This document shows, in pieces, positions 1 to 64,000 of a stretch of 64,000 nt of DNA. The position numbers and the translations under genes were made by a program. The stretch comes from Daejeonella oryzae DSM 19973. GTDB lineage: Bacteria > Bacteroidota > Bacteroidia > Sphingobacteriales > Sphingobacteriaceae. The stretch is from the NCBI RefSeq assembly GCF_000422945.1, contig NZ_AUHA01000006.1, positions 62,001 to 126,000 on the forward strand, written 5' to 3'. Under the pieces are notes generated by a model. The model did no database searches. It worked only from the letters and a program-made list of their open reading frames with translations, and was not told the DNA's origin. Numbering within the stretch: position 1 is the stretch's first letter; each line of letters starts with the position of its first letter.

Positions 1-708
1 AATGATTCAAATGCTACCAAGAAGGAGCAGGTAGCAACAATGTTCAATAATATATCGGGTACATATGATTTTCTAAATCATTTTATGTCATTGGGCATTG
101 ACGTAATCTGGAGAAAAAAGGCAATTTCAGAATTAATGGATAGTAAACCTCAGTATATATTGGATGTGGCTACCGGTACAGGTGATTTCGCTTTTGAAGC
201 CATAAAAATATTAAAGCCCAAAAAAGTTATTGGAGTGGATATTTCCAGCGGAATGCTGGCAGTAGCCGATGAAAAAATCATTAAGAGAAATTTGCAGGAT
301 ACCTTTGAAGTTCGGCTTGGAGATTCAGAAAAATTAATATTTGAAGCAGATACTTTTGATGCACTAATTGTAGCTTACGGAGTAAGAAATTTTGAAAACC
401 TTGATCAGGGATTATCTGATATGTTAAGGGTGTTAAAACCCGGGGGCAAAGCCGTAATACTTGAATTTTCGAAACCAAAAGTTTTTCCGGTTAAGCAAGG
501 CTATAATTTTTATTTTAAATATATTACTCCAACCATAGGTAAGCTTTTTTCAAAAGATGCGAGCGCTTACAGTTATTTGCCCGAGTCGGTTGCAGCTTTT
601 CCGGATGGTGATGAATTTACAAGCCGGATGGAGAACGCAGGTTTTAGAAATACCAAATGCAGGCCATTAGCGTTTGGGATTTGTTCAATTTATACCGGCC
701 TTAAATGA
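1..708 (+). CDS. ubiE: Demethylmenaquinone methyltransferase (UbiE/MenG), 5' end outside window
   Basis: SAM-dependent C-methyltransferase that makes menaquinone from demethylmenaquinone, the last step of the pathway. The reading frame is open from base 1: the codons before the internal Met at 40 encode NDSNATKKEQVAT, which matches the usual KKEQVA-MFNNI start region of this family, so the real start lies upstream and Met40 is not the initiator. Visible motifs are the SAM-binding LDVATGTGDFAFEA, GVDIS and the LRVLKPGGKAVILEFSKP block typical of UbiE. The stop overlaps the porT start by 4 nt (ATGA), so the two are translationally coupled; ubiE-porT adjacency is common in Bacteroidota. Family assignment is very secure; only the missing N-terminus is uncertain. 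Confidence 0.96.
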   Translation, partial: NDSNATKKEQVATMFNNISGTYDFLNHFMSLGIDVIWRKKAISELMDSKPQYILDVATGTGDFAFEAIKILKPKKVIGVDISSGMLAVADEKIIKRNLQDTFEVRLGDSEKLIFEADTFDALIVAYGVRNFENLDQGLSDMLRVLKPGGKAVILEFSKPKVFPVKQGYNFYFKYITPTIGKLFSKDASAYSYLPESVAAFPDGDEFTSRMENAGFRNTKCRPLAFGICSIYTGLK

Positions 709-1439
709 TAATACGATTCTATCTCACTATTCTGATCAGCATTATTTCGGGTGTAACCGTGTTTGGGCAAAACAGCTGGGGAGGCGGGGTAGATGATGAT
801 CCTTTTCATTTTGGTTTCACCTTTCAATATATATCATCTGAATATAAAATCGTCAAAAAACCGGATTGGCGAGCTCCTTTTATCGATCCAGAAGACGGAA
901 GTCAGGTAAAACCCGATTTGTACAGCATCAGTTCTCCAACCTCTCCGGGCTTTGGTTTGGGCTTTGTGAGCAATTACCGTATGGGTAAAAACGCTGATCT
1001 TCGATTTACGCCGGCCCTGATTTTCTCTGATCGCTTTATAGATTACAGATATGAGGATCCTGAGGAATTTAAACAGCAACGGATTCAGTCTACTCTGGTA
1101 GATTTTCCTCTGGGGATAAAAATAAAATCAGACCGCCGCAAAAATTTCAGAGCATACTGGATTGGAGGAGCAAAGTACTCCATTGATATTGTCTCTAAGA
1201 AAAAGACAAACGACGAGGATAATATTCTGAGTGAAAAGTTTGTAAAAAATACCCGGAATATTTTGTGGTATGAAACGGGGATAGGTTTTGATCTGTATTT
1301 TGAGTTTTTTAAATTGTCGCCGGAGATTAAGCTTTCCAATTCATTTAAAAGTGTGCTTCGCCCCGAAGAACATCCATACTCAGCCCCGCTGGATAAACTT
1401 TTTCTTAGAAACTTTCAATTCAGTTTGTACTTCGAATAA
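705..1439 (+). CDS. porT: PorT family protein (type IX secretion system)
   Basis: 244-aa protein with an N-terminal hydrophobic signal (about residues 1-21, ending VFGQ) followed by alternating beta-strand sequence, as expected for an outer-membrane barrel. PorT is a membrane-associated component needed for type IX secretion, the Bacteroidota route for exporting CTD-tagged proteins. The call rests on size, the barrel-like sequence, the GFGLGF / FTPALIFSDR / YRYEDP pattern and on position: the gene overlaps ubiE by 4 nt, an arrangement well known for porT. Whether the cell uses type IX secretion for gliding or enzyme export cannot be told from this window. The alternative is a generic PorT-like outer-membrane barrel protein. 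Confidence 0.85.
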   Translation: MIIRFYLTILISIISGVTVFGQNSWGGGVDDDPFHFGFTFQYISSEYKIVKKPDWRAPFIDPEDGSQVKPDLYSISSPTSPGFGLGFVSNYRMGKNADLRFTPALIFSDRFIDYRYEDPEEFKQQRIQSTLVDFPLGIKIKSDRRKNFRAYWIGGAKYSIDIVSKKKTNDEDNILSEKFVKNTRNILWYETGIGFDLYFEFFKLSPEIKLSNSFKSVLRPEEHPYSAPLDKLFLRNFQFSLYFE

Positions 1440-1477
1440 TAAATTTCAAAGCGCTGTTAAACCTACACAGGTTTTAG

Positions 1478-1485
1478 TAATTTCG
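1478..1485 (+). promoter_or_regulatory. Bacteroidota -7 element (TAATTTCG) for the SDR gene
   Basis: TAATTTCG differs from the TAnnTTTG consensus at one position and lies 17 nt before the ATG at 1503. It argues for that ATG over the in-frame TTG at 1497. No clear -33 TTG is seen. Confidence 0.4.
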
Positions 1486-1502
1486 GCTTCACTTTATTGA
1501 AT

Positions 1503-2264
1503 ATGTCAAAAATTGCCCTGATTACGGGTGCTACCGCCGGAATTGGCGAAGCCTGCGCCCGCATATTTGCCAAACATCATTATGATTTAATTTTAGTAGG
1601 ACGTAGAACTAAAAGGCTAAAATCTCTTGCCAAGAATTTAAGTGCTGAATTTGGAATTAAAACGCAGCTGCTTACCATTGATGTAAGGAATAATGAAGAG
1701 GTGCAAAATCTAGAGTCATTACCCAAAGAATGGAAAAAAATCAAAGTTCTTGTTAATAACGCAGGTTTGAGTCAGGGTTTGGATCCCATACAAAGTGGAA
1801 ATATTGATGATTGGGATAATATGATTGATACGAATATAAAAGGTTTGCTGTATGTAACCAAGGTTGTTTCCGGATGGATGGTAAGTCAAAAGTCGGGTCA
1901 TATTATTAACATTGGCTCTATCGCAGGAAAAGAAACATATGCAAACGGAAACGTTTATTGTGCAACAAAACACGCTGTAGATTCTTTAAATAAAGCCATG
2001 CGTATTGATTTACTGCCTCATGGTATAAAAGTAACGGCCATACATCCCGGAGCTGTAGAAACCGAATTTTCTGAAGTTAGGTTTAAGGGAGATAAAGATC
2101 GTGCAAAAAAGGTTTACGATGGTTTTGTACCTTTAAATGCGGCAGACATAGCAGAAACTATCTGGTTTGTAGTTTCCAGGCCTGCCCACGTTAATATTAA
2201 TGAAATGGTGGTAATGCCAACGGCTCAGGCAAATACATCGCACTTGTTAAAAACTACTGAGTAA
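1503..2264 (+). CDS. SDR family NAD(P)-dependent oxidoreductase (YdfG-like)
   Basis: Classical short-chain dehydrogenase of 253 aa. The Rossmann motif TGATAGIG is at residues 8-15, NNAG at 85-88, and the catalytic set is Ser139, Tyr152 and Lys156 (YCATK). The sequence resembles the YdfG group, NADP-dependent 3-hydroxy acid / L-allo-threonine dehydrogenases, through the LVGRRTKRL segment (an arginine pair after strand 2, which favours NADPH) and the PGAVETEFSEVRFKGD segment; the substrate is an inference. An upstream in-frame TTG at 1497 would add two residues, but ATG at 1503 sits better behind the promoter element. It stands alone between porT and the YqeY gene. Confidence 0.87.
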   Translation: MSKIALITGATAGIGEACARIFAKHHYDLILVGRRTKRLKSLAKNLSAEFGIKTQLLTIDVRNNEEVQNLESLPKEWKKIKVLVNNAGLSQGLDPIQSGNIDDWDNMIDTNIKGLLYVTKVVSGWMVSQKSGHIINIGSIAGKETYANGNVYCATKHAVDSLNKAMRIDLLPHGIKVTAIHPGAVETEFSEVRFKGDKDRAKKVYDGFVPLNAADIAETIWFVVSRPAHVNINEMVVMPTAQANTSHLLKTTE

Positions 2265-2290
2265 TCTTATCTTTTTAAATTTTAAAAACT

Positions 2291-2737
2291 ATGCTTCAAC
2301 AACAGATTGATCAGGAGATAAAGGCAGCCATGCTGGCTAAAAATAATGTACGCTTACGGGGATTAAGAGCTATAAAAGCTGCTTTACTGATGGCTAAAAC
2401 CGAAAAAGGTGCATCGGAAGTTTTAACGGGAGAGGCAGAAATTAAGGTGCTTCAAAAACTGGTAAAGCAACGTAAAGAATCAGTTGAAATTTACATCGCA
2501 CAGAACCGGCCCGATCTGCAACAGGTTGAAGTGGAAGAACTTGAAGTGATCGAAGCTTTTCTGCCCAGCCAAATGGATAAGGAAGCAGTGAAAGGAATTG
2601 TTCAGCAAATTATTCAACAAACAGGGGCAGCCGGAATGAAGGACATGGGAAAAGTGATGGGTCTTGCTAACAAAGAGATGGCAGGAAAAGCAGACGGGAA
2701 AACAATTTCTGAAGTAGTGAAGGAATTGCTTGCATAA
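2291..2737 (+). CDS. GatB/YqeY domain-containing protein
   Basis: 148-aa soluble, mainly helical protein of the YqeY family. The family is homologous to the C-terminal tail domain of GatB, which binds tRNA in the Glu/Asp-tRNA amidotransferase. Seen here are the family hallmarks: LRGLRAIKAALLMAKTEKG near the N-terminus, the KLVKQRKES stretch, the FLPSQMD motif and the C-terminal GMKDMGKVMG ... GKADGKTISEVVKELL segment. The physiological role is not established; tRNA or amidotransferase-related functions are proposed. It follows the SDR gene after 26 nt and may be co-transcribed with it. Confidence 0.92.
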   Translation: MLQQQIDQEIKAAMLAKNNVRLRGLRAIKAALLMAKTEKGASEVLTGEAEIKVLQKLVKQRKESVEIYIAQNRPDLQQVEVEELEVIEAFLPSQMDKEAVKGIVQQIIQQTGAAGMKDMGKVMGLANKEMAGKADGKTISEVVKELLA

Positions 2738-2797
2738 TCATCAAAAAATTTAACAATTTTATTTTGTAAAAACTTATTTTTATAGCATTTGATAAAG

Positions 2798-2833
2798 TTT
2801 TGCACTGTTTTTACAATCAGACTTCTATCTTAG
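2798..2833 (+). promoter_or_regulatory. Promoter of the alpha/beta hydrolase gene
   Basis: TTTTG at 2798-2802 and TATCTTAG at 2826-2833 are separated by 23 nt, close to the Bacteroidota -33/-7 arrangement. The start codon at 2864 leaves a leader of about 25 nt. It is one of the few promoters in the window where both elements are visible. Confidence 0.6.
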
Positions 2834-2863
2834 CACCAATACAATTATGTATCAAATATTTCT

Positions 2864-3631
2864 ATGGAGTTCGAAATAAAAGAGGAGAATGGTTTCAGGT
2901 ATATAGAAGAAGGACAAGGCGAGGTTCTATTACTGCTTCATGGCTTAATGGGTGCTTTAAGCAACTGGGAGCATGTGGTAAATGAGTTTAAAGGCCAGTA
3001 CCGTGTCATTATTCCGATGTTGCCTTTATATGAAATGCCTCTGCTCACTACGGGCGTTAAAAGCTTGGCTAAATTTGTTCATAAATTTATTAAGTACAAA
3101 AATCTGGATAATGTAATCCTTTTAGGAAATTCTCTGGGCGGACACGTGGGTTTAATATATACTCTCAGCCATCCGGAATATATTAAAGCCTTAGTTTTAG
3201 CCGGAAGTTCAGGATTATATGAAAATGCATTCGGTGGATCTTTTCCGCGTAGGGAGAGCTATGACTTTATTAAAGAAAAAGTAGAATATACTTTTTATGA
3301 TCCGGCAACAGCCACCAAAGAATTGGTAGACGATGTATTTGCAACGGTTAACGATCGTGTCCGGGTAATCCGGATTTTAGCAATGGCTAAATCAGCCATC
3401 AGGCATAACATGGCAAAAGAATTGCACAAAATCACTATTCCGGTTTGTTTGATATGGGGCGAGGATGATAAAATAACACCTCCGGATGTTGCAAAAGAAT
3501 TCCATAATATATTGCCTGATTCTGAATTAAACTGGGTACCGAAATGCGGTCACGCACCTATGATGGAGCGCCCTGAAATATTTAATGATTATCTGAAGAA
3601 ATTTCTGGATCGAATAGCCGTCACAATTTGA
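2864..3631 (+). CDS. Alpha/beta hydrolase
   Basis: 255-aa cytoplasmic hydrolase of the alpha/beta fold. The oxyanion HGLMG is at 26-30, the nucleophile elbow GNSLGG has Ser90, the acid is most likely Asp201 or Asp202 (WGEDDKITP) and the base is His230 (CGHAPMMERP), so the catalytic triad is complete. There is no signal peptide. The sequence belongs to the MhpC/MenH-like group; because ubiE/menG is nearby a menaquinone role is tempting, but no MenH-specific motif is evident and the substrate is unknown. The CBS gene starts 4 nt after its stop, so the two are probably one unit followed by nadK. Confidence 0.88.
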   Translation: MEFEIKEENGFRYIEEGQGEVLLLLHGLMGALSNWEHVVNEFKGQYRVIIPMLPLYEMPLLTTGVKSLAKFVHKFIKYKNLDNVILLGNSLGGHVGLIYTLSHPEYIKALVLAGSSGLYENAFGGSFPRRESYDFIKEKVEYTFYDPATATKELVDDVFATVNDRVRVIRILAMAKSAIRHNMAKELHKITIPVCLIWGEDDKITPPDVAKEFHNILPDSELNWVPKCGHAPMMERPEIFNDYLKKFLDRIAVTI

Positions 3632-3635
3632 TAAC

Positions 3636-4298
3636 ATGTTTGCACGAGAATTAATATCGGATGTTATACCTCCTTTAAGAACTTCAGACTCTGTTCAGAA
3701 AGTTTTGGATCGGATGGCAGAATTCCGTATTAATCATTTACCAATTGTAAATGATCAGCAAATACTGGGTTTAATTTCAGAGGATGATTTAATAGAAGTT
3801 CAGGATCTTTCCATTGAAATTGGGGGATTAAGCTTAAGTCTTCATAATTATTATGTTTTTGAACATCAGCATATTTATGATGTAATCAGACTTTTTGCTG
3901 AGCAGCATTTATCGGTTGTACCCGTGCTCGATCAGAATAAAAACTATTTGGGTTTGATTTCTATCAATAATATGGTGGAGTATTTTGCTGTAATGACTTC
4001 GGTGAAAGAGCCTGGTGGAATCATCATTCTCGAAATTGACAACCGTAACAACTCTCTGGCACATATCGCTCAAATAATTGAATCTGATAATGCTCAGATT
4101 TTAAGTTCATACATCAAATCTTTCCCTGATTCAACCCGTTTAGAGCTAACCTTAAAGTTAAACCGTACAGATATATCAGCAATAATCTCTTCTCTTCTAC
4201 GGTATAATTATAATGTAAAAGCCACTTTTAATGACATAAAAGCTGATGATGGTACTCAGGACCGTTATGATCAGCTGATGAACTATCTGGATATCTAA
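3636..4298 (+). CDS. CBS domain protein
   Basis: 220-aa protein with a tandem CBS pair (Bateman module) in roughly residues 1-130: TSDSVQKVLDRMAEFRINHLPIVND is the first repeat and the segment ending HLSVVPVLDQNKNYLGLISINNM the second. Such modules bind adenine nucleotides. The remaining 90 residues (GGIIILEIDNRNNSLAHIAQIIESDNA) look like an ACT-type regulatory fold, the layout seen in AcuB-like proteins. There is no catalytic domain, so it is a ligand sensor of unknown output. It lies between the hydrolase (4 nt) and nadK (10 nt), a placement repeated in related genomes and compatible with nucleotide sensing. Confidence 0.85.
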   Translation: MFARELISDVIPPLRTSDSVQKVLDRMAEFRINHLPIVNDQQILGLISEDDLIEVQDLSIEIGGLSLSLHNYYVFEHQHIYDVIRLFAEQHLSVVPVLDQNKNYLGLISINNMVEYFAVMTSVKEPGGIIILEIDNRNNSLAHIAQIIESDNAQILSSYIKSFPDSTRLELTLKLNRTDISAIISSLLRYNYNVKATFNDIKADDGTQDRYDQLMNYLDI

Positions 4299-4308
4299 AA
4301 CCTTACGA

Positions 4309-5193
4309 ATGAAGATTGCAATTTACGGCAGGCAATTCAATAATTCTGTACTGCCTTATGTTCAACAGGTTTTTGATAGCCTTGCAAAGCATGACATTGA
4401 ACCTTTTGTTTACGAAAAATACAGTCAGTTTATTTCGGGCAAAATATTCTTTCCTAAAAAGTTCCATAATTTTAAAAATCACGAAGACCTTATTCAAAGC
4501 CAGGTCGATGTTTTGATAAGTTTGGGAGGTGACGGAACCATGCTTGACACCGTTTCATTAATACGGGATTCTAAAATTCCAATCATTGGAATAAATTTTG
4601 GCCGTCTGGGATTTTTAGCCAGTATCAATAAAGATGATATTCAATCAGCTATTAACAGTCTTTGCAGCCGTTTATATACGTTAGACACCCGTGCTCTGTT
4701 AAGTGTTGAATCAAACATAAATCTATTTGGAGAGGAAAATTTTGCATTGAATGATGTAACTATTCATAAAAGAGATACCTCTGCCATGATGATCATTCAC
4801 GCTTATCTGAACGGAGAATTTTTAAATTCTTATTGGGCCGATGGTTTAATTATGGCAACTCCAACAGGTTCAACCGCTTATTCATTAAGTTGCGGCGGAC
4901 CCATTATTTTTCCGAGATCGGGCAATATGGTAGTTACACCAATTTCGCCGCATAACCTAAACGTTCGCCCGATTGTACTTTCAGATTCTAATGAATTATC
5001 TTTTGAAATTGAAGGCCGCAGTTCCAAGTTTTTATTAACCTGCGATTCCCGTACCGAAGTAATTGATAATTCGGTTCGTGTTACTGTTAAGAAAGCAGGA
5101 TTTAATATCAATCTGATCAGACTCAATAATGAAAATTATTTATCTACGTTAAGGAACAAGTTATTGTGGGGTATTGACACCCGCAATTATTAG
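4309..5193 (+). CDS. nadK: NAD kinase
   Basis: Phosphorylates NAD to NADP, the only known route to NADP. The 294-aa protein carries the defining GGDGTM motif (residues 73-78) and the second family block (LNDVTIHKR, then YWADGLIMATPTGSTAYSLSCGGP) that forms the NAD site, as well as the C-terminal RPIVLSDSNELSFE strand. Length is normal for bacterial NadK. It ends the 2864-5193 group; the barrel gene follows after 56 nt that hold an unusual mini-ORF. Confidence 0.97.
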   Translation: MKIAIYGRQFNNSVLPYVQQVFDSLAKHDIEPFVYEKYSQFISGKIFFPKKFHNFKNHEDLIQSQVDVLISLGGDGTMLDTVSLIRDSKIPIIGINFGRLGFLASINKDDIQSAINSLCSRLYTLDTRALLSVESNINLFGEENFALNDVTIHKRDTSAMMIIHAYLNGEFLNSYWADGLIMATPTGSTAYSLSCGGPIIFPRSGNMVVTPISPHNLNVRPIVLSDSNELSFEIEGRSSKFLLTCDSRTEVIDNSVRVTVKKAGFNINLIRLNNENYLSTLRNKLLWGIDTRNY

Positions 5194-5211
5194 TCTTCGG
5201 GCATGTTGTTT

Positions 5212-5243
5212 AAAGGAGGCGTAAATAAATGATATTTTTTTAA
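5212..5243 (+). other. Shine-Dalgarno plus 4-codon mini-ORF in the leader of the DUF6089 gene
   Basis: AAAGGAGGC at 5212-5220 is a near-perfect complement of the 16S 3' end, 8 nt before an ATG at 5229. That ATG opens ATG ATA TTT TTT TAA (Met-Ile-Phe-Phe-stop, 5229-5243), which closes 6 nt before the ATG of the next gene. Strong Shine-Dalgarno sites are rare in Bacteroidota, so a leader peptide or re-initiation site is possible. No function is known. Confidence 0.45.
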
Positions 5244-5249
5244 AACTGC

Positions 5250-6059
5250 ATGCGCAAACTCTTCATTTTCATTTTTTTAATCATACAAGCAGTTCATTCT
5301 GATGCCCAAACCTGGGAAATTGGTGGCTTCGCCGGCAGCTCGGGCTATATGGGTGATATCAACCCGATTAAAGCATACAAGTTTACTGACTTTGCCTTTG
5401 GCGGTCAGGTAAAAAGAAATATAGACGGCTACTGGTCATTTAAATTAGCTGCAATGCATGGAAATATCCGTTCGGATGATGCTAATTCTCCTTATGAACA
5501 GCAGCAGCAAAGAAATCTTAATTTTTATTCTCCGGTTACGGAGCTTACTTTTCAAACAGAATTTAATTTTTTTAATTATTTGCCGGGGCTTTTTCCAATT
5601 GCCGGATCAAGGAAATTTTCGCCTTATATATTTACTGGTATCGGCGGTATGATGTTCAATCCAAAAACCATGTTAAATGATATTGAATATGAACTTCCCA
5701 AATATGTAACAGAAAATGCAAATTTATCAGACGCCTATAGAACATATTCTCTCACCGTTCCATACGGTGCCGGGATAAAATATAATGTAAAGGGAAACTG
5801 GAATGTAATAGGAGAATTAGGGTATAGAACCGCCTTTACCGATTATTTGGACGATGTGAGTGGTAATTATCCTGATTTTTCTCCTCTTGACCAATCTGAT
5901 TCATTCACTCTTGAAAGGGCGGCGCTGTCAGATCGCAGCAATCCTAAAATTGGTTTGCCCAATACCCAAAGAGGAGATTACCGCAAAAGAGACACGTACA
6001 TGTTTGCAGGATTTAGTCTTACATATACGTTTGTTTCACGTAAGTGTCCTACATTTTAA
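5250..6059 (+). CDS. DUF6089 family outer-membrane barrel protein
   Basis: 269-aa secreted protein. Residues 1-19 are a signal peptide (hydrophobic core IFIFLIIQAVHS, cleavage near DAQ). The mature start TWEIGGFAGSSGYMGDINP and the pattern of alternating aromatic strands (GAGIKYNVKGNWNVIGELGYRTAFTDYLDD, ending FAGFSLTYTFVSRKCPTF) match the DUF6089 family of outer-membrane barrels found next to nadK and uppS in Bacteroidota. The function is unknown; the block nadK to bamA suggests envelope biogenesis. Its stop overlaps the stop of the converging histidine kinase gene by 4 nt, so no separate terminator exists on either strand here. Confidence 0.82.
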   Translation: MRKLFIFIFLIIQAVHSDAQTWEIGGFAGSSGYMGDINPIKAYKFTDFAFGGQVKRNIDGYWSFKLAAMHGNIRSDDANSPYEQQQQRNLNFYSPVTELTFQTEFNFFNYLPGLFPIAGSRKFSPYIFTGIGGMMFNPKTMLNDIEYELPKYVTENANLSDAYRTYSLTVPYGAGIKYNVKGNWNVIGELGYRTAFTDYLDDVSGNYPDFSPLDQSDSFTLERAALSDRSNPKIGLPNTQRGDYRKRDTYMFAGFSLTYTFVSRKCPTF

Positions 6060-7504
6060 ATTAAGGGCGATTGATTCTCAACAGTATCCAAGGGTAAACA
6101 AACAGTGAATTTGGTTCCCATCCCGATATGAGAATGAACACTTATGGTTCCTCCTAATTTCAGAGTAGATTCTTTGGCAATATAAAGTCCAAGACCGGTA
6201 CCGATATCGTTTTTAGCGCTAACAAAAAACATATCAAAAATCTTATTTATTTCTTCCTTTTCAATTCCAATTCCATTATCAATCACTTCAATGCAAATTG
6301 AATTTTCCGTTTGATAGGATAAAATTTTAATTATTGTAACTGGTTTCAACGGATCACCATATTTAACAGCATTGGAAATTAAGTTATTGAGGATTATCTT
6401 TAACCTGATGGGATCAGAAATGACCTTATTTACCTCAATTTTTTTCTTGATCTGTATCGCATGATCTCTGTAATAATAAATATGCTGTTCAATGGATTCG
6501 TCAATTAATTCTTCCAGCTGAACAATTTGCATCACTTTCTCTGTCTTTTTATTTCTTGAAAAGTCAATTATGTCTGAAATAAATCGATCTTGCTTCTCAA
6601 CAGTCTGAAGCATAAGAAGATGATAATTTTTAATTTCATTAGGATTTTTCTCCTCATTAGCTAACATTATTAGTCCTTTTAAAGAAGCTAATGGTGCCCG
6701 CAGATCATGCGATGCACTGTAAACAAATTTATCTAACTCTTCATTGGTAGTTGTAAGAAGTTCATTTTTTACTTCCAGCTCAGTTTTTGTCTTTGCAAGT
6801 GAGTTTATTAGTAAACCTGATTTAAGTATAGAGCTGCCAAAAATTATAAGAATGATAAAAATATTTGCCACATAAACCCAAAAGGTAACATCTTTGATAC
6901 CTCCGTTTAGAATTTTAGAAAAATTTACTTCCCGAAGCATCAAGCTTTGTGATATTTTATTGATTCTTTTGGCGTAGAAAATCTTTTCATTCTCCGATAA
7001 CCGACCCTTACTAATAGCTTGATTTATTTGCTTGCCCAAAACGTGTAATTGACCGATGAGCAAATCGGCTTCTTTCCATTCTATGAAAGCACGGGAAAGA
7101 AAAGGAAACTGGTAAATCTTTTTCCCCAGCCATAAAAAATCATTTACATTTTCCTGAGTATTTCCCGCACTTAGCAGCACCTTTTTAATACTTGCCAGAT
7201 TTTCATTGCGGTTCATCATAACTCTGGCCAAACTATCTTTAATTGGGATATTGATATGATGTTCAAACCTTTTGTAATAGATGGGTTCTGCCGAGTAAAC
7301 ATACAGTAAAAGATTTCTGCCTGCATTTTTTTGACTCCGGGCGTAATGTGATTCACCATTTATATATGCTCTGGTAGAGGATAATAAATTAATGGTGAAA
7401 TAATTCATGGTGATCATACAAATCCAGGATAGGATAAGTATAAGAAGTAATGTAAATACTTTATTCTTTACAAGTGTCCGTAAGTAGTTTATCGAATTTT
7501 TCAA
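6056..7504 (-). CDS. Sensor histidine kinase
   Basis: 482-aa membrane kinase. Two membrane segments (about 17-40 and 209-227) enclose a 165-residue periplasmic domain without a recognised fold. A short coiled stretch (LAKTKTELEVKNELLTTTNEELDKF) leads to HisKA with SASHDLRAP, phospho-acceptor His266, then the HATPase domain: N-box NNLISNAVKYG (373-383), G1 DNGIGI (409-414), G2 GTGLGLYIA (435 on). There is no PAS, HAMP or receiver domain and no response regulator beside it, so it is an orphan kinase. The start is TTG: a TAA stop lies two codons upstream and the next Met (30) is inside the first membrane helix. Confidence 0.93.
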   Translation of the reverse strand: MKNSINYLRTLVKNKVFTLLLILILSWICMITMNYFTINLLSSTRAYINGESHYARSQKNAGRNLLLYVYSAEPIYYKRFEHHINIPIKDSLARVMMNRNENLASIKKVLLSAGNTQENVNDFLWLGKKIYQFPFLSRAFIEWKEADLLIGQLHVLGKQINQAISKGRLSENEKIFYAKRINKISQSLMLREVNFSKILNGGIKDVTFWVYVANIFIILIIFGSSILKSGLLINSLAKTKTELEVKNELLTTTNEELDKFVYSASHDLRAPLASLKGLIMLANEEKNPNEIKNYHLLMLQTVEKQDRFISDIIDFSRNKKTEKVMQIVQLEELIDESIEQHIYYYRDHAIQIKKKIEVNKVISDPIRLKIILNNLISNAVKYGDPLKPVTIIKILSYQTENSICIEVIDNGIGIEKEEINKIFDMFFVSAKNDIGTGLGLYIAKESTLKLGGTISVHSHIGMGTKFTVCLPLDTVENQSPLI

Positions 7505-7634
7505 TTTTTAAATAGATAGAATCCAAAACCTAAAATATAACTAACAGGAAGCAGGCAAGTAAAATTGAAAAGGGAAAACTTAAAGACAGGAGCTGACTAT
7601 TACTTGTTCACGCGAAATTGATATTGCATTTAAA

Positions 7635-7654
7635 TTACAAAATATATTTTGTAA
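7635..7654. repeat. Perfect 20-bp palindrome, possible operator
   Basis: TTACAAAATATATTTTGTAA reads the same on both strands with no spacer. It lies 131 nt before the histidine kinase start and 95 nt before the uppS -7 element. A homodimeric regulator could bind it; AT-richness makes chance occurrence somewhat more likely, and no T-run follows, so it is not a terminator. Confidence 0.45.
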
Positions 7655-7748
7655 AAAACTTTCATTAAAGAAATGTTTTTTTGCGTGGCTGATACGATTG
7701 CCTAATAACTCATCGAAATGATATACTAAATAAATGCAAAGTAAGTTC

Positions 7749-7756
7749 TACCTTTG
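7749..7756 (+). promoter_or_regulatory. -7 promoter element of uppS (TACCTTTG)
   Basis: TACCTTTG matches TAnnTTTG exactly. The ATG at 7821 follows 64 nt later, giving a leader of about 60 nt. No TTG is found at the usual -33 spacing. Confidence 0.55.
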
Positions 7757-7820
7757 CGAATTGAAATTTAATACTTTCCCAATCAGTATTATTATTATAA
7801 AGTATGATTAATATGTTTTA

Positions 7821-8561
7821 ATGGGTTTTCTGGAGCAAATAGATATAGAAAAAATACCTCAGCATGTGGCTGTAATAATGGATGGGAACGGGCGCTGGGC
7901 TAAAGAAAAAGGCAAACTCAGAGTATTTGGTCATCAAAATGGTGTGCTGGCAGTTCGTGATACGGTTGAAGGTGCAGTAGAGCTGGGCGTGAAGTATTTA
8001 ACTTTATATGCTTTTTCTACAGAGAACTGGAATAGGCCAAAGCTGGAAGTTTTAGCTTTGATGGAATTGCTTGTTGCTACAATTAATAAAGAAACTAAAA
8101 CGTTGATGAATAACGGCGTTCGGTTGAACGCAATCGGGAACTTAAAATCACTGCCGGAAAAATGTTACCGTCAATTGCAGGAAACCATTGTTAAAACGTC
8201 TCAGAATACTAATTGTACTTTAACTCTTGCCCTTAGTTACAGCTCCAGATGGGAAATTACAAATGCGGCTAAAAATTTAGCTCTTAAAGTAGAACAAGGT
8301 GAATTGAAGGCTTCAGAAATTAATGAAGATATTTTTGCTTCCGAATTGAACACCGCATCTATGCCCGATCCGGAATTAATGATCCGCACCAGTGGTGAGT
8401 TTCGGATCAGTAATTATTTGTTATGGCAATTAGCCTATTCAGAATTATATTTTACCCCAAAACTATGGCCTGATTTCAGACGGGATGATTTATTTGAGGC
8501 TGTACTTGATTATCAGAAACGTGAGAGACGTTTTGGATTAACGAGTGAGCAACTTCCCTGA
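7821..8561 (+). CDS. uppS: Isoprenyl transferase (undecaprenyl diphosphate synthase)
   Basis: cis-Prenyltransferase that extends farnesyl diphosphate with isopentenyl diphosphate to the C55 carrier lipid for peptidoglycan and surface glycans. The 246-aa protein has all family blocks: HVAVIMDGNGRWAKEKG (catalytic Asp of MDGNGRWA), GHQNGV, LYAFSTENWNRP, and the C-terminal PDLMIRTSGE-type region here written PDPELMIRTSGEFRISNYLLWQLAYSELYF with the conserved WP-DF after it. Length is standard. It opens the envelope block uppS-bamA-ompH-ompH-murI, an order conserved in Bacteroidota. Confidence 0.97.
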   Translation: MGFLEQIDIEKIPQHVAVIMDGNGRWAKEKGKLRVFGHQNGVLAVRDTVEGAVELGVKYLTLYAFSTENWNRPKLEVLALMELLVATINKETKTLMNNGVRLNAIGNLKSLPEKCYRQLQETIVKTSQNTNCTLTLALSYSSRWEITNAAKNLALKVEQGELKASEINEDIFASELNTASMPDPELMIRTSGEFRISNYLLWQLAYSELYFTPKLWPDFRRDDLFEAVLDYQKRERRFGLTSEQLP

Positions 8562-8754
8562 AAGAAATAACATCGCAATTAACATTCCCGCAATCAAAAA
8601 TATATGGAGGCTTGAAAAACCTTCAAAATTATAATCAATTAACCTGATGGAATTTTAAAAGCAAGAGATGAATGTACGTATCACATTAGCCGGTTGTAAT
8701 CATCCTCACACCAACTAATTTTTACTTTTAACACTTTTTAACAACTGATTAAGT

Positions 8755-8762
8755 TATTTTAG
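8755..8762 (+). promoter_or_regulatory. -7 element (TATTTTAG) before bamA
   Basis: TATTTTAG is one base from the TAnnTTTG consensus and precedes the bamA ATG by 18 nt. The 219-nt gap behind uppS supports an independent promoter for bamA. No -33 element is obvious. Confidence 0.4.
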
Positions 8763-8780
8763 CACCGTTAAATCCACAAA

Positions 8781-11327
8781 ATGAACCGTTTTATATTTAT
8801 AATATTCTTTCTTATTTCCGGTACTTCTGCTATGGCTCAATTTGGCCGAACAGGTTCTACTACAAGTATTAAAGCCACCGAAAGTCAGGAATTCAGCTAT
8901 CTAAATCCGAAAGAATATGTTATTGGTGGCACAACGGTTAACGGGGCGCAATTCCTGGATAAAGATGTTCTAATCACCATATCCAAATTAACTATAGGCG
9001 AAAAAATTATGGTGCCTGGTGATGCGACTTCAAACGCTATTAAAAATTTATGGGCTCAGGGTCTTTTTGATGATGTTCAACTGAATATTGCCGAGGTTAA
9101 AGGAGATTCTATTTTCTTTGAAATAATTGTGGTAGAGCGTCCGCGTTTAACACGCATTACTTTAAAAGGCTTACGCAAAAGCGAAACAGAAGATATACAG
9201 GCTAAACTGGTTGACAAAACCGGCAAAGTGGTAAATGAGAATTTACGGAAGACAACAACAGATATTATTAAAAAGCATTTTAATGAAAAAGGTTTTTTAT
9301 ATACCGATGTAGAAATTACTGAGGTGAAAGATACGGCAGAAGCAAACAATGTAATCCTGAATATAAATGTTGATAAAAATGAACGGGTAAAAGTTAATCA
9401 AATCACATTTGAAGGAAACAAGGATTTTAAAGACAAACAGTTAAAAAAATATTTAAAGAAAACCAAAGAGCGTGCTTTCTACAGAATTTTTGGAGCAGGT
9501 AAATTCCTGTTGGATAAATATGAAGAAGACAAACTTGCGCTTGTTTCTAAGATGCAGGATAAAGGCTATCGCGATGCAGAAATTGTAAGTGACACCATTA
9601 TCAGAAATGCAGATAACTCTGTGAATATCAATTTTAAACTTTACGAGGGTCCAAAATATTATTTCGGAAACATAACATTTGCAGGAAATGCAAAATATCC
9701 TACCAGTTTGCTGAATAAAATTCTGGCGATTAATAAAGGAGATGTTTTTAGTGAAGATAAATTAAATAAAAGATTAAGCGGTCCTACCGCAAATGGCGAA
9801 GACATTAGTTCTTTATATCTGGATGCCGGATATCTTACTTATCAGGGAGATCCGGTTCAAACTAAAATTTACGGCGATAGTATCGACGTAGAAATACGGA
9901 TGTATGAAGGGCCTCAGTACACTATTAATAAAATCATCTTAAAAGGAAATGAGCTTACCAATGACAAAGTAGTTCTTAGAGAGATTCGTACTAAACCGGG
10001 ACAGAAATTTTCTAAATCAGATATTGTTCGTAGTACAAGGGAAATTGCCCAGTTAGGTAATTTTGATGATCAGAAAACTGAACCTAAGCCAATTAACATT
10101 AATCCGAATGATGGTACAGTTGATATTGAATACAATGTGGTTGAAAAGCCATCTGATCAAATCGAATTATCGGGTGGTTTTGGTGGCGGCCGTGTGGTCG
10201 GAACTTTAGGTTTAACCTTTAATAACTTTTCTGCCAGAAATCTTTTCAACTTAAAAGCATGGAAACCACTTCCAAAAGGTGATGGTCAGAAATTGAGTAT
10301 TCGCGGGCAAACTAACGGCAAGTTTTATCAATCTTATAGTTTTTCTTTCTCCGAGCCTTGGTTAGGTGGCAGAAAGCCTATATATTTTGGAATCAGCGCT
10401 TTTACTTCTTTGCAGTCTAATGGACTTTCTCAGAGTAATGCAGATTTGCAAAAGATTCGCCTTAACGGAATTACATTCACGCTGGGACAGAAATTGAAAT
10501 TCCCTGATGATTATTTCCAGGCAAATACGTCATTAAATTTCCAGCAATATAAATTGAATAACTATTCAGGTTTCTTATTCTCTAACGGAACCGCTTACAA
10601 CTTTAACTTAACACAGGAAATTAGCCGTAATTCTGTTGATGCACCGATTTATCCAACTTCTGGAACGAATCTGAAATTAACACTTCAGGCTACGCCTCCG
10701 TATTCTCTGTTAAATGATGTTAACTATAAAACCGCTACAGATCAGGATAAATATCGTTATACTGAGTATTTTAAGACTAAGTTTGAATCACAATGGTTTC
10801 AGCGTATTGCCGGAAAGCTTGTTTTAAAAGCTCAGGCTCAGTTCGGATTCCTTGGGTCTTACAACAGAGCTGTTGGTCAATCAGCTTTCGAACGTTTTAA
10901 ATTAGGTGGAGACGGAATGCAAGGATTTGATTTCCTTCAGGGATCTGAGGTAATTGCAATGCGTGGATACGCCAATAATACAGTTATCCCGATAGGATCT
11001 AATCCAAATATTGCACAGCGTTCCGGTAGTCCCATCTTCAATAAATATCTTTTGGAATTGCGACACCCGATTACATTAAACCAGCAGGCAACTGTTTTCG
11101 TACTTGCTTTTGCAGAAGGTGGTAATACATGGAATAGCTTCAGGGAGTTTGCTCCTTTTAATGTACGCAGATCTGTGGGTGTGGGCGCAAGGGTATTCCT
11201 TCCTATCTTTGGTTTATTAGGTATTGATTATGGGTATGGATTTGACCGTATTCCTGGTTTACCGGATGCCAATAAAGGACAATTCCATTTTAGCATTGCC
11301 CAGTCTTTAAGCGGCGGATTTAATTAA
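8781..11327 (+). CDS. bamA: Outer membrane protein assembly factor BamA
   Basis: Omp85 insertase that folds beta-barrel proteins into the outer membrane. The 848-aa precursor has a signal peptide (IFIIFFLISGTSAMAQ), then about 430 residues of POTRA repeats recognisable by phrases such as ITLKGLRKSETEDIQ, VNQITFEGNKDFKDKQL, FGNITFAGNAKYPTSLL and INKIILKGNELTNDKVVLREIRTKPGQKFS, and a C-terminal surface-antigen barrel beginning near IELSGGFGGGRVVGTLGLTFNNFSARNLF. The conserved barrel region includes FKLGGDGMQGFDFLQGSE and the final strand HFSIAQSLSGGFN. Two OmpH/Skp chaperone genes follow directly, which deliver substrates to this machine. Confidence 0.96.
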   Translation: MNRFIFIIFFLISGTSAMAQFGRTGSTTSIKATESQEFSYLNPKEYVIGGTTVNGAQFLDKDVLITISKLTIGEKIMVPGDATSNAIKNLWAQGLFDDVQLNIAEVKGDSIFFEIIVVERPRLTRITLKGLRKSETEDIQAKLVDKTGKVVNENLRKTTTDIIKKHFNEKGFLYTDVEITEVKDTAEANNVILNINVDKNERVKVNQITFEGNKDFKDKQLKKYLKKTKERAFYRIFGAGKFLLDKYEEDKLALVSKMQDKGYRDAEIVSDTIIRNADNSVNINFKLYEGPKYYFGNITFAGNAKYPTSLLNKILAINKGDVFSEDKLNKRLSGPTANGEDISSLYLDAGYLTYQGDPVQTKIYGDSIDVEIRMYEGPQYTINKIILKGNELTNDKVVLREIRTKPGQKFSKSDIVRSTREIAQLGNFDDQKTEPKPININPNDGTVDIEYNVVEKPSDQIELSGGFGGGRVVGTLGLTFNNFSARNLFNLKAWKPLPKGDGQKLSIRGQTNGKFYQSYSFSFSEPWLGGRKPIYFGISAFTSLQSNGLSQSNADLQKIRLNGITFTLGQKLKFPDDYFQANTSLNFQQYKLNNYSGFLFSNGTAYNFNLTQEISRNSVDAPIYPTSGTNLKLTLQATPPYSLLNDVNYKTATDQDKYRYTEYFKTKFESQWFQRIAGKLVLKAQAQFGFLGSYNRAVGQSAFERFKLGGDGMQGFDFLQGSEVIAMRGYANNTVIPIGSNPNIAQRSGSPIFNKYLLELRHPITLNQQATVFVLAFAEGGNTWNSFREFAPFNVRRSVGVGARVFLPIFGLLGIDYGYGFDRIPGLPDANKGQFHFSIAQSLSGGFN

Positions 11328-11332
11328 TTTGT

Positions 11333-11863
11333 ATGAAGAAAATTCTTTTAACATTATTCTTTGCAGTTATTGGCGTAACCGGTGCTTTTGCCCAGCGTTT
11401 TGCATATGTTGACAGTGAATATATACTGAAACATATTCCCGAATATAATTCGGCTCAAAAGCAATTAGATGCAGTTTCAGCACAATGGCAAAAAGAAGCA
11501 GATGCTAAATTTGCAGATATTGAAAGGTTATACAAGGCTTATCAGGCTGATCAGGTTTTATTAACGGATGATATGCGCAAGCGTCGCGAAAGCGAAATTA
11601 TTGAAAAAGAAAAAGAGGCAAAGGAGTTTCAGCGCATAAAGTTTGGCTTTGAAGGCGAATTATTTCAGCAAAGAAGCAGGCTGATTAAACCTATTCAGGA
11701 AAAGGTGTCTAAAGCTGTACAAGCTTTGGCAGATGATCAGCAGCTGGATATGATTTTTGATAAAAACAGTGAAGTGACGCTATTATTTGCTAATCCGCGT
11801 TTAGATAAAAGCAATGAAGTGATAACCCGGCTGGGGTATAAACCCGGGGTTTTTGTAAAATAG
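11333..11863 (+). CDS. OmpH/Skp family periplasmic chaperone (first copy)
   Basis: 176-aa protein with a signal peptide ending AFAQ (about residue 20). The mature part FAYVDSEYILKHIPEYNSAQKQLDAVSAQWQKEADAKFADIERLYKAYQ starts as OmpH proteins do and continues as a long charged helix pair, then RSRLIKPIQEKVSKAVQALADDQQLDMIFDKNS, the strand that closes the trimer body. Such Skp-type trimers hold unfolded outer-membrane proteins on the way to BamA. It starts 5 nt after the bamA stop, so it is in the same transcript. The second copy downstream is clearly divergent. Confidence 0.9.
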   Translation: MKKILLTLFFAVIGVTGAFAQRFAYVDSEYILKHIPEYNSAQKQLDAVSAQWQKEADAKFADIERLYKAYQADQVLLTDDMRKRRESEIIEKEKEAKEFQRIKFGFEGELFQQRSRLIKPIQEKVSKAVQALADDQQLDMIFDKNSEVTLLFANPRLDKSNEVITRLGYKPGVFVK

Positions 11864-11993
11864 AATAGTCTAAGTTTTTATCACACACCATACAAGAACG
11901 AATAAAGGCAGCATTCTGATCAATACTATTAAAATTAAATATTAAAGGAAAATTTTATATAATCGTAAATAAAAACAAAACAAAAATATACAA

Positions 11994-12551
11994 ATGAGAA
12001 AATTAGTAAAAGTAGCAGTAGTTGCGGTTGGATTATTATTTGCAGGTAACGCAGTAAATGCTCAACAAAAGTTTGGTCATATTAACTCGAGCGACCTTCT
12101 ACAGGCCATGCCCGAAATGAAAACAGCTGATGCAAATTTTCAGACTTTCGCAAAAGCAAAACAAACTGCGTTAGAACAAATGGATGCCGAGCGCCAGAAA
12201 AAAATAGTTTCATATCAGGAAAAAGCGAAAACAATTAGTGAAGCAAACAAAGTAGATGTGGGCAAGCAATTGGAACTTTTAGCTAAGGATATCCAGGATA
12301 TGGAAAAAAGAATTGGAGAAACTCAGGAGAAATCTCAGGAAGAATTAACTGCGAAACGTACTGAACTATACCAGCCGGTATTTAAAAAGGCAGAAGATGC
12401 AGTTAAGGTTGTAGCCAAAGAAAAAGGTTATGCCTACGTGTTTGATGTTTCACAACCCGGAGTAGTTTATTTTGATGGTGGTGATGATCTGTTGGTTGCC
12501 GTAAAAACTAAATTGGGAATCTCTGCATCTGCAGCAGCTCCTAAAAAGTAA
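11994..12551 (+). CDS. OmpH/Skp family periplasmic chaperone (second copy)
   Basis: 185-aa precursor with a signal peptide (VAVVAVGLLFAGNAVNAQ). The mature sequence QKFGHINSSDLLQAMPEMKTADANFQTFAKAKQTALEQM and the long Lys/Glu/Gln helical region are typical of OmpH; LYQPVFKKAEDAVKVVAKEKGYAYVFDVS gives the C-terminal body strand. It is only loosely similar to the copy upstream, so two distinct Skp paralogues are present, a pattern usual in Bacteroidota. A 130-nt gap separates it from the first copy and a strong terminator follows, so it may have its own promoter. Confidence 0.9.
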   Translation: MRKLVKVAVVAVGLLFAGNAVNAQQKFGHINSSDLLQAMPEMKTADANFQTFAKAKQTALEQMDAERQKKIVSYQEKAKTISEANKVDVGKQLELLAKDIQDMEKRIGETQEKSQEELTAKRTELYQPVFKKAEDAVKVVAKEKGYAYVFDVSQPGVVYFDGGDDLLVAVKTKLGISASAAAPKK

Positions 12552-12571
12552 TTATAGGGCTTAATAGCATG

Positions 12572-12604
12572 AAGTGCAAAGAGGAAACTCTTTGCACTTT
12601 TTTT
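12572..12604 (+). terminator. Intrinsic terminator after the ompH genes
   Basis: A perfect 12-bp stem (AAGTGCAAAGAG / CTCTTTGCACTT) with a GAAA loop is followed by a T-run. It ends the bamA-ompH-ompH unit. Confidence 0.92.
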
Positions 12605-12663
12605 ATGCACCATAATCGTATAGCCCCATTTTTTCAATTAATTTTTAAATATTACTTTTATCA

Positions 12664-13470
12664 ATGAGCTCAAACCAACCTATAGGCATATTCGATTCGG
12701 GGATTGGAGGATTAACAGTTGCTAACGCAATTCACAAAATTCTCCCGAATGAACAGCTTATTTATTTTGGTGATACGGCACATTTGCCTTACGGCGATAA
12801 ATCTCCGGAAGCGATCAGATCTTATAGTTTAAAAATTGGCAGGTTTCTGTTAGATCAAAATTGCAAACTCATTGTAATTGCATGCAATACTGCTTCTTCC
12901 CATGCGTATACTAAACTTGTGGAGGCTTTTGCAGATAAAGTTCACATAGTGAATGTTATAGATCCGGTAGTCGATTTTTTGGCAGATAATAAAGCATTTC
13001 AAAAAATTGGGGTAATTGGTACCAAGTCCACTATAAATTCTGGAGTTTACACCAATAAATTAAAAATTGCAGCACCGGCAAAGGAAGTATCTGCATTAGC
13101 AACGCCTTTACTTGCTCCAATGATTGAGGAAGGATTTTATAATAACAACATTAGCCACACGGTTATCAGGTCTTATCTGTCCTCGCCCGAATTATATTCA
13201 ATTGATACGCTCGTACTGGCATGTACCCATTATCCATTGATTCAGAAAGAGATTGATGAATATTTTAATGGAAAGGTAACTATAATTAATACTGCAAAAA
13301 TTGTGGCAGAACATATTAAAAATACCCTTGTAAAGCTTGATCTTTTAAATGGTGGAATTCCGGCAGATCATCAGTTTTTTGTTTCAGATTTCACCTCCTC
13401 TTTTGAAAACAGTACCCGGTTGTTTTTTGGTGAACAAATTCATCTGAAATTAAAAAATATCTGGGAGTGA
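12664..13470 (+). CDS. murI: Glutamate racemase
   Basis: Converts L-glutamate to D-glutamate for peptidoglycan. The 268-aa cytoplasmic enzyme starts with IGIFDSGIGGLTV and has both catalytic cysteines, Cys74 (VIACNTASSH) and Cys187 (LACTHYPLI), together with the FGDTAHLPYGDKS block around residue 36. Size and motifs are standard for MurI. It follows the ompH terminator and so needs its own promoter; only a weak TACTTTTA is visible just upstream. The position beside bamA/ompH is conserved in the phylum. Confidence 0.96.
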   Translation: MSSNQPIGIFDSGIGGLTVANAIHKILPNEQLIYFGDTAHLPYGDKSPEAIRSYSLKIGRFLLDQNCKLIVIACNTASSHAYTKLVEAFADKVHIVNVIDPVVDFLADNKAFQKIGVIGTKSTINSGVYTNKLKIAAPAKEVSALATPLLAPMIEEGFYNNNISHTVIRSYLSSPELYSIDTLVLACTHYPLIQKEIDEYFNGKVTIINTAKIVAEHIKNTLVKLDLLNGGIPADHQFFVSDFTSSFENSTRLFFGEQIHLKLKNIWE

Positions 13471-13536
13471 TCATTTTTTGAACAGCTGAGTTTAAAGCTT
13501 ACGGTAAAATGACTGGTAATTTGTATTTAAAAACCG

Positions 13537-13544
13537 TATTTTTG
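13537..13544 (+). promoter_or_regulatory. -7 promoter element (TATTTTTG) before the PurF-like gene
   Basis: A full TAnnTTTG match 17 nt before the ATG at 13562. The leader would be about 14 nt. Confidence 0.55.
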
Positions 13545-13561
13545 CCCGCTCATTAGTAGCT

Positions 13562-15463
13562 ATGAGCGAACAAATAAAACACGAGTGCGGGGTAGTTCTT
13601 ATCCGCCTTTTAAAACCTCTCTCTTTTTATCAGGAAAAATACGGTACCTCCCTTTATGGGTTGAATAAGCTGTATTTGTTAATGGAAAAGCAGCATAACC
13701 GTGGACAGGATGGAGCCGGTATTGCAACTATAAAACTGGATGTCAAACCCGGAAACCGATATATTAGTCGTTACCGTTCTACCGGAGCAAATGCCGTGGC
13801 AGAGATTTTTGAGTACGTGCAAAATAAATTTGCGGATGTTCAGAAAAATTCTCCCGAGCTTTTGCAGGATGCACAATGGCTTAAAGAAAATATAAGTTTT
13901 ACCGGCGAAGTGTTAATGGGTCATTTGCGTTACGGCACCCACGGTAAAAACAGTATTGAAAGTTGTCATCCATTCCTTCGTCAGAATAACTGGATGACCC
14001 GTAACCTGGTTATCTCTGGTAACTTCAATATGACCAATGTAGATGAACTGCTTGAGCAATTATTCGAACTCGGTCAGCATCCAAAGGAACGTGCCGACAC
14101 AGTTACCGTGCTTGAAAAAATTGGTCACTTCCTGGACACAGAGAATCAGGAACTGTTTGATAAATTTAATAAGGAAGGTTTTTCAAATGCACAGATCAGT
14201 CATGAAATTGCTGATCATCTGGATGTAGCCAAAATACTCCGCCGCTCGGCAAAAAACTGGGATGGAGGATATACAATTAGCGGTATTTTTGGTCATGGTG
14301 ATGCTTTTGTTATGCGTGATCCTGCAGGTATTCGTCCTGCATTTTATTATCAGGATGATGAAATTGTTGTTGTAACATCCGAAAGACCGGCTATTCAAAC
14401 CGCTTTTAATGTTCCTTTAGAAAGTATCAAGGAAATAAAACCCGGCCATGCTCTGATCGTACGTAAAAACGGAGCTATTTCCGAAGAACAATTCCGTGAG
14501 CCTGATGAACAGAAATCATGCTCTTTTGAACGGATCTACTTTTCACGCGGAAGCGATGCCTCTATATACCGTGAGCGAAAGCAATTAGGTCGGTTATTAT
14601 GTCCTCAGATTTTAGAATCTGTTAAACATGATCTTCAGAATACAGTTTTTTCATATATACCTAATACTGCAGAAGTAGCTTTTTATGGAGTGGTAGAAGG
14701 AATAAATAAGTATGTTAAAAATTTCCAGAAAGAGACTTTATTAAATCGTGCCGATAAAATATCTGATGAAGAGTTATCAAAAGTCCTCAGCATGGCTCCA
14801 AGGTTTGAAAAGATTGCCATTAAAGATGTTAAGCTTCGAACGTTTATTACGCAGGACGCAGACAGGCAGGATATGGTTGCTCATGTTTATGATACTACAT
14901 ATGGTGTCGTAAAACGAGGCACAGATAATTTGGTAGTTCTGGATGATTCCATTGTTCGGGGAACTACATTGAAGCAAAGCATTTTAAAAATATTGGATAG
15001 ACTCGGGCCTAAAAAAATTCTGGTTGTTTCATCAGCACCGCAAATTCGTTATCCGGATTGTTATGGTATAGATATGTCGCGTATGGGTGAATTTGTGGCA
15101 TTTGAAGCTGCAATTACCTTGCTTAGAGAAACCGCACAAGAGCATATTATTAAATCTACTTACCAGAAATGTGTGGCCACCCAATATTTGGATAAAGAAG
15201 AAGTTGAAAACTACGTGAAAGCTATTTATGATCCTTTTACTGATGAAGAAATTTCGGCAAAAATCGCAAAGATTATCACTCCTAAAGAAGTAAATGCAGA
15301 GGTTGAAGTAATTTATCAGACTCTTGATAATTTGCATAAAGCCTGTCCGGATCATTTGGGGGATTGGTATTTTTCAGGAAATTATCCCACCAAAGGCGGA
15401 AACAAGGTCGTGAATAAAGCTTTTATGAACTGGGTAGAAGGCAAGAATCAGCGGGCTTATTAA
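13562..15463 (+). CDS. Long PurF-like amidophosphoribosyltransferase
   Basis: 633-aa fusion of a class II glutamine amidotransferase and a phosphoribosyltransferase. A nucleophile Cys9 follows an eight-residue leader (HECGVV) that would have to be removed. Arg123 lies in RYGTHG. RDPAGIRP and CSFERIYFSRGSD mark the interdomain region, and the PRPP loop NLVVLDDSIVRGTT is at 456-469. This is the PurF reaction layout (PRPP + Gln to phosphoribosylamine), but the protein is over 100 residues longer than typical PurF, and the usual HNGNL oxyanion segment reads ISGNF (Ser152-Gly153), so the conserved Asn is Ser. It may be a second, specialised PurF paralogue; a canonical purF is not in the window. 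Confidence 0.8.
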   Translation: MSEQIKHECGVVLIRLLKPLSFYQEKYGTSLYGLNKLYLLMEKQHNRGQDGAGIATIKLDVKPGNRYISRYRSTGANAVAEIFEYVQNKFADVQKNSPELLQDAQWLKENISFTGEVLMGHLRYGTHGKNSIESCHPFLRQNNWMTRNLVISGNFNMTNVDELLEQLFELGQHPKERADTVTVLEKIGHFLDTENQELFDKFNKEGFSNAQISHEIADHLDVAKILRRSAKNWDGGYTISGIFGHGDAFVMRDPAGIRPAFYYQDDEIVVVTSERPAIQTAFNVPLESIKEIKPGHALIVRKNGAISEEQFREPDEQKSCSFERIYFSRGSDASIYRERKQLGRLLCPQILESVKHDLQNTVFSYIPNTAEVAFYGVVEGINKYVKNFQKETLLNRADKISDEELSKVLSMAPRFEKIAIKDVKLRTFITQDADRQDMVAHVYDTTYGVVKRGTDNLVVLDDSIVRGTTLKQSILKILDRLGPKKILVVSSAPQIRYPDCYGIDMSRMGEFVAFEAAITLLRETAQEHIIKSTYQKCVATQYLDKEEVENYVKAIYDPFTDEEISAKIAKIITPKEVNAEVEVIYQTLDNLHKACPDHLGDWYFSGNYPTKGGNKVVNKAFMNWVEGKNQRAY

Positions 15464-15485
15464 ACCTGTATTTCAATAAATTGTT

Positions 15486-15517
15486 AAGGGATTAGACTTA
15501 TGTTTAATCCCTTTTTT
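15486..15517 (+). terminator. Intrinsic terminator after the PurF-like gene
   Basis: Stem AAGGGATTA / TAATCCCTT with a 10-nt loop and six Ts. It separates this gene from the converging lysE-type gene. Confidence 0.88.
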
Positions 15518-15523
15518 AATGGA

Positions 15524-16153
15524 TTATATTAAGGAATGACCGATAACAAGGTTATAAATCAGCCGGAAGGCAAAAATAATAATAAGAATCCCGGCAACCT
15601 GATTGAGTCTGGAAATAGTTTTCTCTTTAATCCGGTAACGCAATTTGTTAGCGTAATACGCTTTGGTAATATCGATGCTGAACTGGGTCAGCAGAATGGC
15701 GGAATAAAAAGGTATAATGTTTTTGGCCTGAAATTCTCCGGCTACAGAAATAACGCCGCTGGTAACGCTTATCCAGTATAAAAGGATGGCTGGATTGAAA
15801 ATACACATGAAAAAACCCTTGAAAAAATAACCGGTGTTATGCCGCTTCGAAGTTGAATTTTCATAATTTATTTTTACCTTTTTGAATAAATAATACACTC
15901 CGATAGAAAGCAGAATAATACTGCCCGTTATGCCGATTGGCAGTCGATAGGTGTTTTCCAGGGCAAGAAAGGAAGTGCCGTATAAGGTTAGGGCTACGTA
16001 TAAAATATCACTTAACAAAACGCCTCCTGCAAGAGAAACACCTGCATAAAAGCCTTTTTCGATACTTGTTTTAATTAAAGCAAAAAAAACGGGACCTGTT
16101 AAAAAGGACAAAACAAGTCCAAGCCCTATTCCCGATATTATAGATTCGAGCAT
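15524..16153 (-). CDS. LysE/RhtB family exporter
   Basis: 209-aa inner-membrane protein with about six hydrophobic segments. The N-terminus IISGIGLGLVLSFLTGPVFFALIKTSIEKGFYAGVSLAGGVLLSDILYV contains the family signature (G-x-GPVFFAL-x-x-x-x-x-x-G-x-x-A-G). LysE proteins export amino acids or related small molecules by proton exchange; the substrate here cannot be deduced. It is a single gene between the PurF-like terminator and a divergent sugar permease; no clear promoter is seen in the 157-nt shared upstream region. Confidence 0.9.
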   Translation of the reverse strand: MLESIISGIGLGLVLSFLTGPVFFALIKTSIEKGFYAGVSLAGGVLLSDILYVALTLYGTSFLALENTYRLPIGITGSIILLSIGVYYLFKKVKINYENSTSKRHNTGYFFKGFFMCIFNPAILLYWISVTSGVISVAGEFQAKNIIPFYSAILLTQFSIDITKAYYANKLRYRIKEKTISRLNQVAGILIIIFAFRLIYNLVIGHSLI

Positions 16154-16310
16154 TTACCTATTATTTATAACTGCAATTGCGAATATGCGATTTAAAGCTA
16201 AAAAATCAATAGCTTTTATCTAGTATCACATAAAAACACTAAAATTTTAGCTTGTTTCAATTATTTGAATTATGTTAGATTTAATTTCCTTTAAACCTAA
16301 CTAATTTCAA

Positions 16311-17918
16311 ATGGAACCCAACTCACAAAAAAGTAATCCATCAGCAATGTACACGCTTATAAGCGTGTTTTTTTTCTGGGGCTTTGTTGCTGCCAGTAAT
16401 GGAATATTTATTCCTTTTTGCAAGACGCATTTTAATTTAACCCAGTTTGAATCACAGCTGATAGACTTTACTTTTTATGGAGGTTATTTTATTGGTTCAT
16501 TAATATTATTCTATGCTTCTAAGATTAGTAAGGTGGACATTTTAAATAAGCTGGGTTACAAAAATGGTATTATACTAGGACTTGTAATTTCTGCTGCAGG
16601 AGCTTTATCTATGGTTCCATCTGTCGAGTCTGGTTCATTTGCTTTGATACTAACTTCTTTCTTTTTTATTGCCATTGGTTTTTCATTGCAGCAAACAGCC
16701 GCAAATCCTTTTGCAGTAGCTTTGGGTACACCAGAAACAGGAGCACACCGCTTAAATTTGGCAGGTGGTATTAACAACTTCGGAACATTACTGGGCCCTA
16801 TCGTTGTAAGTATTATTTTGTTTGGAACAGCTAGTAGTGCAGTTGCAAAAGAAGTAGAAATAACTTCTGTAATCACTTTATACTATATTTTAGCAGGTCT
16901 TTTTCTATTCGTAGCAGCTTTCTTTGCAATTTCAAAATTGCCAAAGGTAACCAGTGACGAGAAAATTGAAGCAAGCGGAAAAACAAATATTCCTCTGTTT
17001 GTAATATTTATTGGTTTTATATTAATTCTCGCTTCCGGTCCTTTAACTGATATGACAGGATTGAGTAAATCAGTTTTTGTTTATGCCGCATTGGTAATAA
17101 TTGTTGGAACATTATTATTATCACTTTCTGCAGCATCTAAAGACAAGAACGGTTGGGGTGCAATGCAATATCCGCAACTGATTTTAGGAATGCTTGCCAT
17201 CTTCACATATGTCGGTGTAGAAGTAAGTATTCAAAGTAACATGGGCGCTTTATTAAAATTACCTGAATTTGGAGCTTACGATGAATCTGTAATCGCACCA
17301 TTCATTTCTCTTTACTGGGGAAGCCTAATGATTGGTAGATGGACCGGAGCAATCAGTGCATTTAATCTTTCAAAAAATACCAAGAGGATATTAACCATCG
17401 TAGTTCCATTTATCGCATTCGCTGTTATATTAACTGCAAATTACTTAAACGGAACACCTGTTACTCAATTCTTTCCATATGCCATCTGTGTTGCAATATT
17501 GGTAGCAGGATTTTTTTACAGTCAGGAAAAACCAGCCAAAACCCTGGCGACCTTCGGTATTTTAGGGGTTATTGCTATGATTATAGGACTGGCAACAACC
17601 GGACAAATATCCATTTTCGCATTTTTAAGCGGTGGTCTTTGCTGTTCGATTATGTGGCCATGTATTTTCTCATTATCTATTACAGGTTTAGGGAAATATA
17701 CCAGCCAGGGTTCTTCATTTTTAATTATGATGATTTTGGGAGGAGCTATCATTCCACCTGTGCAGGGTATTTTAGCTGATACCAGCGGGATACATTTATC
17801 TTATGTAGTACCTGTTGTATGTTTTGCTTACCTGGCTTATTTTGCATGGAAAGTAAGTTCAGTTTTGAAAAAACAAGGAGTTGATGTAAGCCATATTGAA
17901 GTAGAAGCTGCTCATTAA
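16311..17918 (+). CDS. Sugar MFS transporter (FucP/NagP-like)
   Basis: 535-aa inner-membrane transporter with about twelve hydrophobic helices. The FucP/glucose-galactose/NagP subgroup is indicated by the start [50 protein letters not shown], by [37 protein letters not shown] (the RLNL/N-G-T signature of this subgroup) and by [15 protein letters not shown]. These are proton-coupled importers of hexoses or N-acetylhexosamines; the exact sugar is not determinable. It is somewhat longer than FucP because of an extended middle loop. The dCMP deaminase gene begins at the next base after its stop. Confidence 0.9.
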
Positions 17919-18377
17919 ATGATCCCTAAACCAAGTTTTGATCATATTTTCATGAATCTTGCCACCGACCTGGCCTTACGCTCTCACTGCGTTAAGGCTC
18001 AGGTCGGTGCAGTTTTAACCAAAGACACCAGGATTATTTCAATCGGTTACAACGGACCGCCTGCAGGAACGCATAACTGTGATGAAGAATGGCCAGAAAC
18101 CGGCTGTGCCCGGGATTCTAAGGGAAGCTGTTCGCTGGCTTTACACGCTGAGCAAAACGCTATTTTGTATGCTGTTAAAAACGGCTCTAGTCTTGAAGGT
18201 GCAACGTTATATATTACATTGTCGCCTTGCCTGCCCTGTGCCCGTTTAATTTATTCTTCAGGAATAAAAAAAGTTTTTTTCCTGAATTCCTATGCAGAGT
18301 TTAAAGGCTTATCTTTTGATGAGGGAGTAGATTTTTTAAACAGGTTTGGTGTAAATGCTGTAAAATACGCAGGATAA
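17919..18377 (+). CDS. dCMP deaminase family protein (ComEB-like)
   Basis: 152-aa zinc deaminase. The catalytic HAEQN (His ligand and proton-shuttle Glu) and the SPCLPCARLIYSSGIKKV zinc-cysteine pair are both present; the N-terminal region with IGYNGPPAGTHNCDEEWPETGCARDSKGSC carries the extra Cys/His set typical of dCMP deaminases. The probable reaction is dCMP to dUMP, feeding thymidylate synthesis. Its ATG is directly adjacent to the permease stop, indicating co-transcription, although no functional link with sugar import is apparent. A strong terminator follows. Confidence 0.92.
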   Translation: MIPKPSFDHIFMNLATDLALRSHCVKAQVGAVLTKDTRIISIGYNGPPAGTHNCDEEWPETGCARDSKGSCSLALHAEQNAILYAVKNGSSLEGATLYITLSPCLPCARLIYSSGIKKVFFLNSYAEFKGLSFDEGVDFLNRFGVNAVKYAG

Positions 18378-18396
18378 AAATTAACACACTTTATAG

Positions 18397-18436
18397 AATG
18401 CCCCCAAAAGTTAAACACTTGGGGGCATTTTTTTTT
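18397..18436 (+). terminator. Intrinsic terminator after the deaminase gene
   Basis: Stem AATGCCCCCAA / TTGGGGGCATT, 11-nt loop, then nine Ts. It is one of the strongest in the window. Confidence 0.92.
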
Positions 18437-18639
18437 AATCTTTGAATGGCAAGACCCATCTGCCCGAAAATTCATCATCAATAATTCCCTCCAAAAATCA
18501 GAATTATGCAGAAATTCTAAATGCTTGATTTTGCTCTTCATTTTATCTTAAAAATGAATTAACTTGATATACGGTTTGCAATATCAGATGGAATCTGATA
18601 AAGTTATTTCTGCAAATTGTGTTCTGTAAAATCAAGCGT

Positions 18640-20775
18640 ATGAAAGCTTTTGACGAAAAACACATTAAAAACGTGGTGCTCATTGGCTCTGCGAAAAGCG
18701 GCAAAACCACACTTGCCGAGACAATGCTATTCGAAGCGGGAATAATTAAACGCAGAGGGACCATAGAAGAAAAAAATACTGTTTCAGATTACCACGAAAT
18801 TGAGCGGGAGAGGGGTAATTCTGTTTACGCAACTTCGATGCATACCGAATGGCGGGATTTTAAGATTAATATTATTGATACTCCCGGCTTAGATGATTTT
18901 ATAGCAGAAGTAATTAATTCTATACATGTTTGCGATACAGCAGTAATAGTTTTGAATGCTCAAAATGGCGTGGAGGTTAGTACAGAAATTCTATGGGAAT
19001 ATGTAGACCGGAATCAAAAACCAACAATTTTAGCCGTTAATCAGCTGGATAGTGAAAAAGCTGATTTCGCTCAAACTGTTGCTGAAGCAAAAAACCTCTT
19101 CGGCTCTGCGGTAACCGTAATGCAATATCCTCTCAATTCCGGTGCGGGTTTTAACTGCATAATTGACCTGCTTAAAATGCTTATGTATAAATTTCCGGAA
19201 GGTGGAGGAAAGCCTGAGAAATTGCCGATACCTGGTGATGAACTCCAGAAAGCAAATGAACTGCATAATGAGCTGGTAGAAAAAGCAGCTGAAAATGATG
19301 AAAACCTTATGGAACAATATTTCCAAAAGGGCAATCTTGATGAAGATGAGCTTCGTAAAGGACTAAAAATCGGGATGATGAATCATCAGGTTTTTCCGGT
19401 TTTTTGCCTTTCGGGTAAAAAAAATATGGGCTCAGGCAGAATGATGGGTTTCATAGACAATGTAGCTCCTTCGGCAGCTGAAATGTCACCCGAACTGACC
19501 GAAGAAGGTCAGGAGGTTGTTTGCGATCCTGATGAACCCACAAGGTTATTTATTTTTAAAACATTGGTAGAACCTCATTTAGGACGACTTTCCTATTTTA
19601 AGGTTTTATCCGGACAGGTTATTCCGGGAATGGAACTGCACAACGAAAAAACATCTGCTACAGAACGTATCTCTCAGCTGTTTGTAACCGATGGAAAAAA
19701 TCGCAACACCGTAGAAAGACTTAAGGCAGGCGATATTGGCTGTACCTTAAAACTTAAAAATACATTCACAAATCATACTCTTAATGGTAAAGGTGCGAAA
19801 GGCAGCATTGAACCTATTGATTTCCCCGCACCAAAAGTTAGAGCGGCTATAGTAGCTAAAAACAAACAGGACGAGGAAAAATTGAGTGAAGTATTAAATG
19901 AACTCCAAATGGAAGATCCCGGTATCAGCATTGAATATAACCGGGAAGTGAGGCAAGTAATACTTCAGGCTCAGGGAGATCTTCATTTAACCATAACCAA
20001 ATGGAAGCTGGAGCATATTTATAAAATGCAGGTGGAATTTAGAAAAGCTAAAGTTCCTTATCGCGAAACCATTCAAAAATCTGCACTAACTTCCTATCGT
20101 CATAAAAAACAATCCGGTGGAGCCGGGCAATTTGGCGAAGTTTTTTTAAAAATTGAACCGTATTTTGACGGGATTTCGCCTTTGAAAGAGTTTTCTGTAC
20201 GTGATACTGAAACCGTTGAATTGCCCTGGGGCGGAACTCTGGTATTTAACAATTGCATTGTGGGCGGGGTTATTGATGCCCGGTTTATTCCTTCTATACT
20301 CAAGGGGATTATGGAAAAGATGAATGAGGGACCGCTAACCGGGTCCTATGTCCGGGATGTTCGGGTAAGCGTATATGATGGAAAAATGCACCCCGTTGAT
20401 AGTAATGATATTTCTTTTAAAATAGCCGGTATGATGGCCTTCAAAGCGGCTTTTTACCAGGCCGAGCCACTGCTTTTGGAACCTGTACATCAGGTGGAGG
20501 TGAAGATTCCGGATGAAATGATGGGCGATGTTATAACAGAATTGCAATCTCACAGGGGAGCAATTTTAAATATGGAAAACGACCAATCCATGCAGATAAT
20601 CAAAGCCAGGATGCCCTTGGCGGAGCTGGATGAGTTTTACTCTTCAATACGCAACGTAAGCCAGGGCAGAGCTAAAGTTCACAGTCAGTTTTCTGATTAT
20701 TATCCGGTACCCTCCGAAATGCAAAAGCGTTTATCTGAAGAATATCAAAAATCGGAGATTGCAGAATTACATTAA
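18640..20775 (+). CDS. EF-G-like translational GTPase (paralogue)
   Basis: 711-aa protein with full EF-G architecture. The G domain has P-loop GSAKSGKTT (16-24), DTPG (80-83) and G4 NQLD (134-137, canonical NKxD). Domain II follows (LGRLSYFKVLSGQVIPG), then domain III (QGDLHLTI), domain IV (HKKQSGGAGQFGEVFLKIEP) and domain V. Switch I reads RERGNSVYATS where EF-G has RGITI, so the switch is altered. It resembles the EF-G2/EF-G-like group rather than the main fusA, which usually sits with ribosomal genes. The role is uncertain: translocation under special conditions, recycling or GTPase-dependent regulation. ATG 18640 was chosen over GTG 18619 because the conserved sequence starts there. Confidence 0.88.
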   Translation: MKAFDEKHIKNVVLIGSAKSGKTTLAETMLFEAGIIKRRGTIEEKNTVSDYHEIERERGNSVYATSMHTEWRDFKINIIDTPGLDDFIAEVINSIHVCDTAVIVLNAQNGVEVSTEILWEYVDRNQKPTILAVNQLDSEKADFAQTVAEAKNLFGSAVTVMQYPLNSGAGFNCIIDLLKMLMYKFPEGGGKPEKLPIPGDELQKANELHNELVEKAAENDENLMEQYFQKGNLDEDELRKGLKIGMMNHQVFPVFCLSGKKNMGSGRMMGFIDNVAPSAAEMSPELTEEGQEVVCDPDEPTRLFIFKTLVEPHLGRLSYFKVLSGQVIPGMELHNEKTSATERISQLFVTDGKNRNTVERLKAGDIGCTLKLKNTFTNHTLNGKGAKGSIEPIDFPAPKVRAAIVAKNKQDEEKLSEVLNELQMEDPGISIEYNREVRQVILQAQGDLHLTITKWKLEHIYKMQVEFRKAKVPYRETIQKSALTSYRHKKQSGGAGQFGEVFLKIEPYFDGISPLKEFSVRDTETVELPWGGTLVFNNCIVGGVIDARFIPSILKGIMEKMNEGPLTGSYVRDVRVSVYDGKMHPVDSNDISFKIAGMMAFKAAFYQAEPLLLEPVHQVEVKIPDEMMGDVITELQSHRGAILNMENDQSMQIIKARMPLAELDEFYSSIRNVSQGRAKVHSQFSDYYPVPSEMQKRLSEEYQKSEIAELH

Positions 20776-21141
20776 AGGGATTGCTTAAACACTCATTTCT
20801 GAATTACAATCATACCATTAATTATTAATGTAGTGCCTTTCTCTGTAATAATAGTATAGACTTTTTGCGTGGCTTAAAAAACTTCTTCGGCTAAGTGTTT
20901 CCAATTCTCCGGGTAAATTTTAATAGTTCTATTAATTTGAAATTCCTAAATGCCTGATTATTAATTAAAAGCTGAAATATTTTGCAATGTATATTCATAA
21001 TTTTTTAAAAATGATATAACAATGCGAAATCATTTAACCCGGTATTGACAATTCCTTTCGGCCTGATCCGGATCTATTAAGAAATATTTCCTCAACTTAG
21101 TGACTTGTATTTTATACTCAAAAAAGTGGAATTTCAAATTA
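20776..21141. other. Intergenic region, EF-G-like / UbiD
   Basis: A 366-nt AT-rich stretch between two same-strand genes. I see no credible ORF, RNA gene, terminator hairpin with T-run, or consensus -7 element. It presumably holds the UbiD promoter. Confidence 0.5.
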
Positions 21142-22980
21142 ATGGGATATAATAGTTTAGAAGCATGTATAAATGATCTTGAAAAACACGGTCATTTAAT
21201 CCGGATAAAAAAAGAAGTTGACCCTTATCTTGAAATGGCATCCATCCATTTAAGAGTTTACCAGAATCAGGGCCCTGCATTGTTATTTGAAAATGTAAAA
21301 GGAAGTGATTTTCCGGCGGCATCTAATTTATTTGGTACAATAGAACGGTCTAAATTTATGTTTCGCGATACCTTAGATAAAATAAAACTATTGGTAGATG
21401 TTAAAACAGATCCCGTTAAAGCATTAAAAAATCCACTTAAATATCTTCCTGCATCTATGACTGCATTATCGGCTTTACCGATGAAAGGAGAGTGGCTTGC
21501 GCCGATTAAGTTCGGAACTACCCAAATCAGCAAATTGCCCCAAATAGTTAACTGGCCCATGGATGGAGGGCCTTTTGTAACTATGCCTCAGGTTTATACC
21601 GAAGATATTGATAAGCCCGGAATCATGAACGCCAATCTCGGAATGTATCGGATTCAGCTGGGAGGTAATGAATATATTCAAAATGAGGAGATTGGGCTGC
21701 ATTACCAGCTTCATCGCGGTATCGGTGTTCATCAAACCAGGGCCAATGCTCTGGGTAAACCTTTAAAGGTTAGTATTTTTGTGGGAGGGCCTCCGTCTCA
21801 TCCATTATCTGCTGTTATGCCATTGCCCGAAGGTTTGTCTGAAATGACCTTTGCAGGTGCTTTAGGAAACAGAAGGTTCAGGTATTTTTATGATGATGAA
21901 GGATTTTGTATTTCTGCCGATGCCGATTTTGTGATTACCGGCACAGTAGAACCTCATCAAAATAAACCAGAAGGACCCTTTGGAGATCATTTAGGATATT
22001 ATAGCTTAAAGCATCCTTTCCCTTTAATGAAAGTCAGGAAAGTATATCATCGAAAAAATCCAATATGGTCTTTTACTGTAGTTGGGAGGCCTCCGCAGGA
22101 AGATACCAGTTTTGGGGCATTGATACATGAAATTACTGGTGCTGCAATTCCATCAGAAATTCCGGGCTTGCATGAAGTAAATGCGGTAGATGCAGCTGGT
22201 GTTCATCCGCTGCTGTTTGTTATAGGGAGTGAGCGCTACACGCCTTATCTTAAAGAAAGAAAACCACAGGAAATTTTAACAATTGCTAATCATATACTTG
22301 GAAAGAACCAGCTAAGTCTTGCCAAGTATTTGTTTATTTGTGCTAAAGAAGATAATCCGGATTTAAACACTCATGACATTCCTAAATTCTTTCAGCATGT
22401 CCTTGAGCGTATAGATTTGACCCGTGATCTCCATTTTTATACCCGAACAACTATTGATACGCTGGATTACAGCGGAACCAATATAAACTCAGGTTCTAAA
22501 GTTGCAATTGCTGTTGCCGGAGAAATCAAGAGGGAGCTTTGGGCTGAAATGCCACCTTCCTTTTCTCTGCCCAGGCCATTTCAAAATTACAAAATGGTTA
22601 TGCCGGGAATTATGGCGGTTGAATCACCTACTTACACAAGCGAAGAAGAAACCTTATCTCAGATTGATTTACTTAATGATGCGTTAAAAATTTATTTGCT
22701 GGATGGCCTGCCCTTAATGGTCCTGGTAGATGATGCCGGTTTTACTGCTGAGACAATAAACAATTTTGTATGGATCACTTTTACAAGGAGCAATCCTTCA
22801 CATGATATTTACGGCATAAACAGTTTTACCGAGCATAAGCACTGGGGATGCAAAGGACCCCTGATTATTGATGCCCGAATTAAACCTCACCATGCACCAC
22901 CACTAATTTTTGATCCAGTTATTGAGAAAAGGGTAGACCAGCTCGGAGTCAAAGGGGGAGCATTGGAAGGAATTATATAG
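21142..22980 (+). CDS. UbiD family decarboxylase
   Basis: 612-aa cytoplasmic protein of the UbiD family, reversible (de)carboxylases that use prenylated FMN. Seen are the N-terminal MGYNSLEACINDLEKHGHLIRIKKEVDPYLEMA, the central GMYRIQL and HRGIGVHQTRA blocks, the EGPFGDHLGYYSLKHPFPLMKV signature, and the catalytic-region segments HEITGAAIPSEIPGLHEV and KYLFICAKEDNPD. Members of this size in Bacteroidota are usually annotated as menaquinone-pathway decarboxylases; that is plausible beside ubiE in the same region but not proven. The prFMN synthase UbiX is not in this window. ATG 21142 is preferred to GTG 21100 because homology begins there. Confidence 0.88.
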   Translation: MGYNSLEACINDLEKHGHLIRIKKEVDPYLEMASIHLRVYQNQGPALLFENVKGSDFPAASNLFGTIERSKFMFRDTLDKIKLLVDVKTDPVKALKNPLKYLPASMTALSALPMKGEWLAPIKFGTTQISKLPQIVNWPMDGGPFVTMPQVYTEDIDKPGIMNANLGMYRIQLGGNEYIQNEEIGLHYQLHRGIGVHQTRANALGKPLKVSIFVGGPPSHPLSAVMPLPEGLSEMTFAGALGNRRFRYFYDDEGFCISADADFVITGTVEPHQNKPEGPFGDHLGYYSLKHPFPLMKVRKVYHRKNPIWSFTVVGRPPQEDTSFGALIHEITGAAIPSEIPGLHEVNAVDAAGVHPLLFVIGSERYTPYLKERKPQEILTIANHILGKNQLSLAKYLFICAKEDNPDLNTHDIPKFFQHVLERIDLTRDLHFYTRTTIDTLDYSGTNINSGSKVAIAVAGEIKRELWAEMPPSFSLPRPFQNYKMVMPGIMAVESPTYTSEEETLSQIDLLNDALKIYLLDGLPLMVLVDDAGFTAETINNFVWITFTRSNPSHDIYGINSFTEHKHWGCKGPLIIDARIKPHHAPPLIFDPVIEKRVDQLGVKGGALEGII

Positions 22981-23010
22981 TAATTATCTTGATCAAATAA
23001 TCAAACCATA

Positions 23011-23382
23011 TTATTTGGAGAAGAACATTTTTAAAGCCACCAGTATTAGGATGATGCTGAAAATTTTCCGGAGTTGTATTTCAGGAATTCCGGCAGCATA
23101 TTTAGCGCCAAAATAACTTCCTATTACAAACCCGATACAAATAATGGCTGAAGACTTAATATCTACATATCCTTCTTTATAATAAGCAAATGCTGCTAAT
23201 AATCCAATTGGAGGAACCATCATTGCAAGGGTGGTTCCCTGTGCGGTTTGCTGGCTGTATCCCAGAATAAAAACAAGTGCTGGTATTACTATTATTCCAC
23301 CTCCTATTCCTATTAATCCGCTTAAAACTCCCGCCAAAATTCCGATGATGATTAATATGATTAGTGTTGCCATTTTATTCAT
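23011..23382 (-). CDS. Half-size TauE/SafE family permease
   Basis: About 124 aa from ATG 23382 (or 121 from 23373), with four hydrophobic segments. ILIIIGILAGVLSGLIGIGGGIIVIPALVFILGYSQQTAQGTTLAMMVPPIGLLAAFAYYKEG is the first-half signature of TauE/SafE (G-x-GGG-x-x-x-x-P-x-L), and VIGSYFGAKYAAGIPEIQLRKIFSIILILVALKMFF completes one repeat. The full family has two such repeats in about 250 aa, so this protein must dimerise if it transports. Substrates of the family include sulfite and sulfonates; none can be assigned. The upstream extension to 23442 lacks homology. Confidence 0.82.
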   Translation of the reverse strand: MNKMATLIILIIIGILAGVLSGLIGIGGGIIVIPALVFILGYSQQTAQGTTLAMMVPPIGLLAAFAYYKEGYVDIKSSAIICIGFVIGSYFGAKYAAGIPEIQLRKIFSIILILVALKMFFSK

Positions 23383-23453
23383 GAAATTAATTTTATGTTT
23401 TGAGAGGCGGCAAATTATTAAATAATCAGGAAAGCCTGTCAACCTATAAAAGA

Positions 23454-23481
23454 TTGTAATTAAATTTATACAGAATTACAA
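23454..23481. repeat. Inverted repeat in a divergent promoter region
   Basis: TTGTAATT and AATTACAA are perfect 8-bp arms separated by 12 nt. They lie between the TauE-like gene and the secreted unknown, 17 nt before the latter's ATG. This could be an operator or chance. Confidence 0.3.
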
Positions 23482-23498
23482 AGATAAAATCCTTAGAA

Positions 23499-24095
23499 AT
23501 GAAAAATCTAAAACTTATCCTGGTAAATTTTCTCATCATAAGCCTGATCTTGGAAACACATGCTCAATCTAAAATCGCTCATCCTTTATCAAAAGGAGCT
23601 TCAATTCTTTTTAAAACCATAAGCAAGCTAAGTGATGCGGATAAAAACCTCGTATTTTTAAAAACAGGATTTATATTAACTAATAAAACTGATCTGCCCT
23701 TTGCTCTTGATAAAGAAAGTATGGAATATGCTTTCTCGGCCCAATCCTTTATTACAGATATGAACAAAGATGGTAATGAGGAAATATTTATAATTTATGG
23801 AAATTCATATACTTCGGGCATGACCGGAATATCTGCTATGCTCTTTATAAAGGATGCTTCCGGAAGTTATCAAAACCATCTGGGATTTCCTGCCATGATT
23901 TCAGTTCTGCCCGATTCCAATTTGGGATATCCCGATCTTATTATTGGCGGCCCTGGTTTTGAGTTTCCGGTTTGGCGATGGAATGGCAAACACTATGCAT
24001 TTTATAATACAATAAAGAACGAGGTTCTGGAGAAAACAGAAACAAAGTCAATTGAAGAAATAAGTATAAATTATTTAAAAACTATTAAAAATTAG
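23499..24095 (+). CDS. Secreted protein of unknown function
   Basis: 198 aa with a clear signal peptide (LILVNFLIISLILETHAQ, cleaved near residue 22). I do not recognise the family. The mature part contains FITDMNKDGNEEIFIIYGNSYTSGMTG, in which DMNKDGNEE looks like the calcium-binding D-x-N-x-D-G loop seen in VCBS/FG-GAP or dockerin-like proteins, and the later PDLIIGGPGFEFPVWRWNGKHYAFY, a strand pattern also seen in FG-GAP-like beta-propeller blades. A single blade-like unit is unusual. It is monocistronic as far as the context shows, converging with the NlpC/P60 gene 18 nt away. Confidence 0.75.
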   Translation: MKNLKLILVNFLIISLILETHAQSKIAHPLSKGASILFKTISKLSDADKNLVFLKTGFILTNKTDLPFALDKESMEYAFSAQSFITDMNKDGNEEIFIIYGNSYTSGMTGISAMLFIKDASGSYQNHLGFPAMISVLPDSNLGYPDLIIGGPGFEFPVWRWNGKHYAFYNTIKNEVLEKTETKSIEEISINYLKTIKN

Positions 24096-24113
24096 CTTTG
24101 CCTGCACTTGGGC

Positions 24114-24725
24114 TTAATTATTATTTGAATTGAAAATTCTCAGTGCCTTAACAAATCTTCCCTGGTAATATTTATTTAATGGGGTAGTGGTTACACCGTA
24201 TGCTTTGCCAGATGTAGAATGAATAAACCTGATTTCTGATCCGTCGTTTGATGCGATAATTCCCATATGGCCCACTTCACGAATGGTACTGTCTGTCCCT
24301 GTAAATAAAATCAGATCGCCGGGTTTGGATTCCTTTAAACTAATTTTTCGTTCAACCTCATTAAAATCTTTGGAAGAACGCGGTACCGCAATCCCGAAAC
24401 GATTAAATACATAAGTAATAAATCCGGAACAATCGAATCCTTCGTTGGGATTTATTGATCCATATTTATAGGGTATTCCTGTAAGTGTATTTGCAAAAGA
24501 GACCAATTCATCGGGATTCGTATTACCGGTTTTTATGGATTTAGATTTTATGGTATCAGAATAATCCCACATTTCCTTTACTCCGCTGATTTGGAAAGTA
24601 TCTGCAGATTTATTTTCGTGATTTATCGTATCAGAACTGCTACCTCCTGTGTAATGAGTATTATCGCCCCAACCGCATGAAACCAGTAAGGCTGATGCTA
24701 AAAAAATAACTGAGAATAGTTTCAT
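24114..24725 (-). CDS. NlpC/P60 family lipoprotein, C40 peptidase
   Basis: 203-aa lipoprotein: signal MKLFSVIFLASALLVSC with lipobox LVSC and lipidated Cys17, followed by a Ser/Asp/Thr-rich linker. The C-terminal NlpC/P60 domain (about 72-200) has catalytic Cys99 (EGFDCSGFITYVFNRF), His153 (VGHMGI) and third polar residue His169 (FIHSTSG). Such enzymes cut the D-Glu to diamino-acid bond in peptidoglycan stem peptides. There is no SH3 or LysM domain, so cell-wall targeting comes from the lipid anchor. The N-terminal 25 residues after Cys17 would be a flexible tether. Confidence 0.92.
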   Translation of the reverse strand: MKLFSVIFLASALLVSCGWGDNTHYTGGSSSDTINHENKSADTFQISGVKEMWDYSDTIKSKSIKTGNTNPDELVSFANTLTGIPYKYGSINPNEGFDCSGFITYVFNRFGIAVPRSSKDFNEVERKISLKESKPGDLILFTGTDSTIREVGHMGIIASNDGSEIRFIHSTSGKAYGVTTTPLNKYYQGRFVKALRIFNSNNN

Positions 24726-24761
24726 GAAATTTTATCTTCAATAATCGCTCCTTAACAAAAT

Positions 24762-25223
24762 TCAACTGTTTTGTTTCAGCTTATTGATCATGTAAAATGC
24801 TCTTTTAATCCTGGTCTCAACATTTTTTGATGATGATATATAGTATATCAATCCACGCTTTTTTCCGGGATTTAGGTCATTGTATAATTTTTGACCTAGT
24901 TCATCTTCAACTAAAACTTCTGCCAGCTCTTCCGGCAATTTGAGTCCATCATTTTCATCCAGCCGGATAGAAACCAGAATGGTTTGTCCCGCAACAACGC
25001 AAGCCTCTTTCATTAATTTTTTACTGATGGCAATTGAATAACCATCTCCTCTGGCACTTAAGGCGCAAGGGAATTCTTCTGCATTCCCAAATTTGCAAAA
25101 TATGCGCAAATGACCTTTAAATGCATTAAATTTAGCAACGGTTTCGTTTGGAACCTCCATGATATGATGAAGCATTGGCCCTTCGACAGGAACAATACAC
25201 GTTGAAAACCGGATAATTTCCAT
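24762..25223 (-). CDS. YdeI/OmpD-associated family protein with DUF1905 domain
   Basis: 153-aa cytoplasmic protein. Residues 1-95 look like a DUF1905 beta-barrel domain (KGHLRIFCKFGNAEEFPCALSARGDGYSIAISKKLMKEACVVAGQTILVSIRLDEN, and LPEELAEVL), and the C-terminal 45 residues (LNPGKKRGLIYYISSSKNVETRIKRAFYMINKL) match the YdeI/OmpD-associated helical tail. The tail is reported to protect against bacteriocins in other bacteria, but the biochemical role is unknown. ATG 25223 is taken; the frame could extend to a TTG at 25250 but without homology. Confidence 0.8.
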   Translation of the reverse strand: MEIIRFSTCIVPVEGPMLHHIMEVPNETVAKFNAFKGHLRIFCKFGNAEEFPCALSARGDGYSIAISKKLMKEACVVAGQTILVSIRLDENDGLKLPEELAEVLVEDELGQKLYNDLNPGKKRGLIYYISSSKNVETRIKRAFYMINKLKQNS

Positions 25224-25315
25224 AATTCTGATTTTCTTATTTTGATTCAAAAATCAATTAGTTAATTTGAATAAATAGGATTAATATTTGTAGACTAAAA
25301 AAATAAATAATAAAA

Positions 25316-25951
25316 TTGAATACAAGAAGAAAGCTTATTCTGTTCAGAGTTTTAACCGTTCTGCTGGTTGGATTTATAAGTCTTACAATTTTAATTTCTT
25401 TCTTCCCAAATTCAATCATAGATACCACATTCTCAGAAGAAGTTCAGGAACATCAGCATCCCATTCTTGATTCCATCATGAAAGGTATTAGTTTTTTTGG
25501 TTATGTGCCGGCTGCTTTGAGTATGGTTGTAGGTATGGCTGTTTGTTTCTATTTATTTAAGTTAAAAAGAGAGGCTGCATTTATTCTCCTTACTTTGAGC
25601 TCTGCAGTAGTGAGTTCTATTTTAAAAATTGCAATTGCCCGGCCCCGACCTACAGAAGATCTGGTCAGAATTGTTGAAAAAGCAGGAAACCAAAGTTTCC
25701 CCAGCGGCCATATGCTGTTTTACGTTGTGTTTTTTGGATTCATGGTTTTACTGATGAACCATTTAAAATTTCTTTCTTTTTGGATAAGATGGACCATAGC
25801 CAATTTCTCTCTGATGATAATTTTTGCAATTCCCTTCTCCAGAATTTATTTGGGGGCACATTGGTTTACCGATGTGCTGGGAGGATTTTTGGTAGGATTA
25901 ATTTGTCTTGCTATCATAAGTTACGCTTACCTGAATAAGCCTTCCTCCTGA
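25316..25951 (+). CDS. PAP2 superfamily phosphatase
   Basis: 211-aa inner-membrane protein with about six hydrophobic segments and the full lipid-phosphatase signature: KIAIARPRP (motif 1, K-x6-RP), SFPSGH (motif 2) and SRIYLGAHWFTDVLGG (motif 3, catalytic His). Likely substrates are phosphatidic acid, phosphatidylglycerol phosphate or undecaprenyl diphosphate, the last giving bacitracin tolerance. The start is a TTG: an in-frame TAA sits four codons upstream at 25304 and there is no ATG before the first membrane helix, so a non-ATG start is forced. A bidirectional terminator follows. Confidence 0.9.
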   Translation: MNTRRKLILFRVLTVLLVGFISLTILISFFPNSIIDTTFSEEVQEHQHPILDSIMKGISFFGYVPAALSMVVGMAVCFYLFKLKREAAFILLTLSSAVVSSILKIAIARPRPTEDLVRIVEKAGNQSFPSGHMLFYVVFFGFMVLLMNHLKFLSFWIRWTIANFSLMIIFAIPFSRIYLGAHWFTDVLGGFLVGLICLAIISYAYLNKPSS

Positions 25952-25961
25952 TTGGAAATAA

Positions 25962-25990
25962 AAAAAGCTTTCAGGTTAAGAAAGCTTTTT
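25962..25990. terminator. Bidirectional terminator between the PAP2 gene and tRNA-Cys
   Basis: Stem AAAAAGCTTTC / GAAAGCTTTTT with a 7-nt loop. A-run on the left and T-run on the right allow it to stop both the PAP2 transcript and the opposing tRNA transcript. Confidence 0.88.
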
Positions 25991-25992
25991 AG

Positions 25993-26063
25993 AGGTCGGT
26001 AGGGGGATCGAACCACTGTATAAAATCTTGCAGATTTTCGCCTAACCACTCGGCCATCCGACC
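25993..26063 (-). tRNA. tRNA-Cys (anticodon GCA)
   Basis: 71-nt cloverleaf on the minus strand. The acceptor begins GGTCGGA, the D arm is GCC...GGC, and the anticodon stem AAAAT/ATTTT encloses loop CTGCAAG with anticodon GCA (complement at 26029-26031). The T loop is TTCGATC and the 3' end TACCGACC plus discriminator T; CCA is not encoded. Two positions do not pair: A7 against A66 at the base of the acceptor, and T51 against C63 in the T stem. Otherwise the gene looks functional. Confidence 0.93.
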
Positions 26064-26220
26064 ATTTAAATAATATTTAAAGTTAAAATTAAAATATAAT
26101 ATCTAAAAGTATAACTTAAAGTATAGCTAAAAAGTTACATTATTCTGATGTCATAATCTTGTTAATAATTCGTTGCATGCAAAAGTGTAATTAATTCTTT
26201 GAAAATTAAATTATTAGATC

Positions 26221-27960
26221 ATGAAAAAGTTCACCCTATACCCACTGGCTGTTCTTTCATCAATAGTTCTTTTTTCAGGAAATAATCCCCCGGAAAAAAT
26301 CATTGAGGGTGTATTGCCCGCCTACCCGATTCGTACATCTTCGTGCATGGGACTTAAAAACACAGATCTGATTAATCTTGTTGATACTTCTAAAACCGGT
26401 CCTCCGCTATTTACAGGATTAGGTAATTATCATTTTAAGGTGAGTACAAAAAATCAGCTGGCGCAAAAGTATTTTAATCAAGGTTTGGCATTGTATTATG
26501 GTTTCAATCATGCCGAAGCTTACCGCTCTTTTTATGAAGCTTCAAAATTAGATCCGGAATGTGCAATGGCTTTTTGGGGTCAGGCTTTAAGCCTTGGTCC
26601 AAATATAAATGCTCCAATGGATCAAGCAGATGCGACTATAGTTTTTGCGGCGGTTCAAAAGGCTGGTTTTTTGTCTGCGAAAGTTTCCGAAAGAGAAAGA
26701 GATTACATTAATGCTCTGGCTAAAAGATATATTCCAAATCCTCCCCAGGACCGTTTTGAATTGGATCAGGCTTATTCGCTGGCTATGAAAATACTTGCCA
26801 ATAAATATCCTGATGACCTTGATGCCGCCACTTTATACGCAGAATCAATTATGGATTTGCATCCATGGGATTTTTGGTTAAAAGACGGCACTGCCCGGCC
26901 ATGGACTGCAGAAATTCTGGATCAGCTGGAAAAGGTAATGAAAGTGAATAAAGATCATGCAGGTGCAAATCATTTTTACATTCATGCCGTTGAAGCCTCT
27001 CAAAATGCAAACAGAGCAGAAGCAAGCGCCGACAGGTTAAGAACTTTATTACCAGGGGCAGGCCACCTTGTTCATATGCCGGCTCACATTTATATCCGCA
27101 CAGGCCAATACCATAAAGGCACAATCAGTAATGAGGCTTCGATAAAAGCAGATCAGTTATATTTAAATGAATGTAATTCAAAAGGCTTATACGGACTGAT
27201 TTATCATCCCCACAATTACCATTTTTTATGGGCATGTACTACTTTAGAAGGCCGGGGAGATTATGCTATTAAAGCCGCAGATAGTTTAAGCTCTAAGTTT
27301 AAAAGTGAAATGATGCTTAGTCCTTTTGGCTTTACAGTACAGCATTTATATGTCACCCCTGTATTTGCAAAAGTTAGGTTTGGGAAATGGGATAAGCTTA
27401 TTGAAATGGAATCTATGGATAAAAAATATGTCTATGCGAATGCAATGATTCATTATGGACGCGGGGTTGCCTTTGCAAAGAAGGGAATGACCGGGAAAGC
27501 GCTGGCGGAAAAAGCTGAGTTAGAGAAATTAATGTCTGATACAACCCTGAGAAATATTTCAGTAGGAGCTCTTAATTCGCCCTACGCTATTATGGCTGTT
27601 GCCGACAAAGTTTTAGATGCTGAGATCGCTTCTGCTAAAAAGAATTATACAGCAGCTGTTAATTTATTAAAAGAGGGTGTGAAGCTGGAGGATGAACTGA
27701 ATTATACAGAGCCAGCAGACTGGCACCATCCCGTTAGGCAGGTTTTGGGCGCTTTACTTTTGAAAACAGGTAAGGCAGCTGAGGCTGAAAAATTTTATAG
27801 GGAAGATTTGAAAGTTTATCCGGAAAATGGATGGTCTCTGTATGGTCTGCATCAGGCCTTGGTTGCACAAAATAAAGAGGAAGAATCAAAGGTGGTTAAA
27901 TCACGTTATGACAAAGTATTTGTTCTGGCAGATGCCAAACTTACAAGTTCAACTTTTTGA
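26221..27960 (+). CDS. Secreted tetratricopeptide repeat protein
   Basis: 579-aa protein with a signal peptide (YPLAVLSSIVLFSGN). TPR-like helices are scattered through it: LAQKYFNQGLALYYGFNHAEAYRSFYEASKLDPECAMAFWGQALSLGPN near residue 80, LLPGAGHLVHMPAHIYIRTGQYHKGTISNEASIKADQLY near 280, and TGKAAEAEKFYREDLKVYPENGWSLYGLHQALVAQN near the C-terminus. The histidine-rich conserved elements HFYIHAVEAS, HMPAH and HHPVRQ are typical of this widespread but uncharacterised family and could bind a metal; that is inference. It stands alone, with a 157-nt AT-rich upstream region and no clear promoter match. Confidence 0.85.
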   Translation: MKKFTLYPLAVLSSIVLFSGNNPPEKIIEGVLPAYPIRTSSCMGLKNTDLINLVDTSKTGPPLFTGLGNYHFKVSTKNQLAQKYFNQGLALYYGFNHAEAYRSFYEASKLDPECAMAFWGQALSLGPNINAPMDQADATIVFAAVQKAGFLSAKVSERERDYINALAKRYIPNPPQDRFELDQAYSLAMKILANKYPDDLDAATLYAESIMDLHPWDFWLKDGTARPWTAEILDQLEKVMKVNKDHAGANHFYIHAVEASQNANRAEASADRLRTLLPGAGHLVHMPAHIYIRTGQYHKGTISNEASIKADQLYLNECNSKGLYGLIYHPHNYHFLWACTTLEGRGDYAIKAADSLSSKFKSEMMLSPFGFTVQHLYVTPVFAKVRFGKWDKLIEMESMDKKYVYANAMIHYGRGVAFAKKGMTGKALAEKAELEKLMSDTTLRNISVGALNSPYAIMAVADKVLDAEIASAKKNYTAAVNLLKEGVKLEDELNYTEPADWHHPVRQVLGALLLKTGKAAEAEKFYREDLKVYPENGWSLYGLHQALVAQNKEEESKVVKSRYDKVFVLADAKLTSSTF

Positions 27961-27968
27961 TTAAATGA

Positions 27969-29162
27969 TTAAACTTTTTGCCGCATCATTCTTTTGCCGG
28001 TCATCAGAATTAATAAACTCGAGATGGAGCAAAATGCCATCACCCCTGTCATAGGCAAAGCCGTGTGGTTACTTAAAATGCTAACCATAATAGATGCAAA
28101 AGCACCTAAAGCCATCTGAATGCTTCCCATTAATGCAGAGGCGCTTCCGGCATTTTTACTAAACGGAGTAAGAGCAAGTGCAGAAGAATTGGGGAATGAA
28201 AAGCCCTGACAGCAGAGGAAAATAAATATTAAGAAAATTGTGCTTCCCAGATTCAGTATGGCGTAATAAGAGCCAAGGAACAGCGATATGCCTGTAATTG
28301 CCTGACATATTAAAGCTCCAACAATAATTTGTTCGCTTCTGAATCTTCGCAATAAAATTGTATTCAGCTGGCTGGCTCCAATAATTCCTACAGCAATAAA
28401 AGCAAATATCCATCCGTAATGCTTTTCTGAAACATGGAATATCTCAATAAAAACATAGGGCGAACCTGCGATATAAGCATAAAGTCCTGATGCTGCGATT
28501 GCTCCCGTAAAAGTATAGGTATAGAATTGAGGGTTTTTTAAAACGATTAAGAAATTTGTTAAAATGGGCTTTGGTTTCAGAGATATGGAGTGGTCCGGTA
28601 ACCGGCTTTCGGGTAAGGCGTAATGAACTCCTGCAAGTATTAAAGCCGACATTCCGGCTAAAATAATAAATACATAATGCCAGCCAAAAGCTGCCGTAAC
28701 ATACCCGCCAATGGTGGGTGCTAATAGCGGCGATACTCCAATTACCAGCATCAGCAGAGAAAAAACTTTTGCAATTTCTGAAACAGGAAACAGATCACGA
28801 ATCATAGCCCTGGATGCAACCATGCCAACACAACCTCCTAAAGCCTGTAAAAAACGGTACAGAATTAAAGATTCGGCCGACTGAGCAAATGCACAGCCAA
28901 TGGACGCAATCAAGTATAAAGTTAGTCCGAAATATAAGGGTTTTTTGCGGCCATATCTATCTAACAAAGGACCGTATAAAAGTTGTCCGATAGAAATTCC
29001 GATAAAAAAACTGGAAAGCGAAAGCTGAACTTTTGCCACTGTAGTGTTTAAATCCCGGGCAATAGCTGGAAATCCAGGCAGATACATATCTATTGAAAAT
29101 GGACTGATAGCCGAAAGTGTACCCAGGATCAGGATTGTTAAAACGTATTTTTTTTTCGTCAT
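27969..29162 (-). CDS. Bcr/CflA family multidrug efflux MFS transporter
   Basis: 397-aa inner-membrane protein, twelve hydrophobic segments. The N-terminus TILILGTLSAISPFSIDMYLPGFPAIARDLNTTVAKVQLSLSSFFIGISIGQLLYGPLLDRYGRKKP is the family hallmark of Bcr/CflA (DMYLP-x-x-P-x-I and GPL-x-D-x-x-GR-x-x-P). Members export drugs such as bicyclomycin and chloramphenicol, or cysteine-type metabolites; the natural substrate is unknown. ATG 29162 was chosen over a TTG at 29180 because the -7 element lies between them. Downstream it converges with the TPR gene, only 8 nt away. Confidence 0.93.
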   Translation of the reverse strand: MTKKKYVLTILILGTLSAISPFSIDMYLPGFPAIARDLNTTVAKVQLSLSSFFIGISIGQLLYGPLLDRYGRKKPLYFGLTLYLIASIGCAFAQSAESLILYRFLQALGGCVGMVASRAMIRDLFPVSEIAKVFSLLMLVIGVSPLLAPTIGGYVTAAFGWHYVFIILAGMSALILAGVHYALPESRLPDHSISLKPKPILTNFLIVLKNPQFYTYTFTGAIAASGLYAYIAGSPYVFIEIFHVSEKHYGWIFAFIAVGIIGASQLNTILLRRFRSEQIIVGALICQAITGISLFLGSYYAILNLGSTIFLIFIFLCCQGFSFPNSSALALTPFSKNAGSASALMGSIQMALGAFASIMVSILSNHTALPMTGVMAFCSISSLLILMTGKRMMRQKV

Positions 29163-29177
29163 AAGTTTTATGAAGGG

Positions 29178-29185
29178 CAAAAATA
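29178..29185 (-). promoter_or_regulatory. -7 promoter element (TATTTTTG) for the Bcr/CflA gene
   Basis: Full match to TAnnTTTG on the minus strand, 15 nt before the ATG at 29162. Confidence 0.55.
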
Positions 29186-29263
29186 AGCTAATAACCTTAA
29201 AAGAACTTTGTATTCAATGACATAAAAACGTAAGATAGAGAGGGCCTGCAATCTCAATTTTAC

Positions 29264-29271
29264 TATCTTTG
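29264..29271 (+). promoter_or_regulatory. -7 promoter element (TATCTTTG) almost on the guaA start
   Basis: TATCTTTG ends 3 nt before the guaA ATG (29275), so transcription would start at or inside the start codon. No -33 TTG at the usual spacing is visible. Confidence 0.45.
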
Positions 29272-29274
29272 CCC

Positions 29275-30804
29275 ATGCCAGAAAAAATTATAATCTTAGA
29301 TTTCGGTTCGCAATACACACAATTAATAGCCCGCAGGGTTCGTGAATTAAATGTTTATTGCGAAATACATCCGTTTCATCACCTTCCAGAATTTGATAGT
29401 TCAGTTAAAGGAGTCATTCTTTCCGGAAGCCCGTACTCTGTACGTCAGGAAGATGCACCACAGGTAGATTTTGTTGTTTTACAGGAAAGATATCCGATTT
29501 TAGGAGTTTGCTACGGAGCTCAATACATTGCTCAGAAATTAGGAGGAGAAGTTAAAGCTTCATCTACCCGTGAATATGGAAGAGCCAATCTATCCTTTGT
29601 GGAAGAGCAAAATCCTCTTTTTAAAGGGATCTCGTCAAACTCGCAAGTATGGATGTCGCATGCTGATACCATAGCAGAGGTGCCCGACAATTTCGAAATT
29701 ATTTCGAGTACAGATTCTGTAAAGGTTGCCGCTTACCATATAAAAAATACAAACACATTTGGTATCCAGTTTCATCCGGAAGTAACTCACAGTACAGATG
29801 GAAAGCAGTTACTCGAAAACTTTTTAGTTGATATCTGTAATTGCAGTCAGGACTGGACTCCGGATGCTTTCATTGAAACTACCATTAATTCACTTGTTGC
29901 TCAACTCGGTGATGATAAAGTTGTCTTAGGCTTGTCCGGAGGTGTGGATTCATCGGTTGCTGCGGTACTACTTCATCAGGCTATAGGAAAGAACTTGCAT
30001 TGTATATTTGTAGATAACGGATTACTTCGAAAAGGAGAATATGAGCAGGTTTTAGATTCTTATAAGCACATGGGACTAAATGTTCGAGGTGTGAATGCCA
30101 GTGATCGTTTCTTAAGTCAGCTTGCCGGAATTAAAGATCCGGAGTTAAAACGTAAAGCCATTGGACGCGTTTTTATAGAAATCTTTGATGATGCGGCACA
30201 TGAAGTTAAGGATGTAAAATGGCTTGGTCAGGGAACAATTTATCCGGATGTTATAGAATCGGTTTCTGTTAATGGTCCTTCTGCAACTATCAAATCTCAT
30301 CATAATGTAGGCGGTTTGCCAGATTTTATGAAATTAGAAGTTGTTGAGCCTCTAAATACCTTGTTTAAAGATGAAGTCAGAAGAGTCGGAAAAGCTTTAG
30401 GCATAGATCCTGCTATACTTGGCCGTCATCCTTTCCCGGGCCCGGGTTTAGCAATCAGAATACTGGATGATATTACACCGGAGAAAGTGGCAATTTTGCA
30501 GGAAGCAGATGCCATTTATATTGATAATTTAAAATCTTCCGGATGGTATGATAAGGTATGGCAAGCCGGAGCTATCTTTTTACCTGTTCAATCGGTAGGA
30601 GTTATGGGCGATGAAAGAACATATGAGCACGTTATTTGCTTACGTGCTGTAGGCTCTGTAGATGGAATGACCGCTGACTGGAGTCATCTACCCTATGATT
30701 TGCTTGCAAAAATATCGAATGAAATTATTAATAATGTAAAAGGAATTAACAGAGTAGTGTATGATATTAGTTCCAAGCCACCGGCGACTATTGAATGGGA
30801 ATAA
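29275..30804 (+). CDS. guaA: GMP synthase (glutamine-hydrolysing)
   Basis: Converts XMP to GMP with glutamine and ATP. The 509-aa protein has the class I amidotransferase domain with Cys79 (GVCYGAQ), His167 and Glu169 (QFHPEVTH); the ATP pyrophosphatase P-loop GLSGGVDSS at 219-227; and the dimerisation domain ending [17 protein letters not shown]. Size and motifs are standard. The tool-favoured TTG at 29269 lies inside the -7 element, so ATG 29275 ([13 protein letters not shown]) is chosen. The downstream lipoprotein gene overlaps its 3' end. Confidence 0.97.
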
Positions 30805-32008
30805 ATTTTTAGCTGTTATAATACTGAGTTCTTTTCTGCTTGCCTGTTCTAAAAAAACAGCACCTGTTGCAACTCTACCCAAAAAACCGGTTGAAACTAC
30901 AGATAAAAAGGAGGAGTCCAGAATTGAAAAGAGCGATGTAAAAGAGCAGCGCTCTATCGCTCTGTTATTGCCATTTTATTTAAATTCTATTAATCCGCAA
31001 ACAGCGGATCTGAAAAGTATTAATAAAGCAGGTTTAGCAATAGATTATTATCAGGGCTTCAAATTCGCTTTAGACTCTTTGTCATCGGATGGATATAATT
31101 TTAAACTAAATGTTTGGGATTCCCGAGAACAGGAAGTACAGATTGTTAACCTGGCAAGAGCAAAATCTGTTCAGGAAAATGATCTTATTGTCGGTCCTGT
31201 TTTTCCAGAATCAATACTGACTTTTAACGAATTTTATAAGCCCGAAAATAAACTTCAGATTTCGCCTCTGGCAGCCAGCACTCCTGATCAGTATAATAAT
31301 CCGGGTCTGGTTACCGTAAATAATACCATTGATGAGCATGGTTGGAAAGTTGCAGATTTTATAAATAAGAATTACAAGCCATCTAAAGTAAATCTGTTGC
31401 TGATCAATACCAAAAAGACAGATGATGAAAAATTTGCTTCACCAATCAAAAAGTATATCAAATCGATTTCTGAAAATGGTTTTGTAATTCATGAACTGCC
31501 TAATTCTATTGGACTGGAAACTGCCCTAAGCAAAACGCTCACAAACATCGTGATTGTAACATCAGATGATAAAGCATTTGTGTTGCCAACAATAGATCGG
31601 TTATATAAATCGAGCCGTCAGGGATTAAAAATTGAACTTTTCGGGCATCCCAACTGGATAAAAGCTCAATTTTTAAATGTGGAGAAAATGCAGGGATTAA
31701 ACACAAAAATCACTGCTTCCTATTTTATCGATTATAAATCAGAAGATGTTAAAAATTTCACGTCCCGTTACCGTCAGGAATTTGGTTTAGAACCTTCTGA
31801 ATTTGCTGTTAAGGGTTTTGATACAGGATATTTTTTCGGCAAGCTTTTAGGTAAATATGGAACAGATTACCTGAATCACATAAGCACTGAGCAATATCAG
31901 GGATTACATAATAAATTTCACTTTAAAAAAGATGAAAAATTCGGCTATACTAATACGGAAGTAATGATGTTAAAATACAGCGGATTTGAATTGCAGGTAA
32001 TTAAATGA
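30761..32008 (+). CDS. PBP1-fold lipoprotein (periplasmic binding protein-like)
   Basis: 415-aa lipoprotein with lipobox LLAC after the hydrophobic [14 protein letters not shown]. The mature region [21 protein letters not shown] ... [62 protein letters not shown] has the fold of type 1 periplasmic binding proteins (branched-chain receptor / LpoA-like, ligand-binding Peripla_BP_6). Related Bacteroidota proteins beside guaA often carry a LysM domain; none is seen here. ATG 30761 (44-nt overlap with guaA) is used; an internal TTG at 30791 would give an equally good signal peptide. The stop overlaps the methyltransferase start by 4 nt. Confidence 0.82.
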
Positions 32009-33198
32009 GAGCAGAACAGCAATTAAAAACATTTTTGCGGATATTAAATGAATATCCGGCAAACACGCCATTAACAAAATTTCTTCCGGGATTTTTTAAG
32101 ATGAACAAGCAGATGGGATCTACAGATCGTAGAACTGCATCACGGTTAATATATAGCTACTTTAGAATTGGGAAAGCTTTAGCAGAGCGCCCGGTTGAAG
32201 AGCGATTATACATCGCAGAATTTTTATGTAATACGGAGGATAATTCCTTTCTGGCTCATTTTCGTCCGGAATTAAATGAAAAAATCTCACTGCCTGTTGA
32301 AGAGAAAATTAATTTTCTGCAAAGCACGGAAGGTTTCGTATTGGAAGATGTTTTCCCGTTTACAAATCATTTGTCTGCAGGAATCGATAAACAAGCTTTT
32401 TTACATTCGCTTTTTATACAGCCCGATTTGTATATCCGCACCCATCCTGGTAAGCAGGAAGTTGTGAAATCTAAATTAACAGAAGCCGGAATTACTTTCC
32501 GTGAGATCAGTGAAACAGCTTTGACTTTACCTAACGGGACTAATTTAAACCAGCTGTTCCCTGAAAATATTACTCCAATGCCGTTCAGGCCTGTGGTCAT
32601 TCGTCCGTATGTTGTGCAGGATCTTTCGTCGCAGCAAACAGCCGCTTTTTTTAAACCAAACCGGTACGAAAGCTGGTGGGATGCATGTGCTGCTTCCGGA
32701 GGGAAATCTTTGTTATTATTTAGTTTGGAATCAGATATTAAACTGGTTGTTTCTGATATCCGCGAAAGCGTATTGAATAATCTTGATGAGCGGTTTATTG
32801 CTGCAGGTTTCCGTACGTATCAGAAAAAAATAATTGATCTCACTCAAAATTCCGATCCTGAATTACATGGTTACGAATTTGATGGAATAATTCTGGACAC
32901 TCCGTGCTCCGGCTCGGGCACCTGGGGTAGAACTCCCGAAATGATCAGCCAGTTTGAAGAATTTAAAATTCAAACATTTCATAATTTGCAAAAGACAATT
33001 GCTTCGAATACAGTCAAGTATCTGAAGTCCGGAAAGCCTTTGATTTATATTACCTGTTCTGTTTTTAAAGAAGAAAACGAAGAAATGGTTAATTATTTGG
33101 TTAAGGAATTAGGTTTGACAGTAGAAAGTCAGGAAATTATTAAGGGTTATGAGCACAAGGCCGATACAATGTTTGTTGCCCGGTTAATTTCAAAATAA
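32005..33198 (+). CDS. RsmB/NOP family RNA m5C methyltransferase
   Basis: 397-aa SAM-dependent RNA methyltransferase. The N-terminal helical region (about 1-130) is NusB-like, the SAM motif reads WWDACAASGGKSLLL (225-238; the common P is S), motif IV is DTPCSGSGTWGRTPE with catalytic Cys301, and motif VI ITCSVFKEENEEM with Cys351, the pair used by RsmB/RsmF/NOP2 enzymes. It would methylate a cytosine of rRNA, but the exact site cannot be named. Translationally coupled by ATGA to the lipoprotein gene, so guaA, the lipoprotein and this gene form one unit. Confidence 0.9.
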   Translation: MRAEQQLKTFLRILNEYPANTPLTKFLPGFFKMNKQMGSTDRRTASRLIYSYFRIGKALAERPVEERLYIAEFLCNTEDNSFLAHFRPELNEKISLPVEEKINFLQSTEGFVLEDVFPFTNHLSAGIDKQAFLHSLFIQPDLYIRTHPGKQEVVKSKLTEAGITFREISETALTLPNGTNLNQLFPENITPMPFRPVVIRPYVVQDLSSQQTAAFFKPNRYESWWDACAASGGKSLLLFSLESDIKLVVSDIRESVLNNLDERFIAAGFRTYQKKIIDLTQNSDPELHGYEFDGIILDTPCSGSGTWGRTPEMISQFEEFKIQTFHNLQKTIASNTVKYLKSGKPLIYITCSVFKEENEEMVNYLVKELGLTVESQEIIKGYEHKADTMFVARLISK

Positions 33199-33231
33199 TC
33201 CGCATTTTCACACATATAAAAGATATTACCA

Positions 33232-33272
33232 ATATTCGTCAGCTTTGTATTTAAATCGAAGCTGACGAATAT
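33232..33272. repeat. Perfect 14-bp inverted repeat between two converging genes
   Basis: ATATTCGTCAGCTT (33232-33245) and AAGCTGACGAATAT (33259-33272) enclose 13 nt. It lies between the methyltransferase and MarC stops. There is no T-run on either side, so it is not a standard intrinsic terminator; it may be a 3'-end stabiliser or factor-dependent terminator. Confidence 0.6.
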
Positions 33273-33311
33273 ATCAGAAGTGATTTGCATAATTAGTTGT
33301 AGATCGACAGA

Positions 33312-33884
33312 TTACAAGCCCGTATTGGTACGGAAAAGCTTTATAGCAATTGCTAATAGAATAATTCCAAAAGCCTTTCTCATAATATGCAGTCCGGTAA
33401 CTCCGAAAAGTTTTTCGAGTCTGGCGGTATTTTTTAAGACGATGTATACAAAAATCATGTTTACAAAAATCCCTACTACAATATTTTGAGTCGCATACTG
33501 CGATTTTAAAGAGAGCAGAGTTGTCATGGTTCCCGCTCCGGCAATTAAAGGGAATGCGAGAGGAACGATTGAAACACTTTCAGGAATTTCTTCTTTGAAA
33601 AAGGTAACACCCAGAACCATTTCCATAGCAATTACAAAAATTACCAGAGAGCCGGCTATTGCAAATGAAGAAATATCAAGGCCAATGACTTTTAAAAGCT
33701 CTTCTCCGGCAAAAAGAAACAATATCATCAATACCAGTGAAACCAGGGATGCCTTTTCTGATTGAATATGGCCGGCCTTATTTCTTAACGCTATTACTAC
33801 CGGAATAGCCCCTAAAATGTCAATGATCGCAAAAAGGATCATGGTAACGGATAGGATTTCGGTGAAATTAAGGTAGTTATTCAT
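33312..33884 (-). CDS. MarC family membrane protein
   Basis: 190-aa inner-membrane protein with six hydrophobic segments, matching the MarC family: AIIDILGAIPVVIALRNKAGHIQSEKASLVS at the start, FAIAGSLVIFVIAMEMVLG in the middle and FPLIAGAGTMTTLLSL with the conserved P-x-x-x-GPG/AG-like turn. Despite the name, the family has no proven role in multiple antibiotic resistance; function unknown. Its start overlaps the end of the MFS gene by 8 nt on the minus strand, so it is translationally coupled to it. Confidence 0.9.
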   Translation of the reverse strand: MNNYLNFTEILSVTMILFAIIDILGAIPVVIALRNKAGHIQSEKASLVSLVLMILFLFAGEELLKVIGLDISSFAIAGSLVIFVIAMEMVLGVTFFKEEIPESVSIVPLAFPLIAGAGTMTTLLSLKSQYATQNIVVGIFVNMIFVYIVLKNTARLEKLFGVTGLHIMRKAFGIILLAIAIKLFRTNTGL

Positions 33885-35064
33885 CGATTAAGCTGGTTTT
33901 TTTATGCCTTTTAAATAATTGAATTGAAAATGGCAGCGCAATTAAAATAAATACTGCTGCCGCTATAAAGATATAATTTATTGAATAAAAGGAAATATAT
34001 CCGGCAATTAATGGACCTATGATCTGTCCGATTGAAAGATAACTTTGATTAACTCCCAGAATATGTCCTTGTTCCTCCGGTTGAGTGTTTTCGCTGATTA
34101 TCGAGTTCAACATCGGATCTCTTAAAGCGTTAAAAAGTCCGTATAATAGTAAACAGACTGCAAATGGAATAAAGGAATTTGTAAAACCTGCCAAAAATAA
34201 AGTTACGGAAGTTACGCAAAGAGATATAACCAATATAAGGGGTTTGATTTTAATGTATTTTAAAAATATGGGAAGCCCGATTAACTGCATAATTATTCCC
34301 ACAACACCGAAACTGGTAAAGAACAATCCAATTTTTAAAGGCGAAAGTTTTAATACATCTACATTAAAAGTTTGAAATCCAATGATCATGCTGAATTGAG
34401 CTACTGCCATTAAAAAACCAATCAGGATTGCCGTTCCAATAATAGGCTTACGCAATGATTTGAAGGGCTTTTTATAATCTAAGACTTTCTGTGCGTTTAA
34501 ATTTATTCCCTTATGAATATTGGTTTCCTCCAGAAAAAAATAAGTGAGTATGGCACCTAAAGCGGCCAGGGCAGCAGAAAATAAAAACGGAGCCGACAGA
34601 CTGATTTCGCTGAGCACACCTCCCAGTAATGGACCCAGTATAAAGCCAACTCCGAATGAAGCGCCAAGATAACCGAAGGCCTTGGTTCTTTCCTGAGGAG
34701 TTGTGGAATCAGAGATAACGGCTTGCGCAACAGAAATATTTCCGCCGGTAAGTCCGTCAAGAATACGTGCCGCAAATAGCATTAATGCAGATCTGGCTTC
34801 GGCAAACAGAATAAATGAAATAGTGGTACCGATTAAGCAAATAATTAAAATGGGTTTTCTACCGTATTTATCAGATAAAGATCCAAGAATAGGGGTAGCA
34901 ATAAATTGGGCGATAGAAAAGGATGAAATGAGTAACCCAAGGGTATGAGCATTGATCCCGAATTGTTTGGTGAAGGGATAGATCAGGGGAACTATAATGC
35001 CAAATCCGAGGGCATTGATGATCATGATCAATACCAGGATCCATAAGTTTTTTTTGTTTTGCAT
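33877..35064 (-). CDS. Tet-type MFS drug transporter
   Basis: 395-aa twelve-helix transporter of the TCR/Tet subgroup of MFS. Hallmarks are IINALGFGIIVPLIYPFTKQFG, the A motif GSLSDKYGRKPILIICLIGT, the DGLTGGNISVAQAVISDSTTPQERTKAFGYLGASFGVGFILGPLLGG segment (motif C, antiporter signature G-x8-G-x3-GP-x2-GG) and a repeated A-like motif in the second half. It exports drugs in exchange for protons; tetracycline specificity is not implied. Followed by marC with an 8-nt overlap. Confidence 0.9.
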   Translation of the reverse strand: MQNKKNLWILVLIMIINALGFGIIVPLIYPFTKQFGINAHTLGLLISSFSIAQFIATPILGSLSDKYGRKPILIICLIGTTISFILFAEARSALMLFAARILDGLTGGNISVAQAVISDSTTPQERTKAFGYLGASFGVGFILGPLLGGVLSEISLSAPFLFSAALAALGAILTYFFLEETNIHKGINLNAQKVLDYKKPFKSLRKPIIGTAILIGFLMAVAQFSMIIGFQTFNVDVLKLSPLKIGLFFTSFGVVGIIMQLIGLPIFLKYIKIKPLILVISLCVTSVTLFLAGFTNSFIPFAVCLLLYGLFNALRDPMLNSIISENTQPEEQGHILGVNQSYLSIGQIIGPLIAGYISFYSINYIFIAAAVFILIALPFSIQLFKRHKKTSLIDE

Positions 35065-35070
35065 ACAGAA

Positions 35071-35078
35071 CTAAGGTA
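35071..35078 (-). promoter_or_regulatory. -7 promoter element (TACCTTAG) 6 nt from the MFS start
   Basis: TACCTTAG on the minus strand, one base from TAnnTTTG, ends 6 nt before the ATG at 35064. The transcript would have a 5' leader of only a few nucleotides. Confidence 0.4.
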
Positions 35079-35132
35079 CAGCAAAAGAGAGGCCTTAAAA
35101 AAATATCTCTGAAGGGAATTTTGCCAAAAACG

Positions 35133-35162
35133 AAAAAGGTTTCAGAAAAATCTGAAACCTTT
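35133..35162 (-). terminator. Terminator of the APC permease gene
   Basis: Stem AAAGGTTTCAGA / TCTGAAACCTTT with a 4-nt loop. On the minus strand it is followed by Ts, placing it 25 nt after the permease stop. Confidence 0.88.
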
Positions 35163-35186
35163 AAATTCGTTGAATTGTATTCGATT

Positions 35187-36650
35187 TTAGCTATTCTGAC
35201 CGTTATTCAGTTTAGCAGCTATACGAATTTTAGAATGACGTTTACTATACGTAAAATAGATAATAATACCGATAGCCATCCAAATAATTAAACGTTCCCA
35301 GGTATGCCAAGGTAAACCGTACATCAGATATAAACAAACCAATACACCCAGGATTGGAACTACCGGGAAGAAAGGTGTTTTAAACGGACGGTTGATATGC
35401 GGATCAGTATAACGTAATACAAGAATACCACCGCATACAATTGTAAAGGCCAGTAAAGTACCTATTGAAACTAATTCACCAAGCAGGTTGATTGGAGCAA
35501 ATCCGGAAATAAGGATGGCTACCGCACCTGTGAGCATGGTTGTAATGTGAGGAGTTTGAAATTTAGGATGGATCTTGCTGAAAAAAGCAGGTAATAAACC
35601 ATCTTTAGACATCGCGTAAAAAATCCGTGGCTGTCCCATCAGCATCACTAAAATTACCGAACTCAGGCCTGCAAGGGCACCTACTTTGATAGGGAAACGT
35701 AACCAGTATAAACTATCACCACCTGCATTAACTGCAACAGCTACCGGATCCGGTACGTTCAGTAATTTGTAATTAACCATACCTGTCATTACAAATCCTA
35801 CCAGGATGTAAATAATGGTACAAATAATTAGTGAACCTAAAATTCCCCTTGGCATGTCTTTCTGCGGATTTTTAGCTTCCTGCGCAGCAGTAGAAACTGC
35901 ATCAAATCCAATATATGCGAAGAAAATAATTCCGGCTCCCCGTAATATTCCATCATATCCAAATGCTCCCGGACCTTCTGATGGTGGAATAAATGGTCGG
36001 AAGTTATCCATATTCACGTAAGCCAAACCGAAACCGATGAACAACAGGATCACAAAAACTTTAACAACCACGATAATGTTGTTAAATTTCGCTGATTCAC
36101 TGATTCCAATTACCAATAATGTAGTAATGATAGCTACAATGAACATAGCCGGAAAGTTGATCATGGCACCTGTTGGTGTAAAAGCAGCTGTTGTAGAATC
36201 GTAATTATATGGAGCTTGTGCGATACTGGCGGGAATACTAACGCCAAAATCTTTTAAGAAACTCACCATATACCCCGACCAGCTAACTGCAACTGTAGAA
36301 GCTCCGAATAAATATTCAAGGATTAAATCCCATCCAATAATCCAGGCAATAAATTCTCCCATGGTTGCATAGGCATACGTATATGCACTACCTGCGATAG
36401 GAATCATGGATGCAAATTCTGAATAACATAAACCTGCAAAAGCACAGGCAACGCCTGCCAGAATGAAGGATAAAATTACGGCAGGACCGGCATGTTGTGC
36501 AGCAGCTACTCCTGTAAGAGTAAAAATACCAGCACCAATAATAGCTCCAATACCCAGAGAGATCAGATTGTTTGCAGTTAATGTCCGCTTCAATCCTCCT
36601 TCTACATTCGATTCGGCCATTAATTGTGGTAACGATTTCTTATAAAGCAT
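35187..36650 (-). CDS. Amino acid permease (APC superfamily, CAT-like)
   Basis: 487-aa inner-membrane transporter, about twelve hydrophobic segments. The N-terminus LKRTLTANNLISLGIGAIIGAGIFTLTGVAAAQHAGPAVILSFILAGVACAFAGLCYSEFASMIPIAGSAYTYAYATMGEFIAWIIGWDLILEY is the APC signature of cationic amino-acid transporters (GIGAIIGAGIFTLTG). Cationic amino acids are the likely substrates, but the family is broad. It ends in a terminator on the minus strand and is separated from the pyrophosphatase gene by a second one. A second, only distantly related, APC permease lies at 39339. Confidence 0.9.
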   Translation of the reverse strand: MLYKKSLPQLMAESNVEGGLKRTLTANNLISLGIGAIIGAGIFTLTGVAAAQHAGPAVILSFILAGVACAFAGLCYSEFASMIPIAGSAYTYAYATMGEFIAWIIGWDLILEYLFGASTVAVSWSGYMVSFLKDFGVSIPASIAQAPYNYDSTTAAFTPTGAMINFPAMFIVAIITTLLVIGISESAKFNNIIVVVKVFVILLFIGFGLAYVNMDNFRPFIPPSEGPGAFGYDGILRGAGIIFFAYIGFDAVSTAAQEAKNPQKDMPRGILGSLIICTIIYILVGFVMTGMVNYKLLNVPDPVAVAVNAGGDSLYWLRFPIKVGALAGLSSVILVMLMGQPRIFYAMSKDGLLPAFFSKIHPKFQTPHITTMLTGAVAILISGFAPINLLGELVSIGTLLAFTIVCGGILVLRYTDPHINRPFKTPFFPVVPILGVLVCLYLMYGLPWHTWERLIIWMAIGIIIYFTYSKRHSKIRIAAKLNNGQNS

Positions 36651-36730
36651 AAGTTTAATTTAGTTAAAGTATTTCTATATCGATTTTAATTTAGTGAGTC
36701 GCCAAACCTAATTAATTTATTTTAATAATG

Positions 36731-36764
36731 AAAAAGGGATTTCTTTTAAGAAATCCCTTTTTTT
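36731..36764. terminator. Bidirectional terminator between hppA and the APC permease
   Basis: Stem AAAAAGGGATTTC / GAAATCCCTTTTT with a 6-nt loop. On the minus strand it ends the hppA transcript 10 nt after its stop. Confidence 0.9.
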
Positions 36765-36773
36765 ATGATCTGA

Positions 36774-39053
36774 TTAGCGGTTTAAAGTATCTGTAGTATT
36801 GATCAGCGTATCCGTAACCGTATTTCCTAATGAATCGGTTTTGCTGATTACTTTTATTTCTTTACGCACTTCAGTAGCGTGCTTGTTGCTGCTTACGCCT
36901 TCGGCTAAATGAGGAGCAATAATTAATGACACGATGGACATTAATTTAATCAGGATATTCATCGAAGGACCAGAGGTGTCTTTAAAAGGATCGCCCACCG
37001 TATCTCCTGTAACAGAAGCTTTATGCGGTTCAGATTTTTTGTAGAACATCTCACCATTAATCATTACACCTTTTTCAAAAGACTTTTTCGCGTTATCCCA
37101 TGCACCACCTGCATTCGACTGGAAAATTCCCATCAATACACCGGAAACAGTTACACCGGCCAGTAAACCACCTAAAACTTCGGCACCAAAAGAAAAACCG
37201 ATGATGATTGGAACGATCAAAGCAATAGCTCCGGGTAGCATCATTTCACGAATAGAGGCTTTAGTTGAAATAGCCACACACTTTTCATATTCGGGTTTTG
37301 CTTTGTATTCCATAATTCCGGGAATTTCGCGGAACTGACGGCGTACTTCCTGAACCATATCCATAGCCGCACGACCTACTGCCGAGATACATAATGCCGA
37401 GAAGATGAAAGGAATCATTCCCCCAACAAAAAGTCCGGCTAAAACGTCTGCTTTGTAAATATCAATTCGATCAATACCAGACACGCCTACGAAAGCTGCA
37501 AATAAAGCAAGGGATGTTAATGCTGCAGATGCAATTGCAAAACCTTTACCGGTAGCTGCTGTGGTATTTCCTACGGCATCCAGGTTGTCTGTGCGTTCCC
37601 GTACTTCAGCAGGTAATCCGCTCATTTCGGCAATACCACCCGCATTATCTGCAATAGGTCCGAAAGCGTCGATAGATAATTGCATGGCTGTGGTAGCCAT
37701 CATTCCGGCCGCAGCAATTGCTACTCCGTAAAATCCGGCAAAGTAAAACGAACCGTATATACCTGCAGCAAGCACAAGTATTGGCAATACAGTTGATTGC
37801 ATCCCTACCGCTAAACCTGCAATAATATTGGTGGCATGCCCGGTAGAAGATTGTTTGATAATGGATTGAACAGGTGATTTACCCATTGCAGTATAATATT
37901 CAGTAATTAAGCTCATCACTGTTCCTACCACCAGGCCTACAATGATGGAATAGAAAATCCCCATTTTTGTAAATACACGGGCACCTTCTTTCAGATTTCC
38001 ATTTATATCCATATCGCGGATCATATGGAAATCACCATCAGGTAATAACCAGATCACGGCAAAGAAAGAAGCAATAGCTGTTAAAACAATTGATGCCCAG
38101 TTTCCAATATTTAATGCATTTTGAACGCTGTCTGTTTCTTTTTTAATACGTACAAAATAAGTGGAAACAATAGATAAGAGTAATCCTAAACCAGCTATAA
38201 GCATCGGTAACAGGATAGGCGCTATGCCTCCAAAATTATCATTCGAAACAATTTCCCGTCCCAGTATCATGGTAGCCAAAATGGTTGCTACGTAAGAACC
38301 AAATAAGTCAGCTCCCATACCTGCAACATCGCCTACGTTATCACCCACATTATCCGCAATGGTTGCCGGATTACGAACATCATCTTCCGGAATACCTGCT
38401 TCAACTTTTCCTACAAGATCTGCCCCAACATCTGCTGCTTTGGTATAAATACCGCCACCTACACGTGCAAATAAAGCAATTGACTCAGCGCCTAAAGAAA
38501 ATCCGGCTAATACTTCCAGAGCTTTCTCCATGTCCTGACCATTAACTGTGGCTCCGGTTACATTCACAACATACATTTGATAGAACACGATAAACAAAGA
38601 TCCAAGTCCTAAAACTGCAAGACCTGCTACACCAATGCCCATTACACTACCCGCTGTAAATGATACTTTCAACGCTTTTGCCAGGCTGGTTCGGGCGGCT
38701 TGTGTGGTTCTAACGTTTGCCTTTGTGGCGATATTCATTCCTATATATCCCGCGAAAGCGGATGTAAATGCGCCAATTAAAAAGGAAATAGAAATTACCC
38801 AGCTCGAGGTTTCGACCAGGGTGCCGGAATAAGCCAGTAATATGGCAGCAATAACTGCAAAATAACCAAGGACTTTCCATTCGGCACGCAAGAACGCCAT
38901 TGACCCATCTGCAATATAACCTGATAATGTGCGCATGTTCTCATCGCCCGCATCTTGCTTTACTACCCATGCTGATTTTGCAAGCATCACCATGATGCCT
39001 ATCAGCCCGAAGACGGGGATGAGATAAATCAAATTGTTTTGTAAAAAATCCAT
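36774..39053 (-). CDS. hppA: Membrane-bound pyrophosphatase, K+-dependent type
   Basis: 759-aa integral membrane pump (about 16 helices) that uses PPi hydrolysis to move H+ or Na+. The active site is intact: [20 protein letters not shown] (199-218), [20 protein letters not shown], and the later acidic motifs. [10 protein letters not shown] at 495-504 has Ala499 and Gly502 where K+-independent enzymes have Lys and Thr, so it should be K+-dependent. The gate Glu of helix 6 is missing: Asp249 is present but the positions used in Na+-type (252) and plant-type H+ (256) pumps are Gly and Ala, while Glu190 stands in helix 5 (LGAESIALF). This matches the Flavobacterium-type H+ pump as I recall it. 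Confidence 0.94.
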
Positions 39054-39309
39054 AAATACTCGTTGGTTTAAAAGTTGATAAAAAATTAATTTTTATAGTT
39101 TTAGTTTAAGGTATAGCAATCTGCGAAAAGTATTTTAATTTATCTCTATAAAAACAGAAATCAGATAATTATATACACCAATTCAAACTCAGAGACTTAA
39201 TTAATTCTGAAAATATAAATGCACGATGATTTTCTTATGTTGAAATTGGTTTTTAAGTTTTAGCTAAAGCTTTGAATTATAGTTTATTTTTTAATGTGAG
39301 TTTTTTAGA

Positions 39310-39317
39310 TAAATTCG
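39310..39317 (+). promoter_or_regulatory. -7-like element (TAAATTCG) of the second APC permease
   Basis: TAAATTCG differs from TAnnTTTG at one position and lies 21 nt before the ATG at 39339. The 285-nt region between hppA and this gene holds no other visible feature. Confidence 0.35.
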
Positions 39318-39338
39318 TACCCAACCTTATAAAATAAA

Positions 39339-40805
39339 ATGAAACAAGCTTTAGAACAAACCGGAATGAAGCGTGAGCTGGGTCTGCTGGATTCAACCAT
39401 GATTGTTGCCGGTTCCATGATCGGGTCAGGAATCTTTATAGTGACGGCAGATATTGCCCGGTCCGTAGGCTCACCGGGATACATTTTGCTGATCTGGCTT
39501 TTAACGGGAGTAATTACTCTGATTGCTGCTTTGAGTTATGGAGAGCTCGCCGGAATGATGCCTAAAGCGGGCGGACAATATATTTATTTAAAAGAAGCAT
39601 ATAATCCCCTTACGGGATTTCTTTTTGGATGGACGGTTTTTATGGTGATTCAAACCGGCGTAATTGCTGCTGTTGCCATTGCATTTGCCAAATTTACTGG
39701 GGTAATTATCCCCGAAATAATATCGGATAAACTGGTGTTGGCCGATTTAGGAATTATCCAGTTTAATAGTCAGCAGTTGCTGGCAATAGTTCTGATTGCT
39801 TTCTTAACCTACGTCAATTTACAGGGTGTTAAAAATGCGAAGATTATTCAAACAACATTTACACTTGCAAAAATTATTTCTCTAATGGGATTAATTGTTC
39901 TGGGAATTTATTTTGGCCTGAACAGCGAGGCGCTGGTTGCAAACATGAGTGACTTCTGGAAGCCTTTTAAGACCATTCCTAATCCCGACGGAACTGTCAG
40001 CACCGAGGCTTTAAGCGGAATTGTATTGTGGGGTGCGGTAGGCGCCGCTATGGTAGGTTCATTATTCAGTAGTGATGCCTGGAATAATATTACCTATACA
40101 GCCGGGGAGGTTAAAGATCCTCAGCGTAATATTCCTTTAAGCTTATTCTTTGGAACGCTGATCGTTACCATTCTGTATGTAATGGCAAACGTAGCCTACA
40201 TCATGTTATTACCTGTAATGGGAACTCCCGGAGGCGAAAGTGTGATCAGCCGTGGAATTATGTTTGCAACGGATGACCGAGTAGGAACTGCGGCAATAGC
40301 TACCATCTTTGGAAGTGCAGCGGTTATAATTATGGCAATCCTGATTATGATTTCAACATTTGGATGTAATAACGGATTAATATTATCCGGAGCCCGTTTG
40401 TATTATGCAATGGCTAAAGACGGTGTGTTTTTTCAAAAAGCAGGAACACTGAATAAAAATAATGTTCCGGGTTTTGCCCTGATCATACAAGGGATATGGG
40501 CCTCATTATTATGCCTTTCCGGAACTTATGGCGACTTGCTGGATTACTGCACGTTTTCGTCTCTTCTTTTTTATATGGTCACTATTATCGGCTTATTTAT
40601 ACTGAGAAAAACCAGGCCGGATGCAGATCGCCCTTACAAAGCATTTGGATACCCGGTTTTGCCGGCTTTATACGTGTTAATTGCCGGAGCTATTTGCACT
40701 ATACTTTTGATCTACAAACCTACAACCTGCGGAAGAGGTTTACTGATTGTATTAATTGGAGTTCCTGTTTATTATTTATGGAAGTACTTCGGAAACAAGA
40801 AGTAG
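39339..40805 (+). CDS. Amino acid permease (APC superfamily, LAT-like)
   Basis: 488-aa inner-membrane transporter with about twelve helices. LGLLDSTMIVAGSMIGSGIFIVTADIARSVGSPGYILLIWLLTGVITLIAALSYGELAGMMPKAGGQYIYLKEAYNPLTGFLFGWTVFMV is the APC signature with the GSMIGSGIF turn of helix 1. Further on, FSSDAWNNITYTAGEVKDPQRNIPLSLFFGT is the conserved helix 6-loop region. It belongs to a different branch from the permease at 35187 (closer to the L-type or basic/neutral exchangers). Single gene, closed by a strong terminator. Confidence 0.9.
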   Translation: MKQALEQTGMKRELGLLDSTMIVAGSMIGSGIFIVTADIARSVGSPGYILLIWLLTGVITLIAALSYGELAGMMPKAGGQYIYLKEAYNPLTGFLFGWTVFMVIQTGVIAAVAIAFAKFTGVIIPEIISDKLVLADLGIIQFNSQQLLAIVLIAFLTYVNLQGVKNAKIIQTTFTLAKIISLMGLIVLGIYFGLNSEALVANMSDFWKPFKTIPNPDGTVSTEALSGIVLWGAVGAAMVGSLFSSDAWNNITYTAGEVKDPQRNIPLSLFFGTLIVTILYVMANVAYIMLLPVMGTPGGESVISRGIMFATDDRVGTAAIATIFGSAAVIIMAILIMISTFGCNNGLILSGARLYYAMAKDGVFFQKAGTLNKNNVPGFALIIQGIWASLLCLSGTYGDLLDYCTFSSLLFYMVTIIGLFILRKTRPDADRPYKAFGYPVLPALYVLIAGAICTILLIYKPTTCGRGLLIVLIGVPVYYLWKYFGNKK

Positions 40806-40821
40806 TTGATTTAAAACAATC

Positions 40822-40857
40822 ATGCCGGCCAAACTCTTGTTTGGCCGGCATTTTTTT
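40822..40857 (+). terminator. Terminator after the second APC permease
   Basis: Stem ATGCCGGCCAAAC / GTTTGGCCGGCAT with a TCTT loop and a T-run. It is GC-rich for this window and very strong. Confidence 0.94.
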
Positions 40858-40904
40858 GAATAGTTTTTAATCTTTTCAAGCCCTTAAAAATTGATGAGGT
40901 CAGT

Positions 40905-41231
40905 TTAAGATGCAACAGAGCCCATTATCGGAGCATGGGTAATTTCACTTATATCCTGAAGAATATCCCTTTCTGAGAAATTAAAATTACTTAGGGCAGG
41001 ATGTGAAAGGACAGATTCAACCAAAGGACTGGTTTTAAATGTTTGCAATGAGTCTTCATCTTTGAACAAGTATACAGCCCCGGCTTCTTTCGTTTCATCA
41101 TTAATTAACCAAATTTTCCAAATGCATCCTGGTACATCTGCAAATGACTGAGCAAGCTGGGCAGTCGTTTTTTCATACTCTTCGCGGCTTACGCTGAAGT
41201 TGAAATTGGTAATAAGAATTTTCTGTGCCAT
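40905..41231 (-). CDS. YdhR family putative monooxygenase
   Basis: 108-aa single-domain protein of the dimeric alpha/beta-barrel type. ILITNFNFSVSREEYEKTTAQLAQSFADVPGCIWKIWLINDETKEAGAVYLFKDEDSLQTFKTSPLVESVLSHPALSNFNFSERDILQDISEITHAPI matches the YdhR family: a PGCIWKIW(L) strand, the AGAVYLFKD segment and the final ITHAP-type end. YdhR proteins are thought to be monooxygenases of aromatics, but the function is unproven. ATG 41231 is used; a GTG two codons upstream (41237) is possible. Between it and the folC end lies a 267-nt AT-rich gap with no feature I can support. Confidence 0.8.
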   Translation of the reverse strand: MAQKILITNFNFSVSREEYEKTTAQLAQSFADVPGCIWKIWLINDETKEAGAVYLFKDEDSLQTFKTSPLVESVLSHPALSNFNFSERDILQDISEITHAPIMGSVAS

Positions 41232-41498
41232 AATCACTAATTTAAAATTAAGTTAATCGTAAATTGTTAACCGACTTTATTTAGTTAACCTGTTGATTTT
41301 CATAAAGTTTCACATTTAATGGAATTAGTTTGACAATGGAATTTTGTGCCAAAGCGAACAACTCTTAATCCATTTAAATACTTGGATCTCAATCCTGATA
41401 AGGTTCAAAGAAAAGTAATGATTGAATTTAAAATATTATTTAGACTATAATATTTTAATAATCAGAAAGTAATCGGGTTGAAAAATTCAGGTCACCGG

Positions 41499-42842
41499 TT
41501 ATTGCAAAACTTCAGCAACCACAAAAGTGCTTCCACCTACAAACACCAGATCGCGGGCACATGCATTTTTTTTTGCCGTCTTCAGCGCTTCATTAACTGA
41601 TGGGTAAACCTGGCCAAAAAGATTTAGAATTTTAGCTTCTGCAGCAAGTTCTTCTGCAGCTTTGGCTCTCGGAATGTCGGGCTGGCAAAAATAATATGTA
41701 GCATTCACAGGCAAAAGTTTAAGAATGTTACTGATGTCTTTATCTTTTACCATTCCAATCACCATGTGGAGCTTTTCATACGGAAGAACATTAATATTTT
41801 TTAATACTTCGCGGATTCCATCTTCGTTGTGGCCGGTATCGCAAATCACCAGCGGATTACTGTTTATCGTTTGCCATCGGCCCATCAATCCCGTGAGGGA
41901 TTTAACCTCTTTTAGCGCAGATTTAATATGCTCTGCAGTAATGATAAAGCCCAGCTTTCTCAACTGCTCTACCGAACTTAAAACTGTAGCCAGATTCTTA
42001 AGCTGGTAATGCCCTGTCAGATCGAGTTCATAATTTGTTTTAGAATTTTTCTGGACATCTGAAGAATTACATGGCACGACGCTTAATTCTAGAAAATGCT
42101 GACTGATATCAGACAAGTTCGGATGCTTTCTGTCGGATTCTTTAGATTCTACCTTTTCAATTTTCCATTCATCCGATGCAAAGGTTAGTTCAGAATGGCA
42201 ATCAGCGGCCTTCTTCAAAAATGTTGCTGCTGTTTCACGCTGTCTTTGGCCAATCACTACGGGAACTCCTGGTTTGATTATTCCAGCTTTTTCAAAAGCA
42301 ATCTGCTCCAGCTGATCTCCCAGTATATTTACATGATCTAATCCAATGTTGGTTATTACAGAAAGTAAAGGATTAATGATATTGGTAGAGTCAAGCCTCC
42401 CGCCAAGGCCGACCTCAATTACTGCAATATCAATCTTCTGCAAAGCGAAATGTTGAAAAGCCATCGCCACGGTGACCTCGAAAAAGGATGGTTCAATTTT
42501 CTCGATCAGATCTTTTTGCCCGGAAACAAATTCAATAACATCATTCTCACTTATCATTTCACCGTTAATGCGTATCCTTTCTCTGAAATCACGTAAGTGG
42601 GGAGAAGTATATAAGCCGGTTTTATATCCTGCTGTATGTAAAATGGCAGCCAGCATATGCGAAGTAGAACCTTTACCATTTGTACCGCCTACATGTATAC
42701 TTTTAAATTTTTGCTGAGGATTATTAAGATGATTGCAGAAAGTTATGATATTATCCAGGTTGGCCTTGTAAGCAGAACTTCCCACACGGGTAAACATTGG
42801 AAGTCTGGAGAATAGGTAGGAGAGAGTCTGCTGGTAGTTCAT
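41499..42842 (-). CDS. folC: Folylpolyglutamate / dihydrofolate synthase
   Basis: 447-aa cytoplasmic Mur-ligase-type enzyme adding glutamates to (dihydro)folate. The P-loop VGGTNGKGSTSHMLA appears early, followed by YTSPHLRDFRERIRING, EVGLGGRLDSTNII (the FolC fingerprint), ITNIGLDHVNILGDQLEQIAFEKAGIIKPGVPVV, and the C-terminal GMVKDKDI and CDTGHNEDG. Length is normal. ATG 42842 is preferred to the TTG at 42875 because the conserved YQQTLSYLFSRLPMF begins there. It is the last gene of the seven-gene minus-strand operon, 73 nt after tonB; the link with the Ton genes is conserved but probably not functional. Confidence 0.94.
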   Translation of the reverse strand: MNYQQTLSYLFSRLPMFTRVGSSAYKANLDNIITFCNHLNNPQQKFKSIHVGGTNGKGSTSHMLAAILHTAGYKTGLYTSPHLRDFRERIRINGEMISENDVIEFVSGQKDLIEKIEPSFFEVTVAMAFQHFALQKIDIAVIEVGLGGRLDSTNIINPLLSVITNIGLDHVNILGDQLEQIAFEKAGIIKPGVPVVIGQRQRETAATFLKKAADCHSELTFASDEWKIEKVESKESDRKHPNLSDISQHFLELSVVPCNSSDVQKNSKTNYELDLTGHYQLKNLATVLSSVEQLRKLGFIITAEHIKSALKEVKSLTGLMGRWQTINSNPLVICDTGHNEDGIREVLKNINVLPYEKLHMVIGMVKDKDISNILKLLPVNATYYFCQPDIPRAKAAEELAAEAKILNLFGQVYPSVNEALKTAKKNACARDLVFVGGSTFVVAEVLQ

Positions 42843-42915
42843 CTGAAAATTATCATCCGAATAATGAGGGATCAATAACCTTTGCAGATCCTCAGCTGCG
42901 GTCTGATCAGTGTTA

Positions 42916-43743
42916 TTATTTAACCTTAAAATTAAACATCACTACTCCAATCTGAACGTCGGGAGCAGATTCTAATTGATTCAGTTTTGCTCCCAAAACC
43001 GCCTTTTCACATTTACGCCAAAGGGCAAGATCAGATAGGGTAGTTCCTTTAGCTCCTGCACGGGCATATACAACTTCTCCGGTTTTATCAACTCTGATCT
43101 CTACTGCAATTTTCCCAGAACTTTGTCCTTGGTCTTCAATGGAAGGAATACTAACAAAACGGCGGTTGGCTAAAGACAATCTGACCCCGCCAAAGCCGGA
43201 TCCACCCTCGCCATAATTAGGAGCCAGCGGATCTCCGTCACGGCTTCCCTGATTTCCGGCAACAGTTCCAGTGCCATCGCCTTTTCCACTTCCATTATTT
43301 TTTTTGCCGGTATATAAAGCGTTTGTGTTTACAACGGGTTTACTTTCTTTGGTAGCTTCACTGGTTGAAGGATTAGTGCTCGAACTTTTATCTTTTGTAA
43401 CAATGCTTGGAGCGTCTTCCATATCCTGGGTAACAACTGATTTATCGCTAACTTCGGAGGAAGGGCTTTTTACAGGATCTGTTGATGGAACTACTTTATC
43501 AGGCATTGAATTATTTGCATTCGGATCTGTTGACGGTTCTTCAATACTCATGTAGTCATCGCCCATTCCTACATCAGATGTTCCGTAATTCACAATGATA
43601 CCGCCTACTCCAACTTCTTCGGGTGCCTCAACGCGGCTGGCGATAACGAAAAAACTGAGCAACACGAAGCTTACCATAATACCCGTGGAAATTGCCAAAG
43701 CTTTAGGATAATTGTTTTCTTCAGGTTGACGGTAATCTATCAT
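42916..43743 (-). CDS. TonB family energy transducer
   Basis: 275-aa protein with a single N-terminal membrane helix (about 17-36, ALAISTGIMVSFVLLSFFVIAS). The middle 150 residues are rich in Ser, Thr, Asp and Gly rather than Pro, a low-complexity periplasm-spanning linker. The C-terminal 90 residues (ANRRFVSIPSIEDQGQSSGKIAVEIRVDKTGEVVYARAGAKGTTLSDLALWRKCEKAVLGAKLNQLESAPDVQIGVVMFNFKV) form a TonB/TolA-type domain that would contact outer-membrane partners. The start codon overlaps the exbD stop by 4 nt. It is the energy-transmitting partner of ExbB/ExbD at this locus. Confidence 0.92.
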   Translation of the reverse strand: MIDYRQPEENNYPKALAISTGIMVSFVLLSFFVIASRVEAPEEVGVGGIIVNYGTSDVGMGDDYMSIEEPSTDPNANNSMPDKVVPSTDPVKSPSSEVSDKSVVTQDMEDAPSIVTKDKSSSTNPSTSEATKESKPVVNTNALYTGKKNNGSGKGDGTGTVAGNQGSRDGDPLAPNYGEGGSGFGGVRLSLANRRFVSIPSIEDQGQSSGKIAVEIRVDKTGEVVYARAGAKGTTLSDLALWRKCEKAVLGAKLNQLESAPDVQIGVVMFNFKVK

Positions 43744-44138
43744 TTTTTAGTTTCTGTTGCTAAAACAAGTTTTATTTTCAATTTGTTGGCTATATCTGTT
43801 AGATTAACCACATTCTCTATCGCGATAGTTCGGTCTGCGTATAAAATAACAGTAAGATCTGGAGATTCTTTCTGATAAACTTCTATTTCTGCCTGAAGCT
43901 GATCAAAATTTACCTGCTTTTTCTCAACAAAATATTCTAAGTCTTTCGTTATGGAAACATTAATCGTCTTTTTCGGAATGGATTGCCCGGAATTCGATCG
44001 CGGCAGAAATAACTTCACTACGTTAGGATTGGCAACTGCTGAAGCCAGTAAAAAGAACAGCAGCAGGAAAAACATAATGTCATTTAAAGCCGATGTATGA
44101 ACTTCTACAGCCCCTCTTTTTCTCTTTCTTAAATTCAT
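43740..44138 (-). CDS. exbD: ExbD/TolR biopolymer transport protein
   Basis: 132-aa protein: a cytoplasmic stretch, one membrane helix (about 17-40, ALNDIMFFLLLFFLLASAVANPNVV) with the conserved Asp that carries the proton path, and a periplasmic domain (FVEKKQVNFDQLQAEIEVYQKESPDLTVILYADRTIAIENVVNLTDIANKLKIKLVLAT). Start and stop overlap its neighbours by 4 nt each, so exbB-exbD-tonB is strictly coupled. It forms, with ExbB, the proton-driven motor energising TonB. Confidence 0.93.
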   Translation of the reverse strand: MNLRKRKRGAVEVHTSALNDIMFFLLLFFLLASAVANPNVVKLFLPRSNSGQSIPKKTINVSITKDLEYFVEKKQVNFDQLQAEIEVYQKESPDLTVILYADRTIAIENVVNLTDIANKLKIKLVLATETKK

Positions 44139-44836
44139 TTGCCGGGTTCTTCTAACAAGTCAATAAACTCAATAACATCCGTTTCCATTTTCAGAATAAT
44201 ACGATCAACCATGATATTTAGTATATGGTACAATACATAAGCAACAATACCAATGATCAGTCCGGTTGCGGAGGTGATCATTTTCGTATATAATCCTCCG
44301 GATATGGTTCCAATTTCAATAATTCCTTTAATGGAAACTTCATGAAAAATGGCAATTACCCCGATAATTGTTCCAACGAAACCGAGCATGGGAGCAATAC
44401 CTGCAATAATCCCCAGGATACTGATGTTTTTCTCAAGCTTAGATACCTCAAGTTTACCCACATTCTCAATGGCGCCTTCAATATCTTTAATCGGGCGGCC
44501 AATACGCAATAATCCTTTTTGCAGCATTCGGCCCAGCGGAGTATTGCTGTTTCTGCAGATGGCTACAGCGGTGTCAAGTTTGCCGGCAATAACACTTTGC
44601 TTTACCTGTGCCATCAGGTTTGATTCATATTTTGATGCTTTGCGGATTGTTAAATAACGTTCAACAAAAATCACTAATCCCATAAATGCTAATAAGGTCA
44701 GCGGGATCATTACCCATCCACCTTTAAATAAAAGGTCTATAAAACGTAATTCCTGTCCGGGTTGAACAACCTGCATGGCTGCTGCTGCTGTATCTGTAAT
44801 AGGTGTTAGTGTGTCGACTTGAAGTAGGAACATCAT
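44135..44836 (-). CDS. exbB: ExbB/TolQ/MotA family proton channel protein
   Basis: 233-aa inner-membrane protein with three helices (about 37-60, 141-163, 183-205). The N-terminal TM block GGWVMIPLTLLAFMGLVIFVERYLTI and the paired TM helices with LGIIAGIAPMLGFVGTIIGVIAIF and the Thr/Gly-rich ISGGLYTKMITSATGLIIGIVAYVLYHI are the ExbB/TolQ signature. It provides the channel pentamer around ExbD. The gene begins 2 nt after the SPOR gene stop and overlaps exbD by 4 nt. Confidence 0.93.
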   Translation of the reverse strand: MMFLLQVDTLTPITDTAAAAMQVVQPGQELRFIDLLFKGGWVMIPLTLLAFMGLVIFVERYLTIRKASKYESNLMAQVKQSVIAGKLDTAVAICRNSNTPLGRMLQKGLLRIGRPIKDIEGAIENVGKLEVSKLEKNISILGIIAGIAPMLGFVGTIIGVIAIFHEVSIKGIIEIGTISGGLYTKMITSATGLIIGIVAYVLYHILNIMVDRIILKMETDVIEFIDLLEEPGK

Positions 44837-44838
44837 CT

Positions 44839-45882
44839 CTAATTTGTTTTCTTTGGTTTAACCCTGGTCATCCAGGCATCTTTATTTAAATCTTTTCTGA
44901 TACGTATTAATTCTAGCTCTGCTTGCTGCTCATCAGTAAATGAACCCAAACTTACTTTGATTTTTGCACCCGGCATATGCTCTACTATTTTAGCGTATAA
45001 TCCTTTAGCTGTAATCGCTTTTACATACGTTTCTGCTTCTTTACGCTTAGCAAATGCCGCACCTATTATTTCAAATGTTGCGATGCTTTGATTGGGATTA
45101 CTAATTTGAGTAGAATCTTTTGCGACTACCGTTACCGGATTCATTGCCACAGAAGTATCCCGAACAGTGGTTTTGGCAGAATCGGTTACAACTACTGCCG
45201 GAACAGATTTTTTAATGGGCTCAATTGGTATTTTACTATTCAGTTCGGCTACATTAGGTTTTAATAAAACCTGAAATAATTGGGGATTAAATTGATATAA
45301 AGCCAATACAGAAAGGATAATAATGGAGGCAGCAATAAACAGCTTAGTGCCAAACTTCATACCTGTTTCTGCTTCTTCGACCACCTGAATATCAGCTTCA
45401 GGATAAGAAGTGTAAGAGCTGGGAGTGACTATAGCAGCCTCTTCAGAAACTGAATTAACATCTTCAATTTTTTTGGTATATATTTCCTTTACCGGGAATA
45501 ATCCAAAATAGTTTGTTGCCTGCTCTAACGAAGGAACCGGCTTAAACCGGAAACCATCCTGATTTTTATCTAAAGTTCCCAGACCCTGCAATTCTGCATG
45601 CCCTTCGTGATCAAGTAAGCTGACGATCTGTTCAACAAATTTACTGACGAAATATTTTGCTGAATTTATTGATATGTTTTTCTTTCGACTGATATATTCC
45701 GCAAGAACTTCGTGGTCGTCTGTATGGCGGCTGAAAGATAGATTCTCCGAAGGAGGAAAGTACAAATCAGACCCCGGGTTATGAAAACCATTTACTTTTA
45801 TCTTTGAAAATGTCCCAAAATACGGAACACTTACCTCATCAGTCTGATGCAAAAGTTCCGCAATAAAAAAGGAAATATCCAT
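44839..45882 (-). CDS. HU-CCDC81 and SPOR domain membrane protein
   Basis: 347-aa protein with an unusual domain order. Residues 1-130 are two HU-like CCDC81-type domains: the first begins with FIAELLHQTDEVSVPYFGTFSKIKV, the second with LAEYISRKKNISINSAKYFVSKFVEQIVSLLDHEGHAELQGLGTL. A membrane helix follows at about 180-197 (KLFIAASIIILSVLALYQF), then a Pro/Lys/Thr-rich periplasmic linker, and a SPOR domain (about 268-343: FEIIGAAFAKRKEAETYVKAITAKGLYAKIVEHMPGAKIKVSLGSFTDEQQAELELIRIRKD) that binds denuded peptidoglycan. The cytoplasmic HU-like part may bind DNA or protein. It is between the barrel gene and exbB in the operon. Confidence 0.87.
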   Translation of the reverse strand: MDISFFIAELLHQTDEVSVPYFGTFSKIKVNGFHNPGSDLYFPPSENLSFSRHTDDHEVLAEYISRKKNISINSAKYFVSKFVEQIVSLLDHEGHAELQGLGTLDKNQDGFRFKPVPSLEQATNYFGLFPVKEIYTKKIEDVNSVSEEAAIVTPSSYTSYPEADIQVVEEAETGMKFGTKLFIAASIIILSVLALYQFNPQLFQVLLKPNVAELNSKIPIEPIKKSVPAVVVTDSAKTTVRDTSVAMNPVTVVAKDSTQISNPNQSIATFEIIGAAFAKRKEAETYVKAITAKGLYAKIVEHMPGAKIKVSLGSFTDEQQAELELIRIRKDLNKDAWMTRVKPKKTN

Positions 45883-45930
45883 TCGGGTAAAGATAATTTA
45901 TAATTCTATACAGACAAATAATAACATAGG

Positions 45931-47613
45931 TTAGAAGGAGAAATTAAAGCCTCCGAACACATTTAAACCCAATTTTTGATAATATAAATACTGCTGATAG
46001 GAAGTGCCGAAGATATTGTTGGCACGTACGTGTAAGCCTATTTTGTCATTGATTTGGTATGCAGCGCCGGCGCTCATGTCTACAAAACTGTTGATAGTTA
46101 CAATTTTATTTTCTGCCAGCGGAGTAAATACGGTAGTATTCGCCTTAGTTTCGCCATTGAAAAATACTTCTGCGTCGAAGGAAATTTTTGGAGTAACCCT
46201 GGCTCTCAGATTGGATGTTAATCTAAAACCGGGTTTAAACCAGGCTTCCTGTTCAGTTTTAAGCGTATAATTTACGGCTTCTGCTTTTCCGCTAACATCT
46301 ATAAAATCTGATGCTTTAATGCTGATCTCTCCCTGGAAACCAAGCAATTTGCTGTTCCCCTCATCATAAACAACATTAAAACGACTTACTTTAAAAGGAT
46401 CATTTTCAAATAGTGGAAGGTCCTGAATTGTCTTGTAATAGGCCATCGCTTTAAAGCCAAAACCGGCTCCGGCATTTCCTTTTACTCCTCCGTAAATATT
46501 CATCTTTTCTACAGCATTCTTTAATGTCACATTTTTATTGAGATAAAAGTTTTCGTTGCTGAGGTCTCTGATGGTGGTTTTTAATACATCTCCGCTAATT
46601 CCACCAAATAAGGTAGCATATTCCTGAGCAATTGGAAACTCTGCAGATACCGCTGGTAAAATATTCAAGCGGCTAGTACTGCCAAACTCTTGCACCAGGT
46701 TAAGTCCAAGGTTTAAAACAAATCCATTTCCCTGATATTTAATAAAAGGATTGGCTTTTAAAATATTATTCTTGATTGCGTAAAGAGAATCTTTAGAGCT
46801 TGTAAAATCGGTAGAAGCGCCCAAACCAATACTAAAACTGTTAAATGCTTTGTTTAAATATCCGCTTAAAGCGAAGGTGCTTTCACGACCGTCAAAAATA
46901 TTATTGAATACGTATCCGGAAGCTTTAACCGCGTAATTTAAAAGATCTGTATCCTCAGAATAATTATTCATCAATTCTCCTTCGGCTTCAAAAAGATTAA
47001 ATCGCTGCTTATCCGCAGCAGTTGAAACCGTTGAGAAGGCAGGATCAAAACCATAGAAATAGCTTGATTTTCTATCGTAAGAAAGCTTTCCACTCATGCT
47101 GTTTTGATCTCTTATGCTTTTTCCGAAAACAGAAGCCTGCTGATTAGAAAATTGTTGTTTTTCTATATTTCCCCGTTGCGAGTTGTGTTTAAGATATAAG
47201 CCTGCTTGCAAAGCTTCATCCTGACCGTTATTAAAGTACATTTCTGCAAGGCCTGTATTGAAATTCCCGGCTCCGATCTTTAAGTAATTATTCTGCAATA
47301 CAGCTTGTCTTTCATCGGCTAATTTCTGGGCCTGCAACTCTTTTATATTCGAGTTGAGTTCCAGTTTTTTATCCATAATTGTATAGCTTAAAACCGGCCT
47401 GAAAGGTTTGGTATCGTTTAAATCCGGACTTCTCCTGATTTTAACAGCCTCAGCCAGGATAGGCTTGTATGGGCGTACAACTTCTATTTCTTCAGTAAGA
47501 GTTCCTTTTGCAGGCGCAGGTTTAGTTTCTTCTTTTTTATCCTGTGCAAAAACAGAACCTGAGTAAGCGATTAATGAAAAGGTAATTGCAATTTTTATAT
47601 GTGGAATAGTCAT
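45931..47613 (-). CDS. TonB-dependent receptor-like outer-membrane barrel protein
   Basis: 560-aa protein with a signal peptide (IAITFSLIAYSGSVFAQ), a charged N-terminal region (KEETKPAPAKGTLTEEIEVVRPYKPILAEAVKIRRSPDLNDTKPFRPVLSYTI) where the last part resembles a TonB-box-like or partner-binding segment, and about 450 residues of beta strands with aromatic girdles ending VFGGFNFSF (terminal Phe, an outer-membrane barrel mark). There is no plug domain or CarboxypepD-like domain, so it is not a standard SusC/TonB receptor. Its operon with ExbB/ExbD/TonB suggests it is the specific partner of this Ton complex. Confidence 0.8.
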   Translation of the reverse strand: MTIPHIKIAITFSLIAYSGSVFAQDKKEETKPAPAKGTLTEEIEVVRPYKPILAEAVKIRRSPDLNDTKPFRPVLSYTIMDKKLELNSNIKELQAQKLADERQAVLQNNYLKIGAGNFNTGLAEMYFNNGQDEALQAGLYLKHNSQRGNIEKQQFSNQQASVFGKSIRDQNSMSGKLSYDRKSSYFYGFDPAFSTVSTAADKQRFNLFEAEGELMNNYSEDTDLLNYAVKASGYVFNNIFDGRESTFALSGYLNKAFNSFSIGLGASTDFTSSKDSLYAIKNNILKANPFIKYQGNGFVLNLGLNLVQEFGSTSRLNILPAVSAEFPIAQEYATLFGGISGDVLKTTIRDLSNENFYLNKNVTLKNAVEKMNIYGGVKGNAGAGFGFKAMAYYKTIQDLPLFENDPFKVSRFNVVYDEGNSKLLGFQGEISIKASDFIDVSGKAEAVNYTLKTEQEAWFKPGFRLTSNLRARVTPKISFDAEVFFNGETKANTTVFTPLAENKIVTINSFVDMSAGAAYQINDKIGLHVRANNIFGTSYQQYLYYQKLGLNVFGGFNFSF

Positions 47614-47620
47614 CAGCTTA

Positions 47621-50600
47621 TTACTTAATATTCAATTTCTCCAGTTTCTCTTTGGCAGTGGGTATGATGTCATCATTTTTACCCTCATAATTATCAAGGA
47701 TACTTTGTAAAGTGCTTTTAGCCTGGAAAACATCATTCAGCGCCAGATAATTATCCGCCAGCAGAATAAAGCTTTTGGCTACCCAATAATCATGCGATGG
47801 CATTTTGTTAATCAAGTCAAACGTAGTTTTTTGAGAGGTTTTATAATCTCCCTTAGCATACTGCAAAAGTGCAACATTGTATTTTGCCTCTGCTGCCGCG
47901 ATAGTTTGAGTTTTATCAACAACCTGGTTAAATTCTTTGATGGCCATTGCTGTATCTGCCTTAATCAGATAAGCTTTACCGGCATACAAACTTGCCCTGA
48001 ATTTTTCTTCATCCGAAGATTTTTCTGAGGTTTTAATCAGTTCAACATATTTCAGCGTTTCATCAGGCATTTCCGTGTTTGCATACGCTTCCATTAAATT
48101 GTTAATGGCAAAGCCATAATTGGCTTTATATTCTGAGGTCAGTTCAAGTTTTTTTAGATGAACAATAGCTTCATTATATTTTTTCTGAGAGAGATATATT
48201 CTTGAAATACTCATCAGGGCTTTTTCAGTGTATTCGCTGGTCCAATCATTCAAAATAAATTCATAATCCGGAATAGCTTCGTCCGGGCGGTTTAGTCTGA
48301 CTAAACTCTCAGCTCTGACAAACTTCGCCTGCTTTTCGTGAATGGCTTTCGGGAATTTATCAAAGTAAGCATTGATTGCTTCAAACGTTCCCTGGTAATC
48401 TCCCTTTAAATAGCGGTTGTTAGCGGCCTGATAAGTAATGTTATCCTGTTCAGAAGTGCTCAGGTTGCCTATGCCTGTACCGTTTGCGTAAGCAAGAAAT
48501 CCATCAGCATCCGCTTTATCCAAATAAATATTTTTTATAGACTCCAGAGCTTGCTTTGCTTCATCAGTGGTAGAATAATCTTTCACTACTCTTTTAAATG
48601 TTTCTAAAGCTGCATCATCCTGATCCTGGTTGTATTGCACCAAACCGATGGTTACAAGTGCACGGGGAACATAGCTGCTTCGCGGATATTTCGAAATCAG
48701 CGTACTCAGATCATTCTTGGATTTATCAAAATCACCTTTTACAAAATAAGTATAGGCGATCTCAAAACCGGCATCATCCGCGTAATTTGATTTTGGGAAT
48801 TGCTTGAGAAGCGATTGGTGAGTTGCTATTTTAGCATCGTTTTGACTTTGCAGTCCCTGGATCATTCCGCGTTGAAATAATGCGTAATCTTCTCCCGAAG
48901 CGTTGGATGCAATAATCTTATTGTAACTGGCTAATGCACTTCCGTAATCCTTTAATACAAAATAGGAATCTGCAAGACGTAAAGTTGCATCATTAATGGT
49001 ATTTCTGTCTTTTTCTGATCCTTGTAAGAAACGTTCAAAATAGGTGGATGCCGTTTTGTAATTTTCATTTTCAAATGCCGCATACGCTAAAGCATAGTTT
49101 GCGAAATTGTAAACTTCTGTTTTACGTGCCGCAGGCATGGCAAGGAATTTTTCGAAATTATCTACCGATTCTCCAAACTTGCGAACTTCATACATAGCCT
49201 CTGCCAGCCAATACGTTGATAATGCTTCAATATCAGCATCCACCGCATTATTATTAGAACGCATGAAGACAGATATTGCATTTTGAAAAGCTCTTTCGTT
49301 ATAAAACTCAAGTCCGCGGTAATAGGTTACTTTTTGATAAGCCTCTTTTGCATTCTGATTTTTATTCGGAATACTTTCCAGGATGTCTATAGCATCTTTA
49401 TAATTTTTTGTGGTTAATAAAATCTCACCCAAAAGGGTTTTGGCTTCATCAATCCGTTTAGAACGGGGATAACTTTTTATAAATTCCTGGGCTGCATCTA
49501 AAGCCACCTGGTGAAACTCAAGCTCGTAAGATAATTTTGCATAATTAAATAATCCCTCTTCCTGCAAAGATTTATCAAATGTTAATTTGGATGCCTTAAA
49601 GAAAGCGCTTCTGGCCGATTGTTTATTATCTGTCTTTAAAAATGATTCGCCCAAAGCGATCATTCCGCTTTGATAATATTCATCCGGAGTATCCAGTTTT
49701 TCAAGTTCGGTTATCGCATTTGAATATTCTTTGAGCTTATAATACGTATAACCTATCTGGTAACTATCCTGGTTGTTTTGGGTCTCACCTTTATCTTTAG
49801 CCTGAAAACGTTTGTAATATATTCCGGCATTTATGTAATCAGATTTCGCGAAAAAAGAAGCGGCCACAATGCGGAACATTTCTGTTTCATATTGCTGATT
49901 TGTGCTTCGCAAAATCGGAAGCGTGTATTTTAGTACATCATCATAGCGCTTATCAAGGAAATATAAAGCTGAAATATAATAGGGGTAAGTGTTTTCGTAG
50001 GTTTTTGAACCTTTTAATTTTTCAAATTCTGTTAAAGCAGTTTTATAATCAGCGCTTAAATAATTCAGGTAAGCGTAGTAATAAATAGAGGCTTCTTTGT
50101 AAGGTGTATTTTCATCTTTCAGCCTTCCGAATAAAGGTTCTGCATTGGAGTAATCTTTGGTTTCAAAATAAGAATAACCCAGTTTAAACCGATATTCTGA
50201 ACTTTCTTTAGCTGATAATGAATTCTGATTAATTTTTTTAAACCATTCTATTGCTTTGGGATAGTTTTTCTGAGAATAATAAGAACGACCCACCTGGTAA
50301 TAGGCCATTTTTGCATTTGCATTTACCGGATGATCTGCAATAAATTTAAGGAACAATCCTTCAGCGTCCTGGTTGCCTAATTCTAAAGCGCATAAAGCTT
50401 TATAATATTCGGCATTTTCTTTTAAAAGACTTATATCCTTACTGTTCTGCGAAACTGCAGAAGGCAGAATTTGCCAGTTTTCTACTTTACTGAATTGCTC
50501 GGAGGCCGCAACATATTTCTTCTTCTCTAATAGTTCCAATCCGCTTTTATAATTCTGATTTAAAGTAAACCAGGATGTTAATTGTGCTTGTGCCTTGAAA

Positions 50601-50647
50601 GAAAATAGAATGAGTACAAGGAGGGGTAAAGTATAATGTCTGAGCAT
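47621..50647 (-). CDS. Large TPR protein of the Ton operon
   Basis: 1008-aa secreted protein: signal peptide (LPLLVLILFSFKAQAQ) and then almost wholly TPR-like helix pairs. Examples are YYQVGRSYYSQKNYPKAIEWFKKINQ, YRFKLGYSYFETKDYSNAEPLFGRL, YQIGYTYYKLKEYSNAITELEKLD, RLADSYFVLKDYGSALASYNKII, FEIAYTYFVKGDFDKSKNDLSTLI and YNVALLQYAKGDYKTSQKTTFDLI, about 20 repeats. It has no enzyme domain. A superhelix of this size in the periplasm probably scaffolds partners, here the barrel and the TonB complex. It is the first gene of the operon, 7 nt before the barrel gene, with a consensus -7 element upstream. Confidence 0.88.
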   Translation of the reverse strand: MLRHYTLPLLVLILFSFKAQAQLTSWFTLNQNYKSGLELLEKKKYVAASEQFSKVENWQILPSAVSQNSKDISLLKENAEYYKALCALELGNQDAEGLFLKFIADHPVNANAKMAYYQVGRSYYSQKNYPKAIEWFKKINQNSLSAKESSEYRFKLGYSYFETKDYSNAEPLFGRLKDENTPYKEASIYYYAYLNYLSADYKTALTEFEKLKGSKTYENTYPYYISALYFLDKRYDDVLKYTLPILRSTNQQYETEMFRIVAASFFAKSDYINAGIYYKRFQAKDKGETQNNQDSYQIGYTYYKLKEYSNAITELEKLDTPDEYYQSGMIALGESFLKTDNKQSARSAFFKASKLTFDKSLQEEGLFNYAKLSYELEFHQVALDAAQEFIKSYPRSKRIDEAKTLLGEILLTTKNYKDAIDILESIPNKNQNAKEAYQKVTYYRGLEFYNERAFQNAISVFMRSNNNAVDADIEALSTYWLAEAMYEVRKFGESVDNFEKFLAMPAARKTEVYNFANYALAYAAFENENYKTASTYFERFLQGSEKDRNTINDATLRLADSYFVLKDYGSALASYNKIIASNASGEDYALFQRGMIQGLQSQNDAKIATHQSLLKQFPKSNYADDAGFEIAYTYFVKGDFDKSKNDLSTLISKYPRSSYVPRALVTIGLVQYNQDQDDAALETFKRVVKDYSTTDEAKQALESIKNIYLDKADADGFLAYANGTGIGNLSTSEQDNITYQAANNRYLKGDYQGTFEAINAYFDKFPKAIHEKQAKFVRAESLVRLNRPDEAIPDYEFILNDWTSEYTEKALMSISRIYLSQKKYNEAIVHLKKLELTSEYKANYGFAINNLMEAYANTEMPDETLKYVELIKTSEKSSDEEKFRASLYAGKAYLIKADTAMAIKEFNQVVDKTQTIAAAEAKYNVALLQYAKGDYKTSQKTTFDLINKMPSHDYWVAKSFILLADNYLALNDVFQAKSTLQSILDNYEGKNDDIIPTAKEKLEKLNIK

Positions 50648-50669
50648 ACGTAGTCTAAACTGATAAAAG

Positions 50670-50677
50670 CAAAAATA
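50670..50677 (-). promoter_or_regulatory. -7 promoter element (TATTTTTG) of the TPR/Ton operon
   Basis: Exact TAnnTTTG match on the minus strand, 22 nt before the ATG at 50647. It would drive all seven genes down to folC. Confidence 0.55.
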
Positions 50678-50775
50678 ATTTATATATAACCAGGAAATTA
50701 ACAGAAGAAATTAACAACTGTTTAAAACAGCAATTTAACGACAAGATTGCAAAGATGGTATTTTATGCTAAAAGT

Positions 50776-51084
50776 CTACCCGTTCTGACTGGATTTTTTA
50801 ATAAACTTCCAGTATTGTCTTTCGTTGGAATTCCAGTGATAAAAGCCGTAAGCAAATCCTGAGATTAAGGATACTACAATCAGGTTAATGCAAAATTCCA
50901 ATAAATGTTTAAAGCTGATGAAGGCATACGTGAGATCGCCAATAATGAAAAAATTGGTTAAATGAACCAGCACCACGAAAGGAATGGCGAAATTCTTAAC
51001 AGCAATCATAAATTTTTGGCCCCAGCTCCATTTCTTTCGAGCTACGCTCCAATATCTCACAAAGTTTTGTTCAGCAGTTGTCAT
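50776..51084 (-). CDS. Small membrane protein behind pyrB
   Basis: 102-aa protein with two hydrophobic segments (about 32-51 AIPFVVLVHLTNFFIIGDLTY and 64-84 EFCINLIVVSLISGFAYGFY) and basic, aromatic termini (ARKKWSWGQKF, YWKFIKK). I do not recognise a family. Its ATG is the base directly downstream of the pyrB stop, so it is co-translated with pyrB. The sequence is compatible with an inner-membrane protein with both ends cytoplasmic. No link to pyrimidine synthesis can be seen. Confidence 0.75.
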   Translation of the reverse strand: MTTAEQNFVRYWSVARKKWSWGQKFMIAVKNFAIPFVVLVHLTNFFIIGDLTYAFISFKHLLEFCINLIVVSLISGFAYGFYHWNSNERQYWKFIKKSSQNG

Positions 51085-52026
51085 CTAACCTCTTTTAGCT
51101 GCTAAAAGATATAATACGGCCATACGTACGGCTACGCCATTTTCAACCTGATCTAATATGATGGATTGCTTACTGTCGGCTACATCACTTGTAATTTCTA
51201 CTCCGCGATTAATAGGACCGGGGTGCATCACCGTGATTTCTTTATCAAGGGAATCAAGGATTTTTTTGTTCAGGCCGTACATCATCGAATATTCCCGCAA
51301 TGACGGAAAAAACTTAATATCCTGACGCTCTAACTGGATGCGCAGCATGTTGGCTACATCGCACCAATTCAACGCTTTAATTAAATCATGTTCTACTTTT
51401 ACACCTAATGAAGCAATGTACTTTGGAATCAGTGTAGTCGGACCGCAAACCATTACTTCTGCGCCCAGTTTTTGAAGGCAGAGAATGTTTGAAAGTGCTA
51501 CCCGGGAATGAAGCACATCACCAATAATGGCAATCTTTTTTCCTGCTACTTCGCCATATTTTTCACGGATAGAAAAAGAATCCAACAAAGCCTGGGTTGG
51601 ATGCTCGTGTGCCCCGTCGCCGGCATTGATAATCTGAGCATTGATATGCTTACTTAAAAATACACCTGCTCCGGCATAGGGATGGCGCATAACCACCATA
51701 TCCACTTTCATGGCCAGAATATTATTGACAGTATCAATCAGGGTTTCACCTTTACTTACAGATGAAGAAGATGCCGCGAAATTAATAATATCAGCCGAAA
51801 GGCGTTTCTCTGCAAGTTCAAAGGATAATTTGGTTCTGGTAGAATTTTCAAAAAATATATTGGCAATTGTTATATCCCGCAGGGAAGGAACTTTTTTAAT
51901 GGGACGGTTTAATACATCTTTAAATGTGGAAGCCGTTTCAAAAATCAGTTCGATATCTCTTTTCGTAAGGTCTTTAATACCTAACAGATGCTTGGTACTT
52001 AACGTTTGAATAGCCGGGGTCTGCAT
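51085..52026 (-). CDS. pyrB: Aspartate carbamoyltransferase, catalytic subunit
   Basis: 313-aa enzyme joining carbamoyl phosphate and aspartate, the first committed step of pyrimidine synthesis. Motifs: FFENSTRTKLSFELAEKRL (carbamoyl phosphate loop STRT), HPYAGAG, GDGAHEHPTQALLDSF, GDVLHSRVA and HPGPINRGVEI. No regulatory PyrI is visible here, so the enzyme may be of the trimeric or PyrR-controlled type. It follows pyrR by 60 nt and the small membrane protein follows with no gap. Confidence 0.97.
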   Translation of the reverse strand: MQTPAIQTLSTKHLLGIKDLTKRDIELIFETASTFKDVLNRPIKKVPSLRDITIANIFFENSTRTKLSFELAEKRLSADIINFAASSSSVSKGETLIDTVNNILAMKVDMVVMRHPYAGAGVFLSKHINAQIINAGDGAHEHPTQALLDSFSIREKYGEVAGKKIAIIGDVLHSRVALSNILCLQKLGAEVMVCGPTTLIPKYIASLGVKVEHDLIKALNWCDVANMLRIQLERQDIKFFPSLREYSMMYGLNKKILDSLDKEITVMHPGPINRGVEITSDVADSKQSIILDQVENGVAVRMAVLYLLAAKRG

Positions 52027-52086
52027 TTAATATTTCAGAGTTAGTATATTATATTGAATTTTAAATTTTGAACTGCCATAAATATT

Positions 52087-52635
52087 TTACTCCGTCTTTT
52101 CTGAAAGTAAAAGCACTTGATCTTTATCATCAGTTTCTTTCCAGCTTACAATAACCTTTTGAGAGTCTATGGTATCAACTTTAATCCCGATGTAATCTGC
52201 TTCAATTGGCAAATGTCTTGAATAACGCCTGTCTACCAGAGCAAGTAATTCAACTTTTTCAGGCCGGCCAAATGCTTGTATCGCATCCATAGCTGCACGA
52301 ATGGTGCGACCGGTCCATAAAACATCATCTACAAGAATTACATTTTTGCCTTCGATGATAAAGTCAATATCGGTATTGCTTGGTCTTAACAAACCTTCCT
52401 TGCGCCTGAAATCATCTCTGAAAAAGGTAATATCTAAATTTCCTTTTTGAATACTGGCCGCAGGAATTATTTTTTTTAGTTCTGCAGAGATGCGCTCGGC
52501 GAGGAAAATTCCCCTGGGTTGTATTCCGATAATCACAGAATTGGAGAAATCGTTGTGATTTTCAATTAATTGACGGCAAAGACGCTGAATTGTGATCTGG
52601 AATTTCTGACCGGCAAGCAAGGGAAGGTTTTGCAT
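52087..52635 (-). CDS. pyrR: Pyrimidine operon regulator / uracil phosphoribosyltransferase PyrR
   Basis: 182-aa protein of the PyrR family, which binds pyr mRNA in Bacillus and has weak uracil phosphoribosyltransferase activity. The PRPP site is VILVDDVLWTGRTIRAAMDAI; the N-terminal VIIGIQPRGIFLAERI and ELLALVDRRYSRHLPIEADYIG are family features. ATG 52635 is used instead of GTG 52680, since homology starts at MQNLPLLAGQKF. RNA-based attenuation by PyrR is not established in Bacteroidota and I see no attenuator in the 60-nt pyrR-pyrB gap. A consensus -7 element lies 16 nt upstream. Confidence 0.94.
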   Translation of the reverse strand: MQNLPLLAGQKFQITIQRLCRQLIENHNDFSNSVIIGIQPRGIFLAERISAELKKIIPAASIQKGNLDITFFRDDFRRKEGLLRPSNTDIDFIIEGKNVILVDDVLWTGRTIRAAMDAIQAFGRPEKVELLALVDRRYSRHLPIEADYIGIKVDTIDSQKVIVSWKETDDKDQVLLLSEKTE

Positions 52636-52651
52636 CTGGATTTGGTTTGAG

Positions 52652-52659
52652 CAAAAATA
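52652..52659 (-). promoter_or_regulatory. -7 promoter element (TATTTTTG) of pyrR-pyrB
   Basis: Exact TAnnTTTG match on the minus strand, 16 nt before the pyrR ATG. Confidence 0.55.
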
Positions 52660-52778
52660 GAAAACAGGAAGCAATTCCACTACATAAAAAGATTTTTATG
52701 CAAATCCTTCAATTCCCCTTAATGAAGTGAGTCAGTATGTCTTTGAGGGTAATAGGAATCATGGGAAAAATAATCCAC

Positions 52779-52812
52779 AAAAAAAGCCTCTCCGAATGAA
52801 CGGAGAGGCTTT
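52779..52812 (-). terminator. Terminator of rpsA
   Basis: Stem AAAGCCTCTCCG / CGGAGAGGCTTT with a 6-nt loop and a T-run on the minus strand, 20 nt after the rpsA stop. Confidence 0.92.
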
Positions 52813-52831
52813 GAAAATGTATTTCAGAAAA

Positions 52832-54802
52832 TTATTCTGCTGATGTTTCTTCTTCAGAATCTTTTGCTTTCTTGGCTTTGTTTTCAGCACCTTCCATTTG
52901 TTGCTTCAATTGTGCCAGAACACCTAAGTCACCTAAAGTAGATTTCTCAACTGAATCTTTTACTTTTTTAACTGCACTTACAGTTGCTTTAGCATCTTTC
53001 TTCTTCTGATTGATCTCTTCTTTACGTTCTTCAGCTTTCACTTCTTCCCAGATACGGGCGTGAGAAACTACAATACGCTTAGAATCTTTATTGAATTCAA
53101 TAATTTTGAATTCTGCAGCTTCATCAGCTTTTACAGAAGAACCATCTTCTTTAGCCATGTGCTTAGTTGGAGCGAATCCTTCTACACCGTATGGTAAAGC
53201 TACAATTGCACCTTTATCAGTTACTTTCAATACAGTACCTTCATGAACAGAATCCATTGTGAAGATAGTTTCGAAAGTATCCCAAGGGTTTTCTTCCAAT
53301 TGTTTGTGTCCTAAGCTAAGCTTGCGGTTTGCTTCGTCAAGTTCCAAAACAACTACATCTAACTCTTCACCAACTTTAGTGAATTCGTTTGGATGATTGA
53401 TTTTTTTAGACCATGATAAATCAGAAATGTGGATTAAACCATCAATTCCTTCTTCGATTTCAACAAATACACCGAAGTTAGTCATGTTCTTAACTACTGC
53501 TTTGTGCTTGCTTCCAACAGGATAACGTTCAGCAATGTTTTTCCAAGGATCTGGAGTTAATTGCTTAACACCTAAGCTCATTTTACGCTCGTTGCGATCA
53601 AGAGTTAAAACCTGAGCTTCAACTTCGTCACCAACTTTCAGGAATTCCTGTGGGTTACGTAAATTTTGAGACCAAGACATCTCAGAAACGTGAATTAAAC
53701 CTTCAACACCCGGAGTGATTTCTAAGAAAGCACCATAATCTGCTACGGTAACAATCTTACCTTTTACTTTCGACCCAATTTCTAAGGTTGTATCTAAAGC
53801 TTCCCAAGGATGCGGAGTTAACTGTTTTAAACCTAAAGCGATACGTTTTTTCTCGTCATCAAAGTCAAGAACTACTACGTTGATCTTCTGGTCTAAGTTT
53901 AACACTTCACGTGGATGCTCTATGCGGCCCCATGAAATATCAGTAATGTGCAATAAACCGTCAACACCACCTAAATCGATGAATACACCAAAATCAGTAA
54001 TGTTTTTAACCGTTCCTTCTAATACCTGACCTTTTTCAAGTTTAGCAACGATTTCAGTTTTTTGGTTTTCTAAATCGTCTTCAATCAGCACTTTGTGTGA
54101 TACCACAACGTTTTTAAACTCGTGGTTGATCTTAACAACTTTGAACTCCATAGTCTTACCAACATAAATGTCGTAATCACGGATTGGCTTAATGTCAATC
54201 TGAGATCCTGGTAAGAAGGCTTCTACGCCCATAATATCTACAATCAGACCACCTTTAGTACGGCTTTTTACAAAACCTGTAATAATTTTGTCCTGATCTA
54301 ATGCCTCATTAATAGTTTCCCATGAGCGTTGAGTTTTTGCACGTTTACGAGATAATACCAACTGTCCGTTAGCATCTTCCTGTGATTCTACAAATACGTC
54401 AACCGAATCACCAACCTTTAGGTCAGGTGTATCACGGAATTCTGATAAGGATACTAAACCGTCAGACTTAAATCCGATGTTCAATACCACATCTTTGTTG
54501 TTGATAGAAACAACAACACCAGAGATGATCTCTCCTTTGTTAATAGAATTGAAAGTTCCGGCATACATTTCTTCGAACTTTTCGCGGTCCGCGTCACTGT
54601 AATTTCCAAAACCTTTGTCATCTGCATCCCAGTCAAAATCACCGGAAGGGGTAATCAAAGTTTTAGATTTGATTTCTTCGATAAACGATGAATCAGCTTC
54701 TGATTCAATGTTTTCCTTTTGTTTAACCGTAGTGGTTTCTTCGCTTTGAAGTTCTGCTTGTTTAGCGGATAACTCCTTTTCAGCTTCTAGTTTTTTGGCC
54801 AT
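52832..54802 (-). CDS. rpsA: 30S ribosomal protein S1
   Basis: 656-aa RNA-binding protein that helps unfold mRNA on the 30S subunit. After a 90-residue acidic N-terminus (KELSAKQAELQSEETTTV; PSGDFDWDADDKGFGNYSDADREKFEEMYAGTF) come six S1 OB-folds, recognisable by repeated GxxxxGxVxxIxxFGVFVxL-type segments such as GQVLEGTVKNITDFGVFIDLG, GSKVKGKIVTVADYGAFLEI, GSKHKAVVKNMTNFGVFVEIEEGIDGLIHISD and DSVHEGTVLKVTDKGAIVALPYGVEGFAP. A Lys/Glu-rich tail of 60 residues follows. It has its own promoter, a palindrome and an unusual Shine-Dalgarno in the leader. Confidence 0.97.
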   Translation of the reverse strand: MAKKLEAEKELSAKQAELQSEETTTVKQKENIESEADSSFIEEIKSKTLITPSGDFDWDADDKGFGNYSDADREKFEEMYAGTFNSINKGEIISGVVVSINNKDVVLNIGFKSDGLVSLSEFRDTPDLKVGDSVDVFVESQEDANGQLVLSRKRAKTQRSWETINEALDQDKIITGFVKSRTKGGLIVDIMGVEAFLPGSQIDIKPIRDYDIYVGKTMEFKVVKINHEFKNVVVSHKVLIEDDLENQKTEIVAKLEKGQVLEGTVKNITDFGVFIDLGGVDGLLHITDISWGRIEHPREVLNLDQKINVVVLDFDDEKKRIALGLKQLTPHPWEALDTTLEIGSKVKGKIVTVADYGAFLEITPGVEGLIHVSEMSWSQNLRNPQEFLKVGDEVEAQVLTLDRNERKMSLGVKQLTPDPWKNIAERYPVGSKHKAVVKNMTNFGVFVEIEEGIDGLIHISDLSWSKKINHPNEFTKVGEELDVVVLELDEANRKLSLGHKQLEENPWDTFETIFTMDSVHEGTVLKVTDKGAIVALPYGVEGFAPTKHMAKEDGSSVKADEAAEFKIIEFNKDSKRIVVSHARIWEEVKAEERKEEINQKKKDAKATVSAVKKVKDSVEKSTLGDLGVLAQLKQQMEGAENKAKKAKDSEEETSAE

Positions 54803-54813
54803 TAATTAATTTA

Positions 54814-54873
54814 TCTCCTTTTTCCGATTTAAATCGGACTGCAAAGGTAGAAAAATACCTTTTTAATCAAAAA
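54814..54873 (-). promoter_or_regulatory. rpsA promoter, leader palindrome and Shine-Dalgarno
   Basis: On the minus strand: TTTTTG (54868-54873) and TACCTTTG (54842-54849), 18 nt apart, form a promoter with both elements. The predicted start is near 54837, at the 5' end of the perfect palindrome CCGATTTAAATCGG (54824-54837). AAGGAGA (54814-54820) follows, then ATG at 54802. So the mRNA should start with a small hairpin and carry a real Shine-Dalgarno, rare in this phylum. S1 autoregulation is possible but inferred. Confidence 0.7.
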
Positions 54874-54960
54874 GAATTTTAACAGTTTATTTGCTGATTA
54901 TTAAGAAGTTCTAAAAAACCTTAATTATTTCAGGCTGTTGCTTCTATAAATCACTATATC

Positions 54961-55179
54961 ATGTCTGAGCACACAAATAAGAAAACTAATCCTTTACAGA
55001 AAGATAAGGAAACCGGCGCTAGCTTAAATACTCCTCAAAGTGATGAGTATCAGGTTGATGCCATAAAAACCGGGAGTAAGAAAAAGAGAAGTACACAAGA
55101 TCAGCCGGCAGACGAGCAGATGTACAATTCATTTGATGAACTTCGTGAACAGGGGACAGGCGATAAAAAGGAAGATTAA
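54961..55179 (+). CDS. Small hydrophilic protein of unknown function
   Basis: 72 aa, highly charged and polar (many Lys, Asp, Glu, Gln, Ser; no hydrophobic core), beginning SEHTNKKTNPLQKDKETG and ending DELREQGTGDKKED. Such composition suggests an intrinsically disordered protein. It lies divergent to rpsA, converging with cmk. The uninterrupted frame and unbiased codon use support a real gene, but no homology is recognised; it could be a spurious ORF. Confidence 0.6.
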   Translation: MSEHTNKKTNPLQKDKETGASLNTPQSDEYQVDAIKTGSKKKRSTQDQPADEQMYNSFDELREQGTGDKKED

Positions 55180-55219
55180 TTAGTACGATCTTCAATTTTA
55201 TTGCGGAATTTTGGATGGC

Positions 55220-55903
55220 TTATTTTGCTAAATCCAAAAATGGTTTAACTCTTTCCAGTGCAAATTCAAGCTGCTCTTTTTCGTTAAGAGTTGTATTATC
55301 TAATACGATAGCATCTTTTGCCCGTGTAAGCGGACTTTCCTTTCTGGTGGTATCTAAATAATCTCTGTGAGCAAGGTTTTCGAATATCTCTTCAAGAGTA
55401 ATTTCCTGACCCTTGGCTTTTAATTCTTTATAACGCCTTTCTGCCCTGATTTTTGGATCTGCAGTCATAAAAATTTTTACCTGAGCCAGCGGAAAAACAG
55501 TTGTGCAGATATCACGTCCGTCCATAATTATATTTTTCGATTTGCCCATGCGCTGTTGCTGTTTTACCATCTCTTTTCGAACAGCTTTTACAGCACTGAT
55601 TTCGCTAACAATTTCAGAAACATGCATTTGCCTAATCTCTTCAGATACTTCCTCGCCATTGAGTGTGATATGGGTCTGGTAATCACGGGAATGAAATTCA
55701 AGATGGATATCTTTCAACGCCTGTTCAACGGCAAGAGCATCATTGCGGTCGATATTATTTCGAAGAAAATATAAAGTAACAGCCCTGTACATAGCTCCGC
55801 TGTCAATATATATGAAATGCAGCTTTTTAGCTAAAGCTTTGGCAAGGGTGCTTTTCCCGCAAGAAGAATAGCCGTCAATAGCTACCACAATATTTTTGCT
55901 CAT
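55220..55903 (-). CDS. cmk: (d)CMP kinase
   Basis: 227-aa cytidylate kinase. P-loop AIDGYSSCGKSTLAKALAKKL, NMP-bind region YIDSGAMYRAVTLYFL, the IIMDGRDICTTVFPLAQVKIFMTADPKIRAERRYKEL block and the LID-like RDYLDTTRKESPL are all present. It phosphorylates CMP and dCMP. Adjacent rpsA is a frequent partner of cmk, here transcribed from a separate promoter. The -7 element TACCTTTG at 55911-55918 ends 7 nt before the start codon. Confidence 0.96.
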   Translation of the reverse strand: MSKNIVVAIDGYSSCGKSTLAKALAKKLHFIYIDSGAMYRAVTLYFLRNNIDRNDALAVEQALKDIHLEFHSRDYQTHITLNGEEVSEEIRQMHVSEIVSEISAVKAVRKEMVKQQQRMGKSKNIIMDGRDICTTVFPLAQVKIFMTADPKIRAERRYKELKAKGQEITLEEIFENLAHRDYLDTTRKESPLTRAKDAIVLDNTTLNEKEQLEFALERVKPFLDLAK

Positions 55904-55910
55904 CGGGAAA

Positions 55911-55918
55911 CAAAGGTA
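55911..55918 (-). promoter_or_regulatory. -7 promoter element (TACCTTTG) of cmk
   Basis: Exact TAnnTTTG match on the minus strand, 7 nt from the ATG at 55903. The leader would be only a few nucleotides long. Confidence 0.5.
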
Positions 55919-55997
55919 GTATTTGAATGAAAATTTGCAGAGTGAATCAGATAAATTCTTCTTCTTTTGTAAAAAATCAAGTTGCCGGCCAGTTTAT

Positions 55998-56005
55998 TAT
56001 TTTAG
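55998..56005 (+). promoter_or_regulatory. -7 promoter element (TATTTTAG) 2 nt from the arfB start
   Basis: TATTTTAG is one base from TAnnTTTG and is followed after two bases by the ATG at 56008. If real, the transcript is leaderless. Confidence 0.4.
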
Positions 56006-56007
56006 CG

Positions 56008-56421
56008 ATGGAAATATCTAAAACAGATTTACTAAAAGAAGTAAAATTCAGAACTTCCAGAAGCGGTGGGAAAGGAGGGCAAAATGTGAATAAGGCCTCT
56101 AGTAAAGTTGAACTTATATGGGATGTTGCGGCTTCAAATTTATTTGATACGGAGCAAAAGCAACAAATTTTAAGAAAGTTACCGAATCGCATCAATGCAT
56201 TTGGCTTGTTGCAGGTAATAACAGAAGAAGAGCGAAGTCAGTATTTAAATAAGGAGCGGAGTTTAGAGAAACTGATAATTTTAATTCAGAACGCATTACA
56301 TAATCCTAAAATAAGAAAGGCCAGTAAACCTAAAAGGTCTTCTATAGAAAAACGATTGAAAAGCAAGCAGCTTCAATCCCTGAAAAAAATCAATCGCCGA
56401 AGTTCCGGACAGTTTGATTAA
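56008..56421 (+). CDS. arfB: Peptide-release-factor-like rescue protein (ArfB/YaeJ type)
   Basis: 137-aa protein with the GGQ motif in RSGGKGGQNVNKASSKVELIWDV, which hydrolyses peptidyl-tRNA on ribosomes, and a basic C-terminal tail (KIRKASKPKRSSIEKRLKSKQLQSLKKINRRSSGQFD) that in ArfB enters the empty mRNA channel. It lacks the codon-recognition domains of RF1/RF2. ATG 56008 is chosen over 55927, because the first residues upstream have no homology and the -7 element would fall inside the frame. Ribosome rescue on non-stop mRNAs is the expected role. Its stop is 3 nt from the converging LpxR-like gene. Confidence 0.88.
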   Translation: MEISKTDLLKEVKFRTSRSGGKGGQNVNKASSKVELIWDVAASNLFDTEQKQQILRKLPNRINAFGLLQVITEEERSQYLNKERSLEKLIILIQNALHNPKIRKASKPKRSSIEKRLKSKQLQSLKKINRRSSGQFD

Positions 56422-56424
56422 TTA

Positions 56425-57399
56425 TTAATCCTCACTGTTGAATTTATAATATAAAGCTATAGAACCGTATTGGTGAGCTTTGGCCTCGCTTTTAATTTCC
56501 CGGGATTTAAAAATAAGTGAAAAATCTGCTGTAAAGCGATTTTTAGAAAACATGTAACCCAGCTGCTGACTAAAAACCAGAGGTTTAACATCAAAGGTTA
56601 TCGGTCCCTTGTCATCAGTAAATAAACCTCCTTCTGTAGTGGCATCGTAAGCAACGTATTGTAAAACAGGTTTTGCATAAAAGAATGATTCCTTTTCCTC
56701 AGCCACTTTTGAAGCCGAATTGTTTGAAAGTCGACTATTGCTGATTGCAGAATTGTAAAAAGGATTTATAATTCCGGCTCTGAATAGGATACCGGTTCCA
56801 ATTCCGGAAAAGGTATTTCCGATATTGGCAAATGTATTAACTGAAAAATCAACAGTATTTGATTTTGAGCGATGTAAAAACTTATCAAACTGTATTTTAG
56901 CATTTAAACCAAATTCATCCTTCACCTGCGTCTCCCAACCTTCGATTGTATAAAAACCTGCTATATCATGCAATAAAGTTTGAGCATCCTGACCCAATGC
57001 TGAAGGGCCAATAGTGCCGGCTTGCAGGCTTACTTTAAGAGCATTTTCTGAATTGTAATGCCAGTTTAAACTACCGCCAGCGTATAGGTAAGCGGCAAAA
57101 GGACGGTCAACAAATTTTACATCCGGAATATAACCTGATTGTGGATTATACATTTTTTGACCAGCTTCTGCTTCCCAGATTAATTTATTGACAGTTTTAT
57201 TCAATTTCCTCTGATCTGTTGCATGCCGGAAAGTGATGAAAAGTCCGTTAGTATAATAACGGTCCTGACCGTAAGCCAGATATGCATCATTATCACTGCG
57301 AAATCCAAATTCACTTTTGTATGTTGAGGATTGCCCTATAGCATACTCGGTGAGAAGGCTAAGAACAAATGTTAAGATGACTAATAAGGAGTTTTTCAT
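56425..57399 (-). CDS. LpxR family (DUF2219) outer-membrane protein
   Basis: 324-aa barrel protein with signal peptide (LLVILTFVLSLLTEYAIGQ). The mature start FGFRSDNDAYLAYGQDRYYTNGLFITFRHA matches the LpxR signature N-D-x-x ... QDRYYTNG, where LpxR removes the 3'-acyloxyacyl chain of lipid A in the outer membrane. The remaining strands and the C-terminal GSIALYYKF fit a twelve-stranded barrel. I cannot verify all catalytic residues, so lipid A deacylase is likely but not proven. Between it and the small barrel gene is a bidirectional terminator. Confidence 0.85.
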   Translation of the reverse strand: MKNSLLVILTFVLSLLTEYAIGQSSTYKSEFGFRSDNDAYLAYGQDRYYTNGLFITFRHATDQRKLNKTVNKLIWEAEAGQKMYNPQSGYIPDVKFVDRPFAAYLYAGGSLNWHYNSENALKVSLQAGTIGPSALGQDAQTLLHDIAGFYTIEGWETQVKDEFGLNAKIQFDKFLHRSKSNTVDFSVNTFANIGNTFSGIGTGILFRAGIINPFYNSAISNSRLSNNSASKVAEEKESFFYAKPVLQYVAYDATTEGGLFTDDKGPITFDVKPLVFSQQLGYMFSKNRFTADFSLIFKSREIKSEAKAHQYGSIALYYKFNSED

Positions 57400-57414
57400 A
57401 AATACAACAAAATT

Positions 57415-57449
57415 AAAAAACCTTCAGAATATAATTTTGAAGGTTTTTT
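57415..57449. terminator. Bidirectional terminator before the LpxR-like gene
   Basis: Stem AAAAAACCTTCA / TGAAGGTTTTTT with an 11-nt loop; A-run and T-run on both sides. It ends the small barrel gene transcript. Confidence 0.85.
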
Positions 57450-57466
57450 AATTGGAAAATAAATTT

Positions 57467-58018
57467 TTAGAAAGTATATCCTAAACTTAAACCGCCGTAA
57501 TATGGCAAAAAGAAATCACCGTTAAAAATTGGAGTCAGACCTGCTCTGAAAGAAAATCCGCCATCAACAGGCTGAAGTCTGTAAGAAAAACTCATGGTGC
57601 CGATTACATTACTATTATTATCGTCGAAAAGAAAAGAATCTTCATCCCCGCCGGTAGCAAGAACTGTGGCTCCTAATCCAATCTCAAAAAAATGCTTGCC
57701 TTTACCAAGTAAATAGTTTAATGAAACTGGAATAGTTGTGGCATTATCTCCATCTGCAGAAATATAACCAATACCAACGCGACCACCTAATCCATCACGG
57801 CGATTTCCAAATCGGCTGTCATAGTTGGCTGTAAATAATAAACCCTGACCACCAACTTCCACGAAAACATTTTGAGCTCTGCTACCATCTCCGGATGGAA
57901 GTTTCATTCGTAAATCGGAGGTGCTTTGTGAAGCAAATTGTTGTGCTGTGGCTAAGCCTGATATGAAGAGGCAGGCAGCAGTTAAAAAAGAAATGTAAAT
58001 TTTTTTCATATTCATCAT
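57467..58018 (-). CDS. Small outer-membrane beta-barrel protein
   Basis: 183-aa secreted protein with signal peptide (IYISFLTAACLFISGLATAQ). The mature region (FVEVGGQGLLFTANYDSRFGNRRDGLGGRVGIGYIS ... IPVSLNYLLGKGKHFFEIGLGATVLA ... FSFRAGLTPIFNGDFFLPYYGGLSLGYTF) is a small barrel of about eight strands with a terminal Phe. No specific family is recognised beyond generic outer-membrane proteins. Translation may start at any of three Met codons (58018, 58015, 58009). A 20-bp palindrome lies just upstream and could be its operator. Confidence 0.82.
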   Translation of the reverse strand: MMNMKKIYISFLTAACLFISGLATAQQFASQSTSDLRMKLPSGDGSRAQNVFVEVGGQGLLFTANYDSRFGNRRDGLGGRVGIGYISADGDNATTIPVSLNYLLGKGKHFFEIGLGATVLATGGDEDSFLFDDNNSNVIGTMSFSYRLQPVDGGFSFRAGLTPIFNGDFFLPYYGGLSLGYTF

Positions 58019-58038
58019 TTGATTAAGGGATGAAGATA

Positions 58039-58058
58039 TAAAATACTTGAGTATTTTA
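58039..58058. repeat. 20-bp inverted repeat upstream of the small barrel gene
   Basis: TAAAATACTTGAGTATTTTA has 9-bp perfect arms about a TG centre, 21 nt before the most upstream start codon. The T-run is too short for a terminator, so an operator overlapping the promoter is a better guess. Confidence 0.45.
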
Positions 58059-58065
58059 AATGAAC

Positions 58066-58100
58066 CATAAAAATTAAGCCTCCCGAAGGAGGCTTAATTT
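58066..58100 (-). terminator. Terminator of lon, overlapping its stop codon
   Basis: Stem AAATTAAGCCTCC / GGAGGCTTAATTT with a CGAA loop; Ts follow on the minus strand. The right arm covers the first two bases of the lon stop codon. Confidence 0.9.
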
Positions 58101-60576
58101 AATTTAAAACTGATTTAATAGGTTCGGTGACAATTATATTCATCGGATTTTTAACTTTATCTTTAGAAAGAGCAATGTCAATTACTTCTTTCATTTCCTT
58201 AACATAGTGAAAGTTCAGATCCTTGATATAGCTTTCCTTAATTTCCAGAATATCTTTCTGATTTGATTTACATAAGATGATATCCTTAATATTTGCACGC
58301 TTGGCTGCAAGTATTTTTTCCTTAATTCCTCCAACTGGCAAAACTTTCCCTCTTAAAGTGATCTCACCGGTCATGGCCAGATGCGGTTTTACCTGGCGCT
58401 GAGTAAAGGCAGAAGTTAAAGCAGTGAGCATGGTAACTCCGGCAGAAGGACCATCTTTAGGAGTAGCGCCGGCAGGAACATGGACATGCACATCCCACTG
58501 GTCAAATAGGCGATAATCAATTCCGAACTCCGAAGCATGAGCTCTTAAATAAGCCATGGCAATAGTTGCAGATTCTTTCATGACATCTCCTAAATTTCCT
58601 GTTAAAGAGAGTTTTCCTTTCCCCGGACTTAAACTGGCTTCTATAAAAAGAATATCACCACCCACCTGGGTCCAGGCTAATCCGGTAACTACGCCTGCAA
58701 CTTCGTTTCCTTCATATAAATCTTTATCATAAATAGGAGCGCCCAGAATTTTTTCAACATCATCTTTGGTTATTGCTGGAGAATATTCTTCCTCCATAGC
58801 AATTTTGGTGGCTATTCCCCGAACCAGTGAACCCACTTTTTTCTCCAATCCTCTGACGCCAGATTCACGTGTATAATCTTCTATGACTTTTTCAAGAACC
58901 GTAGATTTTATAGAGATGTCCTTGTTTGATAAACCATGCTGCTCCCGTTGTTTGGGTAATAAATGCTGCTTGGCAATTTCAATTTTCTCCTCAATGGTAT
59001 ATCCGTTTACTTCAATAATTTCCATACGATCTAACAAAGCAGGCTGTATGGTACTTAAAGAATTTGCAGTTGCTATAAACATTACGTTCGAAAGGTCGTA
59101 ATCAACTTCCACGTAGTGATCATAAAAGGCATTGTTTTGCTCAGGATCTAAAACCTCCAGCAAAGCTGATGAAGGATCTCCTCGAAAATCATTTCCTACT
59201 TTATCTATTTCATCCAGTACAAAAACCGGATTCGAAGTTCCTGATTTTTTGATCGATTGAATAATCCGGCCGGGCATCGCACCTATATAGGTTTTTCGGT
59301 GACCACGAATTTCTGCCTCATCACGAATTCCTCCCAAAGCCATCCGTACATATTTTCTGCCCAAAGCTTTTGCTATTGATTTACCCAATGAAGTTTTTCC
59401 AACTCCCGGAGGCCCAACAAGGCATAAAATCGGAGCTTTCATATTGTGCTTTAATTTAAGCACAGCCAAATACTCAATAATACGTTTTTTAACTTTATCC
59501 AGGCCGTAGTGATCTTTTTCCAGAATTCGCTGGGCCCTTTTCAGGTCAAAATTATCTTTGGTAAAATCGTTCCACGGCAGTTCAAGAAGTAATTCAAGGT
59601 AATTTATCTGAACCGAATAATCTGCTGCCGCAGGATTCATTCTTCCGGCTTTATCTAATTCTTTCGTAAAATGTTCACCAACTTCTTTAGCCCATTTTTT
59701 CTTTGCAGCACGCCCTTTTAAATTTTCAATTTCAAGATCGGGTGAATTTCCGCCTAACTCTTCCTGGATAGTTTTCAATTGTTGATTAAGAAAATAATCA
59801 CGCTGTTGCTTATCCAGATCAACCCGAACTTTAGACTGAATTTGGTTTTTCAGCTCCTGCATTTGCAGTTCAACTGTTAAATGCTCCATTACCATATTGG
59901 CACGGTCACGCAGGTTGGCTACTTCCAGCATTTGCTGTTTTGCCGGAACATCTGCGTTCATGTTTGAGGAAATGAAATTGATCAGAAATGAAGGGCTTTC
60001 TATGTTTTTTATAGCAATTCCGGCTTCGCTTGGAATATTGGGCGATAGCTGGATAATTTGCATGGCCATTTCTTTTATGGAAGCCATGATCGCTTTAAAT
60101 TCTTTATCAGTTTTTGGTCTTACTTCTTCAAATTTTTGAATAGTTGCTTTTATGTATGGGTCAGACTGAACTTCTTCGTCTAACCGGAAACGTTGTTTTC
60201 CCTGGATGATCACGGTTGTGTTTCCATCAGGCATCTGAAGCATTTTGATGATTAATGCGATAGTTCCTACCTGATTTAACTGATCAAAAGAAGGATCTTC
60301 CACAGCAACATCACGCTGCGAAACTACTCCGATCATGCGGTCTCCGCGATAAGCATCTTTAATTAATTTAATTGATTTATCTCTTCCCACAGTAATTGGT
60401 ATAACTACTCCCGGAAATAAAACAGTATTTCGCAAAGGTAATATGGAAAGTATTTCAGGAGTTTCTTCTTTGTTCATTTCCTCCTCATCCTCCTGAGACA
60501 TCAGGGGAAAGAATTCTGTATCTTCATTAATTAAAGGTAATGCCCGGTTGAAATCAAAAGTGTCGTAATTACTCAT
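58099..60576 (-). CDS. lon: ATP-dependent protease Lon
   Basis: 825-aa soluble protease degrading misfolded and regulatory proteins. The N-terminal substrate domain begins with [24 protein letters not shown] (45-68), followed by coiled-coil helices to about 320. The AAA+ module has Walker A GPPGVGKT (388-395) and Walker B VLDEID (453-458). The catalytic domain has the Ser711/Lys754 dyad ([21 protein letters not shown]). An acidic 40-residue N-terminal extension ([21 protein letters not shown]) is typical of Bacteroidota. A strong terminator ends the unit. Confidence 0.97.
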
Positions 60577-60730
60577 GTATTTTGGAAAAACGTCAATATG
60601 ACAGTGAATTTTAAAAATTGCTATAATTTACAGCAAGATTGAGAAAGTGCAAGCTGTGTGCCAATAAAAGAATTAGATTTAAACCTGACTGATTAACCAG
60701 TTTAACCTTTTGAAATAAGCCAAATCTGCT

Positions 60731-61231
60731 TTATTTTGCTAAAACGATCTCTTTTGAAGCGGAATCATTGGCCTTGAACATTAGTGATGTTTTTGATTTT
60801 CCATCTTTAATATTTACAATATTATTCTGATCATCTGATATTTCCATAAGCGATTGTTGTTTCAATCGCATGTTATTCAATCCTTTAGAAGTTTTAACCT
60901 CCAGGTATAAACTAAGCATATCCCGCTTTAATTCTATCCCCACATAGTGGTTTTTTAACACTTGATTTTTACTGTCAGTGATCTGGAATTTCTTATCCAA
61001 ATACTGGTAGCAATACTTGTTAAAATCAGCATCTGTAGATTTAATTTTACGATTAAACTGCCGTGATAAAGCTGTCTCCATGTCATCCGTAAATAAATTG
61101 ATTATAACTTCTGCCGATTTGTTTTGAGGATTATACTCTATCTGAGTTAATGAGGTATAAAACTTATGAGCCTGAACAATGACCGTTGAGAAAGTTAAAA
61201 AAAGAATGAAGAAGAAGGTTCTTTTTATCAT
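60731..61231 (-). CDS. DUF6702 family secreted protein
   Basis: 166-aa secreted protein with signal peptide (FFFILFLTFSTVIVQAH). HKFYTSLTQIEYNPQNKSAEVIINLFTDDMETALSRQFNRKI is the DUF6702 signature: an immediate mature start HKFYTS, then beta strands and helix. Family members are frequently found next to M1 peptidases, as here, but function is unknown. The terminator between the M1 gene and this one means it is transcribed separately or by read-through. Confidence 0.84.
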   Translation of the reverse strand: MIKRTFFFILFLTFSTVIVQAHKFYTSLTQIEYNPQNKSAEVIINLFTDDMETALSRQFNRKIKSTDADFNKYCYQYLDKKFQITDSKNQVLKNHYVGIELKRDMLSLYLEVKTSKGLNNMRLKQQSLMEISDDQNNIVNIKDGKSKTSLMFKANDSASKEIVLAK

Positions 61232-61270
61232 GTGGTAAAGTTAATTGGAATTTTTGGAGATTACTTGCAA

Positions 61271-61300
61271 AATAAAAAGCTCCCTGAGGAGCTTTTTATT
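61271..61300 (-). terminator. Terminator of the M1 peptidase gene
   Basis: Stem AATAAAAAGCTCC / GGAGCTTTTTATT with a CTGA loop, symmetrical, so it works on the minus strand right after the peptidase stop (61304). Confidence 0.88.
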
Positions 61301-61303
61301 AGG

Positions 61304-63622
61304 TTATAATTTTCCGTCTCTTTGCTGCTGCATCAAATTGGGTTGTTTGGTTTGCTGTTTTTCTTTAAAAAGCTGGAATTTAGATTCCATGGTTTTAGCT
61401 GGGAAAAAGTTATTGCTCAGATCTATATCTGCGGTTTCCTGTAAAGGGTCTAATGAAAACTGTTTAACCGGCTTTTTGCTAACAATTAACTTCGAAACCT
61501 TTTTATTATCCCGGCGCCAGATCTCAGCAGGAATGCGAACCATTTCCTTTGTTCCATCTTCGTATTCCATTTCTAAGACAATCGGCATTACCAGTCCGCC
61601 TACGTTTTCAAAATCAAGGATGTAATAATTGATTCCTGATTTTATAGCATCCTTTTGCTTTTGATCCAGAGCCTCATAATATTCTTTGTATTGTTTACGG
61701 TCGTAATCTGTAATTTCTAAAGCATCGTATTTTGTATAAAAATCCGAGAGTTCAGGAAAAGTCTCGATACGGTATTTTGGAATCGACGTTTTATTTCTTT
61801 GCTCAGAAATAGAAAGTGCTTCTTTTTCACGTTTGCTTTTTAAACGGGTTTTCTCAATTTCCGGATTTTTAGAATCAATACTGTACCAGCTTACATTATT
61901 TAAAGCGATGTCAACCGGCTTAATTCCATAAAACCAGCCTCTCCAAAACCAGTCAAGGTCTACTGCAGATGCATCTTCCATGCTTCTGAAAAAATCTGCA
62001 GGTTCCGGATGCTTAAAAGCCCATCTTTCTGCATACTGTTTAAAGGCGAAATCGAAAAGTTGACGACCCATTACCGTTTCCCTTAAAATATTTAAAGCGG
62101 TGGCAGGTTTTGCGTATGCATTAGGTCCTAACTGAATTACTGATTCAGAATTACTCATGATCGGATCAAGCAATGATTTATCAGAAGACATATAATTTAC
62201 AATGTCTCGTGGCTCGCCACGGCGTGAAGGATATTTTTCTTCCCATTCCTGCTCTGTTAAATATTGGCAAAAGGTATTCAAACCTTCGTCCATCCAGGTC
62301 CACTGACGTTCATCAGAATTAATGATCATGGGAAAAAAGTTGTGGCCAACTTCATGAATAACAACTCCTACTAAACCATATTTAGTTTGTGCAGTGTAGG
62401 TTCCGTCAGTTTCCGGTCTTGGGCCGTTAAAACAGATCATTGGGTATTCCATTCCACCAACAGGGCCGTTAATTGACCATGCAACAGGGTACGGATAGTT
62501 AACCGTGTATCTTGAATAAACTTCTAATGTATGAGCAATAGCTTGAGTAGAAAATTTTTCCCATAATGGATTACCTTCTTTGGGATAAAGAGACATTGCC
62601 AGAACATCCTTGTTTCCAACTTTCACATTCATGGCATCCCATATGAATTTACGGGAAGAAGCCCATGCAAAATCACGAACATTTTCTGCTTCGTAAACCC
62701 ACGTTTTAGTTGATTTGGACTTGCTTTTCTCATTGGCAATAGCTTCATCCTGGGTTATAATTATGGTAGGGCTGGCGCTGTTTTTTACTTTGCTTAATCT
62801 ATCTAACCAGGTTTTTTTCATAACCTGATTTGGATTTTGCAGGGTTCCGGTTGCCGCCACCACGTGATCTGAAGGAACAGTAATACTTACCTTGTAGTCT
62901 CCAAACTCCAGAGCAAACTCTCCGGAACCCAGAAATTGCTTATTCTGCCATCCTGCCGCATCGTTATAAACCGCTAGTCTCGGAAAGAACTGCGCCATTT
63001 CATACAGGTAATTTTTATCGGCTTCAAAATATTCGTAGCCGCTTCTGCCACCGTGAGTTTTACAGTTATTAATATTGTAAGACCAGTCTACAGAGAAAAC
63101 AAATTTTTCTTTAGATTTTAAGGGGCGGGGGAGGTCAACACGCATCATCGTTTTATTGATGCTGTATTTTAAACCATTTCCACTTGCATCTTTAATGCTC
63201 TTAATTTTATAGCCACCCTGAAACTGTTCTCGGTTAAAAACTTCCAGAGCTTTAAAATCCATAGCTGCACCAATAGTTCTGTTATTGGCAGTTTCTGTTA
63301 AATAGGTGTCAGATCCGGGACTAAATAAATTTTGATCAACCTGCAGCCAGAGGTAGGGTAAGGCATCAGGCGAATTATTGATATAAGTTATTGTTTCAGA
63401 ACCTGATAAACTTTGGTTCTCATCATCAAGAACAACACTAATATTGTAGTTTACTTTTTGCTGCCAATACTCATGGCCCGGCGCCCCTGACGCGGTACGG
63501 TAGTTGTTAGGTGTAGGAAGTACTTCTCCTAATTGCTGAAATTGATTCTGACCGTAATCGGTTTGAGCCAATGCCGCAGTTGAGAAAAATACTGCTGAGG
63601 TAATTAATAGTATTCTTTTCAT
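61304..63622 (-). CDS. M1 family metallopeptidase
   Basis: 772-aa secreted zinc aminopeptidase with signal peptide (ITSAVFFSTAALAQ). The zinc site HEVGHNF has His423, catalytic Glu424 and His427, and Glu446 (TWMDEGLNTF) completes it. GGMEYP (389-394) is the exopeptidase GAMEN-type substrate loop. The N-terminal beta-sandwich (about 50-260: SLSGSETITYINNSPDALPYLWLQVDQNLF) is typical. The enzyme probably trims peptides in the periplasm or extracellularly. The next gene on this strand, DUF6702, follows after a terminator. Confidence 0.93.
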   Translation of the reverse strand: MKRILLITSAVFFSTAALAQTDYGQNQFQQLGEVLPTPNNYRTASGAPGHEYWQQKVNYNISVVLDDENQSLSGSETITYINNSPDALPYLWLQVDQNLFSPGSDTYLTETANNRTIGAAMDFKALEVFNREQFQGGYKIKSIKDASGNGLKYSINKTMMRVDLPRPLKSKEKFVFSVDWSYNINNCKTHGGRSGYEYFEADKNYLYEMAQFFPRLAVYNDAAGWQNKQFLGSGEFALEFGDYKVSITVPSDHVVAATGTLQNPNQVMKKTWLDRLSKVKNSASPTIIITQDEAIANEKSKSKSTKTWVYEAENVRDFAWASSRKFIWDAMNVKVGNKDVLAMSLYPKEGNPLWEKFSTQAIAHTLEVYSRYTVNYPYPVAWSINGPVGGMEYPMICFNGPRPETDGTYTAQTKYGLVGVVIHEVGHNFFPMIINSDERQWTWMDEGLNTFCQYLTEQEWEEKYPSRRGEPRDIVNYMSSDKSLLDPIMSNSESVIQLGPNAYAKPATALNILRETVMGRQLFDFAFKQYAERWAFKHPEPADFFRSMEDASAVDLDWFWRGWFYGIKPVDIALNNVSWYSIDSKNPEIEKTRLKSKREKEALSISEQRNKTSIPKYRIETFPELSDFYTKYDALEITDYDRKQYKEYYEALDQKQKDAIKSGINYYILDFENVGGLVMPIVLEMEYEDGTKEMVRIPAEIWRRDNKKVSKLIVSKKPVKQFSLDPLQETADIDLSNNFFPAKTMESKFQLFKEKQQTKQPNLMQQQRDGKL

Positions 63623-63700
63623 GTATTGAGTTTAGTTGAATGGCTAAAAGTACTACATTCAGAAATAATACTAACTTCACGCCGTTTATAAATACGATAT

Positions 63701-63708
63701 TAATTTTG
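63701..63708 (+). promoter_or_regulatory. -7 promoter element (TAATTTTG) of the last gene
   Basis: Exact TAnnTTTG match 16 nt before the ATG at 63725. The M1 gene is divergent from it. Confidence 0.55.
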
Positions 63709-63724
63709 TTACACCTTTTTTCAA

Positions 63725-64000
63725 ATGAAAATTATTTTTAGTTTTTTCTGCCTGTTAACCTTAACCGGAATCGCCAGTGCCCAAAGTTCTTATCAAAAAG
63801 TAGGACAAAAAGCATTAATTGACGGTGATTTCAAAATGGCTGTCGCTAACCTTGAAAAGGCTATTGCAACAGATTCTAATGATGTAAATACACTTTACAT
63901 GTTGGGATATTCCTATTATCATTCATCAAATTATCCAAAAGCCGTAAGTACGTTTAACAGATTAATTTCATTGCGTCCGAATGAAAATAGTGCATACTAT
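63725..64000 (+). CDS. Secreted TPR protein, 3' end outside window
   Basis: The frame runs from ATG 63725 to the window end without a stop: 92 codons seen. It begins with a signal peptide (KIIFSFFCLLTLTGIASAQ), and then VGQKALIDGDFKMAVANLEKAIATDSNDVNTLYMLGYSYYHSSNYPKAVSTFNRLISLRPNENSAYY, which is two TPR motifs (alternating small/large residues and the P-type repeat boundary). Total length and function are unknown. The promoter upstream supports the start. Confidence 0.85.
   Translation, partial: MKIIFSFFCLLTLTGIASAQSSYQKVGQKALIDGDFKMAVANLEKAIATDSNDVNTLYMLGYSYYHSSNYPKAVSTFNRLISLRPNENSAYY

Follow-up and report, generated by a model that had tools for sequence, protein, structure and literature searches.

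The Tol-Pal system (TolQRA-TolB-Pal-CpoB) resembles the operon described here in its motor, which is driven by the proton motive force and belongs to the same families, its trans-periplasmic transducer, its periplasmic TPR partner and its outer-membrane anchor. However, our operon encodes neither TolB nor Pal, and its anchor is a transporter-type barrel. Its TPR protein measures about 1000 aa, compared with 269 aa in a TolB-containing locus (L120), and the C-terminal domain of its transducer is closer to that of TonB. With the Ton system and the TonB-dependent transporters, such as FhuA and BtuB, the operon shares the ExbB/ExbD families, a TonB-like C-terminal domain, the transporter-type barrel and, in some of its lineages, a TonB-box-like N-terminus. 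It differs from them in the missing plug, in the presence of TPR and SPOR proteins, and in having usually one orthologue per genome.

Two further groups of proteins are comparable in part. BcsC, AlgK/AlgE and PgaA are polysaccharide exporters of the TPR-plus-barrel kind. They likewise pair a long TPR superhelix with a barrel, whereas our operon has a Ton motor and a SPOR protein, and its barrel is best matched by TonB-dependent transporters. HU-CCDC81/SPOR proteins of Bacteroidota combine HU-CCDC81 Pfam domains with SPOR, as does the protein here, which differs in being placed in a Ton-motor operon with a barrel and a TPR protein. In the consulted part of PMC12204202, Bacteroidetes are described as having no tol-pal loci, PorE is proposed as a tether, and further outer-membrane-stabilising systems are expected. 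PorE is likewise a proposed answer to the missing Tol-Pal; according to the same part of that source it is a lipoprotein whose parts resemble CpoB, TolB, a carboxypeptidase and Pal, with no barrel, unlike the operon.

Gene layout and encoded proteins

The operon lies in a stretch of 64,000 nucleotides from Daejeonella oryzae DSM 19973 (contig NZ_AUHA01000006.1), which we call the window. Positions 41499-50647 hold seven open reading frames, all on the minus strand and of the lengths given by the initial annotation (Table 1). Their products follow the order TPR, barrel, HU-HU-TM-SPOR, ExbB, ExbD, TonB-like and FolC. The junctions are as tight as had been claimed, with gaps of 7 nt (TPR-barrel), 48 nt (barrel-SPOR), 2 nt (SPOR-ExbB), -4 nt (ExbB-ExbD), -4 nt (ExbD-TonB) and 40 nt (TonB-FolC). 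Pfam matches comprise TPR repeats, HU-CCDC81_bac_2, SPOR, MotA_ExbB, ExbD and Mur-ligase domains; the Pfam scan gave no match for the barrel and the TonB-like protein. No published description of the operon was found in the literature searched, subscription papers excepted.

Table 1. Features of the operon, in window positions
Feature	Position	Strand	Basis
Promoter-like TATTTTTG (TAnnTTTG)	50670..50677	-	Present in sequence; motif no commoner than chance in window
Secreted TPR protein, 1008 aa, about 26 TPR repeats	47621..50647	-	Pfam TPR; structure model
Outer-membrane barrel, 560 aa, TonB-dependent-transporter type, plugless	45931..47613	-	AlphaFold2, Foldseek, VIA
TonB-box-like stretch TEEIEVVRPYKP, residues 40-51, near mature N-terminus	47461..47496	-	Box matrix, p 0.14
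Barrel domain, residues 110-559	45937..47286	-	DSSP of AlphaFold2 model; VIA Z 21.9 to FhuA
Inner-membrane HU-HU-TM-SPOR protein, 347 aa	44839..45882	-	HU-like 5-52 and 59-115; TM 181-198; SPOR 275-337
ExbB/TolQ-family motor subunit, 233 aa	44135..44836	-	PF01618, 2.5e-21
ExbD/TolR-family motor subunit, 132 aa	43740..44138	-	PF02472, 6.4e-24
TonB-like force transducer, 275 aa; TM 15-36, low-complexity linker, C-terminal domain 189-275	42916..43743	-	Family profile
folC, operon end	41499..42842	-	NCBIfam TIGR01499, 380.6 bits

A promoter had been placed upstream of the TPR gene, and the sequence TATTTTTG is indeed there. Because TAnnTTTG occurs no more often than expected by chance in the window (76 seen versus 86 expected), it is weak evidence for a promoter, and we rejected this phylum promoter motif as support. 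At the other end, just 5 of the 30 family labels (blast clusters of 70 loci) have folC 3' of the operon. FolC is probably a passenger, and its start is probably codon 12 (MNYQQTL..., compare L004) in place of the TTG start.

The barrel was modelled by AlphaFold2 from 27 sequences, with an overall pLDDT of 79 and values below 50 over most of residues 19-107. DSSP assigns the strands to residues 110 to 559. All 50 of the 50 Foldseek matches listed are TonB-dependent transporters, with FpvA as the best (3.1e-17). VIA-align superimposes the model on FhuA at 3.5 Å over 443 residues (Z in Table 1) and on BtuB at 3.7 Å over 411 residues (Z 21.8). The family profile matches the barrel of PfeA (2.3e-10), and PF00593 is found in 3 of the 27 family members. 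From the strands, the Foldseek and VIA-align results and the PfeA match, we conclude that the predicted structure is a transporter-type barrel without its plug. Pfam detects no plug domain in the window's barrel or in any of the 27 members; together with the disordered residues 19-107 of the model, this bears out the plugless barrel of the initial annotation, and we rejected an ordinary TonB receptor. An open barrel of such width would be harmful to the cell. A partner or the N-terminal segment must therefore shut the pore, and the TPR protein is the natural candidate.

The ORF check confirms the length first reported for the TPR protein. Its N-terminus, MLRHYTLPLLVLILFSFKAQAQ, resembles a type I signal peptide, and no lipobox was seen in the protein. 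The structure model (mean pLDDT 91) contains about 54 helices, which gives the repeat number in Table 1. Among NCBIfam models, YbgF/CpoB scores 189.8 bits (cut-off 90.1) and BamD 106 bits (cut-off 81.4), both scores being summed over the repeats; the PorW/SprE model matches weakly, at 66 bits with 250 needed. Sequence and Foldseek matches are TPR proteins of many kinds, and no specific relative emerged. A natural TPR-barrel fusion in one genome (G101) was also rejected, as its 1709-aa frame only overlaps the barrel frame.

By eye, barrels of many lineages carry similar stretches shortly past the signal peptide, for example EEIEVVRPYKP in the window, SEEIVVTTAYKP and PQDIEIRSEF. Lineages outside the window's class have a stretch of the ELPDFVITGK type near the barrel N-terminus. 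In the window's genome, the TonB boxes of 20 receptors follow L-x-E-V-V-V-x-G or similar patterns; from these we built a scoring matrix, with TPR proteins as the control. At p<=0.05 the matrix picks out 18 of 68 barrels versus 3 of 61 TPR controls, and at p<=0.01 it picks out 7 of 68 versus 0 of 61; in both comparisons the barrels are relatives of one another and not independent. The score of the window's barrel is not significant for its own lineage alone. A Gibbs motif search over the barrel N-termini reached 390 against 312 +/- 6 for shuffles and mixed unlike sites, so we claim no single TonB-box motif for all lineages. Judged from these N-termini, a TonB box is likely present on barrels of lineages outside the window's class, and one on the window's barrel is unproven.

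HU-like domains had been assigned to the SPOR protein, which has two at its N-terminal end. The second exceeds its Pfam cut-off (HU-CCDC81_bac_2, 40.6 bits versus 35), while the first stays below (HU-CCDC81_bac_1, 23.6 bits versus 26). The SPOR domain is just over the cut-off, at 21.9 bits versus 21. To compare the third gene, which follows the barrel, we considered 52 loci (51 and the window) and scanned 40 genes. Left out were 7 loci with no gene over 180 aa, one locus whose third gene is ExbB (L106), and four with a metabolic or peptidase gene at this place (L084, L087, L090, L117); the 40 scanned include a pantoate ligase (L113). Of all domains in the third gene, SPOR occurs most often, in 31 of the 40 (E<=0.001); HU-CCDC81_bac_2 is found in 15. 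Of four third genes from other lineages that were scanned singly, those of L100, L112 and L115 have SPOR without an HU domain, and that of L043 has HU without SPOR.

On the evidence of their families, transmembrane segment and C-terminal domain, the remaining subunits are classed as ExbB/TolQ, ExbD/TolR and a TonB/TolA-like transducer. NCBIfam subtype models for the motor subunits all score far under their cut-offs: the nearest is TolQ for the operon's ExbB (59.8 bits, 221 needed) and ExbD for its ExbD (44.4 bits, 216 needed). The window's genome has two MotA_ExbB genes, the operon's and one other. The profile of the TonB-like family best matches solved TonB C-terminal domains (7.6e-5) and matches TolA more weakly (1.4e-3). 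TonB_C is found in 11 of the 19 family members, and the window's member has no match. The transmembrane histidine of TonB/TolA is absent from the window's transducer; it occurs in 18 of 41 transducers among the rows listed, where L110 was misread from a stretch outside the membrane segment.

Co-conservation across Bacteroidota

The initial annotation expected these genes to occur together in other genomes of Bacteroidota, and they do. Two samples were used, 198 genomes of the phylum and 197 of the window's class. The TPR protein of about 1000 aa (called at E<=1e-60) is present in 142 of the 198 phylum genomes, all 142 of which have the barrel. For this comparison we took the barrel matches listed down to E 2.5e-17, weaker and unlisted ones being left out, and they fall in 139 genomes, all TPR-bearing. 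The remaining 3 TPR-bearing genomes have a diverged barrel beside the TPR gene. The two genes adjoin in 112 of the 142 genomes (109+3). They lie apart, both being kept, in 30 (25 of f22, 4 of f20 and 1 of f4). Nine of the loci fetched belong to f22 (8) and f20 (1); all 9 have an HU/SPOR-family gene and ExbB together with the barrel, and 8 of the 9 have ExbD and TonB there as well.

The class sample gives a similar picture, with the TPR protein in 187 of 197 genomes, the barrel in 184 (1e-15) and both in 182. One occurs alone in 7 genomes: TPR without barrel in 5, and barrel without TPR in 2, which are assemblies of 300 and 360 contigs. At the thresholds used, neither is found in 8 of the 197 class genomes and in 13 of the 198 phylum genomes (f11 4, f27 4, f14 2, and f18, f36 and f39 1 each). 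The best TPR matches in these 13 genomes are partial, and several are to lipoproteins, which we take to be PorW/SprE-like. In G128, G206, G243 and G257, the matches listed include another barrel and another TPR gene, and these are again side by side. G002 has an additional TPR copy, with no barrel beside it among the matches listed.

Gene order was compared in 40 loci fetched around HU-SPOR matches and 40 around barrel matches, hand-picked for family spread. The order TPR-barrel-SPOR-ExbB-ExbD-TonB recurs far beyond the window's class. The TPR gene is upstream of the barrel in 39 of the 40 barrel-centred loci, two of them with an intervening ORF; L094 has no TPR gene. Blast clustering of 70 loci recovers the barrel in 68, TPR in 61, ExbB in 37, ExbD in 32 and TonB in 38 (clusters of 24 and 14). 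Two further barrels, in L070 and L071, are uncounted because a simple ORF caller lost them to antisense ORFs. By family label, of which two of the 30 were assigned by the analyst for named loci, TPR and barrel are each found in 30, ExbB in 15 and ExbD in 13. Judged from these gene neighbourhoods, the pairing of TPR and barrel recurs more than by chance. In Flavobacteriaceae-like genomes the pair is kept and the motor genes do not adjoin it (such names, as also Chlorobi-like, are inferred labels). TonB is kept with ExbBD missing from the locus in L006, L056 and L100. Altogether, co-conservation supports the earlier proposal of a dedicated ExbBD-TonB motor linked with three further parts: the barrel that lacks a plug, a large TPR scaffold in the periplasm and a SPOR protein of the inner membrane.

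Contrast with TolB and neighbouring division genes

The TolB_N profile detects TolB in only 5 of the 43 genomes of one clade, f16, and is thus insensitive for the TolB of that clade. Therefore, we used a full-length f16 TolB as the query, with calls at E below 1e-150. Full-length TolB is found in 43 of the 198 phylum genomes, comprising every f16 genome sampled and no others, and 0 of these 43 have the TPR protein. The two do not co-occur in the 198 genomes; since f16 is a single clade, the 43 genomes count as one contrast and may reflect one event. An f16 locus (L120) contains MotA_ExbB, ExbD, TonB_2, TolB, two OmpA genes and a YbgF-like TPR gene. Barrel matches in f16 are weak and partial (best 3.3e-15, frames of 622-648 aa where listed), and we take them for ordinary receptors. 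Weaker TolB matches outside f16 are mostly partial and largely in the propeller.

Full-length TolB was not found in the 13 phylum genomes without TPR and barrel, and the TolB_N profile found none in the 8 such class genomes. The window's genome has no TolB_N match. As for Pal, Pfam gives no OmpA-family match among the operon's products. Seven TolB_N matches outside f16 were rejected as TolB, being four protein kinases and three CsgG-like proteins; five lie in G047, G085, G135 and G176, and the rest in G253 and G258. In the control genome of Bacteroides ihuae, a profile match to TolB_N is over the cut-off, which counts against the contrast.

Some loci adjoin genes related to division. An FtsE-like gene runs divergently from the TPR gene in 3 of 3 barrel-centred f4 loci and in one f6 locus (L084, L089, L117 and L090). 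The FtsE model gives 242-245 bits for the two genes scanned, under the cut-off of 264.85. L065 has FtsK, LolA-like and flippase-like genes ahead of the barrel. Six of the seven other f22 loci, all but L063, have ORFs matching FtsK and the flippase in size at the same place.

Proposed function and alternatives

Among the functions first suggested, envelope constriction or outer-membrane stability is the best supported. We favor it because the TPR protein and full-length TolB do not occur together in the 198 phylum genomes, because third genes carry SPOR more often than any other domain, and because ftsE or ftsK are neighbours in some lineages. We tentatively propose that the operon encodes a Ton-powered, Tol-Pal-like system, which tethers or constricts the outer membrane at sites marked by SPOR; we found no phenotype that bears on this reading. 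The YbgF/CpoB score of the TPR protein, the TonB-box scores of the barrels and the lack of tol-pal loci described for Bacteroidetes also speak for it. Against it count the single clade behind the TolB contrast, the genomes with neither TPR nor barrel, the operon's lack of TolB and Pal, the non-significant box score and missing transmembrane histidine in the window's proteins, the Flavobacteriaceae-like pairs with no motor gene adjoining, and the proposal of PorE for the tether role. Judging from their families, ExbB and ExbD would use the proton gradient to drive the TonB-like protein. The latter would span the periplasm and pull the disordered N-terminus of the barrel, whose modelled fold suggests that it arose from a TonB-dependent transporter by loss of the plug. 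The co-occurrence of the two genes suggests that the TPR superhelix binds the barrel from below, probably closing the wide pore or coupling it to the cell wall. Through its SPOR domain, the HU-TM-SPOR protein may place the machine at denuded septal peptidoglycan. During division, the whole system would then hold the outer membrane in place or pull it inward, and operons without their own ExbBD would be served by a shared motor.

We consider it unlikely that the operon is an exporter or assembly machine for outer-membrane lipid, lipoprotein or polysaccharide, with the TPR protein as conduit and the barrel as exit, in the manner of the TPR-plus-barrel polysaccharide exporters, and TonB opening the gate. 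Such a machine would explain why the TPR protein accompanies the wide barrel nearly everywhere. It would also suit neighbours seen in some families: LolA-like and flippase-like genes ahead of the barrel (L065 and related loci of f18, f20 and f22), and a nucleotide-sugar dehydrogenase that follows in f21, f23 and f31. However, conservation across the phylum does not extend to neighbours beyond the operon, as no other cluster in the 70 loci goes beyond 6 of the 30 family labels, and an exporter has no obvious use for SPOR and HU domains.

A role as an anchor for chromosome segregation or division seems improbable to us. In that case the HU domains would bind DNA or a nucleoid protein, which SPOR and the motor would fasten to the septal wall and outer membrane. 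This reading draws on the HU-CCDC81_bac_2 domain of 15 of the 40 third genes, on FtsK near the operon in L065, and on a published prediction that reportedly assigns chromosome partition to HU-CCDC81 proteins; against it, three of the four third genes scanned singly have SPOR without HU.

Dedicated nutrient uptake by a reduced TonB receptor with a Ton motor of its own agrees with the barrel type and the motor but is very improbable, given a barrel without a plug that is bound to TPR and SPOR proteins, an operon widespread over very different families, and 37 other plug matches in the window's genome. An accessory role in type IX secretion or gliding has equally little in its favor: GldL is present in the window's genome, the TPR protein matches PorW/SprE weakly, and a PorP/SprF gene lies 3' of the HU gene in L043, but GldL is over its cut-off in only 49 of the 198 phylum genomes (52 at E<=0.001), the 49 all belonging to the window's class, and 93 of the 142 TPR-bearing genomes have none over the cut-off, so the type IX role first suggested is disfavored by distribution and does not explain the operon.

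Within the Ton-powered, Tol-Pal-like reading, we speculate with more reserve on how force might be applied. If it kept its TonB box, the plugless transporter could serve across the phylum as a mechanical handle; the Ton motor would pull on it, by way of the 26-repeat TPR scaffold or alongside that scaffold, constricting the outer membrane at septa marked by SPOR and replacing Tol-Pal. If true, this would be, to our knowledge, the first known case of a transporter barrel turned from an import gate into a force anchor. The operon is a very widespread candidate, with named genes, for the outer-membrane-stabilising systems expected in the consulted part of PMC12204202.

Genes flanking the operon

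Two small ORFs flank the operon in the window. In the 102-aa ORF, hydrophobic stretches are visible by eye; it has no Pfam or NCBIfam match, and its sole match among the fetched loci is a weak one, in L057 (1.6e-4). In other lineages, the operon is followed at its SPOR-TonB end by a nucleotide-sugar dehydrogenase, as seen in loci L100, L115, L159 and other loci of families f21, f23 and f31. The dehydrogenase cluster comprises 7 loci, of which the L115 member was scanned.

Coordinates of flanking genes and of the Tol-Pal set
Feature	Coordinates	Setting	Match
102-aa ORF	window 50776-51084	between pyrB and the TPR gene	
110-aa ORF, ydhR-type putative mono-oxygenase	window 40905-41237	folC's strand, just 3' of folC	PF08803, 1.4e-21
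PorP/SprF-family gene	L043:8250-9260	directly 3' of the HU gene of a TPR-barrel cluster	
Tol-Pal set, canonical-looking	L120 (G010:C1:304000-323900), 7437-14805	f16, the one family without the TPR protein	

HU-SPOR genes outside the complete operon

A solitary HU-SPOR gene occurs in Flavobacteriaceae-like genomes (loci L047-L050 and L077), adjoined by a recurring ORF of 146-171 aa. Within the fetched stretches, no motor genes lie near it.

TolB and long TPR proteins in other genomes

At the f16 locus, two adjoining OmpA-family genes locate between tolB and a YbgF-like gene. Genomes with neither the TPR-barrel pair nor full-length TolB (loci L146-L158) encode other long TPR proteins, in frames of approximately 610-1220 aa; several of these proteins begin with a lipobox-like sequence and contain a stretch of the YHNFTAFFNAYYN type. 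TolB_N-like segments are present in serine/threonine kinase proteins with TPR repeats (genomes G135, G085 and G176), and these kinases can be mistaken for TolB in a domain search.
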